The notes below the pieces were generated by a model. It was not told where the DNA came from. It was given only the letters and a program-made list of their open reading frames with translations, and made no database searches. Position numbers and translations under genes: made by a program. Positions 1-64,000 of a stretch of 64,000 nucleotides of DNA are shown in pieces. Source of the stretch: Clavelina lepadiformis (lineage: Eukaryota; Chordata; Ascidiacea; Aplousobranchia; Clavelinidae); contig NC_135243.1 of assembly GCF_947623445.1 (NCBI RefSeq), positions 684,501 through 748,500 of the forward strand, read 5' to 3'. The stretch's first letter is position 1. Each line of letters opens with the position of its first letter.

Positions 1-2270
1 CATAGATATCTTGTATATCACAATGATAGATTATAAATCACATCTCGACAAGGTCCCGAGCCAGACTATATGGCAAGAGACTACACCCAAGATTTTTTTC
101 TAAAATGGCATTGCACACCAGGGCAAACCAATGTCTAAAAAAAAGGAGGCACTAACTTATGCTCCAATTTTTATACGCTTAAAAATTACTGTTTAAAACC
201 AGTTGATATCTCAAAACAAAAGCAAACGGGAAACACTGATTTTTTTCCAAATTTTTATTGTTAGGGCCGCACCTTCCGTACACAAACGCCGGGCAGCCTT
301 GAGCCACGAGTCGCACTGCACACCATGATTTTGTTCTAACACCTGAGATCTCGGCGAAAACTACCATACTCTGTAATCAGAGTCTCGAGCTTGAATAAAA
401 TGCTTCTAACGCTATTTAGTTCCCATTGTACCCTACCAAGTGCAATTGTGGAATCAGTTAACTTTGTCCGTTAAAGGTTTATGCCAGCTGCTAAAAAACT
501 GTATTTTTGTGCCAACACAACACTAACATTACATGAAAATATTTCAATTTAAAAACGTACCGACTGACCAACTTAAAACTAGGTAGCCTACATATGCATG
601 CCTAAGTCAAAAATTGACATGAACCAAAATCCGCCGGAGAAAAAACTGCGTTTAATTTGCAGCGTGGATATTGCTTGAAAAGGGCCTAGGCTAGATTCTA
701 GATAGCCTGGTGGCAAAACAACAAGTATAGGCATATCCGCACATTTCATTTTCGCTTTTAACTACTTTAAAGTGTAAGCAGAACAGAGCTGCGACCATCA
801 TAGCACTCACTGGCTCTGTCGTTCTATAAAACAACAATCAATTGCAGGCTTTAAAGGTCTGCGTTCCTGCCAATGTTGTTTATTTTTTTCAACCTCGAAG
901 CAATTCAACCAGATCGCGCTTTTAAATCAATCCGCTACGTGGGCAAGAAGACGTGCTATTTATTTACTTATTTGTTGTTTCTAAGATGTCGATGAAGCAA
1001 AACTACAATAGTTGTTTTCAACATTAGTTTTTCATTTCTTAAATAAAACTCGTTTGCTTATTTTTCGCCATTGATTTTGGGAAACAAAACGAATGGTATT
1101 AGACAAAATGCACACACGTTATTTGCCCTCGGGACATTGCTTCAGCTCTCTCGTTCATTGATTTTTATATAGTGTCAAACTTTTTATTTTTGATGATTTA
1201 CTGTGCAGTAACCCGTATGTAGTAGCCTACTGGTAAACAAACTAAAAAAAGCCCAAAGGCTTAAAAGGTGTAACATGAAAGGCCTTGAAACGTACGTGGT
1301 GCTATCAAGTTGATAGCTTAGCACGATCCATCAAACCTTGACCATTATTCTGCTTCATTGCACTGATAAAAGGTTAGCACCATGCAGATAGCAAGTAATC
1401 AACCGAACCAAAGTTAGTAAATATAAAGTAAAGCTACATTATTTTTAAGGTTGTCTAATAGAGGTAGTTATAAAGAGCGTAGTTTTTTATTGTATGTCGT
1501 TTGTTAGTGATCGCCGACAGATTTGTAGTAGTTAGACCGCTTAACTCAAAATGAAGTGGCTTGGTTTGAGAAATATAAAGTAACCAAAGTCTCGTAAAAA
1601 AGTCACACCACGTTTAGATCTACCCATGAACATTCTGATGTTTCGAACCCTTTAGTTTTTTATATTAACCTCTCTACGTTATTTCAACTTATCTGAAGTT
1701 GATATTGTAATAGCGTTTACTGAAAAGTCGTAAAAGCCAATTTTAACTAGTTGAGTGCAAACAATTCTTGAATTTTTTGCTCTAAAATACTATCTGTATT
1801 TCATAAATCGACAAGACTCATTGAATTACCCAATTAAAAACAAAACGACAGTTATGACAAACATGACTCTAAAAACTCGATAAATATTCCTTGTTATTAC
1901 CGAATTTTTAATACATGGATTATTTGTTAAAACTTGTTGCTTTTTTGATCACAAAATCAGAAATTGTTAAATTTCACCCTCCCTTTACCAAAATTGGTAA
2001 TTGAAAAAATGTTTTCACACGTGACAAAACAACAAATTTCCGACTTTTTTATTACGTCACGCCCATATTCACTCTTACTAACGATGTATTTTTGTTTTGA
2101 ATATAAAAAACTGACAAATTTTAACTGACGTTTTTATGAATCGTTGTGAAATAGTAAGACTTGCTTCTGATCGGGAAATTGTCAACAAACGCTTTGTGAG
2201 ATCAGAGCGTCCTGGTTAATTTAGTTCGCTAAGTACAAAGGCTAGTACAAAGAAGTGCCAACGTAAAAGC
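1..2270. other. Gene-free stretch upstream of vinculin
   Basis: No protein-coding exon, RNA gene or clear transposon was recognised here. The DNA is AT-rich with short poly-A and poly-T runs. The last 200 bases should hold the vinculin promoter and 5' untranslated region, because the vinculin reading frame opens at 2271 without a visible upstream coding exon. Confidence 0.5.
2051..2110 (+). promoter_or_regulatory. Possible vinculin core promoter (CRE-like site and TATA-like box)
   Basis: A CRE-like TTACGTCACG lies near 2052-2061 and a TATA-like TATAAAAAA at 2102-2110, about 160 bp before the vinculin ATG. Spacing fits a start site near 2130-2140. Both motifs are common in AT-rich DNA, so this is only a suggestion. 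Confidence 0.25.
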
Positions 2271-5200
2271 ATGCCTGTCTTTCACACTAAAACTATTGAA
2301 CAGATTTTAGAGCCCGTTGCTCAGCAGGTTTCGCATTTGGTTATTCTACACGAAGCTGGCGAGGATGGCGCGTCTATGCCATCGTTGGAAGCGTTTATTG
2401 GCGGTGTCAAGGCTGCTGTGACAAACTTGGCCACTGTTGGCCGACAACAAGCCAGCACCACTAAAGATGAAGTTCTTCGCATGGACACACCTCCAGCTAT
2501 TGAGAAGGTGGAAAAAGCCTCCGACCACCTGGTGGCTGCATCTAGTGAACTTACTAATGATCCTTATTCGAAGGCAGGCCGGGAGAAATTGATTTCAGGT
2601 GCCCGTGGCATCTTGCAGGGTGTGTCTGACCTGCTGTTGGTGTTTGATGAAGCGGAAGTCCGTAGAATTTGTCATGTCTGTCAGAATGTTAGAGACTACT
2701 TAAAGGTGTCAGAGGTTGTGCAAGGAATGGAAGATTTGGTGACTTATGTCAAGAATTTGACGCCCGGCATGACCAACATGTCCAGGATGGTGATGGCTAG
2801 GTCAAGTGACCTCACAAATGCAAATCATGCTGATAAGCTGACGACAGAGATAAATGGTCTGAAATCTCGTCTTCCAAACCTCATCTCGAGCATGAAGGCT
2901 TTCGTTACAACCGTCAATGAAGGCGGCAAAGGCAAAGATGCGGCGGACGCAAATCGTCAGTTTTACGTAAAAAATATTTCAAACAGCATCACTGAAATCA
3001 TCCGCTTGCTGCAGCTGGTTTCCACCGACCAAGAAATTGAATTGGACCAGAAGAATCTCCTTCAGCTTCATCAAATCCGTGACAACATCGCCAAAAACTT
3101 GCATTCTGCTCGGCAGTGGCTGAACGACCCTAATGCTGAAGTCGGCGATGATGGGGACATTGCCCTCTATAAAACACTAGATGATGCCAGAGTGATTGCC
3201 AATGAAGCTGGGCCGCTGATGGGACAGAAGATCAACCAAAAATGTGATGAAATTGGAAAAATGGCAGAGAAGTTGCGTGAATTGAGGAGGCAAGGCAAAG
3301 GCAATACTGCTGAGGCTCGTCAACTGCAGCAACAAATCCAGCATGCTTTGGATGGTTTGGTACGAGACGTAGATGCGGCATTGAAGGGCATCGATGCTTT
3401 AACTGAAGCCTGCAACACCATTGCTTCAAAAACTGCCACTGCTAAAGAATGGCTGGCTGACCCTTCTGCCAAACCAGGTCCTGGAACTGGTTCCGAAGCC
3501 ATTCGGGACATTACAGCTGCGACAAGGAATGTCGCAACTATTCTTGACACTCATCCCAACGGTGCACAAACGGCTCGGGAGCTACGTGACTTGTGCGACG
3601 AGATCGATGAAATGATGGAAAAGGTCAACGACTATCGCAACAAAGGTCAAGGACACCTCCCAGAAGCTCGACAACTTGCAAAACAGGTTGCACAGAAGAT
3701 AGTCCAGTTGAATAACAAGGTTGCCAAGGCTTTGCCCAAAGGAGGCACTCCACAGACCTTGGAAGCAAAACTAGATGATATAAGCAAGTGGCTTGAAGAC
3801 CCATCCGTGAATGATGGTGGTCAGGGCATCATGGCGGCTCGGAGTGTGATTGCTGATGCCAGGAGTCTCGCTGGAGAAACAAAAGATAAAGATCTGAGGA
3901 AGAAACTGCTTCAGTCCGCATCGGAATGTGAGAAGCTTTGCAATGAGCTCGATGATCTGCAGAGAAGAGGTCTTGGAGATTCGCCACGAGCAAAAGAGGT
4001 TGCAAAGCAGTTGCAGGAAAAGTTTGAGGAGATGAAAGATCTTATGAAGGATGTTTTAGCGCAAGTAGTGGCTGATGAGTTTTCTGATACCACAACAGTT
4101 CTCAAACAACTCTCTAAAGCTGCTCTCACTGCTAAAAATGTGCCAAATCGTGAAGAAAATTTTGATCAGAAGGCGTTGGAATTGAACCGGCAAGCCCACA
4201 AGCTGGCCAGGTTGGGTGAGCAAGCAGTCGCCAGCAGCTCACTTGGAGCCGAAGAGAAACTGGAAGCGGTTAAAGCAGCATCGAAGAAAATGACCGATCT
4301 TACACCGGAAGTTATCAATGCTGGAAGAATTGTGCTGGAGCATCCGGAGAACAAGATGGCTCAAGAACACTTCCAAACTCTCAAGGATGAGTGGACAGAG
4401 AACATGAATGATCTTACTGAGATGGTTGACAACTCAACTGATGTTGCCAAGTTCATAAAGGCATCGGAGGATGGAATTCGGCGTGATCACGAGAAATGTG
4501 TGTCGTCGATGAAAGCGGACAAGCCACTTGATGTTCTGCCAGCTGCTGGAAATATCGCAAGACGTGCGCACAGAATTGTTGTGGCAGGAATGCGTGAAGC
4601 AAAAAACACAGATGATCAGCAGTATGTTGATGATCTTGAGAGAAAGTTGAACAACCTTCAAGCGACCATAGCACCAGTTACCGAGGCAACAAAAGTGTAT
4701 GCTCAAAATCCGAAGTCACAAGCAGCACAGTCCAACGTCGAGCAAAAGAACGAAAATTTGATGAATGCTGTGACTCAGGTTCGAAAGACTGTAGAGGCCA
4801 AAGTTGTTGAGGAGAAAATGAGGAAGATGCAACTCCAGAAGGAGGAGGAGGCTCCTCCTGTTCCACCTCTGCCATCAGATCCTGCTGCACCACCACGACC
4901 ACCTCTTCCGGAAGAGGAGGAGTTCCCTGAGGAGGATGAAGAAATGAATGAACCCATGTTGGAGGCTGCTCGAGAGCTCCACGAGGAAGCAAAGAAGTGG
5001 GAGAGTAAAGGTAATGACATCATTGCAGCTGCAAAGAAAATGGCTCTGCTCATGGCCAAGATGTCTCGTTTGGTGAAGAACGAAGGAGGAAAGAAGAGTG
5101 ATCTTATTGCTTGTGCAAAGGAGATTGCGAAGGCGTCCAAAGATGTAACAAAGCTGGCGGGGGAGGTTGCAGATAAGTGCACGGATAAACGAATCCGCAA

Positions 5201-5462
5201 CGACATGAAAAAGACTTTGGATAGGATCCCCACCATCAGCACTCAGCTCCGTATCCTGTCTACAGTGAAAGCCGCGTCTCTTGGAGATAGCACTGACATG
5301 ACTAAAGAGGAAGAAGAGGCGGCGGAACAGGCAACCGAGATGTTGGTCCACAACGCTCAGAACCTGATGATGAGTGTGAAAGACACGGTGAAGTATGCTG
5401 AAGCGGCATCGATCCGCATCCGTACGGACACCGGTATCACGATGAGATGGGTTCGAAAATAG
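2271..5462 (+). CDS. VCL: Vinculin, intronless
   Basis: Full-length vinculin of 1063 residues in one uninterrupted reading frame. Vinculin links integrin and cadherin adhesions to F-actin by binding talin or alpha-catenin with its head and actin with its tail. The start MPVFHTKTIEQILEP matches the family N-terminus. Helical-bundle head domains run to about residue 855, with repeats such as RSRLPNL/ARQWLNDP-type segments. A proline-rich linker (PPVPPLPSDPAAPPRPPLP, about 862-880) is followed by acidic residues and a five-helix tail ending in IRIRTDTGITMRWVRK. Length is close to the roughly 1066 residues of vertebrate vinculin. Two oddities stand out: no introns, while the vertebrate gene has many, and the protein stops at WVRK, without the short TPWYQ-type C-terminal arm of vertebrate vinculin. 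The first ATG is used because it alone gives the conserved N-terminus. Identification is near certain. Confidence 0.97.
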   Translation: MPVFHTKTIEQILEPVAQQVSHLVILHEAGEDGASMPSLEAFIGGVKAAVTNLATVGRQQASTTKDEVLRMDTPPAIEKVEKASDHLVAASSELTNDPYSKAGREKLISGARGILQGVSDLLLVFDEAEVRRICHVCQNVRDYLKVSEVVQGMEDLVTYVKNLTPGMTNMSRMVMARSSDLTNANHADKLTTEINGLKSRLPNLISSMKAFVTTVNEGGKGKDAADANRQFYVKNISNSITEIIRLLQLVSTDQEIELDQKNLLQLHQIRDNIAKNLHSARQWLNDPNAEVGDDGDIALYKTLDDARVIANEAGPLMGQKINQKCDEIGKMAEKLRELRRQGKGNTAEARQLQQQIQHALDGLVRDVDAALKGIDALTEACNTIASKTATAKEWLADPSAKPGPGTGSEAIRDITAATRNVATILDTHPNGAQTARELRDLCDEIDEMMEKVNDYRNKGQGHLPEARQLAKQVAQKIVQLNNKVAKALPKGGTPQTLEAKLDDISKWLEDPSVNDGGQGIMAARSVIADARSLAGETKDKDLRKKLLQSASECEKLCNELDDLQRRGLGDSPRAKEVAKQLQEKFEEMKDLMKDVLAQVVADEFSDTTTVLKQLSKAALTAKNVPNREENFDQKALELNRQAHKLARLGEQAVASSSLGAEEKLEAVKAASKKMTDLTPEVINAGRIVLEHPENKMAQEHFQTLKDEWTENMNDLTEMVDNSTDVAKFIKASEDGIRRDHEKCVSSMKADKPLDVLPAAGNIARRAHRIVVAGMREAKNTDDQQYVDDLERKLNNLQATIAPVTEATKVYAQNPKSQAAQSNVEQKNENLMNAVTQVRKTVEAKVVEEKMRKMQLQKEEEAPPVPPLPSDPAAPPRPPLPEEEEFPEEDEEMNEPMLEAARELHEEAKKWESKGNDIIAAAKKMALLMAKMSRLVKNEGGKKSDLIACAKEIAKASKDVTKLAGEVADKCTDKRIRNDMKKTLDRIPTISTQLRILSTVKAASLGDSTDMTKEEEEAAEQATEMLVHNAQNLMMSVKDTVKYAEAASIRIRTDTGITMRWVRK

Positions 5463-6653
5463 GAGAACATGTCATGAAAGCGCATATCCAGCTGCAAGAT
5501 AACCGTCGCTGCCACTATATAGCCAGTGTATTGCTTATATTTATATACATGTTATCACGCACGTGTTGCTATTATTCAATCTAGTACATTTTGATATGAT
5601 GCAAAGCACCTTTAATTACTTTGCCAGAGTGTTCTTCTGATACGATAGCAAGGTACTTTGTTTGCAACAACGACCATTGGTGCTGAGAGCACAGGTTGAC
5701 TTTGCACTTGCACATACACAATGAGTAATTAATTACCCCTGTAAGAGTGGTCTGTTAACTTTTTAGTGGGAAAATTCACGTAAAGTTCCACAGTTGTTGG
5801 TTCAAATTTTTTGTCGCTTGTATTGTGATGTCAAAATAGCTTTGTTAATACTTATTCAAGATGCCAACCGCAGTGATTAGTTTCTGTAATAGTGTTAGTG
5901 AATTAAAGCACATTGTTTTACGAGTGATATGAGTCTAACGGAACAGATGTGTAATATGCTATGTTCATGTGAAATCACAACTCTTTAATGTGATGTCGTT
6001 GTTGACAAAAATTGATGTGATGGTTTATTTTAATTTGAAATTATTCATGATCTTCATGCTACAGTGTTGTGAAATTGTCGGCTGTAAATGTTGTTTTTTT
6101 AATTGTGATCAAATTTATCATAATCAGGTTTATTTGAAACGTATCTAGAATATTTTGATTGAAAATCGAAGTAATTTGTCATTTGGGTACGTTGTATTAC
6201 GGAGCAAATCCTGTAGCTTTTGCCACACCAAGACCGAATGTATTTCTTGGCTACCACCATCTCCCAGTTATTCCACCACAGATATTATGCTGCTGTTTTG
6301 TGGCAAATCTACTTCATAGGCCGGGGTATAGAACGACTTTTTCATTGTTTTGTGCTCATAACAACGGATGTTCTTAACATGATTTGAGGGATGTGATGTA
6401 AATTTTATGAGATGAATGTCAAACATTTATCTTAACAGAAATTGTTTATAATATTCCTACTACTGTCGGTTTTTGTGCTCATGCTCTTTTATATCGATGT
6501 GCTGTTGTATCATGCGCACTAATATTGGTGTATATTATGCTCTGTTAATCCATATGTGTCAAGTGCCTAGACTAGCATTGCAAAAACTAAACTTAATCAA
6601 TTCGCTGCCACCTAAACATTCTGCTTTATTAGGTTTGTTAATGAGTTGTTAAG
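5463..6653. other. Vinculin 3' UTR and intergenic DNA
   Basis: AT-rich and without a supported coding exon. It should hold the vinculin 3' untranslated region and the UBALD promoter. An ATTAAA near 5904 could be a weak polyadenylation signal; no AATAAA close to the stop was seen. Confidence 0.45.
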
Positions 6654-7222
6654 ATGGATGATTTAAAGCATCAGGTTATGGTGAATCAGTTTGTCCTTGC
6701 GGCCGGCTGTCTCTCCCACGAGGCGCGAGAACATCTAAAGACATCACACTGGCAGTTTGAGGTGACTATCAGGTGCACTTGCTCTAGTTATTTACACAAT
6801 TCCAAACCTGACCTGACAATTTGTTGTCGACAGACTGCCCTGAGTCGTTATTTTCAAGAGTCCGGGATTCCCCATCAACACAATCAACATCCAGTGAGTT
6901 AGACAAAGATCTTTTGCTGTTTTTATAGGACATTTTGTGGCATAATACTAATAACATGTGATGCAGTTATTTGCTGACGCTCTATTACACAAAATCTTTT
7001 GTACTGATGTCGGAGATCTGTGTTTTAAAATATGTCTATGTACAGATGTGTCCCCCTACCAATACACCAGCCACGCCACCGGCCTTTCCTGAAGCGCTTT
7101 TAGCATTTTCGAAGATGCAAGCATCGGATAAAAGTCCAGCCATGATGGCAAATTCTCCATCGACATCACAACCACAACAAATGCAAACCCAGCAAGGTTT
7201 TATGAAGAACCCAAGGAGTTAA
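6654..7222 (+). CDS. UBALD: UBA-like domain-containing protein (UBALD1/2, FAM100 family)
   Basis: Three exons, 6654-6761, 6834-6893 and 7046-7222, joined in phase 0 with GT/AG borders, give a 114-residue protein. Exon 1 plus 2 encode the UBA-like helical bundle: MDDLKHQVMVNQFVLAAGC, then HWQFE joined to TALSRYFQESGIP. Exon 3 starts MCPPTNTPATPPAFPEAL, matching the conserved segment after the UBA-like domain in vertebrate UBALD1/2, and ends in a Gln/Ser-rich tail. Vertebrate proteins are about 160-180 residues, so the tail is shorter here. The biochemical role of the family is poorly known; UBA-like folds usually bind ubiquitin or other proteins. The start ATG is the family start, MDEL/MDDL. 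It follows vinculin in the same direction, but the 1.2-kb gap gives no sign of co-transcription. Confidence 0.9.
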
Positions 7223-7921
7223 CAACTTGCTTTGATTATCTGACAGACTGCACAGAACTATCAAGAGCATGACGTTCCGTTAACATAAACTAATTAACAA
7301 TTTCCGACTTGCTTTTTCACCTGATGTTTTTGTTTTTCTGACAACGAGACTTATCCTACTTTGTCAAATGTTCTGAGACGGAGCACTTTGTAGAGTGACA
7401 TGCGGTAGTCTTGTATCTTTATTTTTCTTTAGAAGACTTATTCAATTTAGAGGAGTGCATTGTTGTGTAGTTCTATCCCCACTGTACAGCTTCCCCAGGA
7501 ATGAGGTCTTTTGCCATGTTTGAAATCATTTCAAAATCTTACAAATTGTAAATTATAATTTCCTCTCCTATTATAAGAAGTAACTTGCAAACGTGCAAGC
7601 AAGCTTTTCTACATATACTGCTGTTCAGGATCTCTTTGTAAGAGACAATCTTGAGCCGAACGATTCATGATGTCTATTGCATAGTGACACTGTGCGACCC
7701 CGCACTTAACGTTGACCTTTGAACCTCTTTTTGTGATCATTGTTTAGTGTGAGCCGAGGCCAATTAATCTTGTAATTAATTAATTTGAACTTTTTGCGAC
7801 CAGTTTGGGGATTTTCCACCTTCTTGTGTTTTTTGTTTACCTGATTATGATGTCATAATTAAGTTTGGAATTGATCATTTTCGTTTTCGGTGTCGATTCA
7901 TTTCAACGTGTGCACATATTC

Positions 7922-7927
7922 AATAAA
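7922..7927 (+). promoter_or_regulatory. Polyadenylation signal AATAAA, probably of UBALD
   Basis: AATAAA in an A-rich context about 700 bp after the UBALD stop; it is the first canonical signal seen downstream, implying a long 3' untranslated region. Confidence 0.45.
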
Positions 7928-9235
7928 AAAAGATGCAGATATTGCAGTGGAAATTTTCTAAAATGAAACACTGTTTCAACTTCCAAGGTTTTGCAGAAAA
8001 ACGCACATTGGCGAGCTTCTCGGAAAAGATATAAAAACGTTTTTAAACGCTAACAATTTTTTGTGTATTTTTCTTTGTAAAATAAATTTCTTGATAAAGC
8101 TCTTTGTATGAAACATGCAACAAAGTATATTTTGTGGCTGGGAGCGCGAGAGCGTCCATCTCGGTCTGGTAACAAAATTCAAGCAAGAAAATGGCAAATT
8201 TCTCTGCAATGTATTTAACATGTCGTAAGTAACAGGAATTTATAAATGAAAAAAAAAAAATCCATTTAAATTATCGTCAGATAATCACTTGCTTGCAATG
8301 ACGAATACTGCAGAAAGTTGGAAAAATACTCGAATATCTTGAAAAGTCGTAAGTGCAAAACCAACACACTCATGTATATGAATACTACACACGGACAATA
8401 AACGGGCGTTAAAATGAAAACATGGACACAATAAAACATGTCATGGTTGTAGGATAAAATGAATACAAATGCGACAACAATCTTATAACCTTGAACACAA
8501 TGTTATACAAATATGATAAACAATGTTAGTAATTACCACATCAACTTAACTTATCATAATGATTAAAAAAGCACCAAGCACACTTGACAGATGACACACT
8601 TGATATTTGGTACGTAAGACAAATTATTTTCTCGAAACTTAGTATTTTACTCCATTGTTTGCTGGAAATACATGACAAAACCTCCCTCTTTCCACTTTGC
8701 ATGTGACCACTATGTCCGGTAAAGGTGGAGCCATATCGAGATTTAAGACAAGTCAGCTCCTCAGTTGAAATTAAATGCATTGTACGATTCTGATCATAGC
8801 TTCCACCTCCCATAGCGGATAATGAAACATCAATTGAAATGTCTATGAGGTGATAAGTTTTTGCTAATTAATTCGATGTCATTATTGCACAAGTTTCATT
8901 TAGGCAAATAAAAAGACGTAAAACACTATTATTTGGTGTAATTTCTTTGGAACTATACAACATCGTAATGCATTGTCTACTGCAATAGATAAAATAAAGA
9001 CCATGGCTACACAAAAGATGGTCGGGGTAAGAGCTCCTAAACTTTATGAAAACAATAATAATGGCTCAAATCTTCAAAAGATATTCCATGCATGTCGAAG
9101 ATAGACTTGTCAAAGTTTCTCTACATGCTTAGTGGTCGCTTGCCGCTATCGTTTTTATCCCGATATTGGTGAAGTGGAGGCCAAGGGAACAGCCGGTGTA
9201 CTCAATGAAATGAAAAACTTTCCGAAGTTGTGATG
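7928..9235. other. Intergenic DNA between UBALD and the zinc-finger cluster
   Basis: No supported exon. AT-rich DNA that must include the 3' untranslated region of the minus-strand zinc-finger gene ending at 9236. UBALD and that gene are convergent. Confidence 0.45.
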
Positions 9236-10228
9236 TCAGAAGACTGCATGCACTCTCATGTGACTCGCCATCTGCGCTTGATGTTCGAACATCTTATCAC
9301 AGATGACGCACATAAAGCGTTCGTCTGCTTGGTTCGATACGACCTCTGATGACCCTGCGTCGGCTTTCTTCTTATGGCAGGTCACATGACATTGAAGTGA
9401 GTTCTTGCTGCAGAAACCTCGACCGCAGGTGTCGCACCGGAAAGGTCGATCGCCGGTGTGAGTCCGCATGTGCTCAACCATCCTCCCCTTCCTGCTGAAG
9501 CCCTTCTCGCAGAACATGCAGATGTGCGGCTTGTGACCAGTGTGCACAGCAAGGTGCTTCTTGAAGTCTTTTTGCTTCTTCATCAGTTTGTTGCAGAACG
9601 GACACTCGAATAACTTTTCTTTTGTGACCGGGTCGGTGATGATGCTCACTCGACAGTCCATCGACTCTTCTATCAATGAAGGACGAGTCAGTGACTTTGT
9701 TCCGCTTCGTTCCAGGAAATTTTCTGTCATTTCCGAATCTGAATCGCTGAAATCTGTTGAAACACTGCCATCGAGTGATGGTGTTTTATCTGCAGGAGCA
9801 CAGGAAAGTTCCTCGCAGTCAATTGCGATTGTTACGTCAGAATTTTTGGCGCTTATTTTATCACAACAAGTCACATCCTTCAATGGTGTCATCAGGTTTG
9901 TTTCAGTGATGGCAGATGAGGTGCCACCAGGAGAATGGGTGAGATCGATGATGTTGTGGTCGATCGTGTCATCTGACGAGATGCTCTCTCTCCGTCTCTC
10001 AATTGTTTCTTCCAAGTCCATCGCAAGACTGCTGTTCGCAACGACCACGTCAACATCTTCATTTCGAAACAAGTCTCTTGTTTCCATGGCAACCTTGCCT
10101 CGATGCAAGTCGACGAGGAGCTGAATGGCCTCTCCGAGCTTGTGCAGCTCGCTCATCACATCCCGATGAATGAATCGCAACTCATCGAGGATCAACCTCG
10201 CGATTACTTCACTTGAGCGTGAGGGCAT
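9236..10228 (-). CDS. C2H2 zinc-finger protein, copy 1 of a local family
   Basis: A 330-residue protein in one coding exon. An N-terminal predicted helix (VIARLILDELRFIHRDVMSE, about 8-27) resembles the N-termini of the other three zinc-finger genes in the cluster. Residues 40-200 are acidic, Ser/Thr-rich and probably disordered, with a short SPGGTSSA motif. Four C2H2 fingers follow at about 207-229, 235-257, 263-285 and 305-327, the first three joined by TGHKP-, TGDRP- and longer linkers. All Cys/His pairs are intact, so sequence-specific DNA binding in the nucleus is likely; the target is unknown. Upstream of the ATG an acceptor-like TTTTTTCAG lies near 10260, which suggests a 5' UTR intron or trans-splicing. 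No ortholog was recognised. Confidence 0.85.
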   Translation of the reverse strand: MPSRSSEVIARLILDELRFIHRDVMSELHKLGEAIQLLVDLHRGKVAMETRDLFRNEDVDVVVANSSLAMDLEETIERRRESISSDDTIDHNIIDLTHSPGGTSSAITETNLMTPLKDVTCCDKISAKNSDVTIAIDCEELSCAPADKTPSLDGSVSTDFSDSDSEMTENFLERSGTKSLTRPSLIEESMDCRVSIITDPVTKEKLFECPFCNKLMKKQKDFKKHLAVHTGHKPHICMFCEKGFSRKGRMVEHMRTHTGDRPFRCDTCGRGFCSKNSLQCHVTCHKKKADAGSSEVVSNQADERFMCVICDKMFEHQAQMASHMRVHAVF

Positions 10229-10664
10229 TCTGCTCTGTTTAAGTGGAATCTCAAAACTCTGAAAAAAGTTTAAAATTTAAGTATTTTTAAATAAAATGAA
10301 GAAAACAAATATTTACGACATATTCAAAACGTCACAGTTGAAAAGTTCTTGTATAGTATGACAAAATTTTCGACATCAGTCCATAAACAAACAAAAAAGC
10401 AAAGAAGCATCTTTATTAAAGCAGACCAAGCTTAAAAATAGTGAGCGCATAAATAGTTTGAGGTAAAACATATTATAACATATATGATCTCACATAAAAC
10501 GAATCCTTAGATTTTGTCATTAAAATTGTGACTGTAGATTAAAATGTCTATAATTAAGTGAAATAAATGCTCTACTTTTAAACGAGTTGAGTTAAAAGAA
10601 AATTTCAAACAAAGAACCGACAAATTTTCAGTCTCCTAACATTGTAAATATGACATAACATTGT
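10229..10664. other. Spacer between zinc-finger genes 1 and 2
   Basis: No coding exon. It contains the acceptor-like site just upstream of gene 1 (reading on the minus strand) and the 3' flank of gene 2. Confidence 0.5.
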
Positions 10665-11480
10665 TTAATGTTCTGTCTTCATGTGCCTTTGCAGAGCACT
10701 TTTGAAAGTAAATTTGGCCTCGCAAACCTCACAAACATAAACATCATGTTTGGTGTGGATCTGGCAGTGTCTTTTCATGTCGCTCTTTGTTTTAAACCCT
10801 CGACCACATATTTCACACGAGAACGGTTTTTCTCCGGTGTGGATCAGTATGTGGGCGTTTAAATGGTCAATTCTACGGAACTTACTGACACAATGAGGGC
10901 AATGGAAGGGTCGTTCTTCCATGTGTGCCAGCTGCATGTGCCGTTTGAAAAGTCTTTTCAGGTGGAAGCTCCTCTGACAAATTTTGCAGAATGTCAGCAG
11001 AGTTTTACTGGAATCTCTTTTTAATTTCCCTTTTTTTGCTCTTTTTACTTTGACATTCTGACGTCGAGTTTTTGGTTCTTTTACAATCCAATTCACCATT
11101 TCAGACTCCTCATCACTGCTCTCGTGCTCTTCTATAGAAGTAAGTATAAATTCTTCTTCCTTCGTCTCTTCATCGTTATCCCAACCACTTTCACAGAAGA
11201 CAGACTCCTCATAAGCTACGACATCACACGGACTTTGCCCGACCATACTTTCACCAGGGAAACCATTGACATCAACAATATTGGAATGCGATGTTTCTTG
11301 TATTTTTTCCTCCATTTTCTTGATCAAGCTTCTTATTTCTTCTTTTATATCTCTCTGAAAAGCTGTCATCTCATTTTGTAATGAATGTAGGCCATTGGTT
11401 ACATTCTTGTTGATTGATTTTAACTCGTTCAACACCATCATAGTTAAACTCTCCATGGAGTAAGGTTCCTCGCAACTCAT
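10665..11480 (-). CDS. C2H2 zinc-finger protein, copy 2 of a local family
   Basis: A 271-residue protein in one coding exon. It begins MSCEEPYSMESLTMMVLNEL, a predicted amphipathic helix followed by a second helix rich in Glu and Lys to about residue 65. The middle is acidic, with VGQSPCDVVAYEESVFCES, and then a Lys/Arg-rich stretch near 135-160 that could be a nuclear localisation signal. Four C2H2 fingers occupy about 164-186, 192-214, 220-242 and 248-271. It is a close paralogue of the gene at 12338-13174; the N-terminal half is almost identical between the two while the fingers differ much more. An acceptor-like TTTCTTTAG lies about 40 bp upstream of the ATG. Confidence 0.85.
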   Translation of the reverse strand: MSCEEPYSMESLTMMVLNELKSINKNVTNGLHSLQNEMTAFQRDIKEEIRSLIKKMEEKIQETSHSNIVDVNGFPGESMVGQSPCDVVAYEESVFCESGWDNDEETKEEEFILTSIEEHESSDEESEMVNWIVKEPKTRRQNVKVKRAKKGKLKRDSSKTLLTFCKICQRSFHLKRLFKRHMQLAHMEERPFHCPHCVSKFRRIDHLNAHILIHTGEKPFSCEICGRGFKTKSDMKRHCQIHTKHDVYVCEVCEAKFTFKSALQRHMKTEH

Positions 11481-12337
11481 TATTAACTTTTATTTGATCT
11501 CCTACCGCTACAAACTAAAGAAAATGCGTAAAAAAACATCATGTTACACAAGGACAAGTAGAAACAGAATGTCTACACTCTACACCTAAATATTTCCATT
11601 CATTTGCAAGTGAAAAAAAACAATTCTGTAGCACGTTAAACATAATTATGCAAAACATCAGGGAAATTTTACATTTTTTTTTTAATAAATCTTTCACTAC
11701 GGTGACGTCGTTTAATATAACTTCAGAAACTAGTTTTAAAGTATATTTACCATGAAAAAAACTTTCATGCAGGTTATGACACCATACTTGGGTCTCCTAA
11801 GTTTGAGATTTTTATCTTTGTCATGCAAGCCTAATGTTAGGATGTTAGGGGTTTTCAGGGTCATGTTTGGCCCCTAAGGATAAATATAGAAGTCTTTTTT
11901 AGGTAAAAGTTAGAAAGTGTGTTAAAAGCGGTTTCCAGTTTTATTTCCTCACCTAAGCAAACTTGCGACTGTTTCAACTCGTGTCTTAAATTGCTGAATG
12001 TCATCATTAGGTAAGAAAAAAGCGTCTTTTTAATACATGGCAAGAGCTGGTTTTGATTTTAATGAGAACCAGGAAGTTTTTGAATAAATGTTCCTTTCAA
12101 AGCTAATCTTGGCAAAAACTAAAAACTTTGTGTTGCAATTTTACTTTTTCGATTTGAGATAGAACTACACAGAAAGTAGAGATATTACAGTCAAAACGTT
12201 TTCATGATTAAGTGAAATGATTTCTATATTTGGAAATGAAATGAGCTTAAAACATTCTCATATATACAAAGTACCAACATGGAAAAACTGTCAAATACAA
12301 ATCTGTAAACACAACACGTACAGATCTGAATTGTATT
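11481..12337. other. Spacer between zinc-finger genes 2 and 3
   Basis: No supported coding exon or transposon end. AT-rich. The part next to gene 2 shares an acceptor-like site and 5' leader (TTTGTAGCGGTAGGAGATC against TTTGTAGTGGCAGGAGATC) with the same place upstream of gene 3, so the duplication unit included the leader. Confidence 0.5.
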
Positions 12338-13180
12338 TTAGTGTTCCTCCTTCATATGTCTTCGTAAACCACTTTTGAAGTTGAATGTGTCCTGACAAAG
12401 TAAACAAGCGTAAGATCGTGGTTTGTTGTGCATTCGGTGCCAGTGTCTGTTTTTGTCACACTTCCTTCTGAATCCTTGCCCACACGTGTCACATGAGAAC
12501 GGTTTTTCTCCGGTGTGGATCAGTACGTGGTCATTTAAGTGGTCCACTCTGGGGAATTTGCTGCCACAATAAGTGCACTGGAACGGTCGATCTTCCTCGT
12601 GTGCCAGCTGCATGTGTCGCTTGTAATTCGCATTCAAGTGGAAATTCTTCTGACAGATTTTGCAGAACATCTGCGACGTTTCACTGGAATTTTGCTTCAA
12701 GTTCCTTTTTTTCACTTTCTTTAATTTCACATTCTGACGTCGGATTTTTATTTTTTCTAAAACCTGGTGCACCGTCTCAGGCTCTTCGCTATTATCATGA
12801 TGCTCCATGGAAGGAGTAAAAACGAAATCTTCTTCTTCTTCCTTTATCTCTTCGTTCTCTTCATCGTTATCCCAATCACTTTCACAGAAGACAGACTCCT
12901 CATAAGCTACGACATCACACGGACTTTGCCCGACCATACTTTCACCAGGGAAACCATTGACATCAACAATAGTGGGGCTTAGTCTTTCTTCTTTTATTGT
13001 TCGTTCTTCCTTTATGATCAAGCTTCTTATTTCTTCTTTTACATCTCTCCGAAAAGCTGTCATCTCATTTTGTAATGACTGTAGGCCATTGGTCATATTC
13101 TTGTTGATTGATTTTAACTCGTTCAACACCATCATAGTTAAACTCTCCATGGAGTAAGGTTCCTCGCAACTCATTATCAA
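12338..13180 (-). CDS. C2H2 zinc-finger protein, copy 3 of a local family
   Basis: Up to 280 residues in one coding exon; the start by comparison with copy 2 is probably the second ATG (MSCEEPYSM, at 13174), giving 278. The same order as copy 2: helical N-terminus, acidic middle with VGQSPCDVVAYEESVFCES, basic stretch, then four C2H2 fingers at about 172-280. Finger 3 has a four-residue His-His spacing (NRHWHRMH). Of the first 53 residues shared with copy 2 about 49 match, but the fingers are only roughly 60 percent alike, with changes at predicted base-contacting positions in fingers 1 and 3. This suggests a shared partner with different DNA targets. The target and the partner are unknown. 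Confidence 0.85.
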   Translation of the reverse strand: MIMSCEEPYSMESLTMMVLNELKSINKNMTNGLQSLQNEMTAFRRDVKEEIRSLIIKEERTIKEERLSPTIVDVNGFPGESMVGQSPCDVVAYEESVFCESDWDNDEENEEIKEEEEDFVFTPSMEHHDNSEEPETVHQVLEKIKIRRQNVKLKKVKKRNLKQNSSETSQMFCKICQKNFHLNANYKRHMQLAHEEDRPFQCTYCGSKFPRVDHLNDHVLIHTGEKPFSCDTCGQGFRRKCDKNRHWHRMHNKPRSYACLLCQDTFNFKSGLRRHMKEEH

Positions 13181-13913
13181 CTCTTATTTGATCTCCTGCC
13201 ACTACAAACTAAAGAATATGGTTGAAAAACCGAACAACAAACAAACAACAAGGTTACATTGTTATATAACTAAACAGGAATAGAATAAGTAGAACAAACA
13301 ACAAATATTCGGCTCACACAGCGGTGACTTTAGAATGACCAAGCTAATGATGTGCCCTCTATGCTGGGAGAGACAACTGCTAGGTTTCACTAAAGTGGAA
13401 CCCGACATAGCCAGTAAACGTCATCCACTTATTTAAAGTGCAGTAAACACCATCTTTTAGTAAACACCTGTTCACTGTAGTTAAAAGATGGGCAAGAAAA
13501 CAAATGTAAATAGGCAAGCCTTATCTTCTAAAAGAGGCAGAGCACTTCACTGCACCATGCTTTAAGAAAACCATGTACTGTTCAAGACTATGCAATAAAA
13601 GAAGTTGATATAGAATAGGTTACTCTCCATAAAATATACAAAAGCAGTATTTAAATGTAAAAAATATTGCAAAATTTTAAAATATTGGGATACAACATCC
13701 TCAGAAATGTAAACTAAAATTCTATTGTTGACATTGCTAAAACTGCGGAGCAAGATAAAACAAGACATCACTGACACAAATAGGTTTCACAGCAAATATA
13801 GAAATGATAAGATGATAAACCATGATATGTCATAACTATTAAAACCCGTTTCTTTAAAACAAACAAGAGTAAGTTATCAGCATTGTGGCATATCATAAAC
13901 AGTTATGACATCA
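13181..13913. other. Spacer between zinc-finger genes 3 and 4
   Basis: No coding exon. A small hairpin-like inverted repeat (CCATCTTTTA near 13451 and TAAAAGATGG near 13485) is visible; its meaning is not known. Confidence 0.45.
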
Positions 13914-14882
13914 TTAAGACCAGTGTGAGGTGGCGACAAGATGAGAATGAAACGTTCCTAATTGGGAAAATGACTTGGAGCAGACATTGCATTGAAAAGG
14001 TTTAATGTTCGAGTGTCTTTTGACGTGACGCTCCAATCGATCATTGCTGGAAAACAATTTTCCACAAACCTGGCACTGATGTGATTTTATATTTGAATGC
14101 ATCATCTTGTGGTCTTTGAGAGAATCCGGTTTTGAGTACAAGCGTCCACAGACATCACATTTAAACGGCTTCAAACATCTTTTTGTGCGCAACTTCTTTA
14201 CTTCCTTAGCAGTACATCGCTGTTTTGGATTTCTCTGTGGAAGATCTGGCCATTTAACGTCTTGCTTTGCACTTTTTAAATCATTGCAGTGAGAAGTGGT
14301 TGTGTCAACGACGCAACTTTGAGAGGGGGAAGCATTTTTGTTCTCAGCAATGTCTACGTTAAGGAATGAGTTAACTGGAACAGAACTGCCACCAGGACTT
14401 TGGTGGTGATCAACTGTAATTTCTCTAGAACTGGAATCATTTAATTGTCGGACTACAGCATCACAGGACGACTCAACAACATTTTTATTTTCAAATTTAT
14501 TCCCATCACTGCTCACTTGCGCGCAGCCAACGATGTTGAAATCTTCACTGTCATATATTTCTTCCTTCACTGTGATATGCTCATTTATTTCAGATCCGGG
14601 TAAAATGCTCTTGCTGTCATTGTTATTCGTAGGGATATTGCCAGTTTCTGGAAGATTGCCACCTAGGGTATTATTTGTTGTCAAAGTTGTGTCAGTCTCC
14701 GTAGAAATCAAAAAAGGTTCATGTAAATGGGAAGACAATTTGCAGATGGTGTTTATCAAGCGATCTAGTTTCTCGTTAACTTGTGTTAATTCTACTTTAC
14801 AATCTTGATGGAATAATCTCAGTTCGTCCAACAAGAGGCTTCCAATAATATTAACGGTGTCACTTTTATCCACCTTAAACAT
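13914..14882 (-). CDS. C2H2 zinc-finger protein, copy 4 of a local family
   Basis: A 322-residue protein starting at MFKVDKSDTVNIIGSLLLDE. The frame stays open for 31 codons upstream, but an acceptor-like TTTTCTGTTAG sits about 16 bp before this ATG and the N-terminal helix shared with the neighbouring genes begins here, so this start is preferred. The middle is acidic and Ser/Asn-rich, with HHQSPGGSSVPV resembling the SPGG motif of copy 1. Three C2H2 fingers lie at about 240-262, 268-290 and 296-320, joined by SNIKS/SNIKP linkers instead of TGEKP, and the last has a five-residue His-His spacing. It probably binds DNA or protein in the nucleus; no ortholog was recognised. Confidence 0.82.
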   Translation of the reverse strand: MFKVDKSDTVNIIGSLLLDELRLFHQDCKVELTQVNEKLDRLINTICKLSSHLHEPFLISTETDTTLTTNNTLGGNLPETGNIPTNNNDSKSILPGSEINEHITVKEEIYDSEDFNIVGCAQVSSDGNKFENKNVVESSCDAVVRQLNDSSSREITVDHHQSPGGSSVPVNSFLNVDIAENKNASPSQSCVVDTTTSHCNDLKSAKQDVKWPDLPQRNPKQRCTAKEVKKLRTKRCLKPFKCDVCGRLYSKPDSLKDHKMMHSNIKSHQCQVCGKLFSSNDRLERHVKRHSNIKPFQCNVCSKSFSQLGTFHSHLVATSHWS

Positions 14883-15134
14883 GATAAGTGACTCTACTCT
14901 AACAGAAAATAACTGAAGCAATAAATATCCTAATTCCACAATTCGATAAAAACCTGCAAGGTTAAGGGTAATCATTGACCACTAAGACATTATAATTTCT
15001 TTGGATAAGTTAATAACCTACAGTATGACCACAACACAGATTCCATCACAATTTAACAAGCTCAAACAGGCTAAGGTTCTATATATAGCTTTTATGTATA
15101 TTTTATAGATTGTAATTGCATTATTACAAACCAA

Positions 15135-15720
15135 CAGGTCCAGTGCAGAAGTGCACAACAAGGTGAAGTCACAATTTGAGTAGTTTGGGCGAGTGCTTCT
15201 CAACCCCTGGGCCACTGTCAAAAACTGGATCGTCACCTACAGCAGTTCACAAAGTTTTTTTTATATAACCAGGTACCGCATTCTATTGCATAATAATCGT
15301 TTGACATTTCTGAATAGCGAATTGTTACAGCAGTTTTCTGGGCTTTCCCACATCAAAACAAATACGGGGGAAACTGTCTTCAACCTGAAAATGACATGAG
15401 ATCGGCATCCAGCAAGATTGCTCCAAATTTTGACAAAGTTGTAGCAACAACACAAAATCACAGCTCACATTGACTAAATTCGGACTTTCCTGTTCAAACT
15501 GTCTTACTTGTGTGTCGTTCACTTCATGCTTACAAGCTGAGTTAAATGTAGTTTGGGAAATAGGGTCGCCAAAGCGTCGCTATTAATTTAAACTTGATAG
15601 CCTATTTGGGTTGCCGCAAAAAAGGTTGAAAAGCGCTAAGTTAGGGTCTAGTATTCTAGTATGCAAAAGCATTCTGTGGTTGCGCACTGCTGAACAAGAC
15701 CCCATTTTTGTTCATACTGT
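15135..15720. repeat. Dispersed repeat (CACAATTTGAG / GGGTCTAGTATAC family), interrupted
   Basis: Left part CACAATTTGAGTAG near 15169 and right part GGGTCTAGTATTCTAGTATG near 15645 match the intact copies at about 25270-25372 and 25850-25935. The hAT-type element at 15191-15639 separates the halves. Confidence 0.55.
15191..15639. mobile_element. Degenerate hAT-type miniature element
   Basis: The left end AGTGCTTCTCAACC is complemented by the right end GGTTGAAAAGCGCT. The flanks GTTTGGGC (15183-15190) and GTTAGGGT (15640-15647) look like a diverged 8-bp target duplication, 6 of 8 identical, the length typical of hAT elements. The element splits a copy of the dispersed repeat seen intact near 25300. 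No transposase is encoded. Confidence 0.6.
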
Positions 15721-16497
15721 GCGGAATGGACGAAAATTGACAACAGATAAATCAGCTGCACATAACAAACATCTACGTCTAGCCGAGTCCGTAGTTAACT
15801 TGGTCTAGATCTGACTTCGTTTAGCCAGCATGCAGCATGCAACAAGCAATAGAGACCATTGTCATTCTGGAAAAATACAAGGAAGATCATAGAACCCAAA
15901 ACAACAAACGAGTAATGTTGCACGGCAAGACCATGCACAAACGCGTGAGTGGCAAAGCAACATGCGTGCTTTAAGCATCCATACTAGATTGTCAAACACG
16001 AAATACAACAAAGTTATGTAAAATATAAAGTATAAAATCAATGAACAAAACAAAATGATCAATTTTGCACTGCAAACAAATTTTAGATAAACGTAACAGG
16101 TCCAGTACTCGAACAAACTTCTATCCACCCCCGACGCCCCTCAAGCGGCCGTCGGTACTAAGGTACGTCGGCTTAAGGTAGCTTTTGCTTTTCAATGCAT
16201 CTATTCATACTCAGTCGCTGAAATGTTATCATAGCCGCAGTCCCTATGGAGCCAGGATCCTTGCAGCCCATTTCACTGCCACCGAGTGCTCCCACGAGCA
16301 ATGTGATTGGGGGTCCCAGAAAATCTCCCGCTCACACGTAAGTTTTACTTTCCTGAAATTAACAATCTATTAATTAGTAGTTGTTAGGCTTTGGGTTGTC
16401 ATTTACCAAGCAATTAACAAAGCAGTTAACTTAATTTTTTACATTTTTTTCCAGGCAACCAAAAATCTCTTTCCGGATCTGCACAGCGCGGTTGGTG

Positions 16498-16940
16498 GTA
16501 TGACATTTAATAATTCGCTTGTGTACTACTCGTGTGAGGTATTACACAAGGAACTTATCTGTCATAAAGTCCGTATTTGCTGGCGGTAATTGTTTGAATA
16601 TGAGCGAGGACGATTGATGGTTGGTGACTTGTTTTGCTTCTGCTTCGATTGATGAGTTCTCATTTCTCAAATTTGCGTGACTATGCTGTTAGTTGCTTGA
16701 TTCTTCGGGCAAAGCTTACTGAATGTTACATAGCGCTGTAGTAACCAGTGAAATCGATCACACGAAAAGGAAGATGGTAAACATTACAACGGTATTTATA
16801 TGTGGCAAACTAGTTTAAGCGAGGAAATTATCTGACGTAATTAAGGAAAACTCAAATCTGGTAAACAAATGAATTCCAATATCCCAAATTAAATTCCAAA
16901 CATGTCAAAAACAACTCGTGAGTCGTGACGTAATCGTCAC
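16498..16940 (+). repeat. Dispersed repeat of about 450 bp, copy A
   Basis: Aligns along its length with 41804-42309 (copy B) in the same orientation, including TGCTGGCGGTAATTGTT and CTGTTAGTTGCTT. Copy B has some 60 extra bases in the middle. No coding capacity and no terminal repeats were seen, so the class is unknown. Confidence 0.7.
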
Positions 16941-17284
16941 AGTGGCAACCAGCACTCTGCGATTACGTAAGATAAATAAAACAGTAGAACGTTTTGCAAT
17001 TACGTTAATGAAATACCCGATCATAGATTGCTATGGTTTGATGACGCAATAATGCGTCTTGTTTTAAAGCTGTTTTTTTAAATCTGTCAATTTTTTAGAT
17101 CTCCAGCCGCAGTTGTTCATCCTGCTGAAGCACAAGCTGGTCCACTTTACCCCCACCCCTTGGTTACTACTGTATTATTTTGACTGTTGGCTAAATTTTG
17201 GTTAGTCAGTCAGCGGAATGAACCTATGTAATGCGTACGTGATACAGTAAAACTCCTTTCTACCATTCAACCAAACCTCTACCT

Positions 17285-18348
17285 GGTTCCACGACATATG
17301 GCCGCGGGAAAATGACCGCGAACAAACTCACCGGGGACAACTGAACGTGACGTAAATTGACCGCAAACAAACTGACTGTGATGTAAATTGACCGCGAACA
17401 AACTAACCGGGAACAGACTTACCGGAATGAAAATTGACCGGGAGGTAAATTGACCGTGCAAGTGCTGAATTATTGTGTTTAAGTTGATGGTAGTATATGA
17501 TATGTAAATATTTGTTTGTAACTATTTCCTTTGTTTTTAACAAAAATTTTTTTTATTTCAATACACATTGAAACATTTATTGAAATTAACAGAAATATTT
17601 CCGGAAATACGAGAAACAACATTAAAAGACGTTCACTGCAAAACACATATGACACTACATAATAAGGGCACTAAAATTTACACAAACTGTTATTTGACAA
17701 ATAAGGAAGTTTATTGCGCAAATTGTAGGTTGTGGGCGATGCCTCTGAGAAAATCTAATATGTCACGGTTTGCAAAATCTTCAACGATGGTTTGAAGTCG
17801 CGCATCCAGATCCTTGTATTTTCTCCTTTTGACAGGAGGCCCTTGGGCACAGAGCGCCTCAATCATGTTTTTGTTTATGTTCTGCAATTTCCTCAAAGCT
17901 TCTATAAATTTCCAAATGGTTGGGTGTTGCATTGATAACATCCTGTTTATTAGATTGTGGTGACCTTCAACTTTGTTGTTGGTTCTGGCTTCGCCATTTA
18001 ACACCCGAACATGGACGTTCCAGAAGTCATGTGAATATGGCGGGTCTCTTCGGAGCTGAGTTCGAAAGCGACGCCCGATGTAAGTACGCTCAAAGTAGTC
18101 GAGAAGCGGAAGCATTTCATCAGGCACAACTTCCTCTAATGTTTCAAAAGCATGAATTAGAATTTTGACCTTTTGACGGCCAATTTGTCGCCGGTTAATT
18201 TGATCGCCGGCCAATTTATCGACGGTTAATTTTATCGCCGGCCAGTTTACGTCACGGTTAATTTGATCGCCGGCCAATTTGTTGCCGGTCAGTTGTCCAC
18301 TACCAGTTGTCGCCGGTGAGTTTGTTCACGGCCATATGTCGTGATCCC
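17285..18348 (-). mobile_element. Mutator-like (MULE) DNA transposon, internally deleted
   Basis: Terminal inverted repeats GGTTCCACGACATATGGCCG on the left and the complement of CGGCCATATGTCGTGATCCC on the right. A perfect 9-bp target duplication CCTCTACCT flanks it at 17276-17284 and 18349-18357, the length typical of MULEs. Next to each end are tandem, degenerate units of the type GTAAATTGACCGCGAACAAA and GATCGCCGGCCAATTT. The interior keeps only the end of a transposase gene (17711 to about 18180). The exact duplication suggests fairly recent insertion. Confidence 0.88.
17711..18277 (-). pseudogene. MULE transposase, C-terminal fragment
   Basis: The open frame is 188 codons, but the first 35 or so are translated subterminal repeat units, not protein. 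The rest resembles the part of MULE transposases after the catalytic core: PPYSHDFWNVHVRVLNGEAR, then RTNNKVEGHHNLINRM, then a Lys/Arg-rich segment and a tail LRGIAHNLQ. The FLYWCH finger and most of the catalytic domain are absent, so it cannot work as a transposase by itself. A related tail (LRAIAHNL) ends the ORF at 62525-63028. Confidence 0.8.
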
Positions 18349-18357
18349 CCTCTACCT

Positions 18358-18863
18358 TATGCATGTACAATATGCCCCAATCTGACACTTTTAACCGGAT
18401 CCACAGAACAGGAGCGAATGTCGTTAATACTTCGCTTAAATGCATTACTAGGGCGGCACAACTGGGTATATGAACGAGCCACATTAATGCAAATAATGTA
18501 TTACTGGGCTTAACAAGCGTTCGAACCAACAACAAAACATCTTGAAAGCAACTTTGTTGATAAACTGTTGCGTGAACCTTGTATGGCGCATCACGAGGTC
18601 TACAACTGTGGCGAAATTTTATAGAAATTAAAACACGCTCAAATGCAACCACAAACTTTCAAGTAACAAGTCATAATGTGTTCAGTCATCAAGTTGAAAC
18701 CAAAGATGAATTAAACGAGAAGTTTAGAAAATACATTTTATACAAATACATTCATACAATGCTTCTATAGAGCGGCGGGAGATTAACTTTTTACGAAGAT
18801 TTCTATGTACAAACTGAAACAAACTAAAAAGAAATAACGACGTCATCACTAGTTACGTTACAA
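18358..18863. other. Short intergenic stretch between the MULE and the TIR-LRR gene
   Basis: No exon was recognised. A segment near 18400-18440 (GAACAGGAGC, then TGTCGTTA) resembles the region just before repeat copy B near 41785, so fragments of the same repeat family may lie here. The TIR-LRR gene's 3' untranslated region should also fall here. Confidence 0.4.
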
Positions 18864-21800
18864 TCATCTCTGTGCCTGAAGCGAGGTAAACAATCCAACA
18901 TAGACCTTGGGCCTCTGAAAAGTAAATAAGTTGTAAAAATAACGAGGATAAATGCGAGTTTAATTTAAGCAGATTCCTTTCTATGGAAACATTACAGCGC
19001 TGTTATTGGGGTTCATGATGAGCCTTAAATGTGCTACGACCGTGCATTTGCAGGGTCACATCATCTTATTTCCAGTTAGCATTCTGTTTTCGCCTCATCT
19101 ACGCCACTGACAAAGAACAAACAAAATGACGCGATTGAAAAGAAATCGCAAACAATCACTTGTTTGCGTTGATGACGTATGCAAGCACGTGATACTCACA
19201 GAAGTTGTGAGCTTGTTGAGAGCTCGCTGGAGCTTTTCTCTCTCCTCCTGGTTCGCGCATCTCCGTCCTCCGCGATCATCCGAGAAGCAGGCATACAACA
19301 ACAGCTTGTCCTTGATCACGGGCAGCAAGGAGATGATCTGGTCGATTGAGTTTGACGTCAGGTCGTTAAAGCCGATGTTCAGCTTTCGGATCTGTCAATC
19401 ATCGTCATAATTATAATAAAAGAGACGTCACGGGGTTTGACGTCATTATTACTTGCACCACGCGTATTGTCATGGCAATCGAGGTGATGAAAATGGCAAA
19501 CTATAACCATGAGTGACGTGGTACAGATCAAACCAATGATTAATTGATTGAAAGCGAGCAGTGAGGCACGTGACAAAGCTAAGATGTTAATGTTTTGGTA
19601 AATTTCGTCCCATAGTTGTTCAACAATTTGATTTTCAACAATTTTAAACAGAGACATGGGTGTTGTTGGCGCCTTTGCCCGACACCTGGTATTTTCAATT
19701 CTCTTTCACCTCACCGCAATGTCAACAATCGACATCATATTTCTACCTGTGTCTTTCTCATCTTCTTTAATGTCAAGGCGATGATGTTGAAAGACTGATG
19801 CTGGATTCCGCACTCGAACAAGTCCAGGATCTCGACCTGCTTCTCCACATTCTTCAAGACATAGCAAAGAGCTGATATCTGGTCGATGTCGAGGGTCACG
19901 CGCGACAAGTCGAGTCTTGTCGGGAAATATTCAGCCGCACCTAGCAGCTCATGCGACTTCCAAATATGGACATAGATGTCCAACAACTTGGTCCGGTTAT
20001 CTGATGCGAAAAAGACATCTTATAGCTAAATATGAAAAGTAAAACTTTGCAACATTCAATAAATCCCCATTTATTTCTAGTTGACTTTTATTGATAATAA
20101 GAATGCACAAGACTTGAACTGTTTAAACTTTGCAAAGATCAGAATTCTTTCTAATTCTACATCTGTTTGACATATTCAAATATCTACAATGAGGACCTCG
20201 ATCAATTTCATCTGCAAATGTTCTCAGATGGTCACTGATGTTGTCTTCGTTGAAATCTAATTCTTCTTTCTTGGCGACCTCTACAAGAATAAGAGCAGTG
20301 GCATAATTTTCTAAATTCACAAGAATTTGTGAATTATTATTGGGGCAAAATACTGGGTGTAGCAAATCATTTGTAAAATGACATAGAAGTGCCAAAGCAC
20401 GAATTAAAATGAATAAAATGTTTTCTACTATTTTGGTTCTGGTATATATTCATTTTATGATTTTTGGTTGGAATTCCCAATTCTTAGCATAGATTAAATA
20501 CATTATATATATACATATAGCTCCTCCACCTCCTCCGTCGGTGTCCAGCAAGCCCTGGTTCTTTGACCACGTCGCCCATCGACCCTCTTCTTGCGATGTC
20601 TTTGTCTCAAAAACAACATCTTCTTCTTCTTCAACATCCTTCTTGTTCGTGGACAACGCTGCAAAATTGTCGCTTCTGATGTTTTCGACTCCCGGTGTGG
20701 AAGCTGAAAGAAAAAGTTATTGTGATGTAATAAACAAGGCCACGAGTTGAAATAATAAACCAATCACAACTCACCTATGCTGTCAAGTAGATCCTTGAAG
20801 TTGTCATCGAACGAACCGAAGCTGAAGTCGTGGTAGAACTGGCCTGCAGTGATGAGACCTGCAGGAACAGTTCGAAGGTCATAGAAGATTTGAAGCTGAC
20901 ACCACAAAGCGTTACATAAGGTATGCATTTCACTTGACGCTTTACACGAGCAACATTGTCTTATGCTATATGCAGGTCAAAGGTCACTGGCCAAAGCCTC
21001 TCAAACCTGAACTAGTGGAGTATTTTTGAACGATGCTTAGAAGGTTTTATGTCATAGCTCATGGTTCTTGAGTTATGAATGTGTGAAACAACTTATAGCC
21101 CAGAACAATATTTGCGAAGGAAACAGAGAACAATTGGAGTCTGCCTGTCGTGTTTCTTATTGCGTTACATAACAAGGCTTGTAGCTGTCATTTGCAAGGA
21201 AACAAAATATCTCAAAACTAAAATAATTTCTACAAACCATGACATCACATTGTCAACAACACTATAATTCAACAAACCAAGGACTTTTAACACAATAAAT
21301 TTATCTTTGTTATGTGCTGAGTGCTGACAAAAAGTTCAAGTTACATGTCTTAGGAATTAGGCATTGAGACCATGTTCTACTATGGGATATTCATACTTAT
21401 GATTAATCATTGTGACCATCTGGGATGGCATAATTTTTACATCAAGGAGATGTGGCGACCCAATTATCATGATATTCTTATTATAGAAATGACAGCGGCG
21501 GAAAATTTGTTCTTATAATGCAGTTCATGATAATGTTGCACAATGACAAAAATAAAGGCGACCATCTGACAGTAGAAGTGATTAGGTGGGTCAAAGAGGT
21601 TCTTTGGTCCGTGACGCAAAGGTTGAGAGGAACAATAAAGTTATGTTTAAGAATTATAAAACTGTGCATAAGAGAACTAACTATAGAGTTTAGACGTTGT
21701 TGGCTATGGAACAAAAAATAACTAAATTCTAGTTTGCGTGACTAAATAACTAATTAATCTAATTTAAGCAATGAAAATCCAAGAAGCACGCAACTCACGC

Positions 21801-24800
21801 AGCCAACTGCTGGGTTTGTGGTCCTGCTGCACCCGAATAGGGATGATGCGTTTGTGAAGGTCGGCAGCTAGTGACGCCTCGCGCTGTGCGTGCTCGCTCG
21901 TCTCATAATGCGGAGAGACAAATATAAGAACAATGATGGCGTTCTCCACACCTTCGGCCATCTTCTCGTAGATGTTGCCTTTCATCTGACCCTTGTCGAT
22001 CCACACGTTGTACCCGGCCGTGGTCAGTCTGTCGCATATCTGTGCCAAGATGGACGGTTAAATTGGCAACCACTTTCATTTTGTTCAAGTCGCCATGAAA
22101 TATACTCAAGGTTCAGGTTAAGAAAACAAACACTACGCAGGGTTGCAGGAAAAATGTTTATTTACATTCAAACTGACTTCATTGTTTTAAACATGTTCCT
22201 GTGTGTCTTCTGAGTATAATGACTTGGAATAGACTTAGTTTTAAAATGGAACTACGGTACAGGCAAGTTTATGGTGAGCAAATGTTGTAAGAAAATAAAG
22301 TTACGATTACCGTACTGGCTAACTCTAACTAAGTTGGCACTTAAATGAAATTACGTTGTGCATGACGACGAAAACAGAAACAACAGAACCTATGGAAAAG
22401 GAGCCAGCTGTAGATCTCTGAGCATTGTTTGGACTAGACATGAACCAGGTATGTGGTTGAGTGTAAATCTTTACATAGAAAGAGAAGCCATTTTCTCCTG
22501 TCTGTTTTCGCAGCCAAAGGTTTGGTTGTTTGATAACGGATTCATGCACTTTGAACTCGCTCGAAGGATGCATGCTTAGGCGAGAGTTCCTACACAGAGT
22601 ACCATATATGCCGGCGTATAGGAAAACTTTTGAGTGCGGTGGGCTTTTACGTCAAGTATATGTTTCCTAAAAAATTTCGTTCTGACCGCATGACTGACTG
22701 ACTAACTCGCATTCTTCTGGTAAATAAAGAAAGCATCGAAATAGTTCTTAATAGCGGTTACGGTATTGCGCTTTCATCTTTTCGCATTAGCACACTTGGC
22801 CTTCGTGGTCGTGATCCTTTGCGTGTAAACCAGATAATGTGAATCTTTATTAAAGTGAACAAATGCATAAATCAGTTCAAATTTGTTTAACAGAGTAATA
22901 AAAAAATTTATCGATGTTGTAAGTAAACGGCCAAACAGGCAATTTTGTAGGAAACTGTGCTGCAATTGACAGTGATTGTAAGTCATAAGACGTCTTTTGT
23001 TCAAAAACACAATGCATTGCTGTGAGCGTTGCGACTTCTAGCGAGAATCACAGACAAAGACTTCATCGTGCGAAGTGCAGTTATTCTATTGTAGGAAAAG
23101 GCCAAAACGTGGCATGGGCTTATACGGCGAGCATAGGTTAAAAGTAATATTCTGGAACCAAAAGCTGGTGGTGGGCCTATACGCCAGCATATACGGTGCT
23201 TTAAAATCAATGTTTACGCCACATGGAATAGTAAACTACATGCCATTAAACCAAAAAAATGTGGAATTTCCACCACTAAAAGTACATCTTCGAATGCCTA
23301 ATTTATAATGTACACTGCCACACTGGCAATTTTTTAATTTTAGAATGATTAAGCCAGTAAAATCAACAAAAGCCGCTTTAGCAAAAAATTTAATCCAAGC
23401 ACTTAAGAGCTGTAGCGCTTCTTTTTGTTCTAAATTTTACAACTGATTCAGGAATGTTGCCTAATTCCAGCTCCACACAATCTACGTCAATTATATTTGA
23501 TATATATATACCAATGTTTTTGTTCATGCAGTTCATTGTTTCCTGTATGTGTTGTATAAACTGGCAAATATATTCTTATGAATATATATTGCTTATTATG
23601 ATTTACTACCAGAATCGTGTTTCTTCTGTTGTTTGTTCAAACTCTTTTTCTTCGATCAAAAATGAAGCAAAACACCAACACTGATAAACCCATATGTCTG
23701 AATGAAATACCTTCCTTGCCACATCAATGGAATCATCCCAGTTATAACTTATCATGATGTGCTGCTGCTTTTTCTCCACGTTTTCACCGACCGCTTCCTA
23801 AAAACAAAGCGAAGTTAGTGTTTTAACGGTGATGTTGTGTCGATGTTGGATGCAAACTTCTAAGATTGTTCCAGCGTAATTATACTTGGTCAAGCATTTC
23901 TACTAAAATTTAGCAACGTAATCATGCAAGTAACCATTCATGAATGCCATGTTGGAAGACAACCTGAGATCTTTATAGCAGCGAAATTATACTTCTGAGA
24001 ATATGGAAACTACAAGAAAACAATTACGCTCTCAGAATAAATTTATTCATAAACCTGCTTATTACTTTCTACATGATGATTATGATGTCATCATCCACTA
24101 GGTGTTTCTCCTTTTGTTGGTCTGTTGCATTTGTGCAATTACTCTGCAACTGAAATTACTTAAAATGATTACTGAAAAGAAATTTTATAACTTCGTCAAA
24201 TTAATACCCTCGATAAATCATGCTATTTGTAATAAAAATTCAATAAGCACATGCAATGTAATGGTGCAGACAATCGATAAAAAGAAAATTACAATCATTT
24301 ATAACATTAACCAGCAATTTCATAACGTAATGATTTTCATACAGGTCACTTTCACACATTCAATGTTCTTTGATGATATTCCTGATGATGACCTTGATTA
24401 TTATTCTCACTTATTGATATTTTACGCTATAGTAGACAGATTAATTATAACATAAAGATAATCAAATTGTATTTTAACGACGACGTTTGATAACCAGCAG
24501 CAATTAAATGCTCGTGACATTAGAATTCTTCACCACTGTTTCATGCCTGTCACAAAACTCAGTTTGATTTCTTATCCAGTAATTTTCAGTGTAAATGGAA
24601 AAACCGAAAAACTGCAGCACATATGAAATTTGTTTAAATCTAGTAATTTCTCTACAAATCTTGGTACCTACTTTAAATGATAATTTAATTATATCACTGT
24701 ATAGATTGTTGCAAGGTTGGCATCACATTTAAGGCATCTACTTTTACTCTTTTACTTTTTTTACTTTACTTATGAAAATATCTGGGGTGGTGAGGGGGGG

Positions 24801-25629
24801 GGGGGGCAAAGCGTTAGCAACTTGGGTTTAAATTAAATTCTTTATAAACTGTCAATTTACATGGCACATGCATGAGTTAAACGAAACAGGTTGGTTTATG
24901 CCCTAACTGTTTCCAGTTCATTGCATAAGCCAGGAACATACTTGCATTGACCATATTACGTTGTCTCATACTCTCAATCATAACATGATAAAGTTCTGGC
25001 ATCTTTTGCCTATTTATGTTTCATGCCTATTTTTCTTGACTCAAGATGTTCAGTGATTGCTAAGCATGTCCAATTTTGTCATAGAAATTGAAAAGGTTTT
25101 ATGAAACAAACTTCCAGCTAAAAAGCGTTGCAAAATGTTAAAGTGACAAATCTTGATCTCTTTAGACAATTGTTAAATCATTGTATTTATGAGACAAGGC
25201 TGAAAAATAATTCCTGCTTAAAAGTGTCATCTATAAATAACTTTAGCTTCATTGATTCATTTGTTTAATTGTCGGGTCTAGTATACACGTGCACAATCAG
25301 ATGACATCACAATTTGAGTAGCTGGGGTCTAGTATACAAAGGTGTCCTTTGGTTGCTTGTATACTAGACCCTAATTTTCACCATAAATGCCGTAAAAGAC
25401 AAAAAAATTTGACAACAATAATGATTACAAAGACATTGACAACAATTGCAATGCACTACAGCTAAGGCAAGAAAACGTGGCAACACGTTGCGAACAAAAT
25501 TGTTTAAACATGCATTACAGTAATTAATACCAATCTGAATTTAAACTAGAATAAACCTTAAAACTGTAACAAACGCTGGCAATGTAAGTCTAGTAAAATT
25601 GGGATAATACAAACCTCAGAAACCTCCAT
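18864..25629 (-). CDS. TIR-domain and leucine-rich-repeat protein
   Basis: Nine exons, all GT/AG and in phase: 25629-25615, 23797-23711, 22039-21799, 20858-20775, 20703-20530, 20310 to about 20161, 20000-19747, 19391-19200, 18914-18864, giving about 415 residues. Residues 18-142 form a TIR domain: HIMISYNWDDS (strand A, box 1), GYNVWIDKGQM (strand B and BB loop), VLIFVSPHY (strand D), REASLAADLHKRIIPI (helix and strand E), then FYHDFSFGSF. Glu88 in REASLA aligns with the catalytic glutamate of SARM1-type TIR NADases. Residues 143-200 are an acidic linker. The last exons look like ribonuclease-inhibitor-type repeats: VEILDLFECGIQHQSF, IRKLNIGFNDLTSNSID. No NACHT or NB-ARC motif is present. The donor of exon 6 is ambiguous (20161 or 20197 both keep phase); reading on instead stops at 20123 and would give a TIR protein without repeats. 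Role inferred: innate immune or cell-death signalling. Confidence 0.75.
24794..24806. repeat. Poly-G tract in intron 1 of the TIR-LRR gene
   Basis: Thirteen consecutive G on the plus strand (poly-C in the transcript). Likely a replication-slippage tract; on the minus strand transcript it cannot form a G-quadruplex, though the plus-strand DNA could. Confidence 0.7.
25275..25372. repeat. Dispersed repeat with GGGTCTAGTATAC hairpin, intact copy
   Basis: GGGTCTAGTATAC occurs at about 25275 and 25325 in direct orientation and as its exact complement GTATACTAGACCC at 25359-25371, so 25325-25371 can fold into a 13-bp stem with a 21-nt loop. CACAATTTGAGTAGCTGG precedes the stem. It lies in intron 1 of the TIR-LRR gene. 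Confidence 0.6.
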
Positions 25630-25849
25630 GTTGGTAATGCTCCCAGTAGTTTAAAGAAATTAAATCCGAAGACTGCCAACCAAGAGCTACAACTTGCAGG
25701 TATATAGACAGCTCCGCAATGTAACTTGGTGTTGCTTTATTGCTTAATCATAAATACCTAACCTATATCAGTATACAACTGTTGTATACAGAGAAATCCG
25801 AGTTACTTATCTTATCTTAAAACGAGTGCAGAACTTTACAACCACTGAT

Positions 25850-25935
25850 CCACATAACGTCACAATTTGAGAAGCTAAGGTCTAGTATACAAATGCATGC
25901 ATGCAAGTTGTGCACTTCTGTACTAGATCCCTGAA
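25850..25935. repeat. Dispersed repeat of the GGTCTAGTATAC family, third copy
   Basis: GTCACAATTTGAGAAGCT followed by GGTCTAGTATACAAATGC and a degenerate complement TGTACTAGATCCC. It lies about 220 bp upstream of the TIR-LRR start codon, so it could sit in the promoter. Confidence 0.55.
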
Positions 25936-26689
25936 AACAATAGTCTAGCCTGTACCCATGGCGATACTGGTAATGCAGTTGCGGTAGGCCTAGCCTATCA
26001 TTATAAAAGGAAAACTGACATCTGCCCGCTGTACCGAACACACCGCTGCCAGATAGGCCTAATGTCCGGAAAAATTATACCTACAGCAGCCTACACACGC
26101 ATAAAAACATCACATTTGTCAGAATTGTTTAAGTAGCCTAGGTTAGCCTTTTTATACCAGTAACCAACTATACGGCTGGGGTACGCTCCGTTACAGTTAA
26201 CGGCTACGGCGGCACCAATTTTACAACGGCCAATGTGTGTTGGTGCCATTAAGTGATTGCTATACAGTATTGCAGCTATATTTAATGAAGTCTATCGTTT
26301 TAAACAACGCATTGTAACATTAACTAGCTTATAAATCCCTGCTGTTAACATTTACAATAATTATTGAAAGCCAATTGGAAAAATACGGCAGTCTAAGCTA
26401 GCTCTTTTATGAAACATATTTTTTTTGCAAGGTTACGTCTGCTTCAAGGTAGAAACAACTTTTGGGAAAAACTAAGTGAGCAGACATTGTTTGTTTTTTT
26501 CTTTAATAAAAAATAAAACAACAAAAGTCAAAAATGTCAAACATGAAAACTTCAATAAAAACTACAATATTGTACAATGTACACCCCAGCTACTTAATTT
26601 TCCAACATTTTGAATTTTATACCTTTTGTGGTGCAATTATACGATTTTGCACAATGGCAAAACAGTCACGTTTTGAATTATAAGTTTTA

Positions 26690-26895
26690 CGCTAAACCTG
26701 GTGGTGGTTTATCATCGCACAACCCCAGTTACCGAGCTTGTCTTTGTGCAGAATTCGATTGAAACACTGAACACTCGATCAGTCATTGATCGTAGACTGC
26801 TATCTCAACTGCGCTTTGTCAATATTAAGTGGCCATCTGTGTCACGTTATGCAATGCAGTTCTGTATGCTTAGAAACGGTATTTTTACAATCATA
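26690..26895 (+). repeat. Dispersed repeat, copy 1 (with CAACTGCGCTTTGTCAA)
   Basis: Shares TTCGATTGAAAC, TGCTATCTCAACTGCGCTTT and ATGCAATGCAG with 28684-28822 in the same orientation. A shorter related piece (CATCGC and GTTACCGAGCT motifs) lies at about 41640-41700. Class unknown. Confidence 0.6.
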
Positions 26896-27071
26896 TCCCG
26901 CTGAAGCGTGAAAACACGTTTTAATGCAAATTCAACAAGTCACCAAACGCCCCAGGTCAAGGTCAAGTAAGGAGTCAAGGCATATTAGACTTGAATCGTG
27001 TAAATAATGTTACTGTAAATACCAAATAAGGCTTAAAGTAGGCCTACTTTGCTCATACATTCAGCCACAAG

Positions 27072-27775
27072 AAAAAAATTTGATGAGATGTTTGATGTCA
27101 ATGTGTAAGCGGTCGTCTTTTTGACGCAACAAGCCATTCCATATTTGGAGAAAACAAAAGGTAGATATTCGACTAAATTGCCGCTTTAATCGCGTCTTAT
27201 CGTCGACATTTTTTCTGCATGCAAGCAACATCGTCAATATTTCAAGTATATTCAGTCGCTATTTCAACCAGGCAAAAGTGTTTCTATATTGCATGAGCAA
27301 AGGCGCGATCGATCAGTTCACAAAACCAGTGCTTTAGGTAATTATTTTTCTAGTCATGCATTTGTATTTTTTTGTAATATTTTTATAAATTTATGTTAAA
27401 CTGTAAATTTTGATGTTTTGATGAACATTATTTATTTGCGCAAAGTCTTAAATAGAAAAGAAATAATATTTTAGAGATGGCAGAGAAGGGAATCAGAGTC
27501 AACGTTGTGAAGTAAGTGTCATTTGTCATATACTGTATATAGGCTGTAGCTTTGAAAATATTTCTTGTCATTGTTTTACGTCACAGTCCCGGTTATGCTT
27601 CTACAAACATCATGACGTCGCATTTTCCTTCTGCGAAAGAGAAAGATGTTTTTGATGAAGCAGTCGCCAAGTAGGCTACCATCCTCTCGGAAAACAAAAT
27701 CTCTCTGTACAGGAGGTTGCTGACTCCGTGTTTTACCTGGCATCGGACAGGGCAAAGATGATCACGGGAGTTTGA
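27072..27775 (+). pseudogene. Short-chain dehydrogenase/reductase (classical SDR) pseudogene, 5' part missing
   Basis: Four exon-like blocks with intron borders in familiar SDR places: about 27072-27160 (FDEMFDVNV, then TQQAIPYLEKTKG), about 27224-27337 (NIVNISSIFSRYF, then the catalytic YCMSK and GAIDQFTK), 27475-27511 (EMAEKGIRVNVV) and 27597-27775 (PGYASTNIM, HPLGKQNLSVQEVADS, VFYLASDRAKMITGV). SDRs are NAD(P)-dependent oxidoreductases; the YxxxK pair and the NPG motif after GIRVN are diagnostic. The gene is broken: a TAA follows FDEMFDVNV, a one-base loss shifts the frame after DQFTK, the acceptor before NIVNISS looks altered, and a stop plus frame shift separate DEAVAK from HPLG. The N-terminal Rossmann TGxxxGIG exon was not found. 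Confidence 0.75.
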
Positions 27776-29128
27776 TGAATCAAGAATTTCAAGAAGATTT
27801 TAATAATCGAAGAAACGCCGAGCAGTTTGTTGGAGTCAGTTGGAGTTTGTTTGTTGGTGGAAAGAGGGCGCTTCTTGACCGGACAGTAATTTTAATTCCA
27901 ATTTTTACATGGTATGGCCAACATCGAGAAAACGCAACCTTCTGGCTTTTAAGATTCGAGTTTTTTCTTAAGATTTTGGTTTAATTCTAAGACACAATTT
28001 ATGCGTTGAAAGGACTAAGATGTCGTTTTTTAGTATTTATATTCAAGTGTAGTCAAGGTTCTGCGTAGGTAGCAACAGGTAGGAATTTTAATTATTATCT
28101 GCGTTTCCGCGCAAAAGTGCAACATTTTCTGAATTAGCTCATTCGATCTCTGTCTTGACCTCGAGAAGCGCATTTCAAGGGGACGATGGGAACCGAACAT
28201 GAAATAGTTTCTGTTTATTTTGTTTAAGCTGATTAGGGCCTGTTCGGAGGATTTTTTAACATGTAAACATTTTTGCACGATCGTCTATAAAGCAAAATTC
28301 GGTAGGAATGCATCAGTCTTAAGTATAGGCCGACATTGTTTGCATTGAAAACTTTATTCTCTATCTGCCGAAACAATCGCGAGGAGCCGCAAAACACCAA
28401 GAATTTAATGAAATGAATTTAATGTCATGAACTTATTTTCCCTTTACACCAAATAAGCCGCAACGAGTAAGTCTTATACAATGTGATTTTAAACATTATA
28501 CAATGTTGATAGTGACGTGTATAGAAGCTTAACCTCGGAAGAGCGTATGATCGAGTTTTTCACAATATATTCTCGATAGTATTGATAGCTTACACTAGTA
28601 ACCACCAAATTACTGTACAATGGCCATCGAGTCGGCAAATTATAATAATCTTTACCCTCAGACTGAGAAGAGACTCAAACCTGACTATGCAAAATTCGAT
28701 TGAAACTCTGAGCGCTGAGTCATTGAGCGTAGAATGCTATCTCAACTGCGCTTTGTCAACATCAAGTGACCATCTGTGTCTCACATGCAATGCAGATTTG
28801 TATGCTTAGAAGCGGTATCATTGGAAAGAAGGGCAGGGCGATGTACTGCGTTATTATACATATCGTTTTATTAATGTGATGTAATGTGATTATTGAGCAA
28901 TCGTTAGCTTTAGATTAAGTTATCTTGAAATTATCAGAAATTTATAGAAAACAGTTAATATGATGATGTGTTAGCGCTTCAGACAAAATGATAAAGTTCC
29001 ATTTCATTTTCTGTCCTCCGACCTATTTCAATTTATATTCTGACGTAATAAACTAATAACATAAGACCGATGCTATAAATTGTTGACAAAGAGTACTGTA
29101 CAAGAACAAGCGTCGTATATGTCTTGTC
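27776..29128. other. Intergenic stretch with repeat copies
   Basis: No gene. The first 50 bases after the SDR remnant (27786-27829, GATTTTAATAATCGAAGAAA) recur at 32603-32643. Another dispersed-repeat copy is at 28684-28822. Confidence 0.45.
28684..28822 (+). repeat. Dispersed repeat, copy 2 (with CAACTGCGCTTTGTCAA)
   Basis: Direct-orientation match to 26745-26895, including TGCTATCTCAACTGCGCTTT and TCTGTATGCTTAGAA-like ends. Confidence 0.6.
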
Positions 29129-29523
29129 CATGTACAATTTAGGGTTACCATATTTTCGTGGCCTAAAATCCGGACACTCTTTAGTGCCCACTAGCGGTTT
29201 TTAAAATGAAAACATTGTCTGTCAATATGACGTCACAATAGCAATGCTTTGCCTATCCATTGTATAACCGAGTGGATTTTTGAACATAGTGTCGTGAATT
29301 CACTAGGCTTTTGGGCCATCTCTGATTTGACCTCTGGTCAGGCATACCATATTTTTGTGCTTAAAAACGGGAAGCTTCAGAGCAACGAGCCTTATCAGAC
29401 AAATGTGGTTCATATTTTACTAGGAGTATGAAACTATTTTGGATTCCTATCGTCAGGGACAACTAAAGTAGTAAGACACCAAGAAAAACTAAAATAATGA
29501 ATTATAAAACTTATTTTTATTTA

Positions 29524-29996
29524 TTAAACAAAACTTTTCAGAACAGCATCAATAGAATATTGCGCAAGTACGCTAGTAACAACTTTTTCTGTTTTTGTGC
29601 GGCCACTACTAAACTTCTTCGCTATATTAGAATCAGGGAAAATCTTTTTAAGTAAAACAGATGTACAGTCCATGGACAAAAAGCTATGATGATGCTTAAC
29701 AGCGTGAAATGCAAGAGTGCCTTCTGCGGCAGTGATTTCATCTTCGCATTTGCTTCCTGCTGTAACAAAATAATTTGTCATTTTCGTTGATGCAACAGCC
29801 CCTCTTACTGCTTTGCGATGTTTTTCTAATTCCAGATGTGTGTTTAAATCACCATTACCTTTGTGCACGACAGATATATAGGTTCCTGACGTGCAAACCA
29901 AGCATTCTACCTCATAATCATTCCTGCCTTTTCTAAAACACGGATGTTTTTTTGCATTTCGTTAGTGAATGCGCACTTTCGTTTAGAATTAGCCAT
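29524..29996 (-). pseudogene. BED-type zinc finger/hAT transposase-like gene, 5' portion
   Basis: Translation from 29996 gives MANSKRKCAFTNEMQK; after a run of A bases the frame shifts once, then continues KKHPCFRKGRNDYEVECLVC and CTSGTYISVVHKG, DLNTHLELEKHRK, STKMTNYF, TLAFHAVKHHHSF and MDCTSVLLKKIFPDS. The CxxC followed by HxxxxxH spacing is that of a BED finger. This arrangement resembles hAT-related transposase-like proteins common in fish and invertebrate genomes. It ends at 29524 (KSFV, stop), well short of a full transposase, so it is a remnant. Confidence 0.65.
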
Positions 29997-30577
29997 TTGA
30001 AATAATATCTTTTTTTATTAACAATAAATACAACCCAACTAAAAATGCATAATCTAAAAAACAAAGTAGGCTAATTAGCCACCAGAATAACTGAACCAAA
30101 TGGTTCCTGACATTTTAAGTAAATCACTAGGCTTCCTCCTCTTTGACATTTTAAGTAAATCTCTGATTATATGTGCGAAATCGCCTGCTTTTATAGATTG
30201 TTGGAATGTTCTAGTAATTTTCGCAGCATGTGATCTATATCTAACCAATTCTGATTCAGCACAACGGTCAATAAGTTCAAGAAAGTTCCAAAGCTCCAGA
30301 AAGTTCTAAGTGGTAAACATCATTGATAAGGAAAACTCTCTGTTACATCATAATTCCGTACAACCTCGTAGTAAAAAAAATGCACACGGTACGAAATAAC
30401 AATGTTCTGGATTGGCAGTGTGCACAGTACGATTGCAGATGCAGTAAAATGATACCAGCAAAGATAACGTCCAAGGCATTAATATCAAAGTAGTAAGTGA
30501 GATAATAGCCCATGGAACACCAAAAGACATGTACAATGTTTAAAGTTTGTAATGAAAAGTGGTTTATGGTCCCTTAA

Positions 30578-30844
30578 CCTGTAAGGTTTACCCACTTACA
30601 CTACAAAGTCTGTTTCCTTGTGTATTACTTAACAGTGAACTTTGATAGACTTCAGCAATAATGACGCAGGAATGACTACTGTATAATCTGATTATATTTG
30701 AAGCTTCTTTGAACGAATACATCAAGATAGAACACTGTGACAGCAACAGCACAAAGACATGTTGCGGCGTTGAACGTAGAAACCAAAAGGACTGAATGAA
30801 TCAAAATGCACGCACAGTAAGAGGGAAGCATCGATTACGTCACG
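30578..30844. repeat. 267-bp direct duplication, first copy
   Basis: By eye identical, without gaps, to 32032-32298; starts CCTGTAAGGTTTACCCACTT and ends CGATTACGTCACG. About 30 bp further upstream still align but with several differences. Confidence 0.85.
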
Positions 30845-32031
30845 CAGTGTTATGCTTCGCTGATTCGATAGACGAGAATTCTATGTCGTACACAATTTTA
30901 TATTATATTAAGTGATATATTTATCACATAACCTTCCGCAAGAAAATTTCGTAAGTTTTGAAAAAACTCACGATATTTTCTGATCATGATAAAAACAATT
31001 CTCGGTGAACAATAATTAAAACAATAGTGTTGATAACAAAAGTCAATATAACACGTAAAATGTAGATCACACAACAATAAACGTTGAAACATAGTTACAA
31101 TACAATTCATATTGGCAATACATTCGCAAAAAGATGGTAATATGTTGTCCTTAAGTCAGAAAGCAAAATTGGTGTACAAAACAAAACAATGTCACGACTT
31201 TAAATAGAAAACAGAATGTCTTGACACGTCACGCGAATGCTTGCAAAATGAGGAAACGTCGGCAAAGTTTTCATCTCACATTTCGTGTATGCCGTTTCCG
31301 TAAACAAAACTCTATACATTATTTCTTCTGTATAGTTTAATCTCGTCTTTTCATCACAAGACCATTTGATAATATTCCAGCATCTGGTTTTCCCAGTGTA
31401 GCTGCGTGAATATTTCACTTGGAAATACGCGTTTTGCAAAACATATATATAAAATTAGTCAAATACGTTCAGTAATTGACATTCAACATAATGTATCGGT
31501 GTTAGCCTTGGGATTTGTTTAACCTTCGAAAACAACCGCTATGTTTAAAGCATAACAAAATAACACAAAGAAAAATTTCTCTACGGCATGACTTAAACCG
31601 TTTAGAGAGTATGGCCACTAAGCCACCATCAATTAAGGTAAACTACACAATAACGCTATAATATATACTACATAGAGAAAAAAAACAAACAAAAAATCAT
31701 TACTGAATGTCCAAATACCGACAAAGTGTTTTCACTGGAGTGCTTTGTTCGTCGGTCATTGTTGCATTCGAAGTTGACTGAATTCAACGAGTCTTCGTTG
31801 AGCACTTGCATACGATGTAGATAAGACATATCTTCGAAACTTGTAGTCTGAGATTACTAGACTTCTCTCAACCTCAAATTTAATTGTTCATAGGTTGTTC
31901 CCCAAAGAAAAGCGTAGTTCTCAGCGATTTCGGCTCCACCACACTTGTAATGGAAATGTCTTCTTTTATCGTCAATTCGTCCTCACTCGGCTGCATCAGT
32001 TTGTAATGAAAGTGGTATAATGTTACCTTAG

Positions 32032-32298
32032 CCTGTAAGGTTTACCCACTTACACTACAAAGTCTGTTTCCTTGTGTATTACTTAACAGTGAACTTTGAT
32101 AGACTTCAGCAATAATGACGCAGGAATGACTACTGTATAATCTGATTATATTTGAAGCTTCTTTGAACGAATACATCAAGATAGAACACTGTGACAGCAA
32201 CAGCACAAAGACATGTTGCGGCGTTGAACGTAGAAACCAAAAGGACTGAATGAATCAAAATGCACGCACAGTAAGAGGGAAGCATCGATTACGTCACG
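32032..32298. repeat. 267-bp direct duplication, second copy
   Basis: Exact partner of 30578-30844 at a constant offset of 1454 bp. The segment between the copies has no recognised coding capacity. A small non-autonomous LTR-type fossil is possible but no target duplication supports it; a segmental copy or gene conversion would also fit. Confidence 0.85.
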
Positions 32299-32328
32299 TA
32301 ATCATAATAAGTTAAACATAATTTACAG

Positions 32329-32378
32329 CAGGTGTGTCCAACTCAGACACGTCGCGTGCCACGTGTTGGACACCCCTG
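32329..32378. mobile_element. 50-bp hAT miniature element with perfect 8-bp target duplication
   Basis: Begins CAGGTGTGTCCAACTC and ends GTTGGACACCCCTG, near-perfect inverted ends. The flanks are ATTTACAG at 32321-32328 and again at 32379-32386, the 8-bp duplication of the hAT superfamily. It is little more than two fused ends. Confidence 0.85.
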
Positions 32379-32542
32379 ATTTACAGGATTATTCCCGCAA
32401 TTCTAATTCCCCCAAAACGCCCATCATAAAATTCCGGACATTTGAGCATTTTTTAAAATTCCTCCCGGACGCAAAATTTAACCCTACATTCCGGACATGT
32501 CCGGAATTTTCCGGACGGTATGGCAACCCTAAATTGTACATG

Positions 32543-34262
32543 ATCATGGATCTTGGATTGAGAGCGAAAGACCGCGCTCACGGGTGCAAGCTCCAGACAT
32601 AAGAATGTCAAGAAGATTTTAATAATCGAAGAAACACCGAGCAGGGAGATGCGATCACAACAATGATATCTCGCTGCAGCTGGTTTCCTGGCTTTAACAC
32701 ACGACTTCCTGGACCATCACAGACAAAAGGCGTATATGTAATTATGTGATAGCACGATTGCATGCATTCATGTTATATGGGCAAATGGCTCTCTTACAAT
32801 CTTTCTATTTTAGGTTAGAATCATGCGATGTGTAGCGTCTCATATTCGTAAATAAGTCATTGATTTAGACCACTTTTTAACAACACACGATAACAAATAA
32901 AGTTCAATGAAGTTACAAGTGATAAGCAAGAAGTGACCAAACCCAGGATTTAGCGTTTAGCGCCGGTTTTTAGACGAAAGCACACAAGAGATTGATGGCA
33001 AAGATGGTATAAAATCAGAAAGCGGTTAAAGAATCGCTTCTTCGAATAACTTAAATCAATGATCTCGAGCTAAAGTTCTTAGATTTCATCATGAGACATC
33101 ATGTTGAAGATTTATGAAGAAGCCTCAGTTGTTGCAAAATGAGGCAACATCCGCAAAATATATTCTACAGGTCAATGATTGTAGATAGATTGGAAGCAGA
33201 AACTTTGTCACGAATAAGATGATTTGTTTTCAATTGACCAAATGATGCTTTCGCAAAGTTTGCTCCATTTATCTTCAGATAAGAGCTAATGACCAGGCTT
33301 TCGTTTTCACAGAACTTTTATCAAAATATCCGCTCACGTGATATCTAACAACATGATTATAGTGGTCGTTTCATGATCGTTCACCTTTTACATCGGTTTG
33401 CAAATATATGCGCACTTTTTATCTATATCGGATACCTCTAAGTTAAACTATGACGTACAACATCAATAACGCATGTGACGTAAATGGCAGACTTTGAGGC
33501 GATTAATTAAAATCTCTAGGTTGGAAGATTAATTTATAACTAAGCTGGAGTTTTTCAACTTTTATAGCTATCCTTTATGAGAATATTATACTGAAATTGA
33601 TATGTTTATGTCATTTGATAACTATTATTCTATAAACTGTTTGTTTATACGATAATGTCATGAAATATTTTGTTCCATCATTACCTGCAACCTAAAGATA
33701 AGTGATGACGTTTAAAGTTTTAAAACATAGACCATACCGGGTTTAAGTCGAACTTTGTGAAGACGCAAATCATTTTTTACATAAATGGATTTTGTACTGC
33801 GCTGTTAGTCGGCAACTTTTTATAAACTATAAAATAACTTTAAATGATTCAATTTTTGCAAATAAATGCCTATTTGCTGTACACATGGAATAAGTTTATT
33901 ACAAGTAATCAGTTATTATTACGAAACAGAGCAGTTTTGTTTGATGTTTCGATGTTTGCGTTTCACGACACGGTCTCAGTAAATATATTATAAAAAGAAA
34001 AGTGTTTTTTCTTCTTTTCTTTCAATGAGAATGAGACGAAATGATTTTTGCAACATTTGAAACGCCATTAACCAGTTGATTTGTTAATTTGCTGCTGCTG
34101 GTATCTTAGTGTAAATTTCAATATAATTTACGAAGTTTTTTGAGCGCCGTACTGCTTCATTTCATTCGTGGAATAATCATAAAGAAAATATGAAATCTTT
34201 CAATGATTGTAACGTATTTCAGCAAGTTCCAGGTTTATGACAAGCAAAAATAACTCGTAATT
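32543..34262. other. Intergenic stretch upstream of the fucosyltransferase gene
   Basis: No gene recognised. At 32603-32643 a segment copies the DNA just after the SDR remnant (27786-27829), hinting that a second, largely lost copy of that locus lay here. The rest is AT-rich and should include the FUT promoter. Confidence 0.45.
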
Positions 34263-36164
34263 ATGTGGCTGTTCACGAAATGGATTGTCTTCGTCATCTT
34301 CATTCTGTCTGCCACTGTCACTACAATGTACTACTACAGCACTGAAGTTTTGAAAAACACCCGTGCAACAAAGTTTAAGTAAGTTAAAATAAGGAAAATA
34401 TTGGACCAAACAGCAGAACAGCAAACAGCAACAGAACAGAACAGAACAGCAAACAGCAAAACAAAGCGAATATTTTGCAAACCACGTTGAACTGTTGTGA
34501 TATTGCAGTTTTGAAAAGGAATAAACAAAAGTTTATTATAAGTTTATGCTTTTGATTCAGGTCCTTGCGGAGAATATCAAGCAGCAAAAAGCAACTGACC
34601 AATCCCGGTGCAAACACGTCAAGGTAAGACTTGAGTTCCATTGAATTGTATGAATATTTTGTTGAGATCAACACTGACTTAAGCTAACAAAAATACCTCT
34701 AAAGATTTCTGCCCAATGCTCATGGCAACAGGACCTACATATTGTTTTGGGATCATCCATGGTCTGTGCCGACTGAAGGATTCTCAGAAGGCAACATGGG
34801 AGGTTGCACGGGAACTTACGACCGAAGCAAACTTCCCGAGGCCGGGGCGGTTGTCTTCCACTACTCAAACCTGGATAGAGAATCCATGCCTTGGAAGCAC
34901 TACAGGTGGACAAGAAATATCACAACACATGACTGACACTGGATAATGTCAAACAAAGATGAAGTTGAAATCTGAAACAATTTCCATCTTTATGACGTCA
35001 TTTTGATATCAGTGTTTTTCGCATCACAGAGATCCGGAGCAAATATTTGTCTTCTCCTCTCACGAAAGTCCATCCTACGTCATCCACGGGGAGCATCGAC
35101 ACGCAATGACTAAATTTGACAACCACTTCATCAACTGGACCATGACTTACCGGACAGATTCCGACGTGTTCGCTCCCTACCAGGAATCCAAGGTCATAAA
35201 CAAAATAATAGACGAAGGAGGGAAATGGATAGATAGTAAACTGGCAAAGAAAAAGAAAGTTGCGGTAACTAACCCTAACCTAAGCTTTCCAATGTAATTT
35301 GTAACCACGCATGTATTTGTCATTATCTCACATGATTTTTAAACTGCCATGGGTTGCATGCGTTCTTCTGATGAAATTGCTCCGTAGAAAACTTTGCCAT
35401 AGTATATGAAACAATTCAACTGACTAAATCAGAATGTTGCATTCGACGCGCATCTGTCGCTTGCAAAGAAAATAAAAGCTAATCTTCCAACCCATCACAT
35501 GACGTCTTTAGTTTTATTAATATATATTCCAGTTGTGTCAACTTTCAATTTCTTCAACATTTTCATTTCTTTGCAGCTGTGGGTTGTAAGCAACTGCGCT
35601 TTATTGCGCGGCAGCAAAATGCGGATGAAATATACTGACGCCCTGGTTGAAGCTGGCCTGCCCGTGGATCGCTTTGGAGGATGCTTCAACAACAAAGATG
35701 AGTTCAAGCAGCTTTCTGCTGATGATTTGGACGCCTACAAATTTTACCTGGCATTTGAAAATGCCCAATACTGCAAGGATTACATGACGGAGAAATTTTG
35801 GCGCAATTCCATCGGTGCGGGAAGAGTTCCAGTGGTGTGGGGACCATCAAAGGAAGATGTTCAAAAACGTGCTCCTACCGGTTCCTTCATACACACCGAC
35901 GACTTCAAGAGTCCAGCAGATCTTGCAAAGTATCTGCTCTACCTGGACTCGAACGACACAGCATACAGGGAGTATTTTAAGTGGGTTGAAAACCCAGATG
36001 AAATGACTTTGGAGCTTGCAAAAACTTACGAGCTAACTGGTCCACATCGTCTTTGCAAGATGATGCTTTCTAATCGCGAGAGAAAATCTCATCCGTCCGT
36101 GAGTGATTTTTTCCACAACGAAAAAACAAACTGCTTTTCCTCACATGAAGATGCTATCAAGTGA
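34263..36164 (+). CDS. Alpha-1,3-fucosyltransferase-like enzyme (GT10)
   Basis: Five exons, 34263-34378, 34561-34623, 34705-34905, 35030-35264 and 35577-36164, in phase with GT/AG borders, encode 400 residues. It is a type II Golgi membrane protein: a short cytosolic start MWLFTK, then a hydrophobic anchor (WIVFVIFILSATVTTMYYY), then a stem. The catalytic part has the GT10 signatures ILFWDHPWSVP, NHFINWTMTYRTDSDVF, VALWVVSNC, YKFYLAFENAQYCKDYMTEK and AGRVPVVWG followed by SFIHTDDF. Such enzymes move fucose from GDP-fucose to N-acetylglucosamine or related acceptors on glycans. Length fits the family (about 360-420). The exact linkage cannot be told from sequence. The first ATG supplies the membrane anchor, which supports it as start. 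Invertebrate chordates often have several such genes. Confidence 0.92.
34423..34462 (+). repeat. CAGAA/CAGCAAA microsatellite in FUT intron 1
   Basis: Short tandem units of CAGAACAG and CAGCAAACAG in the first intron of the fucosyltransferase gene. Confidence 0.7.
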
Positions 36165-38000
36165 AATATCTTTTTGTTTCGTTTTTGTAAATCAAGTAAA
36201 TCAAGATTGCATGTGTAGTGGGTATTACCCTTTTATCACAAACTGGTCACTTTCATTATTACCACACTTCCCAAAACTTAGTTTTACACGTAGCCTAATA
36301 TAAGTTCGTGATATAATGTAATGCAATGTAAGTAATGAAAGTAAGCTTGTAACATAACATGGTGGATGGCAACTTATTGTAGCCTACTGCCAAGTGAAAT
36401 AATGTCAAGTTTAATGTGAACAGTTGATAGTTTATTATGTCGTTCACTACAACGGCTGATTTCTATTTGAAAACCAAAGAATGGTTTTGTTATAATTGTT
36501 CAAATATTATTTTAACGCTACTGTTCTCAATTTATCTGTAAAACGAAGGATTTTTCAATGCAAACATAAAAGCGCTATAAAAGAAGATTATTCACAAATA
36601 TCAGAATTGAATATCATAAATATCCTAGTTGTCGAACATTTGTGGAAGACGATATTTCCATTGTCTTCCAAGTTGTGTCATTATAATTATATTATGCTGT
36701 TTACCGCGCTATTACATAACGTCATACATGCCATAAGTTCAATCTCAGTTCACGGTATAACTGCAGACTTATCGAAGAATAATTGAATTGATTGACAATC
36801 AGTCTCGTAAACATGCTATCTGCATTGCACTTTTGAACTTATTGTACTAAGATATCCCCATACCTGTCATCCTATTTTGTAAACATGTTATTTACATTGC
36901 ATTATGAACTTGCCGAATTCGAAATAAACCCTATTTAATTGACAACTTAATTGATAAACGTGTTAATCTGCACGATTGACCTCGTGTTAACAGCATTGTT
37001 TTCATTTAAAATTGCGCATTTATTTAAAATTTCTAATTGAAATCATCACGTGACTTGTAAGACTTTGAGTATAAAAGTCCAAATCATTTCCTGTTCTTGA
37101 TAAACGCAAATTGCGCCTCAAGTTGAAATTTTCTTTCTTTATAATCTCCTTCAGCTTTTAAGTGTATCATCGCATGCTATGATATTATTAGTTTTAGTAT
37201 GTTGGTTTTAATATTGGTATTAGTATTAGTACTAGCCTTTAATATTGAGTTCTTCAATATCCAGTTTAGAGTTTTAAAAGTTCAATGAATGCAAAGAACT
37301 AGATCGTAATAACTCTATGAACGAATTCCTTGAAACCATCGTAGAAAGTAGAGTGATGCGGTTTGATTGCTAATGGGTTCTTAAAATCATTTATACATAT
37401 ATAAATAGTAATATTGTTGTAATTTTTAGCGTTTGTTTGAAGTAGTAATAAAGAGTATTAAAACAATATTAATCAGATTCTCAGTGTTTAAAAAACTATA
37501 TAAACTATTCAACTGCAGTTTAGCAATTTCTAGACAGAATTCGCAACGTTCTAATCGTCCTTAAGAGTCAGATTGCAATACATTAAATATTCACGGTATG
37601 GTATTTACTGTATAAAACATTATCCACCATTGGCAAAGCTGCAAATATTATTTTACATAACCAATAGGACTGCAGGCCACTTACTGTAAAATCTGTTTGC
37701 CATAAACCACTTTCTGAATTTTTTCAATTCGTTCCAGCATTTAATGACGTCAAACAAAACGTGCTGAGATTTTAAAATCATGTTATCCTGCTGAATATCA
37801 ACATGTAGCTGCAGCGGTTAAACAATGGGTTTTGACCAACCATCCAAGATGCTAACCTAAGATGCTAGATAGGCCGCGGCTTTTACCTTTAATAAATAAG
37901 TTGATAGGGGTAAGTTTGAGTCAGACTTGATTCATTCATTCTTCAATTGTCACGCAGTAGACCTTTCCAGCAGGCAGATGGTTTACCTTTAGTCTTATTA
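36165..38000. other. Intergenic stretch after the fucosyltransferase gene
   Basis: AT-rich; no exon recognised. It contains the FUT 3' untranslated region; the first clear AATAAA is far away, near 36923. Confidence 0.45.
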
Positions 38001-38065
38001 TTTATACTAAGTTGATGTTGTCTGAACCGTGTTAACCAAATTTAGTAATTTTTTTCACAGTACGC

Positions 38066-38102
38066 CTGAAGAAGCAAGCTTATGCTTGCGAAAGCTCGTG
38101 TC
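38066..38102 (+). ncRNA. Hammerhead-ribozyme-like motif, copy 1
   Basis: CTGAAGA, then an extra A, a 6-bp stem GCAAGC/GCTTGC with TTAT loop, GAAA, then GCTCGTGTC. This follows the order of the hammerhead core (CUGANGA, stem II, GAAA, stem III, UH). The extra A and the unpaired stem III make activity doubtful. Confidence 0.35.
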
Positions 38103-38611
38103 GAAAAATATAAAGTTAACTTTAAGAGTGCCAAACTATATCCTGTTTCTTGTTAATACTTAAATTTGTTCAATGAAGCACATCCGCAAGGTGGCACTGA
38201 AGCAGCATTTAGTACTTTCTTTGCAGCAATTGACAATAATAGTCCAAATATAGGCCGCTGTAGAAGAAAATTATACGCATTACCAGGTAGGCCTACATAC
38301 TTGATGAGATGGGTTCAAAACAAACAAACACACAGACGGCTTTAACATCCATGACACGTCATATTTTAGATTTCTTTTGTTGTATCGTCTAGAATTCTAG
38401 ATTACCGGGTTTGATTTTTGTGCCAATAAAAGTCGTTGCTGACCAGAATTGAGTTTGTGTCGATACTTCACCAATTTTTTTGTCTGTAAGAAAGAGCATC
38501 TGTATGCCTCATTATCTAAATCACGACTCACTCGAAAAGCGAACAGGGAATAAAACAAAAACACGGTAAATCTTTGGGCAAATAAACCTGGTTTCCTGTT
38601 GTTATCTAGCG

Positions 38612-38937
38612 CAGTGGTTCCCAACCTTTTTTGGTGTCGGGGCCGAATTTCAAACTTCAGAGTACGTATGGAGCCGCATGAAAATACTGAAGTAATTATA
38701 ACGAAAATTTTAAAGCATGAAAGCATGTACTGTACCAACGAATAGCAACACTAACAAGAAAAATAACACAAATTTTGACCCATTTTTGACTTTTTTTGAC
38801 AAGTCCAAAAATAATCGCCCTAATTATTGTAAATAGATTTTTTATATTTTTTTTGGATTTTTCGGGGTCAATAACAGCTGCAAGAAGGCTAGCTTGGAGC
38901 CGCATGTGGCTCTAAGAGCCGCGGTTGGGAATCACTG
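38612..38937. mobile_element. hAT miniature element (326 bp)
   Basis: Inverted ends CAGTGGTTCCCAACC and GGTTGGGAATCACTG. Flanks ATCTAGCG (38604-38611) and ATCTATCG (38938-38945) are an 8-bp duplication with one change. A second inner pair of GAGCCGCATG-like sequences is present. No transposase. Confidence 0.85.
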
Positions 38938-39556
38938 ATCTATCGGAAAGTTTGGTGAACGCAACAATGTAACGAGATGTGAGTTATTTATTTTACCAGG
39001 TAAAAGGTTGCGACACTTTTCTTGAATATTTACTCGATCTAAGGAGAATAATATTTTAACTTTAAGTTTTCTGATTTGATTCGTATTCTCACGAATCCTA
39101 ATCTTCTTCGATTTGAAACATCACCTGTGACGAAATTGGCAGTGCCACCTTATATTCTTTTTTTACTTTTGACGATAGCAATGCAATGCCAAGTTTGTTC
39201 CGGTGTATTGCCAAAACTTGTCCTCTATCCAAAGACTTGTTGTGACATCATAAACGTCCTTGTGACATAGACTATTTGTTACCCTTCGTAACGTCATGAA
39301 TTTTATTCTGATTAACTGTTTGAATCAACAGAAAACAAGGGGTTACGCACTTAGAATATTGAACACTGAAATATTGAATATTAAGAAATGAAGTTGAGAG
39401 TTGAAAAAACATCTTTATGAAAACTGTGTAAGCGGTAAAGCTTATCCTCAAAAGTCGAACAAGTAGTAATAACTAAGCTTAAACTAACAACTACTAACCC
39501 TATTTTACTTAGCAGTCAACCGTATTTATAGCCGAATGTATTTTTTCACTGTACAT

Positions 39557-39593
39557 CTGAAGAAGCAAGCTCATGCTTGCGAAAGCTCATGTC
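39557..39593 (+). ncRNA. Hammerhead-ribozyme-like motif, copy 2
   Basis: The same motif as at 38066, with TCAT in the stem loop: GCAAGC TCAT GCTTGC, which still pairs, then GAAA and GCTCATGTC. The stem is kept while its loop changes. Confidence 0.35.
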
Positions 39594-39723
39594 GAAAAAT
39601 ATAAAGTTAACCTTAAGAGTGTCAAACTATATGATTTTTCTTATTTTACTTTAAAATTTGGCTAACAAGGTTCAGACAATATCAACTTAGTATTTATATC
39701 CATCATAACTCTTGTCTTCTTAG

Positions 39724-39849
39724 AAAGAACTGCCGAGTTATCCAACCTTAGAAGAAATGGAGGACGAAGTGTTTAATATTGAAACTTGGTCAAATCTGCT
39801 GGCCACTAGTCAGTCTACTGCTCCTTTGTCTGCTGAGCCTAAACCATAA
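39724..39849 (+). CDS. Possible orphan terminal exon
   Basis: After an acceptor-like TTGTCTTCTTAG the frame reads KELPSYPTLEEMEDEVFN, then WSNLLATSQSTAPLSAEP and KP before a stop: 41 residues, acidic and non-repetitive, more protein-like than its surroundings. Upstream exons were not found. No family was recognised. It could be the last exon of a gene interrupted by the neighbouring transposons, or chance. Confidence 0.3.
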   Translation, partial: KELPSYPTLEEMEDEVFNIETWSNLLATSQSTAPLSAEPKP

Positions 39850-40314
39850 TCGGATTTGAATTTATGATGTCACTATGGTAGGATCCATTTTGGACGGAGT
39901 TAGGTTGTGAAATTTTTCCGGGTGTCGTAAAGTAATGATGTCACCTGAGACAGCCTAAGTTTTTTCATCAAACACTTTGTTTTCCCTGTAAGTTTGAGTT
40001 TTGTTTTATTTGTAGCTTAAATTTCTTACCTTTCAAGTTTTTTCGAACCTGAAGATAACCTATAAGGTTTTTGATCGGAAAACTTACTAGTTGCAAAACG
40101 TCCGTTTCCCATGCCGTGATTTTCGGTTCCGTCATTTTCCGTTCCATCGTATTCCGTTCCGTCATTTTCCATAGCCTCAACTACAGTCAACCCTCGATTT
40201 AACGGACAAATGCGGACCAGCAGCAGTCCGTTGCTGGAAAAAGTCCGTTAATCGAAAATACCGTACTCCCACTACTGTACAGTGTACAGTCAAGTACTCT
40301 GCTATAGCGTAGAC

Positions 40315-40756
40315 CAGGGCTTCCCAAACTGGGGGTCGCGACCCCGCAAGGGGTCGCGTAACGAACTTCAGGGGTCGCAGAGCGTATACCAATTTTACAC
40401 GAAGTACAAAATACAATCAAAACAAAATATCGTTCCAGCCTAATAAACATAGAAACCGCCTTGAGACCAGCATTAACAGATATTGAGCCACGGCTGGACT
40501 TGCTTTGTAGCAGAAAGCAGTCGGACCAATCACACTGAATAAATGTGTGTGCTTTTTTGTTTGCAGTAGCCTACATACGTGTAAAGTAGTAAGTAGGCTT
40601 TGAGTACTGGTGGTTTTAATTCAGTCTTTGCATCTCAATAAATGTCACTAATGACTAATGTATATTTCGCACTGCTTATCAATTTAAACGTGAAGGGTCG
40701 CGGAAAACTTCAGAAGTTTGAAAGGGGTCGCGAGCAAAAAAGTTTGGGAAGCCCTG
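40315..40756. mobile_element. hAT non-autonomous element nested in the Tigger copy
   Basis: Ends CAGGGCTTCCCAAACT and AGTTTGGGAAGCCCTG, perfect inverted repeats of 16 bp. Perfect 8-bp duplication GCGTAGAC at 40307-40314 and 40757-40764. Inside both ends GGGGTCGCG repeats occur. No transposase (442 bp). The exact duplication indicates a young insertion. Confidence 0.92.
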
Positions 40757-41081
40757 GCGTAGACCATCTGTCACCGCAAATTCTAGCTTTTGCTTGGAAA
40801 ACACGCCTACGATAAAACACTACAGTACTTTGATGGAGAGATGTATTACGCGTACCAAACATGTTTATACTGCGCAGATGCTCACGCTTAATAAACCAAA
40901 TACTGTACAGTACAACACAGTAGCAGTTTAAAGACACATGAAATGCGTTCCTTGTTTGTATTTTGTATAGCCTGCGCGACTACAGTACACAGGTACATTT
41001 ACAGTACACAACTTAAATCATTGTTGTTCATTGTTCAAAGTTGTTTGTTGTTCATTGTTCAAAGTTTAAATCATTGTTCAA

Positions 41082-41213
41082 TCAATCATCATTGACACCA
41101 TACTGATCGCAAACACTCGCAACGCTGGCCCCTTTTTCAAGCTTTTTGATCAGTTCTAGTTTCTGCATCACCGACAAGTTCACACGTTTACGTTTTTCAT
41201 TTGGCTTAGACAT
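41082..41213 (-). pseudogene. pogo/Tigger transposase, N-terminal HTH fragment
   Basis: MSKPNEKRKRVNLSVMQKLE, then LIKKLEKGASVASVCDQYGV before a stop: the first helix-turn-helix (psq/CENP-B N) of Tigger transposases, which binds the element ends. The remainder of the transposase, including the DDE domain, is missing. Confidence 0.8.
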
Positions 41214-41472
41214 AATGCACCGTACTAAACACAGGCAGGTTCTAACTGATTCTAAGGTGCACCGAATGAAGGCTCTTGCTAACAGAGTACGCTGATAGAT
41301 CACAATACGCTGGTATTGTGACGTTGTGAGAGACAGCTTTCTAATCGTTTCACGCAAGTAGCCTGGCGAATTCCAAAACAATAAAAACCGTTCTTTTGGT
41401 ACATTCTTTTACTCATAGATCTGCGCATATTGAGTCCGTTAAATCCGAAGTCCGTTAAATCGAGAGTTGACT

Positions 41473-42620
41473 GTATAGTTGTTTAGTTGAGTGCAGACTG
41501 CAACTCCAGGCAGCAAAATTAAAGTTGCTCCTGTCGATTAAACGCGGTCTTATCTGCCCATAATTCGAAAAGCTTGAAGTACTCTTGAAAACCTTTATTT
41601 TCAATAGTTGCTACAGAATGACGACTTGAAGTTAAACCCGGCGATGATTTCTCATCGCTCGATCCCCCGTTACCGAGCTATCATTTGTGCAAGTTCCGAT
41701 TGTCACATGTTTTTTATTTATTTATTTTTTGATTTCTTACGTAGTATTTCCAAAATTTAGAACTGTCCTTCAGGTCCACTGAACAGGAGCAAGTGTCGTT
41801 ACTATATGACAAATTTTAATTCGTTTGTGCACTACTTGTGTGAAGTATTACACAAGAAACTCATCTGTCATAAAGACCGCGTATGCTGGCGGTAATTGTT
41901 AGAATGTGAGCGAGGACGATAATTGGTTGATAACTTGTTTTACTTCTGCTTCGATGGATGAGTTCTCATTTCTCAAACGGCGTGACTATGCTGTTAGTTG
42001 CTTAAATTCTGTCTATACAAATTACTAAATGATAAAGTTCCCATTTTGTTTATTATAAGACACGAAGGCTTTCACCTTCGGGCAAAGCTTACTGAATGTT
42101 ACATTGCGCTCAGTAACAAGTGAGACGGTAAAAAGGGAAGATCGTAAACATTACAACAGTATATATATGTGACACAACAGTTCAATCGAGGAAATTATCT
42201 GACGTCATTAAGGAGAACTCAAATCTGGTTAACAACTGAATTACAAGATCTCAAAATATAATTCATGCATTTTGAAAAACAACTCGTTATTCGTGACGTA
42301 ACCGTCACAACTACCTTACCCAAGGGCATTACTACAATGGTAAAGTGCCCTCACGTGTTTTGTTGCAAACTGTTATGTATAATCGTACAGCAGTGGTTTT
42401 CAAACTTATAACTCAGTGCCACAGCACGCTGCCGTGTTGTGATAGTTTTCCAGGTATGCCGTGAATGTTTTCAAAAGTAGCTAATGTCCAAAGTTATGAA
42501 TTAAAACTAATTCTGGTTTTGCAGCTATAATGCAATAGGCTGCATGTTGGACGCTGGAAAGAAGGTTTACTGCATTAAACTAATGCTGAATAGTGGAATA
42601 ACCAATGTTTTAAATCACAG
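41473..42620. other. Intergenic stretch with repeat copy B, upstream of TRMT10C
   Basis: Holds a short piece of the GTTACCGAGCT repeat (41640-41700), copy B of the 450-bp repeat (41804-42309) and a lone hAT-like end CAGTGGTTTTCAAAC at about 42391. The TRMT10C promoter should lie in the last few hundred bases. Confidence 0.5.
41804..42309 (+). repeat. Dispersed repeat of about 450-500 bp, copy B
   Basis: Same-orientation partner of 16498-16940, with an additional 60-bp segment around 42010-42075 that copy A lacks. Confidence 0.7.
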
Positions 42621-44102
42621 ATGATAAGTCCAAGGAACTTGCTTTGTTGTAAAAGTTATCAGGGATTTGTCGCGTCTTTTCACCTCTCCCGTGGACATGA
42701 TGCTAAACAGCATTTTAATATTTTTGATGTCCGTAGAAAAAAAGGAACTCCAAAGAAAACAGAGAAAATCACTGGAGAAGGCGTTGATCTTCTTGATCAG
42801 GCTCAAGGAGAGATTAGTCCAGAAAAGCGCGATTTAGCACGGGACATCAATAAAATTGTACAAGCGATGACAAGGCCACGCATGCATACTGAAAATTTAA
42901 ACTTGAAGCCTAAGCCGTTGATAGACACATGCAAGATAACTTCTCCCCTGGCAAAGTTGTTTATTGACCCCCCGGATGACCCTTTAGACATTTTTGATCA
43001 TGAAATTGAATCCTGGGGTGACGAAAAGGTCCAAGAAATGAAGAGACTCTACGCCTACCAATTCTGTCTGGAGAATGAACAACCATACAAGTATGAGCTT
43101 CCTGAAGATGTCGACCAATCAAATTTCCTAACTGATCCTGACCTCAGGCGGAAATTCCTCCCTGAGTCCGAACCATTTAACGCAAAACTTATGCGCTTTT
43201 ACATGTTAAAGTGCGCATTAAAAAATCAGAAAAAGAGAAAGACGGCAACCAAGAAAAGGGAGAGAGGTGAGGTAGAAGACGACGGGCCAACGTATGGAGA
43301 AAACTTTCCAAACGTTATCTTACCCCGGTTTGGAAAGGGAGCTATCAGTCACGTTTACTCGGAGAGAATGCAATCTGCTAAGAAGTTCAATCAACCCCTG
43401 GTGGTTGACATGCGTTTTCACACAAAATGGAATCGCGAGGGTACGTCACTCTACTCTCAACTTCGTATGATGCTCGGCGAGAACCGCGTCAGTCGTTTTC
43501 CTTTCCATATGGTCCTGTGCAACTATGATGAGGAGAGTCCTCTGGCTCAAGAAATGCGGATTGACGCAAATTCGATGTTGTTCAACACCTGTACAACTAC
43601 GAACAAGTCTTATTTAGAGATGCAGCCGTTGATCGATAGAGAGTCGTTGGTCTATCTGTCACCGAATGCGCACCGGACAATGACGGAATTCTCCCACAAC
43701 AAGATTTACATATTTGGAGGATTGATCGATTTGAAGGCACAGACCAACCTTTCAAAGACAATTTGTGAAACGGAGAATATTCGCTGCGAGAAATTCCCCC
43801 TTGGCCAGTACCTTGACTGGGGCGGGGTTGGTGGGAAGCAGGAACTGACGGTAGACGTTTGCATGAGGGTATTACTTGCATTGAAAGCAGGTGGCAATTG
43901 GGTGGATGCTTTTCGTCATATCCCGTATCGATTGCACCGAGGACTTACAGAGATGGGTAAAGATCTTGCCAAGCAAGACCCAAACACTATCGAATACTTT
44001 GATCGAGGTCGACATTGGCTCGAGTCACTTAATCGTGAGAAAAGTAGCCCGGCCACAGACACAGCGTTTGTCAGGTTCCAAAAATTTTTAGATGCCAACT
44101 GA
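42621..44102 (+). CDS. TRMT10C: TRMT10C/MRPP1, mitochondrial RNase P subunit 1 (tRNA m1R9 methyltransferase)
   Basis: A 493-residue protein in one coding exon. TRMT10C methylates N1 of purine 9 in mitochondrial tRNAs together with HSD17B10, and with PRORP forms protein-only mitochondrial RNase P. The first 35 residues (MISPRNLLCCKSYQGFVASF) suit a mitochondrial targeting peptide. A charged helical region follows, with SPLAKLFIDPPDDPLDIFD. A SPOUT/TRM10 domain covers about 235-480: RMQSAKKFNQPLVVDMRFHT, then HRTMTEFSHNKIYIFGGLID (YIFGG at 363-367, the knot region), FPLGQYLDWG and LALKAGGNWVDAFRHIPYR. Length and ending agree with the vertebrate protein. Human TRMT10C also has its coding sequence in one exon. 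An acceptor-like AAATCACAG ends directly at the ATG. The C-terminal gap to CFAP418 is 342 bp. Confidence 0.93.
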   Translation: MISPRNLLCCKSYQGFVASFHLSRGHDAKQHFNIFDVRRKKGTPKKTEKITGEGVDLLDQAQGEISPEKRDLARDINKIVQAMTRPRMHTENLNLKPKPLIDTCKITSPLAKLFIDPPDDPLDIFDHEIESWGDEKVQEMKRLYAYQFCLENEQPYKYELPEDVDQSNFLTDPDLRRKFLPESEPFNAKLMRFYMLKCALKNQKKRKTATKKRERGEVEDDGPTYGENFPNVILPRFGKGAISHVYSERMQSAKKFNQPLVVDMRFHTKWNREGTSLYSQLRMMLGENRVSRFPFHMVLCNYDEESPLAQEMRIDANSMLFNTCTTTNKSYLEMQPLIDRESLVYLSPNAHRTMTEFSHNKIYIFGGLIDLKAQTNLSKTICETENIRCEKFPLGQYLDWGGVGGKQELTVDVCMRVLLALKAGGNWVDAFRHIPYRLHRGLTEMGKDLAKQDPNTIEYFDRGRHWLESLNREKSSPATDTAFVRFQKFLDAN

Positions 44103-44444
44103 CTTGCTCTGGACGCTTTGCTGCCAACTATCACTCATGCAATTGCAATTCCAACCTTCTTTGAAACAAAACAGCTTTAACTTTAGAGCTTTATTGTCGT
44201 AATGAACCTGCAGTTTAATTAGTGTGCTACGATGCAATTTATGTAACTCTCGGTTCATATTTTTATTTCTCCCGACCATGTCATTTATATTTGAAAAAAT
44301 GTGTTTTTTTTTAGGATGAAATTATGCCTGTTTTGTGACATGACAATGTTTCACTGCCATTTGTTTCATTTTCTATGTGGCTGCTGTTTTCAAATGCTCT
44401 CCTGCTTCAGATAATTCTTTTATTTTTAAGCAGATTTCATAGGT
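44103..44444. other. Short spacer between TRMT10C and CFAP418
   Basis: No AATAAA was found. Two pyrimidine-rich acceptor-like sites, TTTTTTTTTTAG near 44314 and TATTTTTAAGCAG ending at 44433, precede the CFAP418 ATG at 44445. Confidence 0.5.
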
Positions 44445-46053
44445 ATGGATGATTTGGATGACCTGCTCGATGAAATAGAGAAAGATTTCCAGGAGAATGC
44501 CAAGAACACAAGATCAAAGAAGTCCAAGTTAGTACTTGTGGCGTGTTTTATATATCGCTGTCTCGTTTTTGTTCAAAAAACGATTAATTAGATGTCTATC
44601 TTGCAGACGCACAAAAGTAGTTGACGATGATATTGATGACATATTAAATGATGATGATGTCATCACTAAGTCAAGGGCACCCCAGGTTTGTTCTCCAGCT
44701 GAGTATTCTTTCCTCTGCTTCTAATATTCACGCCATGATACATTGAATGATATGATCGTGATAACGACAGAGGCGGTTCACGAATCAAGTACATTTTTGG
44801 TCATTTAATTTTTAATATTTGTTGTCTCTGTATGTATAGATACTGGTTATGCCGATCCTTCATAATTGACAGATCCTTGAACCACCTCTGATGTTATTAT
44901 CTATATTGTCCTATATACATATACAACTACAATACATATACAACATATACATATACAACTACAATACATATACAACTGGAGACAGCTCTGATTTAGACGA
45001 TTCTTGTTATTTTATAGTATTGTTGGCTGGGTCATATAAATTATTTTCTTTAATGACTTCCAACTTGTCTTGCAGACCACACCTGAGGCTAAGCCTACAG
45101 CGCCACCAAGTGTAAAGTTGGTCAATTTTCTGCTTATACATATTTAAATAAATTTGAAAGCAATATATTAAACAGATATAATCCAGGGTAAAAATTTTAT
45201 TTCATTCATGTTGTTGTTGTTAGACAAAGAACATTTGACTTTGCATAATACAGATGCAGTGTGGTCTATCTTGGTGGTGGCGAGTCTAGTCCTGGTCGCG
45301 CTACAATGACTTGCAAAAGGTGACACTTCCTGGCAACTAGAAGCCATTAATTAATTATTATTTATCAGTTTTAAAGAATTCCTGTATTTTGAGATTTTCC
45401 ATTGATCAAGGGCTTGTTTTATTACTTGTTATCCATGAGCTGTGTAAATTTGCAAAATTGCATGCTGATATAAATTAGGGTTCCAAACATTTTATTCAAC
45501 TAGTCTTTGTGTATTCTTCAGTTTGTTTCACACCAAAGCGCACAGTTTAAATGAAACTTTGAATATATTTATAAGATTAAACGTTATCTCCTGTGTTACG
45601 TTTCCGTTAAACAACCAGAGCATGCGACCGTCTCCGCTGCACCTCTTGTGACTTCAGAGTAGAGCAGTTTAACGATTACGAGTGGAGATCTTCGGTGGAT
45701 TATCTGTTCCTTCGCAATAATATGCCCGATTTTAAAAAGTTGCTGCCAAAATTGAGCCCGAAACAAGGTTCGAGACAAACTTTCATAACCGTTTGTTTTC
45801 ATCTAGGCACACTCAGCATTTCTCAGTAGAATTTTTTAAGTTAGTCCTTTTCCATTAAGTTCATCATGTAGCATAATACATTAGATATGTATGTCTGTTT
45901 GTTACATCAATTGAAGTCGGGTTGGATAATATTAAATTTCTTGCTGTTCTTTCAGGCAGCAGAGCATATGCCTGCCAGTGCTCATGGACGTCTGTCAGAT
46001 CTTTCACAAGTCTCCAGAAATTCAACCTGAAATGGGTTTGCGGGAAACACTGA
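44445..46053 (+). CDS. CFAP418: CFAP418 (C8orf37) cilia protein
   Basis: Six exons, 44445-44527, 44607-44685, 45076-45116, 45254-45319, 45619-45767 and 45956-46053, in phase, encode 171 residues. The start [19 protein letters not shown] matches the family N-terminus (MAEDLDELLDEVE). The middle is acidic and variable. The conserved C-terminal block reads [45 protein letters not shown] and LKWVCGKH, the diagnostic cysteine-rich ending. In vertebrates CFAP418 acts at the base of photoreceptor cilia and in membrane lipid handling; loss causes retinal dystrophy. Human is 207 residues, so the middle is shorter here. The donor of exon 3 (GTTGGT) was chosen over a nearby GTAAAG because only it keeps the frame into VVYLGG. 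Possibly co-transcribed with TRMT10C. Confidence 0.92.
44915..44982 (+). repeat. Short tandem repeat in CFAP418 intron 2
   Basis: Two units of about 26 bp, ACATATACAACTACAATACA, plus partial copies. Confidence 0.75.
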
Positions 46054-46290
46054 CCTGCAGATTTTTGTGGTTTTTACTTCTTCAAACAGTATTTGTCATT
46101 TTGAATTGTTGCAATTGATTGCATGTGGTGTATTTTTATGTTATAAGCTTTTTTGTGCTGAAATATTTTTGATACTTTCCTTTTTTCAACCTGTATTGTG
46201 ATGTCACACTGTCCAAGTATTGTTGCATTAACTTAACAATCAACTTTAGTTTTAATATTCTGATTTGCACAACATCTCTTGTGTGCCAGC

Positions 46291-46296
46291 AATAAA
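46291..46296 (+). promoter_or_regulatory. Polyadenylation signal of CFAP418
   Basis: AATAAA 238 bp after the CFAP418 stop codon; the only canonical signal close to it. Confidence 0.5.
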
Positions 46297-46776
46297 TAAC
46301 ATTCAAATGAGAATTTCGGGCATGAAGTAGCAAAAATTTGGATCAGTCTGTGAAGCGTAATTAATAATTATGTTAATAGCAAAAAAATGATAAAATTTTA
46401 CAAAACAATTTTTTCTTTTACTGAAACATTGAAATTATATAATTTTTCTGAATAATGAATTTCGTATTCACACACTTTCGCAAACAAACTGAAAATGAGA
46501 TGTTGAGTATTACGAACAAATAACAATAAGCTTCTAGTTTCAAAAATTATTTCGAGTTGCACTATACCAGGGGCTGGAACAAGTGGTCATTTAAGCAATC
46601 ACTTTATTTTTGGTCAAAAGCAAGGGACAAAAAATACTAATAAACACGTCCCGTTTATCAGCACGTGCTTGTCTAAAAATGTATCAGAAACAAAACCCCA
46701 ACTTTGTTATGTTTTGTTAAAACTAAGAGTCATGAACCAATTGCCATGCAGCCTTTGACCATGAAATCTCGACTAA

Positions 46777-46782
46777 TTTATT
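46777..46782 (-). promoter_or_regulatory. Polyadenylation signal of COX7C
   Basis: AATAAA on the minus strand, about 45 bp after the COX7C stop. Confidence 0.55.
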
Positions 46783-46827
46783 GACAAAGACAAACTGACC
46801 AACAGAACATTTTGACATAAAATTAAA

Positions 46828-47058
46828 TTACTCCAATTCGACGCGAACCATTTTCTTTTTCATGTGGTAATTGACGGAGTAGAACGGAATGAAAAACGCC
46901 GACCCAGCGAAGAAAGACATCTTGATAAGCAGAAGCCACTTGTTTTGCTCCGTGTTAAACGGCAGCATGTCATTTGTGGTAGGCCGACCATGCCCAGATT
47001 TTCTGGCTGTGGTCATGAATCCACGACGTAAAACAACGGTTGATAATCGGCCAAGCAT
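46828..47058 (-). CDS. COX7C: Cytochrome c oxidase subunit 7C, mitochondrial
   Basis: A 76-residue precursor. COX7C is a small nuclear-encoded subunit of complex IV in the inner mitochondrial membrane. Residues 1-22 (MLGRLSTVVLRRGFMTTARK) are an Arg-rich presequence with no acidic residues. The mature part has LPFNTEQNKWLLLIKMSFF, the family motif LPFxxxNKW, then one membrane segment (FFAGSAFFIPFYSVNY) and a basic end MKKKMVRVELE. Vertebrate precursors are about 63 residues; the presequence and C-terminus are slightly longer here. The ATG used is preceded by an acceptor-like TTCTTTTTCAG, so the frame open upstream is intron or spacer. Confidence 0.9.
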   Translation of the reverse strand: MLGRLSTVVLRRGFMTTARKSGHGRPTTNDMLPFNTEQNKWLLLIKMSFFAGSAFFIPFYSVNYHMKKKMVRVELE

Positions 47059-49742
47059 TGTCAACTGAAAAAGAAATAATAGCATATTAAAACACAATGA
47101 AATCTTTTTTTAGTCCGCATTAAACTTCAAGAAAACAGCAAAATCGGCTGAACTGATCTTGCTATATCAACCGTGACTGCTTAATCAGCCTTATTGCTTT
47201 ATCAAGGTTTTAATTGCGTGCTTTTAAAATACCAAATCAACTATGCTAGCAGAACAAAGGGACGTAGTAGTCTTAGCTGTAAACGAAAATATATTATCAA
47301 GAATATAACTCATAATTTTTGTTAATTTATATATAGCATCACACAATGCAGTACGTTGCTCCGTTTGTCATTGTTCACACAATGTCATGAATAACTGGCA
47401 AAATAAACATAGCATATTAAAAATATAGATGATTATTTTATTGATTAATTATTATCAATCAATTGCAACCCATACTGAAAATATCAGGGTACATTGCGGC
47501 CTTGACATTTAGTAAAAGCAAAAAGAAGCATCCACCAACTGCAAAACATTTTGCTATTCATAAAATATCCTGTTTGCTTTAACACGATTAAAAGCAATCC
47601 AAGCTTATTTAAGTTTATAATATTAGGACAGTTTCTTATTTGCTTTCCATGTATCTCATAGATATACGGGCAATTCTGCTTATATATGCCTTGTTTTTGA
47701 TCCCTGTCTTAACTATAGGTTTTCAGATTGTAGTCTGCAGGCATCAGTCTTACAAGAGATAAATTGTAAAGAACACTTTTTATACTGGAAAGAGTTGTGC
47801 AAGTACAAAAACAAGTTGAACTTAAATCAATGACAAGTTGTCAGTAAGTGTACAAGAGAAATAAGTACATGGTCATGCAATTGCTCACTAAATCATGTTG
47901 CAAAAAATGCTAATTACATGACTATTTTAACATGCCTGGTGGCTACTGTGACATCCAAATGTCAAATGAATACCTCATCATATTGAAACAGTGAAAGTTA
48001 ACTTTTTTATATCAATCAATCATTTTATCGTTTGTCAAAAGCATGGTGGAAACGAAAAAAAACAAGTTAGTTGTTATCAGCACGAGCATGAATGGGAAAA
48101 AATGACAAAGCTGAAAAGGCTTAAAATGTGCCCAAAAGTAATTTAGGTAATAACTTTTGGTAACTAGCACGACCACCAAAACCATTAGCTAAATCCACAA
48201 AACATGAGTTAAAAAGGTGAAGTTAACAACATTAAAGTTAACCAAACAGCAACATTAAAGTTGCTAAATCTTGCAATTGCCATTTAAGTATACAATATAA
48301 AAGAGAAAATTACAAAGGAAAACTTGAGAACGTTCTCACAGACATTAAAAAGGTTGTTATTGACAACAACTTTACATTAAATTGACTATAGTCCCGAATG
48401 AAAAGTAGTAATTTTTGATAATAACTTGTGAGTGTAGAGAAACAAACGTTGGTATAACAGCACACAATGTTGCTTAAATTATTTCTTTCACTTTTAATTA
48501 ATAAGTTGGCCTTTTTAAGTTCTTGCAGATGCCACACATTCCATTATAGCCCATGGATAATGATGAGCACTAACTTAATTACCAGTTACCAGAATAGCCT
48601 ACAGTACGATTAGTGCATAAATACTTTTAGGTACATTTTAGTACAAAATGTTTTGGGTCTCCTTTACTTTTGCATATCAGCCTGAATTATTAAGGAAATA
48701 TATATCATGTCATTGCTTCTTCTCTTTTACCTCATAACTTCTTCACTTTCGGTTCAAGTTGGAGTGCAAAAGTACAAGAGACCCAATATGTTTAGATGCA
48801 CAACAAACAGGTGGTTAAATAAACAAGCAGGTAACATCTATAACAGACTACTAACCTTTTTACTTTTTTCTGAATGTCTTTCCAACTGTTATTCTGCCTT
48901 GGACTTCAACGAACAAGATAAATTTTCCCTAACTCAAGGATAAAAGGTTAAAGGTTAAACTTATTATTTTCACACACTTTGAGATGTCACTCTACATTTT
49001 TTGTCAAAAAGAAACCGAAGAAATTTTTTACCAAATGTAAACAAAAAGGTAGATGCAAAGGCATAAAGCCCATAATATAAAATTTTTTATTTATAGAGAA
49101 TTGGTCGTACGTTTAAATTACCTATACAAACAAATGTTAACTTCCAGTAATAGCAATATTGTTTTTGAAAAGAATAAGTATTTGTAATTTCTGACATTTC
49201 ACCAAGAGCATATACATTTTTTAGCAAACAAATTTTCACCTACAGTTTCAGGTCAAAGTTATCATAATTTATTCTTTGTTACTTCTCGCTTTTATTGGTG
49301 ATACTGATTCAGTAACGTTACACAGATGCAGGTTTGAGTTTCCTGAGTTAACTGCAAAATGTTCTTTTTTATGTTTTGCTTTGATGAAGGAGTTCAAATT
49401 TGTTTTATAATTTCAGAACCATTTAGGCCTAAAATTTTATTGCGCTTTATGCTACCACTGAGCCGGTAAAATATTGTTCAGTCATATTTAAAATTTCCTG
49501 CTGAGTTTTGCTTTTTTTTGCGTTTGTGCTAAAGTCGTTGTAGGACGTTAACAAAAAATGGGTGGAGTACTGTAAAATTTATCTTTAGCGCCCTCCTTTT
49601 CCACCATTCACGTGTGAATTTTGCAACTCAGTTGACGTCTCTAGCGTAGTACTTCGGCCACTGTTATGCTTTGGAAACTATAAAAACAGCTTATTTCATA
49701 TCATAACCAAAGAATTGTCGTATATTTTTCTTTTATTTCGTT
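47059..49742. other. Gene-free stretch between COX7C and eIF3B (divergent)
   Basis: No exon supported over 2.7 kb. It holds a small inverted-repeat element (48655-48784). Promoters of COX7C (minus) and eIF3B (plus) must lie at the two ends; the eIF3B start is preceded by a T-rich stretch ending at the ATG. Confidence 0.5.
48655..48784. repeat. Small inverted-repeat (MITE-like) element, 130 bp
   Basis: GGGTCTCCTTTACTTTTGCA at 48655 pairs with TGCAAAAGTACAAGAGACCC ending at 48784, differing at two positions. The flanks (AATGTTTT and AATATGTT) are similar but not a clear duplication. Confidence 0.55.
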
Positions 49743-52700
49743 ATGGTGGCTAACATGGACGATGAGGAACAATGGGAAGACGTAAAATCGCGGAAAAAAC
49801 GCGTCGAAATCACCAACGGTTTTGAAGAAGAGCCTGATTTCAGTGACCCAGATGATTACGTGGATGATATTTCCGACTCAGGTGCTGTTTATAGGCCTGA
49901 TATTCAATTGTTCAATCATTAGTAGTTCCAACTGTAAATAAATTTTAATCCTGTCTTGGAAGTATGTCAATTTTTAATGAAAAAGGCTGCCACTATTTCA
50001 CCAGGAAAATCTTTTGTTCAAAGCTTTTTTCACAGCTTTTTGTTAAACGAACTTAAATTTTATAACATAGTAACCTAAACCTAACCTAATTCAATGTAAC
50101 TCCAAAAAATCTTGAATAGCCAAAAACAAATTTTTGCATAATCATTCTCCTAACCTAATTGCCTATCTTTAGCCAACGGGCTGTGTCACCAACATAGGGT
50201 GAAATATTCACTTTGATATAAAAGTGCAGACAAAGTGTGTTGTGATTGCATTAAACTTTCAGTTCTTTGTTTATTTAGTTTAGGTAGCGTTTGAATAATT
50301 AACTTTGTGTATTACAAATCTGTGTGAACGCATAAAAGTTTATGTGCACATTAATCAGTTAATAGGTTCATATACATGCCTGTGTCACACTCTCCACTGT
50401 GTTTGCTTTCCCCCTCCGCTTAGTTTTGGAAATAACATTTCTATTGAAGCATATTCAACTCACATATTCACTTTGATGTCGCTCATTTTGCAAAACGATG
50501 TCATGTTTTTATGCGCATATAGCTTCAGCTTTGTCTTCTAATACTGGCCATATATAAATTATTAGTTTTGAGAATGTCTGTTGGTAGGGTTATATTTTCA
50601 TTATCCATTTGACTAAGTAAAAAATTTGCAGGAGCTTGTTTTCAATGGCGAAGAACCGAAGAGTATTCGGTCATATTTTATAAACTAATTTTGTAGCTTG
50701 CTTTGTTGCATTATCGCAACTACTTTTGTGATGTCACAGAACTTCTTCCCGATCTTCTCGAAAAGCGACCAAAAGAAGCTGACGGCATTGATGCAGTGAT
50801 CGTTGTTGATAATGTCCCTATGGTCGGGGCTGACCGTCTCCCCAAGTTGAAAACTGTCATTTCAAAAATATTTTCAAAGTTTGGCCCGATTCACTCCGAT
50901 TATTATCCGGAAAAGGATGGGAAGACAGTTGGGTACGAAACTTTTTGAACTTTCAGAAACTAACTTTCATTTGAGACGTTTAAAATTTCAAGATTTAAAA
51001 GATTCAGTTTAAACTGATGCTCTTGTAAGACCAGTACAATAACTTGCTATAATTCGCATGAGGTCAGCACTGGATTTATCTCAACAGATACATCTTCATC
51101 GAGTACGAGATGTTCCAAGGAGCCCGCGACGCCGTGAAAGGCGCCGACCTTTATAAACTCGATCGATCTCACACGCTTCGACTGAATCTCTTCAGTGACT
51201 TTGACAAGTATGGAATCGTCAATCGGATGCATTTATACGACTTTGGTTCTTGTTGTTTTATATTGTTTCTTGTTGCCATAGATATAAGAATGTGAAGGAA
51301 GAATGGACTCCACCAGAGAGGCAACCATTCAAAGATGTTGTGAGTAAAATCTTAATTTGATTCTCGTCTGTTGCATGAATCATATATAACATAACTTTTA
51401 ACTTAGCATGTCCTAAATAACCACAAATCAAATGGCAACAGGATATGGGCAAACAAACTTTTAGGAACCGGATCTTTAGAATATTTCTTGTTCCTGGACA
51501 GAGATGCGGAGTCAATGTAGAAAAAAGTTTGAAAACCACTGCTATTAAGCATCGTGAAATGTTTGTTCGCTTATCGTGATTTAAAAGTAGCTTTGCGTTA
51601 GCCAATGCTGTTGACCATTACAAAATTTGCATTTTTTTAGATTTAAATTGCAATGTCATAGTTATGGAATAAAATTAGGGATGGTGCGGGAGGGACACAA
51701 CATATTGAATAAGATTCAATTTTATTCAATGGTTAGAAAAGCTGTGTAGAGCTCAGTAATTGCTTCTGTCAGTTTTTTCAATCAACCGTGTAAGTGAGTC
51801 ATGTGAAGGTATGTTTTGTCACCAGGGCAACCTCCACTATTACCTGGAAGAGGAAGATTGTAGTGATCAGTTTAGCATCATCTACGAGGGAGGCCAGAAG
51901 ACGGCAATCCTCCTCAACAGCACCTCAGGACCATCCGTGGTGGAAGAGAGACCGGTAAATTTATCACTAAATTTCTGAGTTTAAGGGGTCTCAATTTACT
52001 GCCTACTTCTTTACTCGGGTTCTATGGATGTGTTTTTTATATTTGGAAATTTTTGTTTTGAATTTCTTGCAACTATTTTAAAATCAGATCAATTTTGAAA
52101 TAATTCAAATATTCAATCAATTTTTTCAACTTATAATTATATTCTACAACTGAGAAACAAATTGTAATTTAGGCATGTTTAGGATTTTCAATATACTCCA
52201 ATAAAGCCATCCTTTTATACTTGTTTAAATGATTATAATGAATGATAAAGATCTATTTTGTTCAAGCGTTGGACGGAGACCTACACCCGCTGGTCTCCTA
52301 AAGGTTCTTATCTTGCCACGTTCCACGGCAAGGGAATTGCATTGTGGGGCGGTGAGAAGTTTAAACAAATCCAGAGATTTGCGCACCCCGGTGTCCAACT
52401 CATCGACTTCTCTCCATGTGAAAGGTGCAAAAATTTGTTTAAAACTTTCAAAGCGCTGACAGTGCTTTGAATTGAAGAATTTTCAAAACACAAAATTGAT
52501 CAAGGTGATATCTTCCAATTAATGAGAATGCCTATTTTTTTCATAGATATCTCGTAACATTCAGCCCGATGCCAGAGCCGGGTAACGACGAGATGCAAGC
52601 TGTCATTATCTGGGAGATCTTCACCGGAGCAAAGAAACGAACATTCCAGGCAGACATGAGCGGCGATGATGATAGGCAGTGGCCAATATTCAAGTAATAT

Positions 52701-55700
52701 TTCTGTGCACTGCTTGTTTATAGCCATCATGTGATGTTTGGCGAGATAGTTCGCAATGGTGGTCACATACGAGGTCTGTTCGAAAAGTATCCGACTTTTT
52801 GGCATAAAACACACAACACAATGAATTTCAGAAATTTTATGTAACTTTCTTCAAAATAATCCCATTGGCGGCCCACACACTTTTCCCAGCGCCTCTTCCA
52901 CTTCTGGAAACATCTCTTGAATTGCTCCTCTGAAATGTTCCATGCTTGTTCAATGCTCCTCTGTCGATTTTTCCATCATGTCTTTTCGTGATTGAAATCA
53001 TGTCCCTTTTAGAGTTGTTTTAAACTTGGGGAAATTCCAGAAATCACATGGTGTCAAGTCTGGAGAGTAAGCCTGGTGAACGAGTGACAGACCTTTTTTG
53101 GCCAGAAAACTTTGCATTACGTGGACGGAATGGGCGGGTGCATTGTCGTGGTGAAGCCGAGAATTCTTTGCTGCTTTCTTCAAACAGCTTCACGAAGGAC
53201 TTCCAAATAGTACCCTTTGTTGATTTTTACTCTTTTGGAGTAAAAATTTACCCTTTTGGTTCGTACTCGTGATGCACAGTGCCCCCCAAAAAAAAACAGG
53301 TCATCATCACTTTCACGTTGCTGCGAGCTTGTCATGCTTTTTATAACGTTGGAGATTTTACATGCTTCCATTGTGAGGATTGAAACTTGGTTTCTGGGTC
53401 GGAACCGTAAAACCGTAATGTTGTGACGTAATGGAATGTACTGAACCCGAACTTATTCCCACATCTGCAACGATTTTTCTTACTGTTAAACGACGATCTT
53501 CCAGTTCTAATTGGCAAACCTTCTCAATCACCTCGTTTCAGCTTATCGATGATCTGAGAATCACTCGCTCTCCAGTGACATTCCGCCATCTTTAAAGCGA
53601 TTAACTTTTTTTTTTTTAAAACTTTAAAACCTTACGTTTTCGTATTTTTAAAAAAAAGGGCTTAAGGCCTCATCTCCAAAAACCTTGAATCTTTCGAATA
53701 GTTTCAGTTTAACTATCACCAAGCTTTTGGCAAAACTTGATGCAATACCTCTGTTCGATGCGTTTTGTCATTGAAATGCGATTTTGCATGAAGAAAATTC
53801 GCCAGACATGGCCGATCGGCTTGAAACGATTCATACAGTAGTGACCTAACAATGCCCAAAAAAGTTTGGCAGGTGGTACTACTTTTGCCGGGAAGAGAAA
53901 AGGTCGGATGCTTGTAGACCTCGTAGTTGATAATGATGGTTGGACAATTCAACCCACAGCTTTAAGTCAAGTTGTCCTGGGTTGAATCTTGAACCATTCA
54001 CAATATTTGTGTGATTTGATAATTAGTTTTCTGTCAGTTTTTTCTTGTGCTAATGATGTTTTTGCGATGATGTGTTAGTGATGTTTTCCTGACTATGCAA
54101 TGCACAATTTTAAAGCATTTTGCAACGGGAAGATTGTTTCAGACTTTAAGAGAATTTTTTCATTTCTCATTAATTTTTCATTCAGGTGGAGCCACGATGG
54201 AAAATACTTGGCTAGGAAAGCGAAAGGAGTTTTGAGCGTTTACGAGACTCCGGTAAGTTCCCTGTGTTAGATATTTGAAGTCAACGCTAAAAGCATTGCC
54301 AACAATCGTCACAATATTGAAACTCTTATGCACGGCTTCTGTATTTGCAGTCGATGGGATTGCTGGACAAGAAAAGCATCGCCATTGATGGGATAAGGTT
54401 GGAAATTAATTTAACATACTTTGATTTGTAAAAGTTTTGTGTATCGGCTTTGATCTTTTCTTTTTTAAACCTTATATTAATTGAAGATAAAAACATTGTT
54501 GGAAGTTTTATTAATCTTTTAATACACATTCATGTAACATTCTTCTATATTACCTTTCATTTATACCATTTTATTTCATCGTTTATTCCACATTGTCACG
54601 GCATTGAGCTCAACTTACTACGAAGAATTATCCTTTGGTTAAATTCCTTTTTCTTGATTAAGTTCAACCAAATCTTGATATTTTCAGTGAATTTTTCTGG
54701 TCACCAGCTGACAACATGTTGGCATTTTGGATAGCGGAGAGAAACGAAATCCCCGCTCGTGTCATAATCCTCTCTATTCCATCAAGGAAGGAAGTTCGTG
54801 TAAAGAATCTCTTCAACGTTGCCGACATTCGACTCAATTGGCACAAGCAAGGGAAGTTTCTGTGCGTCAAAGTCGATCGATATAACAAGGCCAAGAAGGT
54901 TTGAAAATGCTTAAGTTACATTTTCAGTTAAATCCGAGTTATTTAAGAATGGTTTTGTTGAAGTCAGTTCAGGCAGAAAAAGGATTCATCTAAAGCCGGG
55001 CGTTCTATACACTTTAAGTTACTATTATTGATAAATATTATGTAAGTTGATTGAATGTTATATGTCGCTGCAGTGATATACGGTCACTATGTGCGATTTT
55101 GCCGCGTCTCTCATTTCCGTTTTCCGCTAGATCAAATTACATTGGCATTTCTTCGCAAAGACGGTTCTTTTCGCAAGAGTCTTATAGGTTGACGTATTCC
55201 ATTGTGCAATTCGTTTTGAGCTTCGGCAAAATGTACAGTTGCATTGCACTTCTTTAAGGTCGTAAAGGTTTCTTACTAAATATGATGGTGCGTTTGTAGC
55301 AATTACTTTAATTTAACATAAAATTCATTTCAAATCTATCACATAATAGACCAAATTGCACCAACCCAGAATCTATCTCTTAACATTATCTCACCCAAAT
55401 CTACTTTCCTTTAATCCCAGGCCATGAAGTTCAAGTTTTTGGGTAATGTCTTTTTCAAACGTATGTCTTGCAGACGCGTGACCTACTTTGTGTTGTGTTC
55501 AACCAGGGTCAGGGTATTTTCCATTATAAGCGCAATGTCTGACATTGCACAGCTAGTAAAGGTTAATATTACAGAGTAGTATTTCTATTAGCGCTTCGAT
55601 TGAATGTATTTGGAAAGTTCCTTTAAAAGACTTGACCGCTACTTATGCGTGTGATCATGTGACAATGACCGCTGGTTCGTAATTATGCAGTTACGTAAAT

Positions 55701-57993
55701 TTTCCAGTTACGTCCAGCTCTAGTTTTATTTGCTTACAAAGCTGGGAACTCTCAGGCCCCATTTTGCTGCGGGATTCTTTGCACTCCTCGATAAGAATCC
55801 ATTAATAGCTTTATTGCACATGGAAGTCCTCTGTAGTGCAGAAGCTTGTCACACTTGATTCCTTGTCTTGTGCGCTTACTGAAATATTTGCCGACATGAT
55901 TTTGAGAAAATGATATGGCAACGTTAATTTTTATTCTCATCAACATCAGGCGAACATCTCCAACTTTGAAATCTTCCATATCCAGGAGAAGCAAGTTCCA
56001 GTCGACATCGTTGAACTCAAAGAACAGGTTTGTTGAGAAAATTAACGCGAAATATTCGAAGTTTTAAAATTTACTTAAAGTTGCCGTCGATCAGGTGAAT
56101 GCATTCGCATGGGAACCAACCGGGAACAAATTCTGCTGCTTGCATGGGGAATCCCCTCGCATATCGGCCACCTTCTATGAGATCAAGGGGGGCAAAGTTG
56201 AGTGCCTCGGTGAGTTACACGGCGCATATTGTGCAGAGAGTTGTGGTCAATGATGTAATGGTCCGATTGTTTCAGTGTTGTTTGTAACAAATTTTGTCTG
56301 TGTGAAGGAAGCTGCTTATCATGAGTTAGTGGCATGGTTTGACGTGATTTATGTTTTATTACTAATATGTACTGTAGATTATTATATATTGCAATTTTTA
56401 TTATTGTTTTAATAAAGCTCAATAGAACTGATTATTATTTTATTCTTCACCAGTGCTACTGCGGCATATTGTTGCTTAATAAAGGTTGTTTGTTGCAGAG
56501 ACAATGGAGAGGAAGCAAGCGTCCCACATATTCTGGTCACCTGCTGGTCAATTTGTGCTGCTTGCCGGTCTTAACAGGTACTGGGATTTATTTCATAGAT
56601 ATTCGCACATTGCACGACTGACTCTTTATCTTCGTTGAGTTTGTTTGTGAAGTAATTAATCAATCATTCCAGAATTTGTGTTCAAATCTACTAAAGTGAA
56701 TTTCTGCCATTTTATTCTAACTTGTATCCAATGGAAGATTATTCACTCAAAACTGAGTAAAAGAAATTTAAGTTACCAAAAATTTGGCCCATATTGAACT
56801 TGAGTAACTCAGCATTCACTGTCAGCAGAACAAATGATTCTCCACCAACTATTTGTTAACATCTACTTTATTAGTTTAATACATTCTGCAACTTTTTGGT
56901 TTTCAAGTGTTTTAAGATCTAGCCCCATGGTAATGTGATGTCCATGTTATTCCTCTCCAGCGCCACCTCTCAGCTGGAGTTCATCGACACGTCGGACATG
57001 AGCGTGATGAACACAGGCGAGCACCTGATGGTCTCCGACATAGAGTGGGACCCAACAGGGCGCTACCTAGTGTCCATCGTGAGCTGGTGGGCCCACAAGA
57101 TTGACAACGCTTACTGGGTCTGGTCATTCCAGGGCCGACTTCTTCGGAAACATCCGACCGAGCAGCTGTGCCAGTTGCTATGGAGACCTCGGCCGCCGAC
57201 GCTTCTCAACCATTCGCAAATCAAGGTTTGAAAGATTAAATTGTGATGTAACAATGAGTGATTTTTAGCATTGATTGTTGTGAGCAGAAGATACGTAAAG
57301 AGCACAAGTCGTACAGCAAGATCTTCGAGGCCAAAGATCGTCAGCTCCAAAACCGAGCTTCAAAGGAGATAATTGAAAAACGGCGCCATCTAATGGAGCG
57401 CTACCTCAGCTATCGACGTCAGTGTCGTGAAGTTTACCTCGAGACTACCCCATATAGGAGGGAGCTGAGAAATGGTGAGCATATTGTTTATTATGCATCA
57501 ATAAGTTTGTTTAACAGACCACGTTATGGTGCCACATGCTGTGTTAGTTGGAACAGGTGCACAAATTTGGCCTTCGCCTATCTTTAACAATGGGCAGATT
57601 TGTATTGATTGCAAAATGGTTTCAAATTTTTGCTAATTATGAAATATTCAAGGCCTCAAGGGTAAAGTTACATGTTTTTTTTTACTTTTCGTATAGCAGA
57701 GAGCATAAGTCTAAATGTTTTTCACGTTCTTGAGACTGTAATGAAAGAAAACATTTTATGAAATATATTCCATGCACTGTTGGCACAGACATTGGGAAGT
57801 TTAATCTGTGTACTGCCTGCATGTTAAAGCAGCAGAGTGACCGCACTTGTGCAATGTGATATCTATGAACCATCGGGTTGTTTGTGCAGGAGTGAACACT
57901 GACGAAGTGGACAGCCACGCAGAGGACTGGGACGAAGTGACCGTTGAAATTTTACTCGAAGAAGAAGACATTGTACTCAGTGATAAGGAGTAA
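49743..57993 (+). CDS. EIF3B: Eukaryotic translation initiation factor 3 subunit B
   Basis: Sixteen exons (49743-49881, 50740-50932, 51088-51207, 51282-51339, 51826-51954, 52267-52424, 52547-52693, 54186-54252, 54351-54397, 54688-54898, 55950-56027, 56095-56209, 56499-56577, 56961-57225, 57288-57474, 57890-57993) join in phase to 698 residues. eIF3B is a core scaffold of eIF3 on the 40S ribosome. An RRM ([13 protein letters not shown], then [17 protein letters not shown]) lies at about 59-135 and is followed by a nine-bladed beta-propeller with [64 protein letters not shown] and [15 protein letters not shown]. The C-terminal helix that binds eIF3A/eIF3I ends [17 protein letters not shown]. 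The N-terminal extension before the RRM is much shorter than in humans (814 residues in total). A start at 49755 (MDDEEQW) is also possible. A mariner transposon sits in intron 7. Confidence 0.96.
51525..51540. mobile_element. Lone hAT-like end in eIF3B intron 4
   Basis: GTTTGAAAACCACTG resembles the right end of hAT elements of the CAGTGGTTTTCAAAC type seen at 42391. No matching left end was found in the intron. Confidence 0.3.
52770..53923 (-). mobile_element. Mariner-family DNA transposon in eIF3B intron 7
   Basis: Left end CGAGGTCTGTTCGAAAAG and right end (complement) CGAGGTCTACAAGCATCC, each bordered by TA (52768-52769 and 53924-53925), about 1154 bp. The minus strand carries broken mariner transposase: [16 protein letters not shown] and TETIRKIQ at 53754-53680, [20 protein letters not shown] with [10 protein letters not shown] at about 53520-53440, then [18 protein letters not shown] and [18 protein letters not shown] at 53130-53000, the last two carrying the second and third acidic catalytic positions. 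Several stops and frame changes interrupt it, so it is inactive. It is opposite to the host gene. Confidence 0.9.
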
Positions 57994-58681
57994 TCGCCCA
58001 AGCTTATAATCGGTATTTATTTCATTCAATCTATTCTGTGTTTAAGTGCTATGCTATGTAATTACTGGGGTTGTACGAACGACTTAATAGTTGTCAATAC
58101 TTTCTTGGTCATAATGAGAATTAGACTAGATAGAAACACGATGATCGGTACGATAAGTTCCACCCTTTTTTTGCTGACTAATTTAACTTTTTAACCCTAT
58201 CATCCATTATAAAGCCGCTTTGTCTTCTTTCAGGTAATTGTCAGCATCAGCTCGCACTAGAAGTTGATGTTGCTTCATGTAAATATGGAATATTTTGAAG
58301 TCTTGAGCTGGAACAGGTTGTGGATTAGGCAAATTGTTTATTACGTGTATTTTTAAAGCTGCTAAGGAATAAACCTGGTGCGGAAGACAATATTGTGTCT
58401 ATGTTCTTTGAATAACTACTACAGTACCCCATTGAATCACAATGATAGCTTGTGTGATGTCAACAATCAATAGTTTAGCAGAGCATACAACAACAACCCA
58501 ATTACAGTGGTGCTTGTAGAAACAATATTTTAAGTGTTTTCAGCACCAAAAGCCAATTCTTTCAAAAGCCCAACACATTCGGGCGGTATTGTCAAAGTTT
58601 TTTTGTAAACGTTTGTTAGTAAGTTGTATAAAAATAAACTTTATGATGTAGGGGATACAATTGACAAATTGTGTAGAACGC
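57994..58681. other. Convergent 3' ends of eIF3B and the ZU5 gene
   Basis: Holds the eIF3B polyadenylation signal AATAAA at 58368-58373. No clear AATAAA for the minus-strand ZU5 gene near its stop; its 3' untranslated region probably overlaps this spacer. Confidence 0.5.
58368..58373 (+). promoter_or_regulatory. Polyadenylation signal of eIF3B
   Basis: AATAAA about 375 bp after the eIF3B stop codon, the first canonical signal downstream. Confidence 0.5.
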
Positions 58682-61186
58682 TTACGCATACATCACATAG
58701 ACATCATGTTTCGATGCCACCATAAGAGATGGTGTTGAGGGAAAAGTGAATCGTTCAACATGTAGAACTTCATTGGTGGCGCTGTTGAGCAGTTTAAATT
58801 CAAAATTTTCGTCTTTTATTTCGCCACGAGTATCATCGTGATCCACGACTGAAAACTGTCTTTTAATAATAGTCCTTTGGCGAAATATTTCTTTGCTTCG
58901 AATAACCACTTTTTCTCGTTCAAATTCCGTGTTAGTAGCTTCCGTTAGTTCAATGGCGACGTTTTGTCCCTTCCTGAACACATGCAAATGCAATCAGTGC
59001 TCCATTGTTAGGTCACTAAGTTCGAAACCATTAACTTCACAATAGACAGATTAATAATACAGTCAGACCTCGTTAATCCGGACCACTTTGTTTCGTTATA
59101 AAATGTCGGTTTATCGGGGTATCCGGATTATAGGAAAGCGAAAAATCAATCAAACTTGCAAATGCACCACCGTGTTCAAAAAGCTGTATGCACCTTACTC
59201 CAATCCTAAGTATGCGTAGGAGTTTAAAGAGAGTAACTGCAACATTATTTCGTCAACTAACTACTGTATCTAGAACAATCATGAATCATTTTTGCTTCAA
59301 TCTAAATAATCCAGTTTATTAGATTTTATTGCTATTTATTTAGCAGATTTGTTCCAAACTTGACAACGGGGTTTCCGAATTAAGGGGTAAAATGCATAGA
59401 AAGAAATCTGTTCTCAGCAGCTTTGTGTTGGATAACAAGGATTTCGGTTGTTCTGGGTTCGGATTATCGAGGTCTCACAGTACACACTTGTAGAATCAAG
59501 TGATTAACTCAGTGTTTAAGTCTCTGTCCCCTGTGTAAATACCCACTTAATGTTGAGCCAGAAAAGCTGTTGATCTTTTTCAACATCCACATATTCATCA
59601 CCATCAAGGACCTTCCACACGATGGCAGGATAGGTCACTTCATCATCAGGATCCTTGTAATATTTGAAAAGTAATCGTTTTTCATCGAAATCTTGCGCAT
59701 TGCCGATGCATCTAGCCCTGTGAGAGAAAATATTCACAGAAATATCTATTGCTTTAAAAATTGACTCACAGCAAACTTACGAAGTTAGTTCTGACGTTTC
59801 AAAAGTGATTGAATAATTGGAATGGCATTCAACATTGTCCAGCGGCAACCATTGAATTTCATGAAAAAGCTGAGGCTGTGAACAAATGTAAGCTATATAT
59901 ATGTATATACAATATACATGTATTCAATGGTAGTATATGTAAGCTATATTTTACATTTTTAAAGTTATTTTATATCTAAATAAACAACATATAATTCATT
60001 CATTTTATTCTTCGCCTGAAATGTGGGGGAAAGAATTGTGAAAATGATGGTGATCACAAATATGACGAAGCCTCGAGGGTATTGACAACATTTTTAGCAT
60101 CAGCACCAAACCCAATAATTCTCTTCATGAGACTCACCGTCACTGCAACACCACGCCTGTTAGGCAGGTGGCAAGTGGGCAGAGTTATCTTCACAGGTTT
60201 ATCAAATACAGAAGCCGGTGAACATCGAAGTGTTGGCGTGAGTCGGACTTGCTCCGGAATCTAAATGAACATAATTTTGTAATTAAAAATGATAAGTATC
60301 TTTATAGAAGAGGGAAGTATTGCAGTTTTCAACAGGAAATTGTGCAAAAACACAATTTTTTCATAATGGTATGTCTGAAACCTCAGCTCTATTCATAATA
60401 AATCAGCAGTGAAGTAACCAACTTTGCTTGGTTTGTTTCATACAAGTCATAGCGCCATGAAAAACACTTCAATTTGGAAAAAGACTAGATGTATAAAGTG
60501 GTCCAAAGATCATGTTCAAAGCCCAACCTCTGCGCCGTTGTCTTTGTAGATCAAAGTGAAATAAAGAAGTTTGTTGTCTTCAACAGCATCAGTTGGAATG
60601 GAAATCTCACAACCACCCAGCTTTATGCTGCCCCCGTGTGGTGTTACAACCTGCAATACAAATGCCAGATATATAGCATCAATTGAAAAACACTTAGATG
60701 CCCGACTGGAAAATTTGGTAGTTTTTCATGAGAAATCATGCGCCCAAAAATGCTATTTCTAGCGAGGATCGAAGTCTCATTTCTTGTTAGTTTATTACAA
60801 ATTTGCGTGAAAATAAAAACGTTTGTGTATGTTGATGAATCTCCTGCGTGCAGGTGCCACACTTTCCATTATGGCTCAGATATTGATAAAATTCTGATTA
60901 AAAATTAATATGAGTTTCTTTTTGCTTTTGTGTTGGTGATACCGTTATGACATCACCATGACACCAAATAGTCTCAAGAAGCTAAAAAGATAATAAAATC
61001 TAACAACACAATAACAATAACCTCTAAATTATAGATTTTATATAAGAGGAGTTTGAAGTGAGCAATCAAAAAATCTAATTACATGAGCTTAGTCTAACCA
61101 TGGACGTCTGTAGCGGTGAGTAATCGGACGGTATGGCGTCCAGCACATATTCAATCATAACTTCAACACTTTGGAACCATATAGAC
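58682..61186 (-). CDS. ZU5-domain protein, 5' end unresolved
   Basis: Exons 61186-61099 (tentative), 60650-60528, 60260-60138, 59875-59781, 59717-59547 and 58973-58682 keep phase through GT/AG borders. The product from the first listed exon is about 296 residues. A ZU5 fold is seen over two exons: VVTPHGGSIKLGGCEISIPT, DAVEDNKLLYFTLIYKD, then PEQVRLTPTLRCSPASVF and DKPVKITLPTCHLP. ZU5 domains occur in UNC5, ankyrins, ZO-1 and PIDD, where they pack against UPA domains and regulate a death domain. Here PQLFHEIQWLPLDNVE and later charged beta-rich segments follow, with no recognised death domain; the last exon ends HDVYVMYA. The tentative first exon (IEYVLDAIPSDYSPL) has no ATG-led start and needs more exons upstream. 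The function is unknown; a signalling adaptor is an inference. Confidence 0.65.
59060..59480. mobile_element. Tigger-like miniature element in the last intron of the ZU5 gene
   Basis: Left CAGTCAGACCTCGTTAATCC and right (complement) CTGTGAGACCTCGATAATCC, bordered by TA at 59058-59059 and 59481-59482; 421 bp without coding capacity. The ends resemble pogo/Tigger inverted repeats such as those at 40184. Confidence 0.8.
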
Positions 61187-62524
61187 CTAATCTACTGTAT
61201 CTCATTTGATACTGACAGAATGGTTGCTGCAGGTGACCAGTTATTTTAAATTGACCTCTTTCAGCATTTTCAAATGTGTACGGTAAATAATGAATTTAAT
61301 CGAAACTGGATATAATGGCTCCAGGCTGAAGGTTTCACTTCCTGAATTCCTAACGTTTCTTCCTGAACCTATAAAAAATTAATAATAAACCATTTAAATT
61401 TAACACAAACATAGCCTAAGCCCTAATATCACAGTTTGATTGACCTTTTCAACCTTCTGCAAGTGACACAAAAACAAAACATTTAATAAGCTAGCAGAGG
61501 TTTTCTGGCAGACAAAGTGCACTGGCAGAACTAAGCTGTCAGATATTTTTATTGGCAAATAAAACATGTGCATTCATATATAAGAAACATAAAAAGAGTT
61601 TGCAATTACAAACACTTTGAAAATGCATTGATTAATTCAAACATTAAGTTAACAATTAGTCGGACTTCTTATATTATACCTTCAATGTTGTCTGCTGGAT
61701 ATTAAGCGATTATAACCAACAAGAACAGCGCTATCATATTTGACACTAAACAGAAAGTGTCGTCAAACAATCTACAAAAAGTTGTTAAATTTGAGTTGCC
61801 ATCCACCATGTTATATGACCGTGACGCGACACCTGATCGAATAACACTTTATCGAACCGACAGTTGATCGAATCGACTGTTGCTTCTCCCGCACACAGTC
61901 ATAGCAAAACGTGGCGTACCGTTGCATTGTTTGCTGTAGAAAATTAAAATTTGGTGACTTTTCCTAAAAAAATGTTCAGCTATCTGTCCATGTTTGTTTG
62001 ATAAAGTTGGATTTTGTAATTTTTGAGATATTGTGATATTTATATAAATTTGCTCTCTCTCCGCATTGAAGCGTATTACTCATTTACGCACCAATAACTT
62101 GACTAACTATTCTTTTTCGTTCTCTTTTCACAGCGGGGGCGCGGCGTAACAAGAAGAATTTATAGAAATGTGTCACTTTTAGAAATACCTAATTTACACT
62201 AAATTCACTTTCTTTAGTTTTACAATTATGATGTATACAGGAAGCCAGATGATGTTTCTACTAACCTGTAATAATCTCATCAGTCTACGACGCATAGGTT
62301 TCTAGTAATTAACGATTGCAAATGTGTGTGCGGGGTTGGCCACACCTAGTTTTTTTAGTAAACTCGCGAGCCTGGTTAGGATAGGGTTAAAAGATCCACA
62401 ATTTATCGAAACAACTGACGATATGCACTGTTAATAGAACGACAATTTATTAAAAGAACTGACGACATGCACTGTTAAAAGCACGACAACTGACGAAGTG
62501 CACATTTTAACCGCATTCATTTAA
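61187..62524. other. Upstream of the ZU5 gene and left part of a MULE
   Basis: An open segment after an acceptor-like TTTTTATAG near 61372 (minus strand) might be another ZU5-gene exon, but no donor keeps the phase, so it is not annotated. From about 61815 to 62520 GATCGAA and CGACAA-type short repeats (ACCTGATCGAATAACAC, GAACTGACGACATGCACTG) look like subterminal repeats of the MULE whose ORF is at 62525-63028. Confidence 0.4.
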
Positions 62525-63028
62525 TTACAAGTTGTGTGCAATTGCTCGAAGATAACTTTTTATGTCCATATTCGTTGAGTCATAATTTTCGACTATGCTC
62601 TTCAGCCGTTGGTTGACAGCGTCGTAGCGCTTCTTCCGAGTTGGGCCATCGATTCCAGCACTCAATTGCTCAATTAACATTTCGTTGGAACTTTGTTCCC
62701 GCTTAATTTTTTTGACGAGTCTGCGAAGCGTCGGATGGGATATTGAGACACGCTTGCTGAACGCATTGGTACGTTCATCTGAATTGACTGCTCGATCTCG
62801 CATGCTGGCTTGTGCTCTTGCAACTATAACACGTGCAGGGTTTGGTGGATGACTGTGCTCAGATGGTGCTCTCTTGAGGCTGTCGTCCTCGGCTGTGGAT
62901 AGACGGCTTTTACATTTGAGGTATTTCTCACATCTCCAGTAAGTTACGCCATTTGTTGTTTTGTCACGAACGTACATGAAACTGTGGGGATCATGATAGA
63001 ATTGGCAATTAGTTATATAAATTGGCAT
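62525..63028 (-). CDS. FLYWCH-finger ORF derived from a MULE, catalytic core deleted
   Basis: An intact 167-residue frame. Residues 1-65 form a FLYWCH zinc finger (FYHDPHSFMYVRDKT, TYWRCEKYLKCKSRL, then HSHPPNP), the DNA-binding start of many MULE transposases. From about residue 95 it continues with sequence matching the end of MULE transposases: VSISHPTLRRLVKKIKREQS, RKKRYDAVNQRLKSIVENY and LRAIAHNL. The same end is seen at 17711-17830. The DDE/D domain that should lie between is missing but the frame stays open. Either this is an internally deleted transposon or a small DNA-binding protein made from one. Element ends were not fixed. Confidence 0.7.
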   Translation of the reverse strand: MPIYITNCQFYHDPHSFMYVRDKTTNGVTYWRCEKYLKCKSRLSTAEDDSLKRAPSEHSHPPNPARVIVARAQASMRDRAVNSDERTNAFSKRVSISHPTLRRLVKKIKREQSSNEMLIEQLSAGIDGPTRKKRYDAVNQRLKSIVENYDSTNMDIKSYLRAIAHNL

Positions 63029-64000
63029 TTTGCATAAGTTTTTGCATTTTCTCCAGTTAGATAAAATTGAATACCAAGACAGCTGTGTTACACTTGGTAA
63101 ATTCTGTTATTCAAACAAATTGTATTTCTAACTGACATATTGGACGCAGATATAAGCATTTCAAGTAGCATTGTTTTCACGGCGTAAAGTTTGAGTGTAC
63201 TTGAAAACGTTCAGATAACGTGTAATATATGCGACACGTGGTTTTATGGTAGCAGGTATTGTTCTAGTATCTTTAATCACAATCGTAGTTTCAAACCAAC
63301 ATGTGATGTAGTAAGTGTGTCAAGTGGTTTTCTGTACTGGTGTAAATCGATTTGAATTCTTTGTGATGAAAAGCTTAGAATAACATGGACACATGTACAC
63401 GTGTGATAGCAGTTAATTTGGCACTCGCTCATTGGTCAATATTTTAGTATATAAAACAAGTGTTGGATTTAAATCGCTCTCTTGGAAATTCTCTCTTCTC
63501 TGAGTTATTTCCCTTGTTCTGCTAAATTGAAGTTATTACTGAATTATTATGTAAGTGGGATCATGGTGTAAATATTGCTAATTCGATACAACTTATTCGG
63601 ATAATATAACAACTAAACTTTATGAAGTTGGTGTTGATTTAAGAAGCAATATAGAGACAGTAAACGCAACGGAGTCAAAGACAATCATTAGCGGAGTCAA
63701 ACAGTCAGACTTGGTTTAGGCCAGTCTAGAAACCAATCAATCCACCACCCCAAATCCATAAAACCGTTCAAGGCCAACTTTCGTTTGCCTTTATCACTTG
63801 AAATGAATTCCATTTCGAAATGTATACAATCGTTATTAACGTGGAAAAAATTACAAGAATTCTTAAGATGTCTAAAATCAAATAGTGTGGTAAGGTAAGT
63901 ATACACAATATGATCAAATAATGTAATTATAATAGTTATATAACTCATAAATAAATAATAACATATAAACATAATATAACATGTGTACGTGCTACCAAGC
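63029..64000. other. Right end of the window, no gene recognised
   Basis: AT-rich. A promoter-like arrangement is seen at 63430-63560. No exon of a known family was recognised. Confidence 0.4.
63428..63555 (+). promoter_or_regulatory. Possible promoter and first exon of a gene leaving the window
   Basis: ATTGGTCAAT (inverted CCAAT) at about 63431, TATATAAAAC at about 63450, a pyrimidine-rich stretch from 63475, then a consensus donor ATGTAAGTGG near 63550. Spacing between the elements fits a polymerase II promoter with a short first exon on the plus strand. No protein evidence supports it. Confidence 0.3.

Follow-up and report, generated by a model that had tools for sequence, protein, structure and literature searches.

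In animals, TIR domains are best known within membrane receptors and their adaptors. Toll-like receptors consist of an extracellular LRR region, a transmembrane (TM) segment and a C-terminal TIR domain; in plants, the TIR-NB-LRR (TNL) receptors have an N-terminal TIR and a C-terminal LRR, with an NB-ARC domain between the two. TIR-NACHT hybrids are reported in amphioxus and are said to be absent in vertebrates (PMC2575513), and two proteins of placozoans, each about 3000 aa long, are described as containing a TIR and LRRs but no TM segment (PMC6321704). Among novel sea-anemone genes, TIR_2 is said to be the usual type (PMC5094078). The literature that we searched, in part as incomplete texts and with most subscription papers outside its scope, contains no description of tunicate TIR-NACHT, TIR-Kelch or TIR-LRR genes; absence from print is not implied.

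Here, we analyze a TIR-LRR gene on the minus strand of a 64,000-nucleotide stretch of chromosome 4 (C4) of the ascidian Clavelina lepadiformis (684501-748500; hereinafter, the window), against the background of the 209.06 Mb genome (95 contigs). The locus is real and derives from an NLR gene, whereas its function we infer. Our preferred reading, to which we assign a probability of about 0.5, is that the locus is a single gene whose product, a soluble TIR-LRR protein derived from an NLR, has about 294-392 residues.

Results

The TIR module

A sequence-only reading of this DNA had proposed a TIR domain, and the three TIR exons, when joined, indeed match the Pfam TIR_2 model from end to end (1-122 of 122 positions; E=2.8e-24; 86.4 bits against a cut-off of 28). 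TIR exon 1 (23711..23797, phase 0-0, ...QQHIMISYNWDDSIDVARK; acceptor 10.5, donor 5.8) was matched in 27 of the 27 loci searched, some of which overlap, and the place and phase of its donor are common to the paralog on chromosome 3 (L045), a member of the C4 array (L009) and a TIR-Kelch member (L023). TIR exon 2 (21799..22039, phase 0-1), which on its own scores 62.6 bits against PF13676, has conserved phases and includes a conserved glutamate in ...AQREASLAAD. TIR exon 3 (20775..20858, phase 1-1, donor 10.9 bits), with a phase identical in array and Kelch members, was matched in 21 of the same 27 partly overlapping loci and had no match at E<=0.01 in the other 6. The TIR intron phases 0 / 0-1 / 1 are common to the window gene, L045, L009 and L023. 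Splice sites were graded by a simple consensus score of our own, with percentiles taken among such sites on the minus strand; the exon-1 acceptor and the exon-3 donor exceed the 99th percentile, and the exon-2 acceptor (5.2) falls between the 90th and the 95th.

Five solved chains were matched by the window TIR at E<=1, namely 7uxr (9.5e-5), 3h16 (4e-4), 7uwg, 8g83 and the RPS4 TIR (0.97). The first four we take to be bacterial TIR proteins, and one of them, 8g83, bears the name NAD(+) hydrolase AbTIR, so that the likeness to plant and bacterial TIR proteins proposed earlier has some basis. The glutamate of the window TIR aligns with a glutamate of all four, which in AbTIR is presumably the catalytic residue, and was kept in all 29 TIR exon 2 matches that the fetched loci contain, out of 77 TIR matches genome-wide. 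With a glutamate at the putative active-site position, the window TIR is probably an NADase, as predicted from the alignment.

A large TIR family with differing partners

The genome contains 77 matches to PF13676. When the partner of each is defined as the nearest same-strand domain downstream that precedes any further TIR, at least 26 of the 77 have a NACHT partner within 5 kb, a lower bound given that the PF05729 matches come from 97 of 137 candidates scored, and 18 have a Kelch partner within 16 kb. The LRR of the window gene is the partner of only 2 TIR matches, and 31 have no NACHT, Kelch or LRR partner. The Kelch test is loose: 66 of 151 reported matches were entered, and the reported matches come from a search that scored 150 among 751 candidates. 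No more than 9 of the 18 Kelch pairs lie within 7 kb, that stretch of chromosome 5 (C5) is rich in Kelch exons, and some TIR-Kelch pairs may be due to chance. Among the Kelch ORFs behind TIR exons that we read in L026 and L023, the best match to Kelch_1 has E=5e-8, and the other ORFs are at or under the cut-off.

Between 0.70 and 3.45 Mb of C4, 25 of the 29 TIR matches have a NACHT partner, 3 have none and the remaining one belongs to the window gene, with the nearest member of this TIR-NACHT array 64 kb away; between 22.4 and 24.0 Mb of C5, 17 of the 18 TIR matches have a Kelch partner. A maximum-likelihood TIR tree of 30 rows (29 from fetched loci plus the window gene, with the repeats L001, L003, L004 and L007 left out) separates the array (12 rows, including 2 that have no NACHT partner; 99/95) from the Kelch rows (7; 94/87), and both the window gene and a TIR-NACHT gene on C7 (L002) fall outside the two clades. 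The window gene is one variant within a large TIR family in which a phase-1-ended cassette precedes differing partners.

LRR exons of NLR type

LRR exon 1 (19747..20000, phase 1-0, acceptor 8.1) encodes a leading helical stretch followed by about two repeats of the RI/NLR type and ends at a GT whose position is common to C5 members; an acceptor of the same phase lies one codon off in the C3 paralog (10.4). LRR exon 2 (19200..19391, acceptor 0.9) encodes a repeat and a shared C-terminal tail (GGRRCANQEEREKLQRALNKLTT) and is 26-51% identical to 6 paralog exons. Its entry phase is 0 in the window and in the C3 paralog, where its donor also lies at the equal position, three bases on (5.1 and 4.6, respectively). 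Both exons are homologous to exons behind NACHT in Clavelina NLR genes: together they have 97 matches in the genome (self included), and 19 of the 54 matches to LRR exon 1 alone have a NACHT within 6 kb upstream. On C6 and C7, the LRR homologs have no TIR or NACHT in the flanks examined.

The LRR exons of the earlier reading stand as homologs of NLRs and of ribonuclease inhibitor, although Pfam LRR models stay under the cut-off on them (LRR_1, 11.9-14.9 bits against 20.6). A search with the single sequence matched NLRP14 and ribonuclease inhibitor at 6e-4, with 28 of the 31 matches named NLR or RNase inhibitor. A profile of 7 LRR exon 1 sequences matched, in the PDB, a designed LRR protein (8e-20), RNase inhibitor (1e-13) and NLRP14 (1.4e-13), and NLR or RNase inhibitor names were borne by 43 of the 52 matches; part of the exon also matches NLRP3, in a region that we take to lie outside the NLRP3 repeats. 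By eye, the window LRR has three to four repeats. Other comparisons were less clear and count against our reading. LRR exon 1 of the window, scanned by itself, has no Pfam family at E<=1, and its aligned members, scanned singly, gave EF-hand_14 in 2 of 7 (best 0.0012) and LRR_1 in 2 of 7 (0.058). The profile of LRR exon 2 found no LRR chain in the PDB, its best match being a proteinase inhibitor at 0.016. The AlphaFold model of LRR exon 1, poorly suited as a test because it takes a single exon out of a repeat array with 7 sequences, is all-helical (pLDDT 73), and a fold search with this cut-out exon returned no LRR fold and nothing at E<=0.001. We read the window LRR as the end of an NLR rather than as a free-standing sensor.

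No NACHT found in the window and no membrane segment in the modelled product

The claims that the gene lacks both a NACHT and a membrane segment hold up. The PF05729 genome search, in which 97 of 137 candidates were scored, yielded 97 matches, and not one of them lies in the window; tblastn with 10 queries (9 NACHT-bearing ORFs and one winged-helix ORF) against the whole window gave a best E of 0.76. The modelled product has no TM segment, the top 19-residue hydropathy being 1.47. An NLR with an overlooked NACHT in the window is therefore rejected on the tblastn search and the 97 scored PF05729 candidates, and the gene does not belong with plant-type TNLs (TIR-NB-ARC-LRR), no NACHT having been found in the window. 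A Toll-like receptor is likewise rejected: the LRR lies C-terminal to the TIR, as in the earlier reading, which is the reverse of the Toll-like arrangement, and the modelled product has no TM segment.

A simple deletion of the NACHT from a member of the adjacent C4 array is also rejected, because the window TIR lies outside the array clade (99/95) and by identity is nearer to the TIRs that precede Kelch. The main TIR exon of the window is 64-70% identical to a close C5 group compared to 50-55% for the array, and the window TIR is 67% identical over 119 columns to that of L023, which stands before Kelch.

A second TIR-LRR locus

The same arrangement is present on chromosome 3. At C3:24.134-24.141 Mb (L045), three TIR exons stand ahead of homologs of the LRR exons, on one strand and in the order seen in the window, with no NACHT; all these exons are open, and LRR exon 1 lies 594 bp behind the main TIR exon. 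Under uniform placement, 0.02 TIR-LRR neighbours within 2 kb would be expected by chance, with P=2e-4 for two or more, a rough estimate that is too kind because both the TIR and the LRR families cluster. The tree joins the C4 and C3 TIR-LRR genes only weakly (67/69), which counts against our reading, and the two may or may not share one origin. Upstream of the C3 TIR gene there is, in addition, a weak domain that resembles the window ORF 58685-58993 (25% identity), with no family above the cut-off.

The predicted join between the TIR and LRR exons

Between the TIR and LRR exons lies an acidic exon of 174 nt (20530..20703, phase 1-1; acceptor 10.5, donor 4.3). The acidic linker of the earlier reading is confirmed as an exon, but we count 57 residues in it, not 58, with 13 D/E and 6 K/R. 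It has no homolog beyond its own copies among the fetched loci compared, and it can be skipped with the frame unchanged. Because the phases of TIR exon 3 (exit 1), the acidic exon (1-1) and LRR exon 1 (entry 1) agree, the TIR-acid-LRR and TIR-LRR frames are both open, at 352 and 294 aa, respectively. No ATG precedes the repeats in LRR exon 1, which therefore requires an upstream coding exon; the nearest recognized coding exons upstream on the same strand are the TIR exons. Two weak sites count against the join, the exon-3 donor of the C3 paralog (2.3) and the acceptor of LRR exon 2 in the window (0.9). A splice from TIR to LRR in the window gene is nonetheless the likely prediction.

The ends of the gene are tentative. 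A putative first coding exon, MEVSE (25615..25629, phase 0 out), is proposed from an ATG and a donor of 4.3 bits by splice consensus, with no paralog support. A putative last exon, AQR-stop (18864..18875), likewise comes from splice consensus, and its acceptor (8.4) competes with one at 18914 that scores 11.3. Just downstream of the gene, an ORF at 17714-18325 resembles on reading the remains of a transposase; it has no Pfam match.

The short exon of the earlier reading (20123..20280) complicates the join. Its in-phase acceptor at 20280 scores 9.2, yet before the in-frame stop at 20123 the sole in-phase donor above 0 is one of 0.6 at 20161 (the donor at 20129 scores -3.1), and downstream of the stop there are two AATAAA polyadenylation-like signals (20070..20092; hexamer starts at 20092 and 20075), recognized by consensus. 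With no good donor and then a stop and two such signals, a TIR-only transcript is possible, and the short exon may be an alternative last exon. The nine-exon join of the earlier reading is thus not confirmed, and its length of about 415 residues gives way to 352 aa without the short exon or, by our own sum, 392 aa with it (20280-20161).

These features bear on two alternatives to our reading. The locus could comprise two units, a TIR-only gene ending at 20123 and, behind it, a separate or dead NLR tail; the TIR product, of roughly 250 aa with an acidic C-terminus, would then serve as a sensorless adaptor or effector. The acceptor at 20280, which is strong, shares the phase of the acidic exon and is not followed by a good donor, fits this arrangement, as do the stop and the AATAAA signals behind it. 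However, the acceptor of LRR exon 1 is in phase 1, as is typical of the family, and the exon lacks an ATG; only 122 bases separate it from the stop at 20123, and the order of TIR and then LRR recurs on chromosome 3, so we consider two units unlikely. The same sites would also suit one gene with alternative 3' ends, in which a short TIR-acid protein tunes the long TIR-LRR protein or the TIR-NACHT proteins: two phase-compatible acceptors follow the acidic exon (20280, 9.2; 20000, 8.1), and the stop and AATAAA lie between them. These are consensus sites alone, however, and we give this arrangement a decidedly low probability. A single TIR-LRR gene remains our preferred reading, perhaps with a TIR-only transcript ending at 20123 made as well.

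Selection on the TIR and LRR exons

Across 16 comparisons of TIR exon 2 and the two LRR exons, pN was 0.20-0.49 and pS 0.72-0.96. For TIR exon 2 (4 comparisons), pN was 0.20-0.30 compared to a pS of 0.89-0.96; for LRR exon 1 (6) and LRR exon 2 (6), the values were 0.32-0.49 and 0.72-0.90, respectively. A single comparison of TIR exon 3 gave a pN of 0.30 and a pS of 0.69. Because synonymous sites are near saturation, no pN/pS ratios are given. By these differences, the TIR and LRR proteins have been constrained through much of their history, although a recent loss in this lineage would not show. There are no stops in the TIR or LRR exons of the window.

This pattern is relevant to the third alternative, that the locus is a decoy or a relic, a gene heading to loss without receptor function. 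Its position as one copy beside a TIR-NACHT array (NACHT with 25 of the other 28 TIR matches), some weak splice sites and the transposase-like ORF at 17714-18325 would be in keeping with decay. Conversely, the exons are free of stops, pN is well below pS (with the reservation on recent loss), the exons of the second locus are open, and the TIR is placed outside the clade of the adjacent array, so that the gene is no simple NACHT deletion from that array. We regard decay as improbable and retain the single TIR-LRR gene as the favoured interpretation.

Discussion

The results translate into a simple proposal for the origin of the window gene, under which a three-exon TIR cassette ending in phase 1 would have become attached to the 3'-terminal exons of an NLR gene, whose entry is likewise in phase 1, without a NACHT in between. 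In the mechanism that we envisage, the short LRR tail would dock to a ligand or to a partner NLR and keep the TIR inactive; contact or clustering would then allow the TIR domains to assemble, and the assembled TIRs would signal, probably via cleavage of NAD+, given that a glutamate occupies the place where bacterial TIR NADases have theirs in the alignment. Lacking the NACHT motor, the window protein could not by itself form a nucleotide-driven wheel, which favours action in concert with the array's TIR-NACHT proteins or other TIR oligomers. A sensor that also acts unaided, as the earlier reading supposed, is a hypothesis. LRR or TIR contact might thus draw the window protein into TIR assemblies, perhaps with its TIR-NACHT neighbours.

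A broader interpretation can be offered tentatively, as a possibility that we would not bet on. Under this interpretation, the chordate TIR cassette is portable, ends in phase 1 and has been attached to three or more kinds of sensor end, namely NACHT, Kelch and the naked LRR tail of an NLR; the TIR-LRR genes on C4 and C3 would be working NACHT-free intracellular receptors or partners of the TIR-NACHT array, and the whole would be the animal equivalent, built independently, of TIR immunity in plants and bacteria.

The surrounding array and clusters are of larger interest than the window gene itself. A single tunicate genome contains a tandem TIR-NACHT array, two TIR-LRR loci and a cluster in which TIR and Kelch exons are interspersed; the TIR exon phases are equal in the array, Kelch and TIR-LRR members tested. 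Should these proteins be produced, they would open two questions to study in a chordate: do TIR enzymes operate immediately downstream of sensors inside the cell, the way they do in plants and bacteria, and does a NACHT-less TIR-LRR protein act alone or have to pair with TIR-NACHT neighbours?

Compared to the systems already described, the window gene shares with the amphioxus hybrids the fusion of a TIR to an NLR-type part in one animal protein; the hybrids, however, keep the NACHT (PMC2575513), whereas the window gene lacks it and passes straight to the LRR tail. The layout had been thought unusual for an animal, a view that has to be qualified in that a soluble combination of TIR and LRR is already known from placozoans. 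The placozoan ecTIR-DC 14 II likewise combines a TIR with LRRs in a single protein and has no TM segment, but with about 3000 aa and several other domains, compared to about 294-392 aa and an NLR-type LRR in the window protein (PMC6321704). Toll-like receptors also combine TIR and LRR in one gene, but the window gene has the order reversed, no TM segment found, a match to the TIR_2 rather than the TIR model, and an LRR of the RI/NLR type. NLRP-type NLRs and ribonuclease inhibitor are related to it through the LRR exon 1 profile (1e-13), whereas the window gene, with a TIR in front, lacks a NACHT and shows no more than three to four repeats by eye. The best solved matches of its TIR, 7uxr, 3h16, 7uwg and 8g83 (best 9.5e-5), share the aligned glutamate but have no LRR. 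Finally, plant TNLs resemble the window gene in the N-terminal TIR and C-terminal LRR, with the RPS4 TIR as the weakest of the PDB matches (E=0.97), but the window gene has no NB-ARC or NACHT, and it is the TIR-NACHT array on C4 that forms the nearer parallel to the plant receptors.

TIR and LRR exons elsewhere in the genome

Outside the window, on the same contig (G000:C4:0.77-3.42 Mb), TIR-NACHT genes form a tandem array on a single strand, which was sampled at loci L009-L020. Among the TIR matches of this array, with the window gene excluded from the count, 25 of 28 were followed by a NACHT 1.5-4 kb behind the TIR, and many copies resemble one another closely in sequence.

On two further contigs (G000:C5:22.4-24.0 Mb and C7:9.008 Mb; loci L021-L023 and L026), Kelch-repeat ORFs lie behind TIR exons on the same strand, apparently constituting a TIR-Kelch family; the ORFs were read in L023 and L026, and the pairing at the other loci is a loose one. 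The NLR-type LRR exons of L046 (C7:12.63 Mb) and L047 (C6:19.49 Mb) are strongly alike, with neither TIR nor NACHT found in the flanks covered.

Neighboring open reading frames

Directly downstream of the window gene lies a minus-strand ORF (17714-18325) without a Pfam match, the end of which resembles, by eye, an ORF at 62528-63106 that encodes a FLYWCH zinc finger; the downstream ORF reads like transposase remains. Another minus-strand ORF of the window (58685-58993), with 6 genome matches including itself, shares 25% identity (pairwise E 1e-7) with an ORF at L045:5301-5576, which is located upstream of the chromosome-3 TIR-LRR gene; a family search with these two ORFs yielded none above the cut-off.

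Pfam matches on the plus strand of the window identify vinculin (2220-5459), a family-10 fucosyltransferase (35424-36161), a tRNA (guanine-1)-methyltransferase-like gene (42594-44099) and an eIF2A-family gene (56923-57228).
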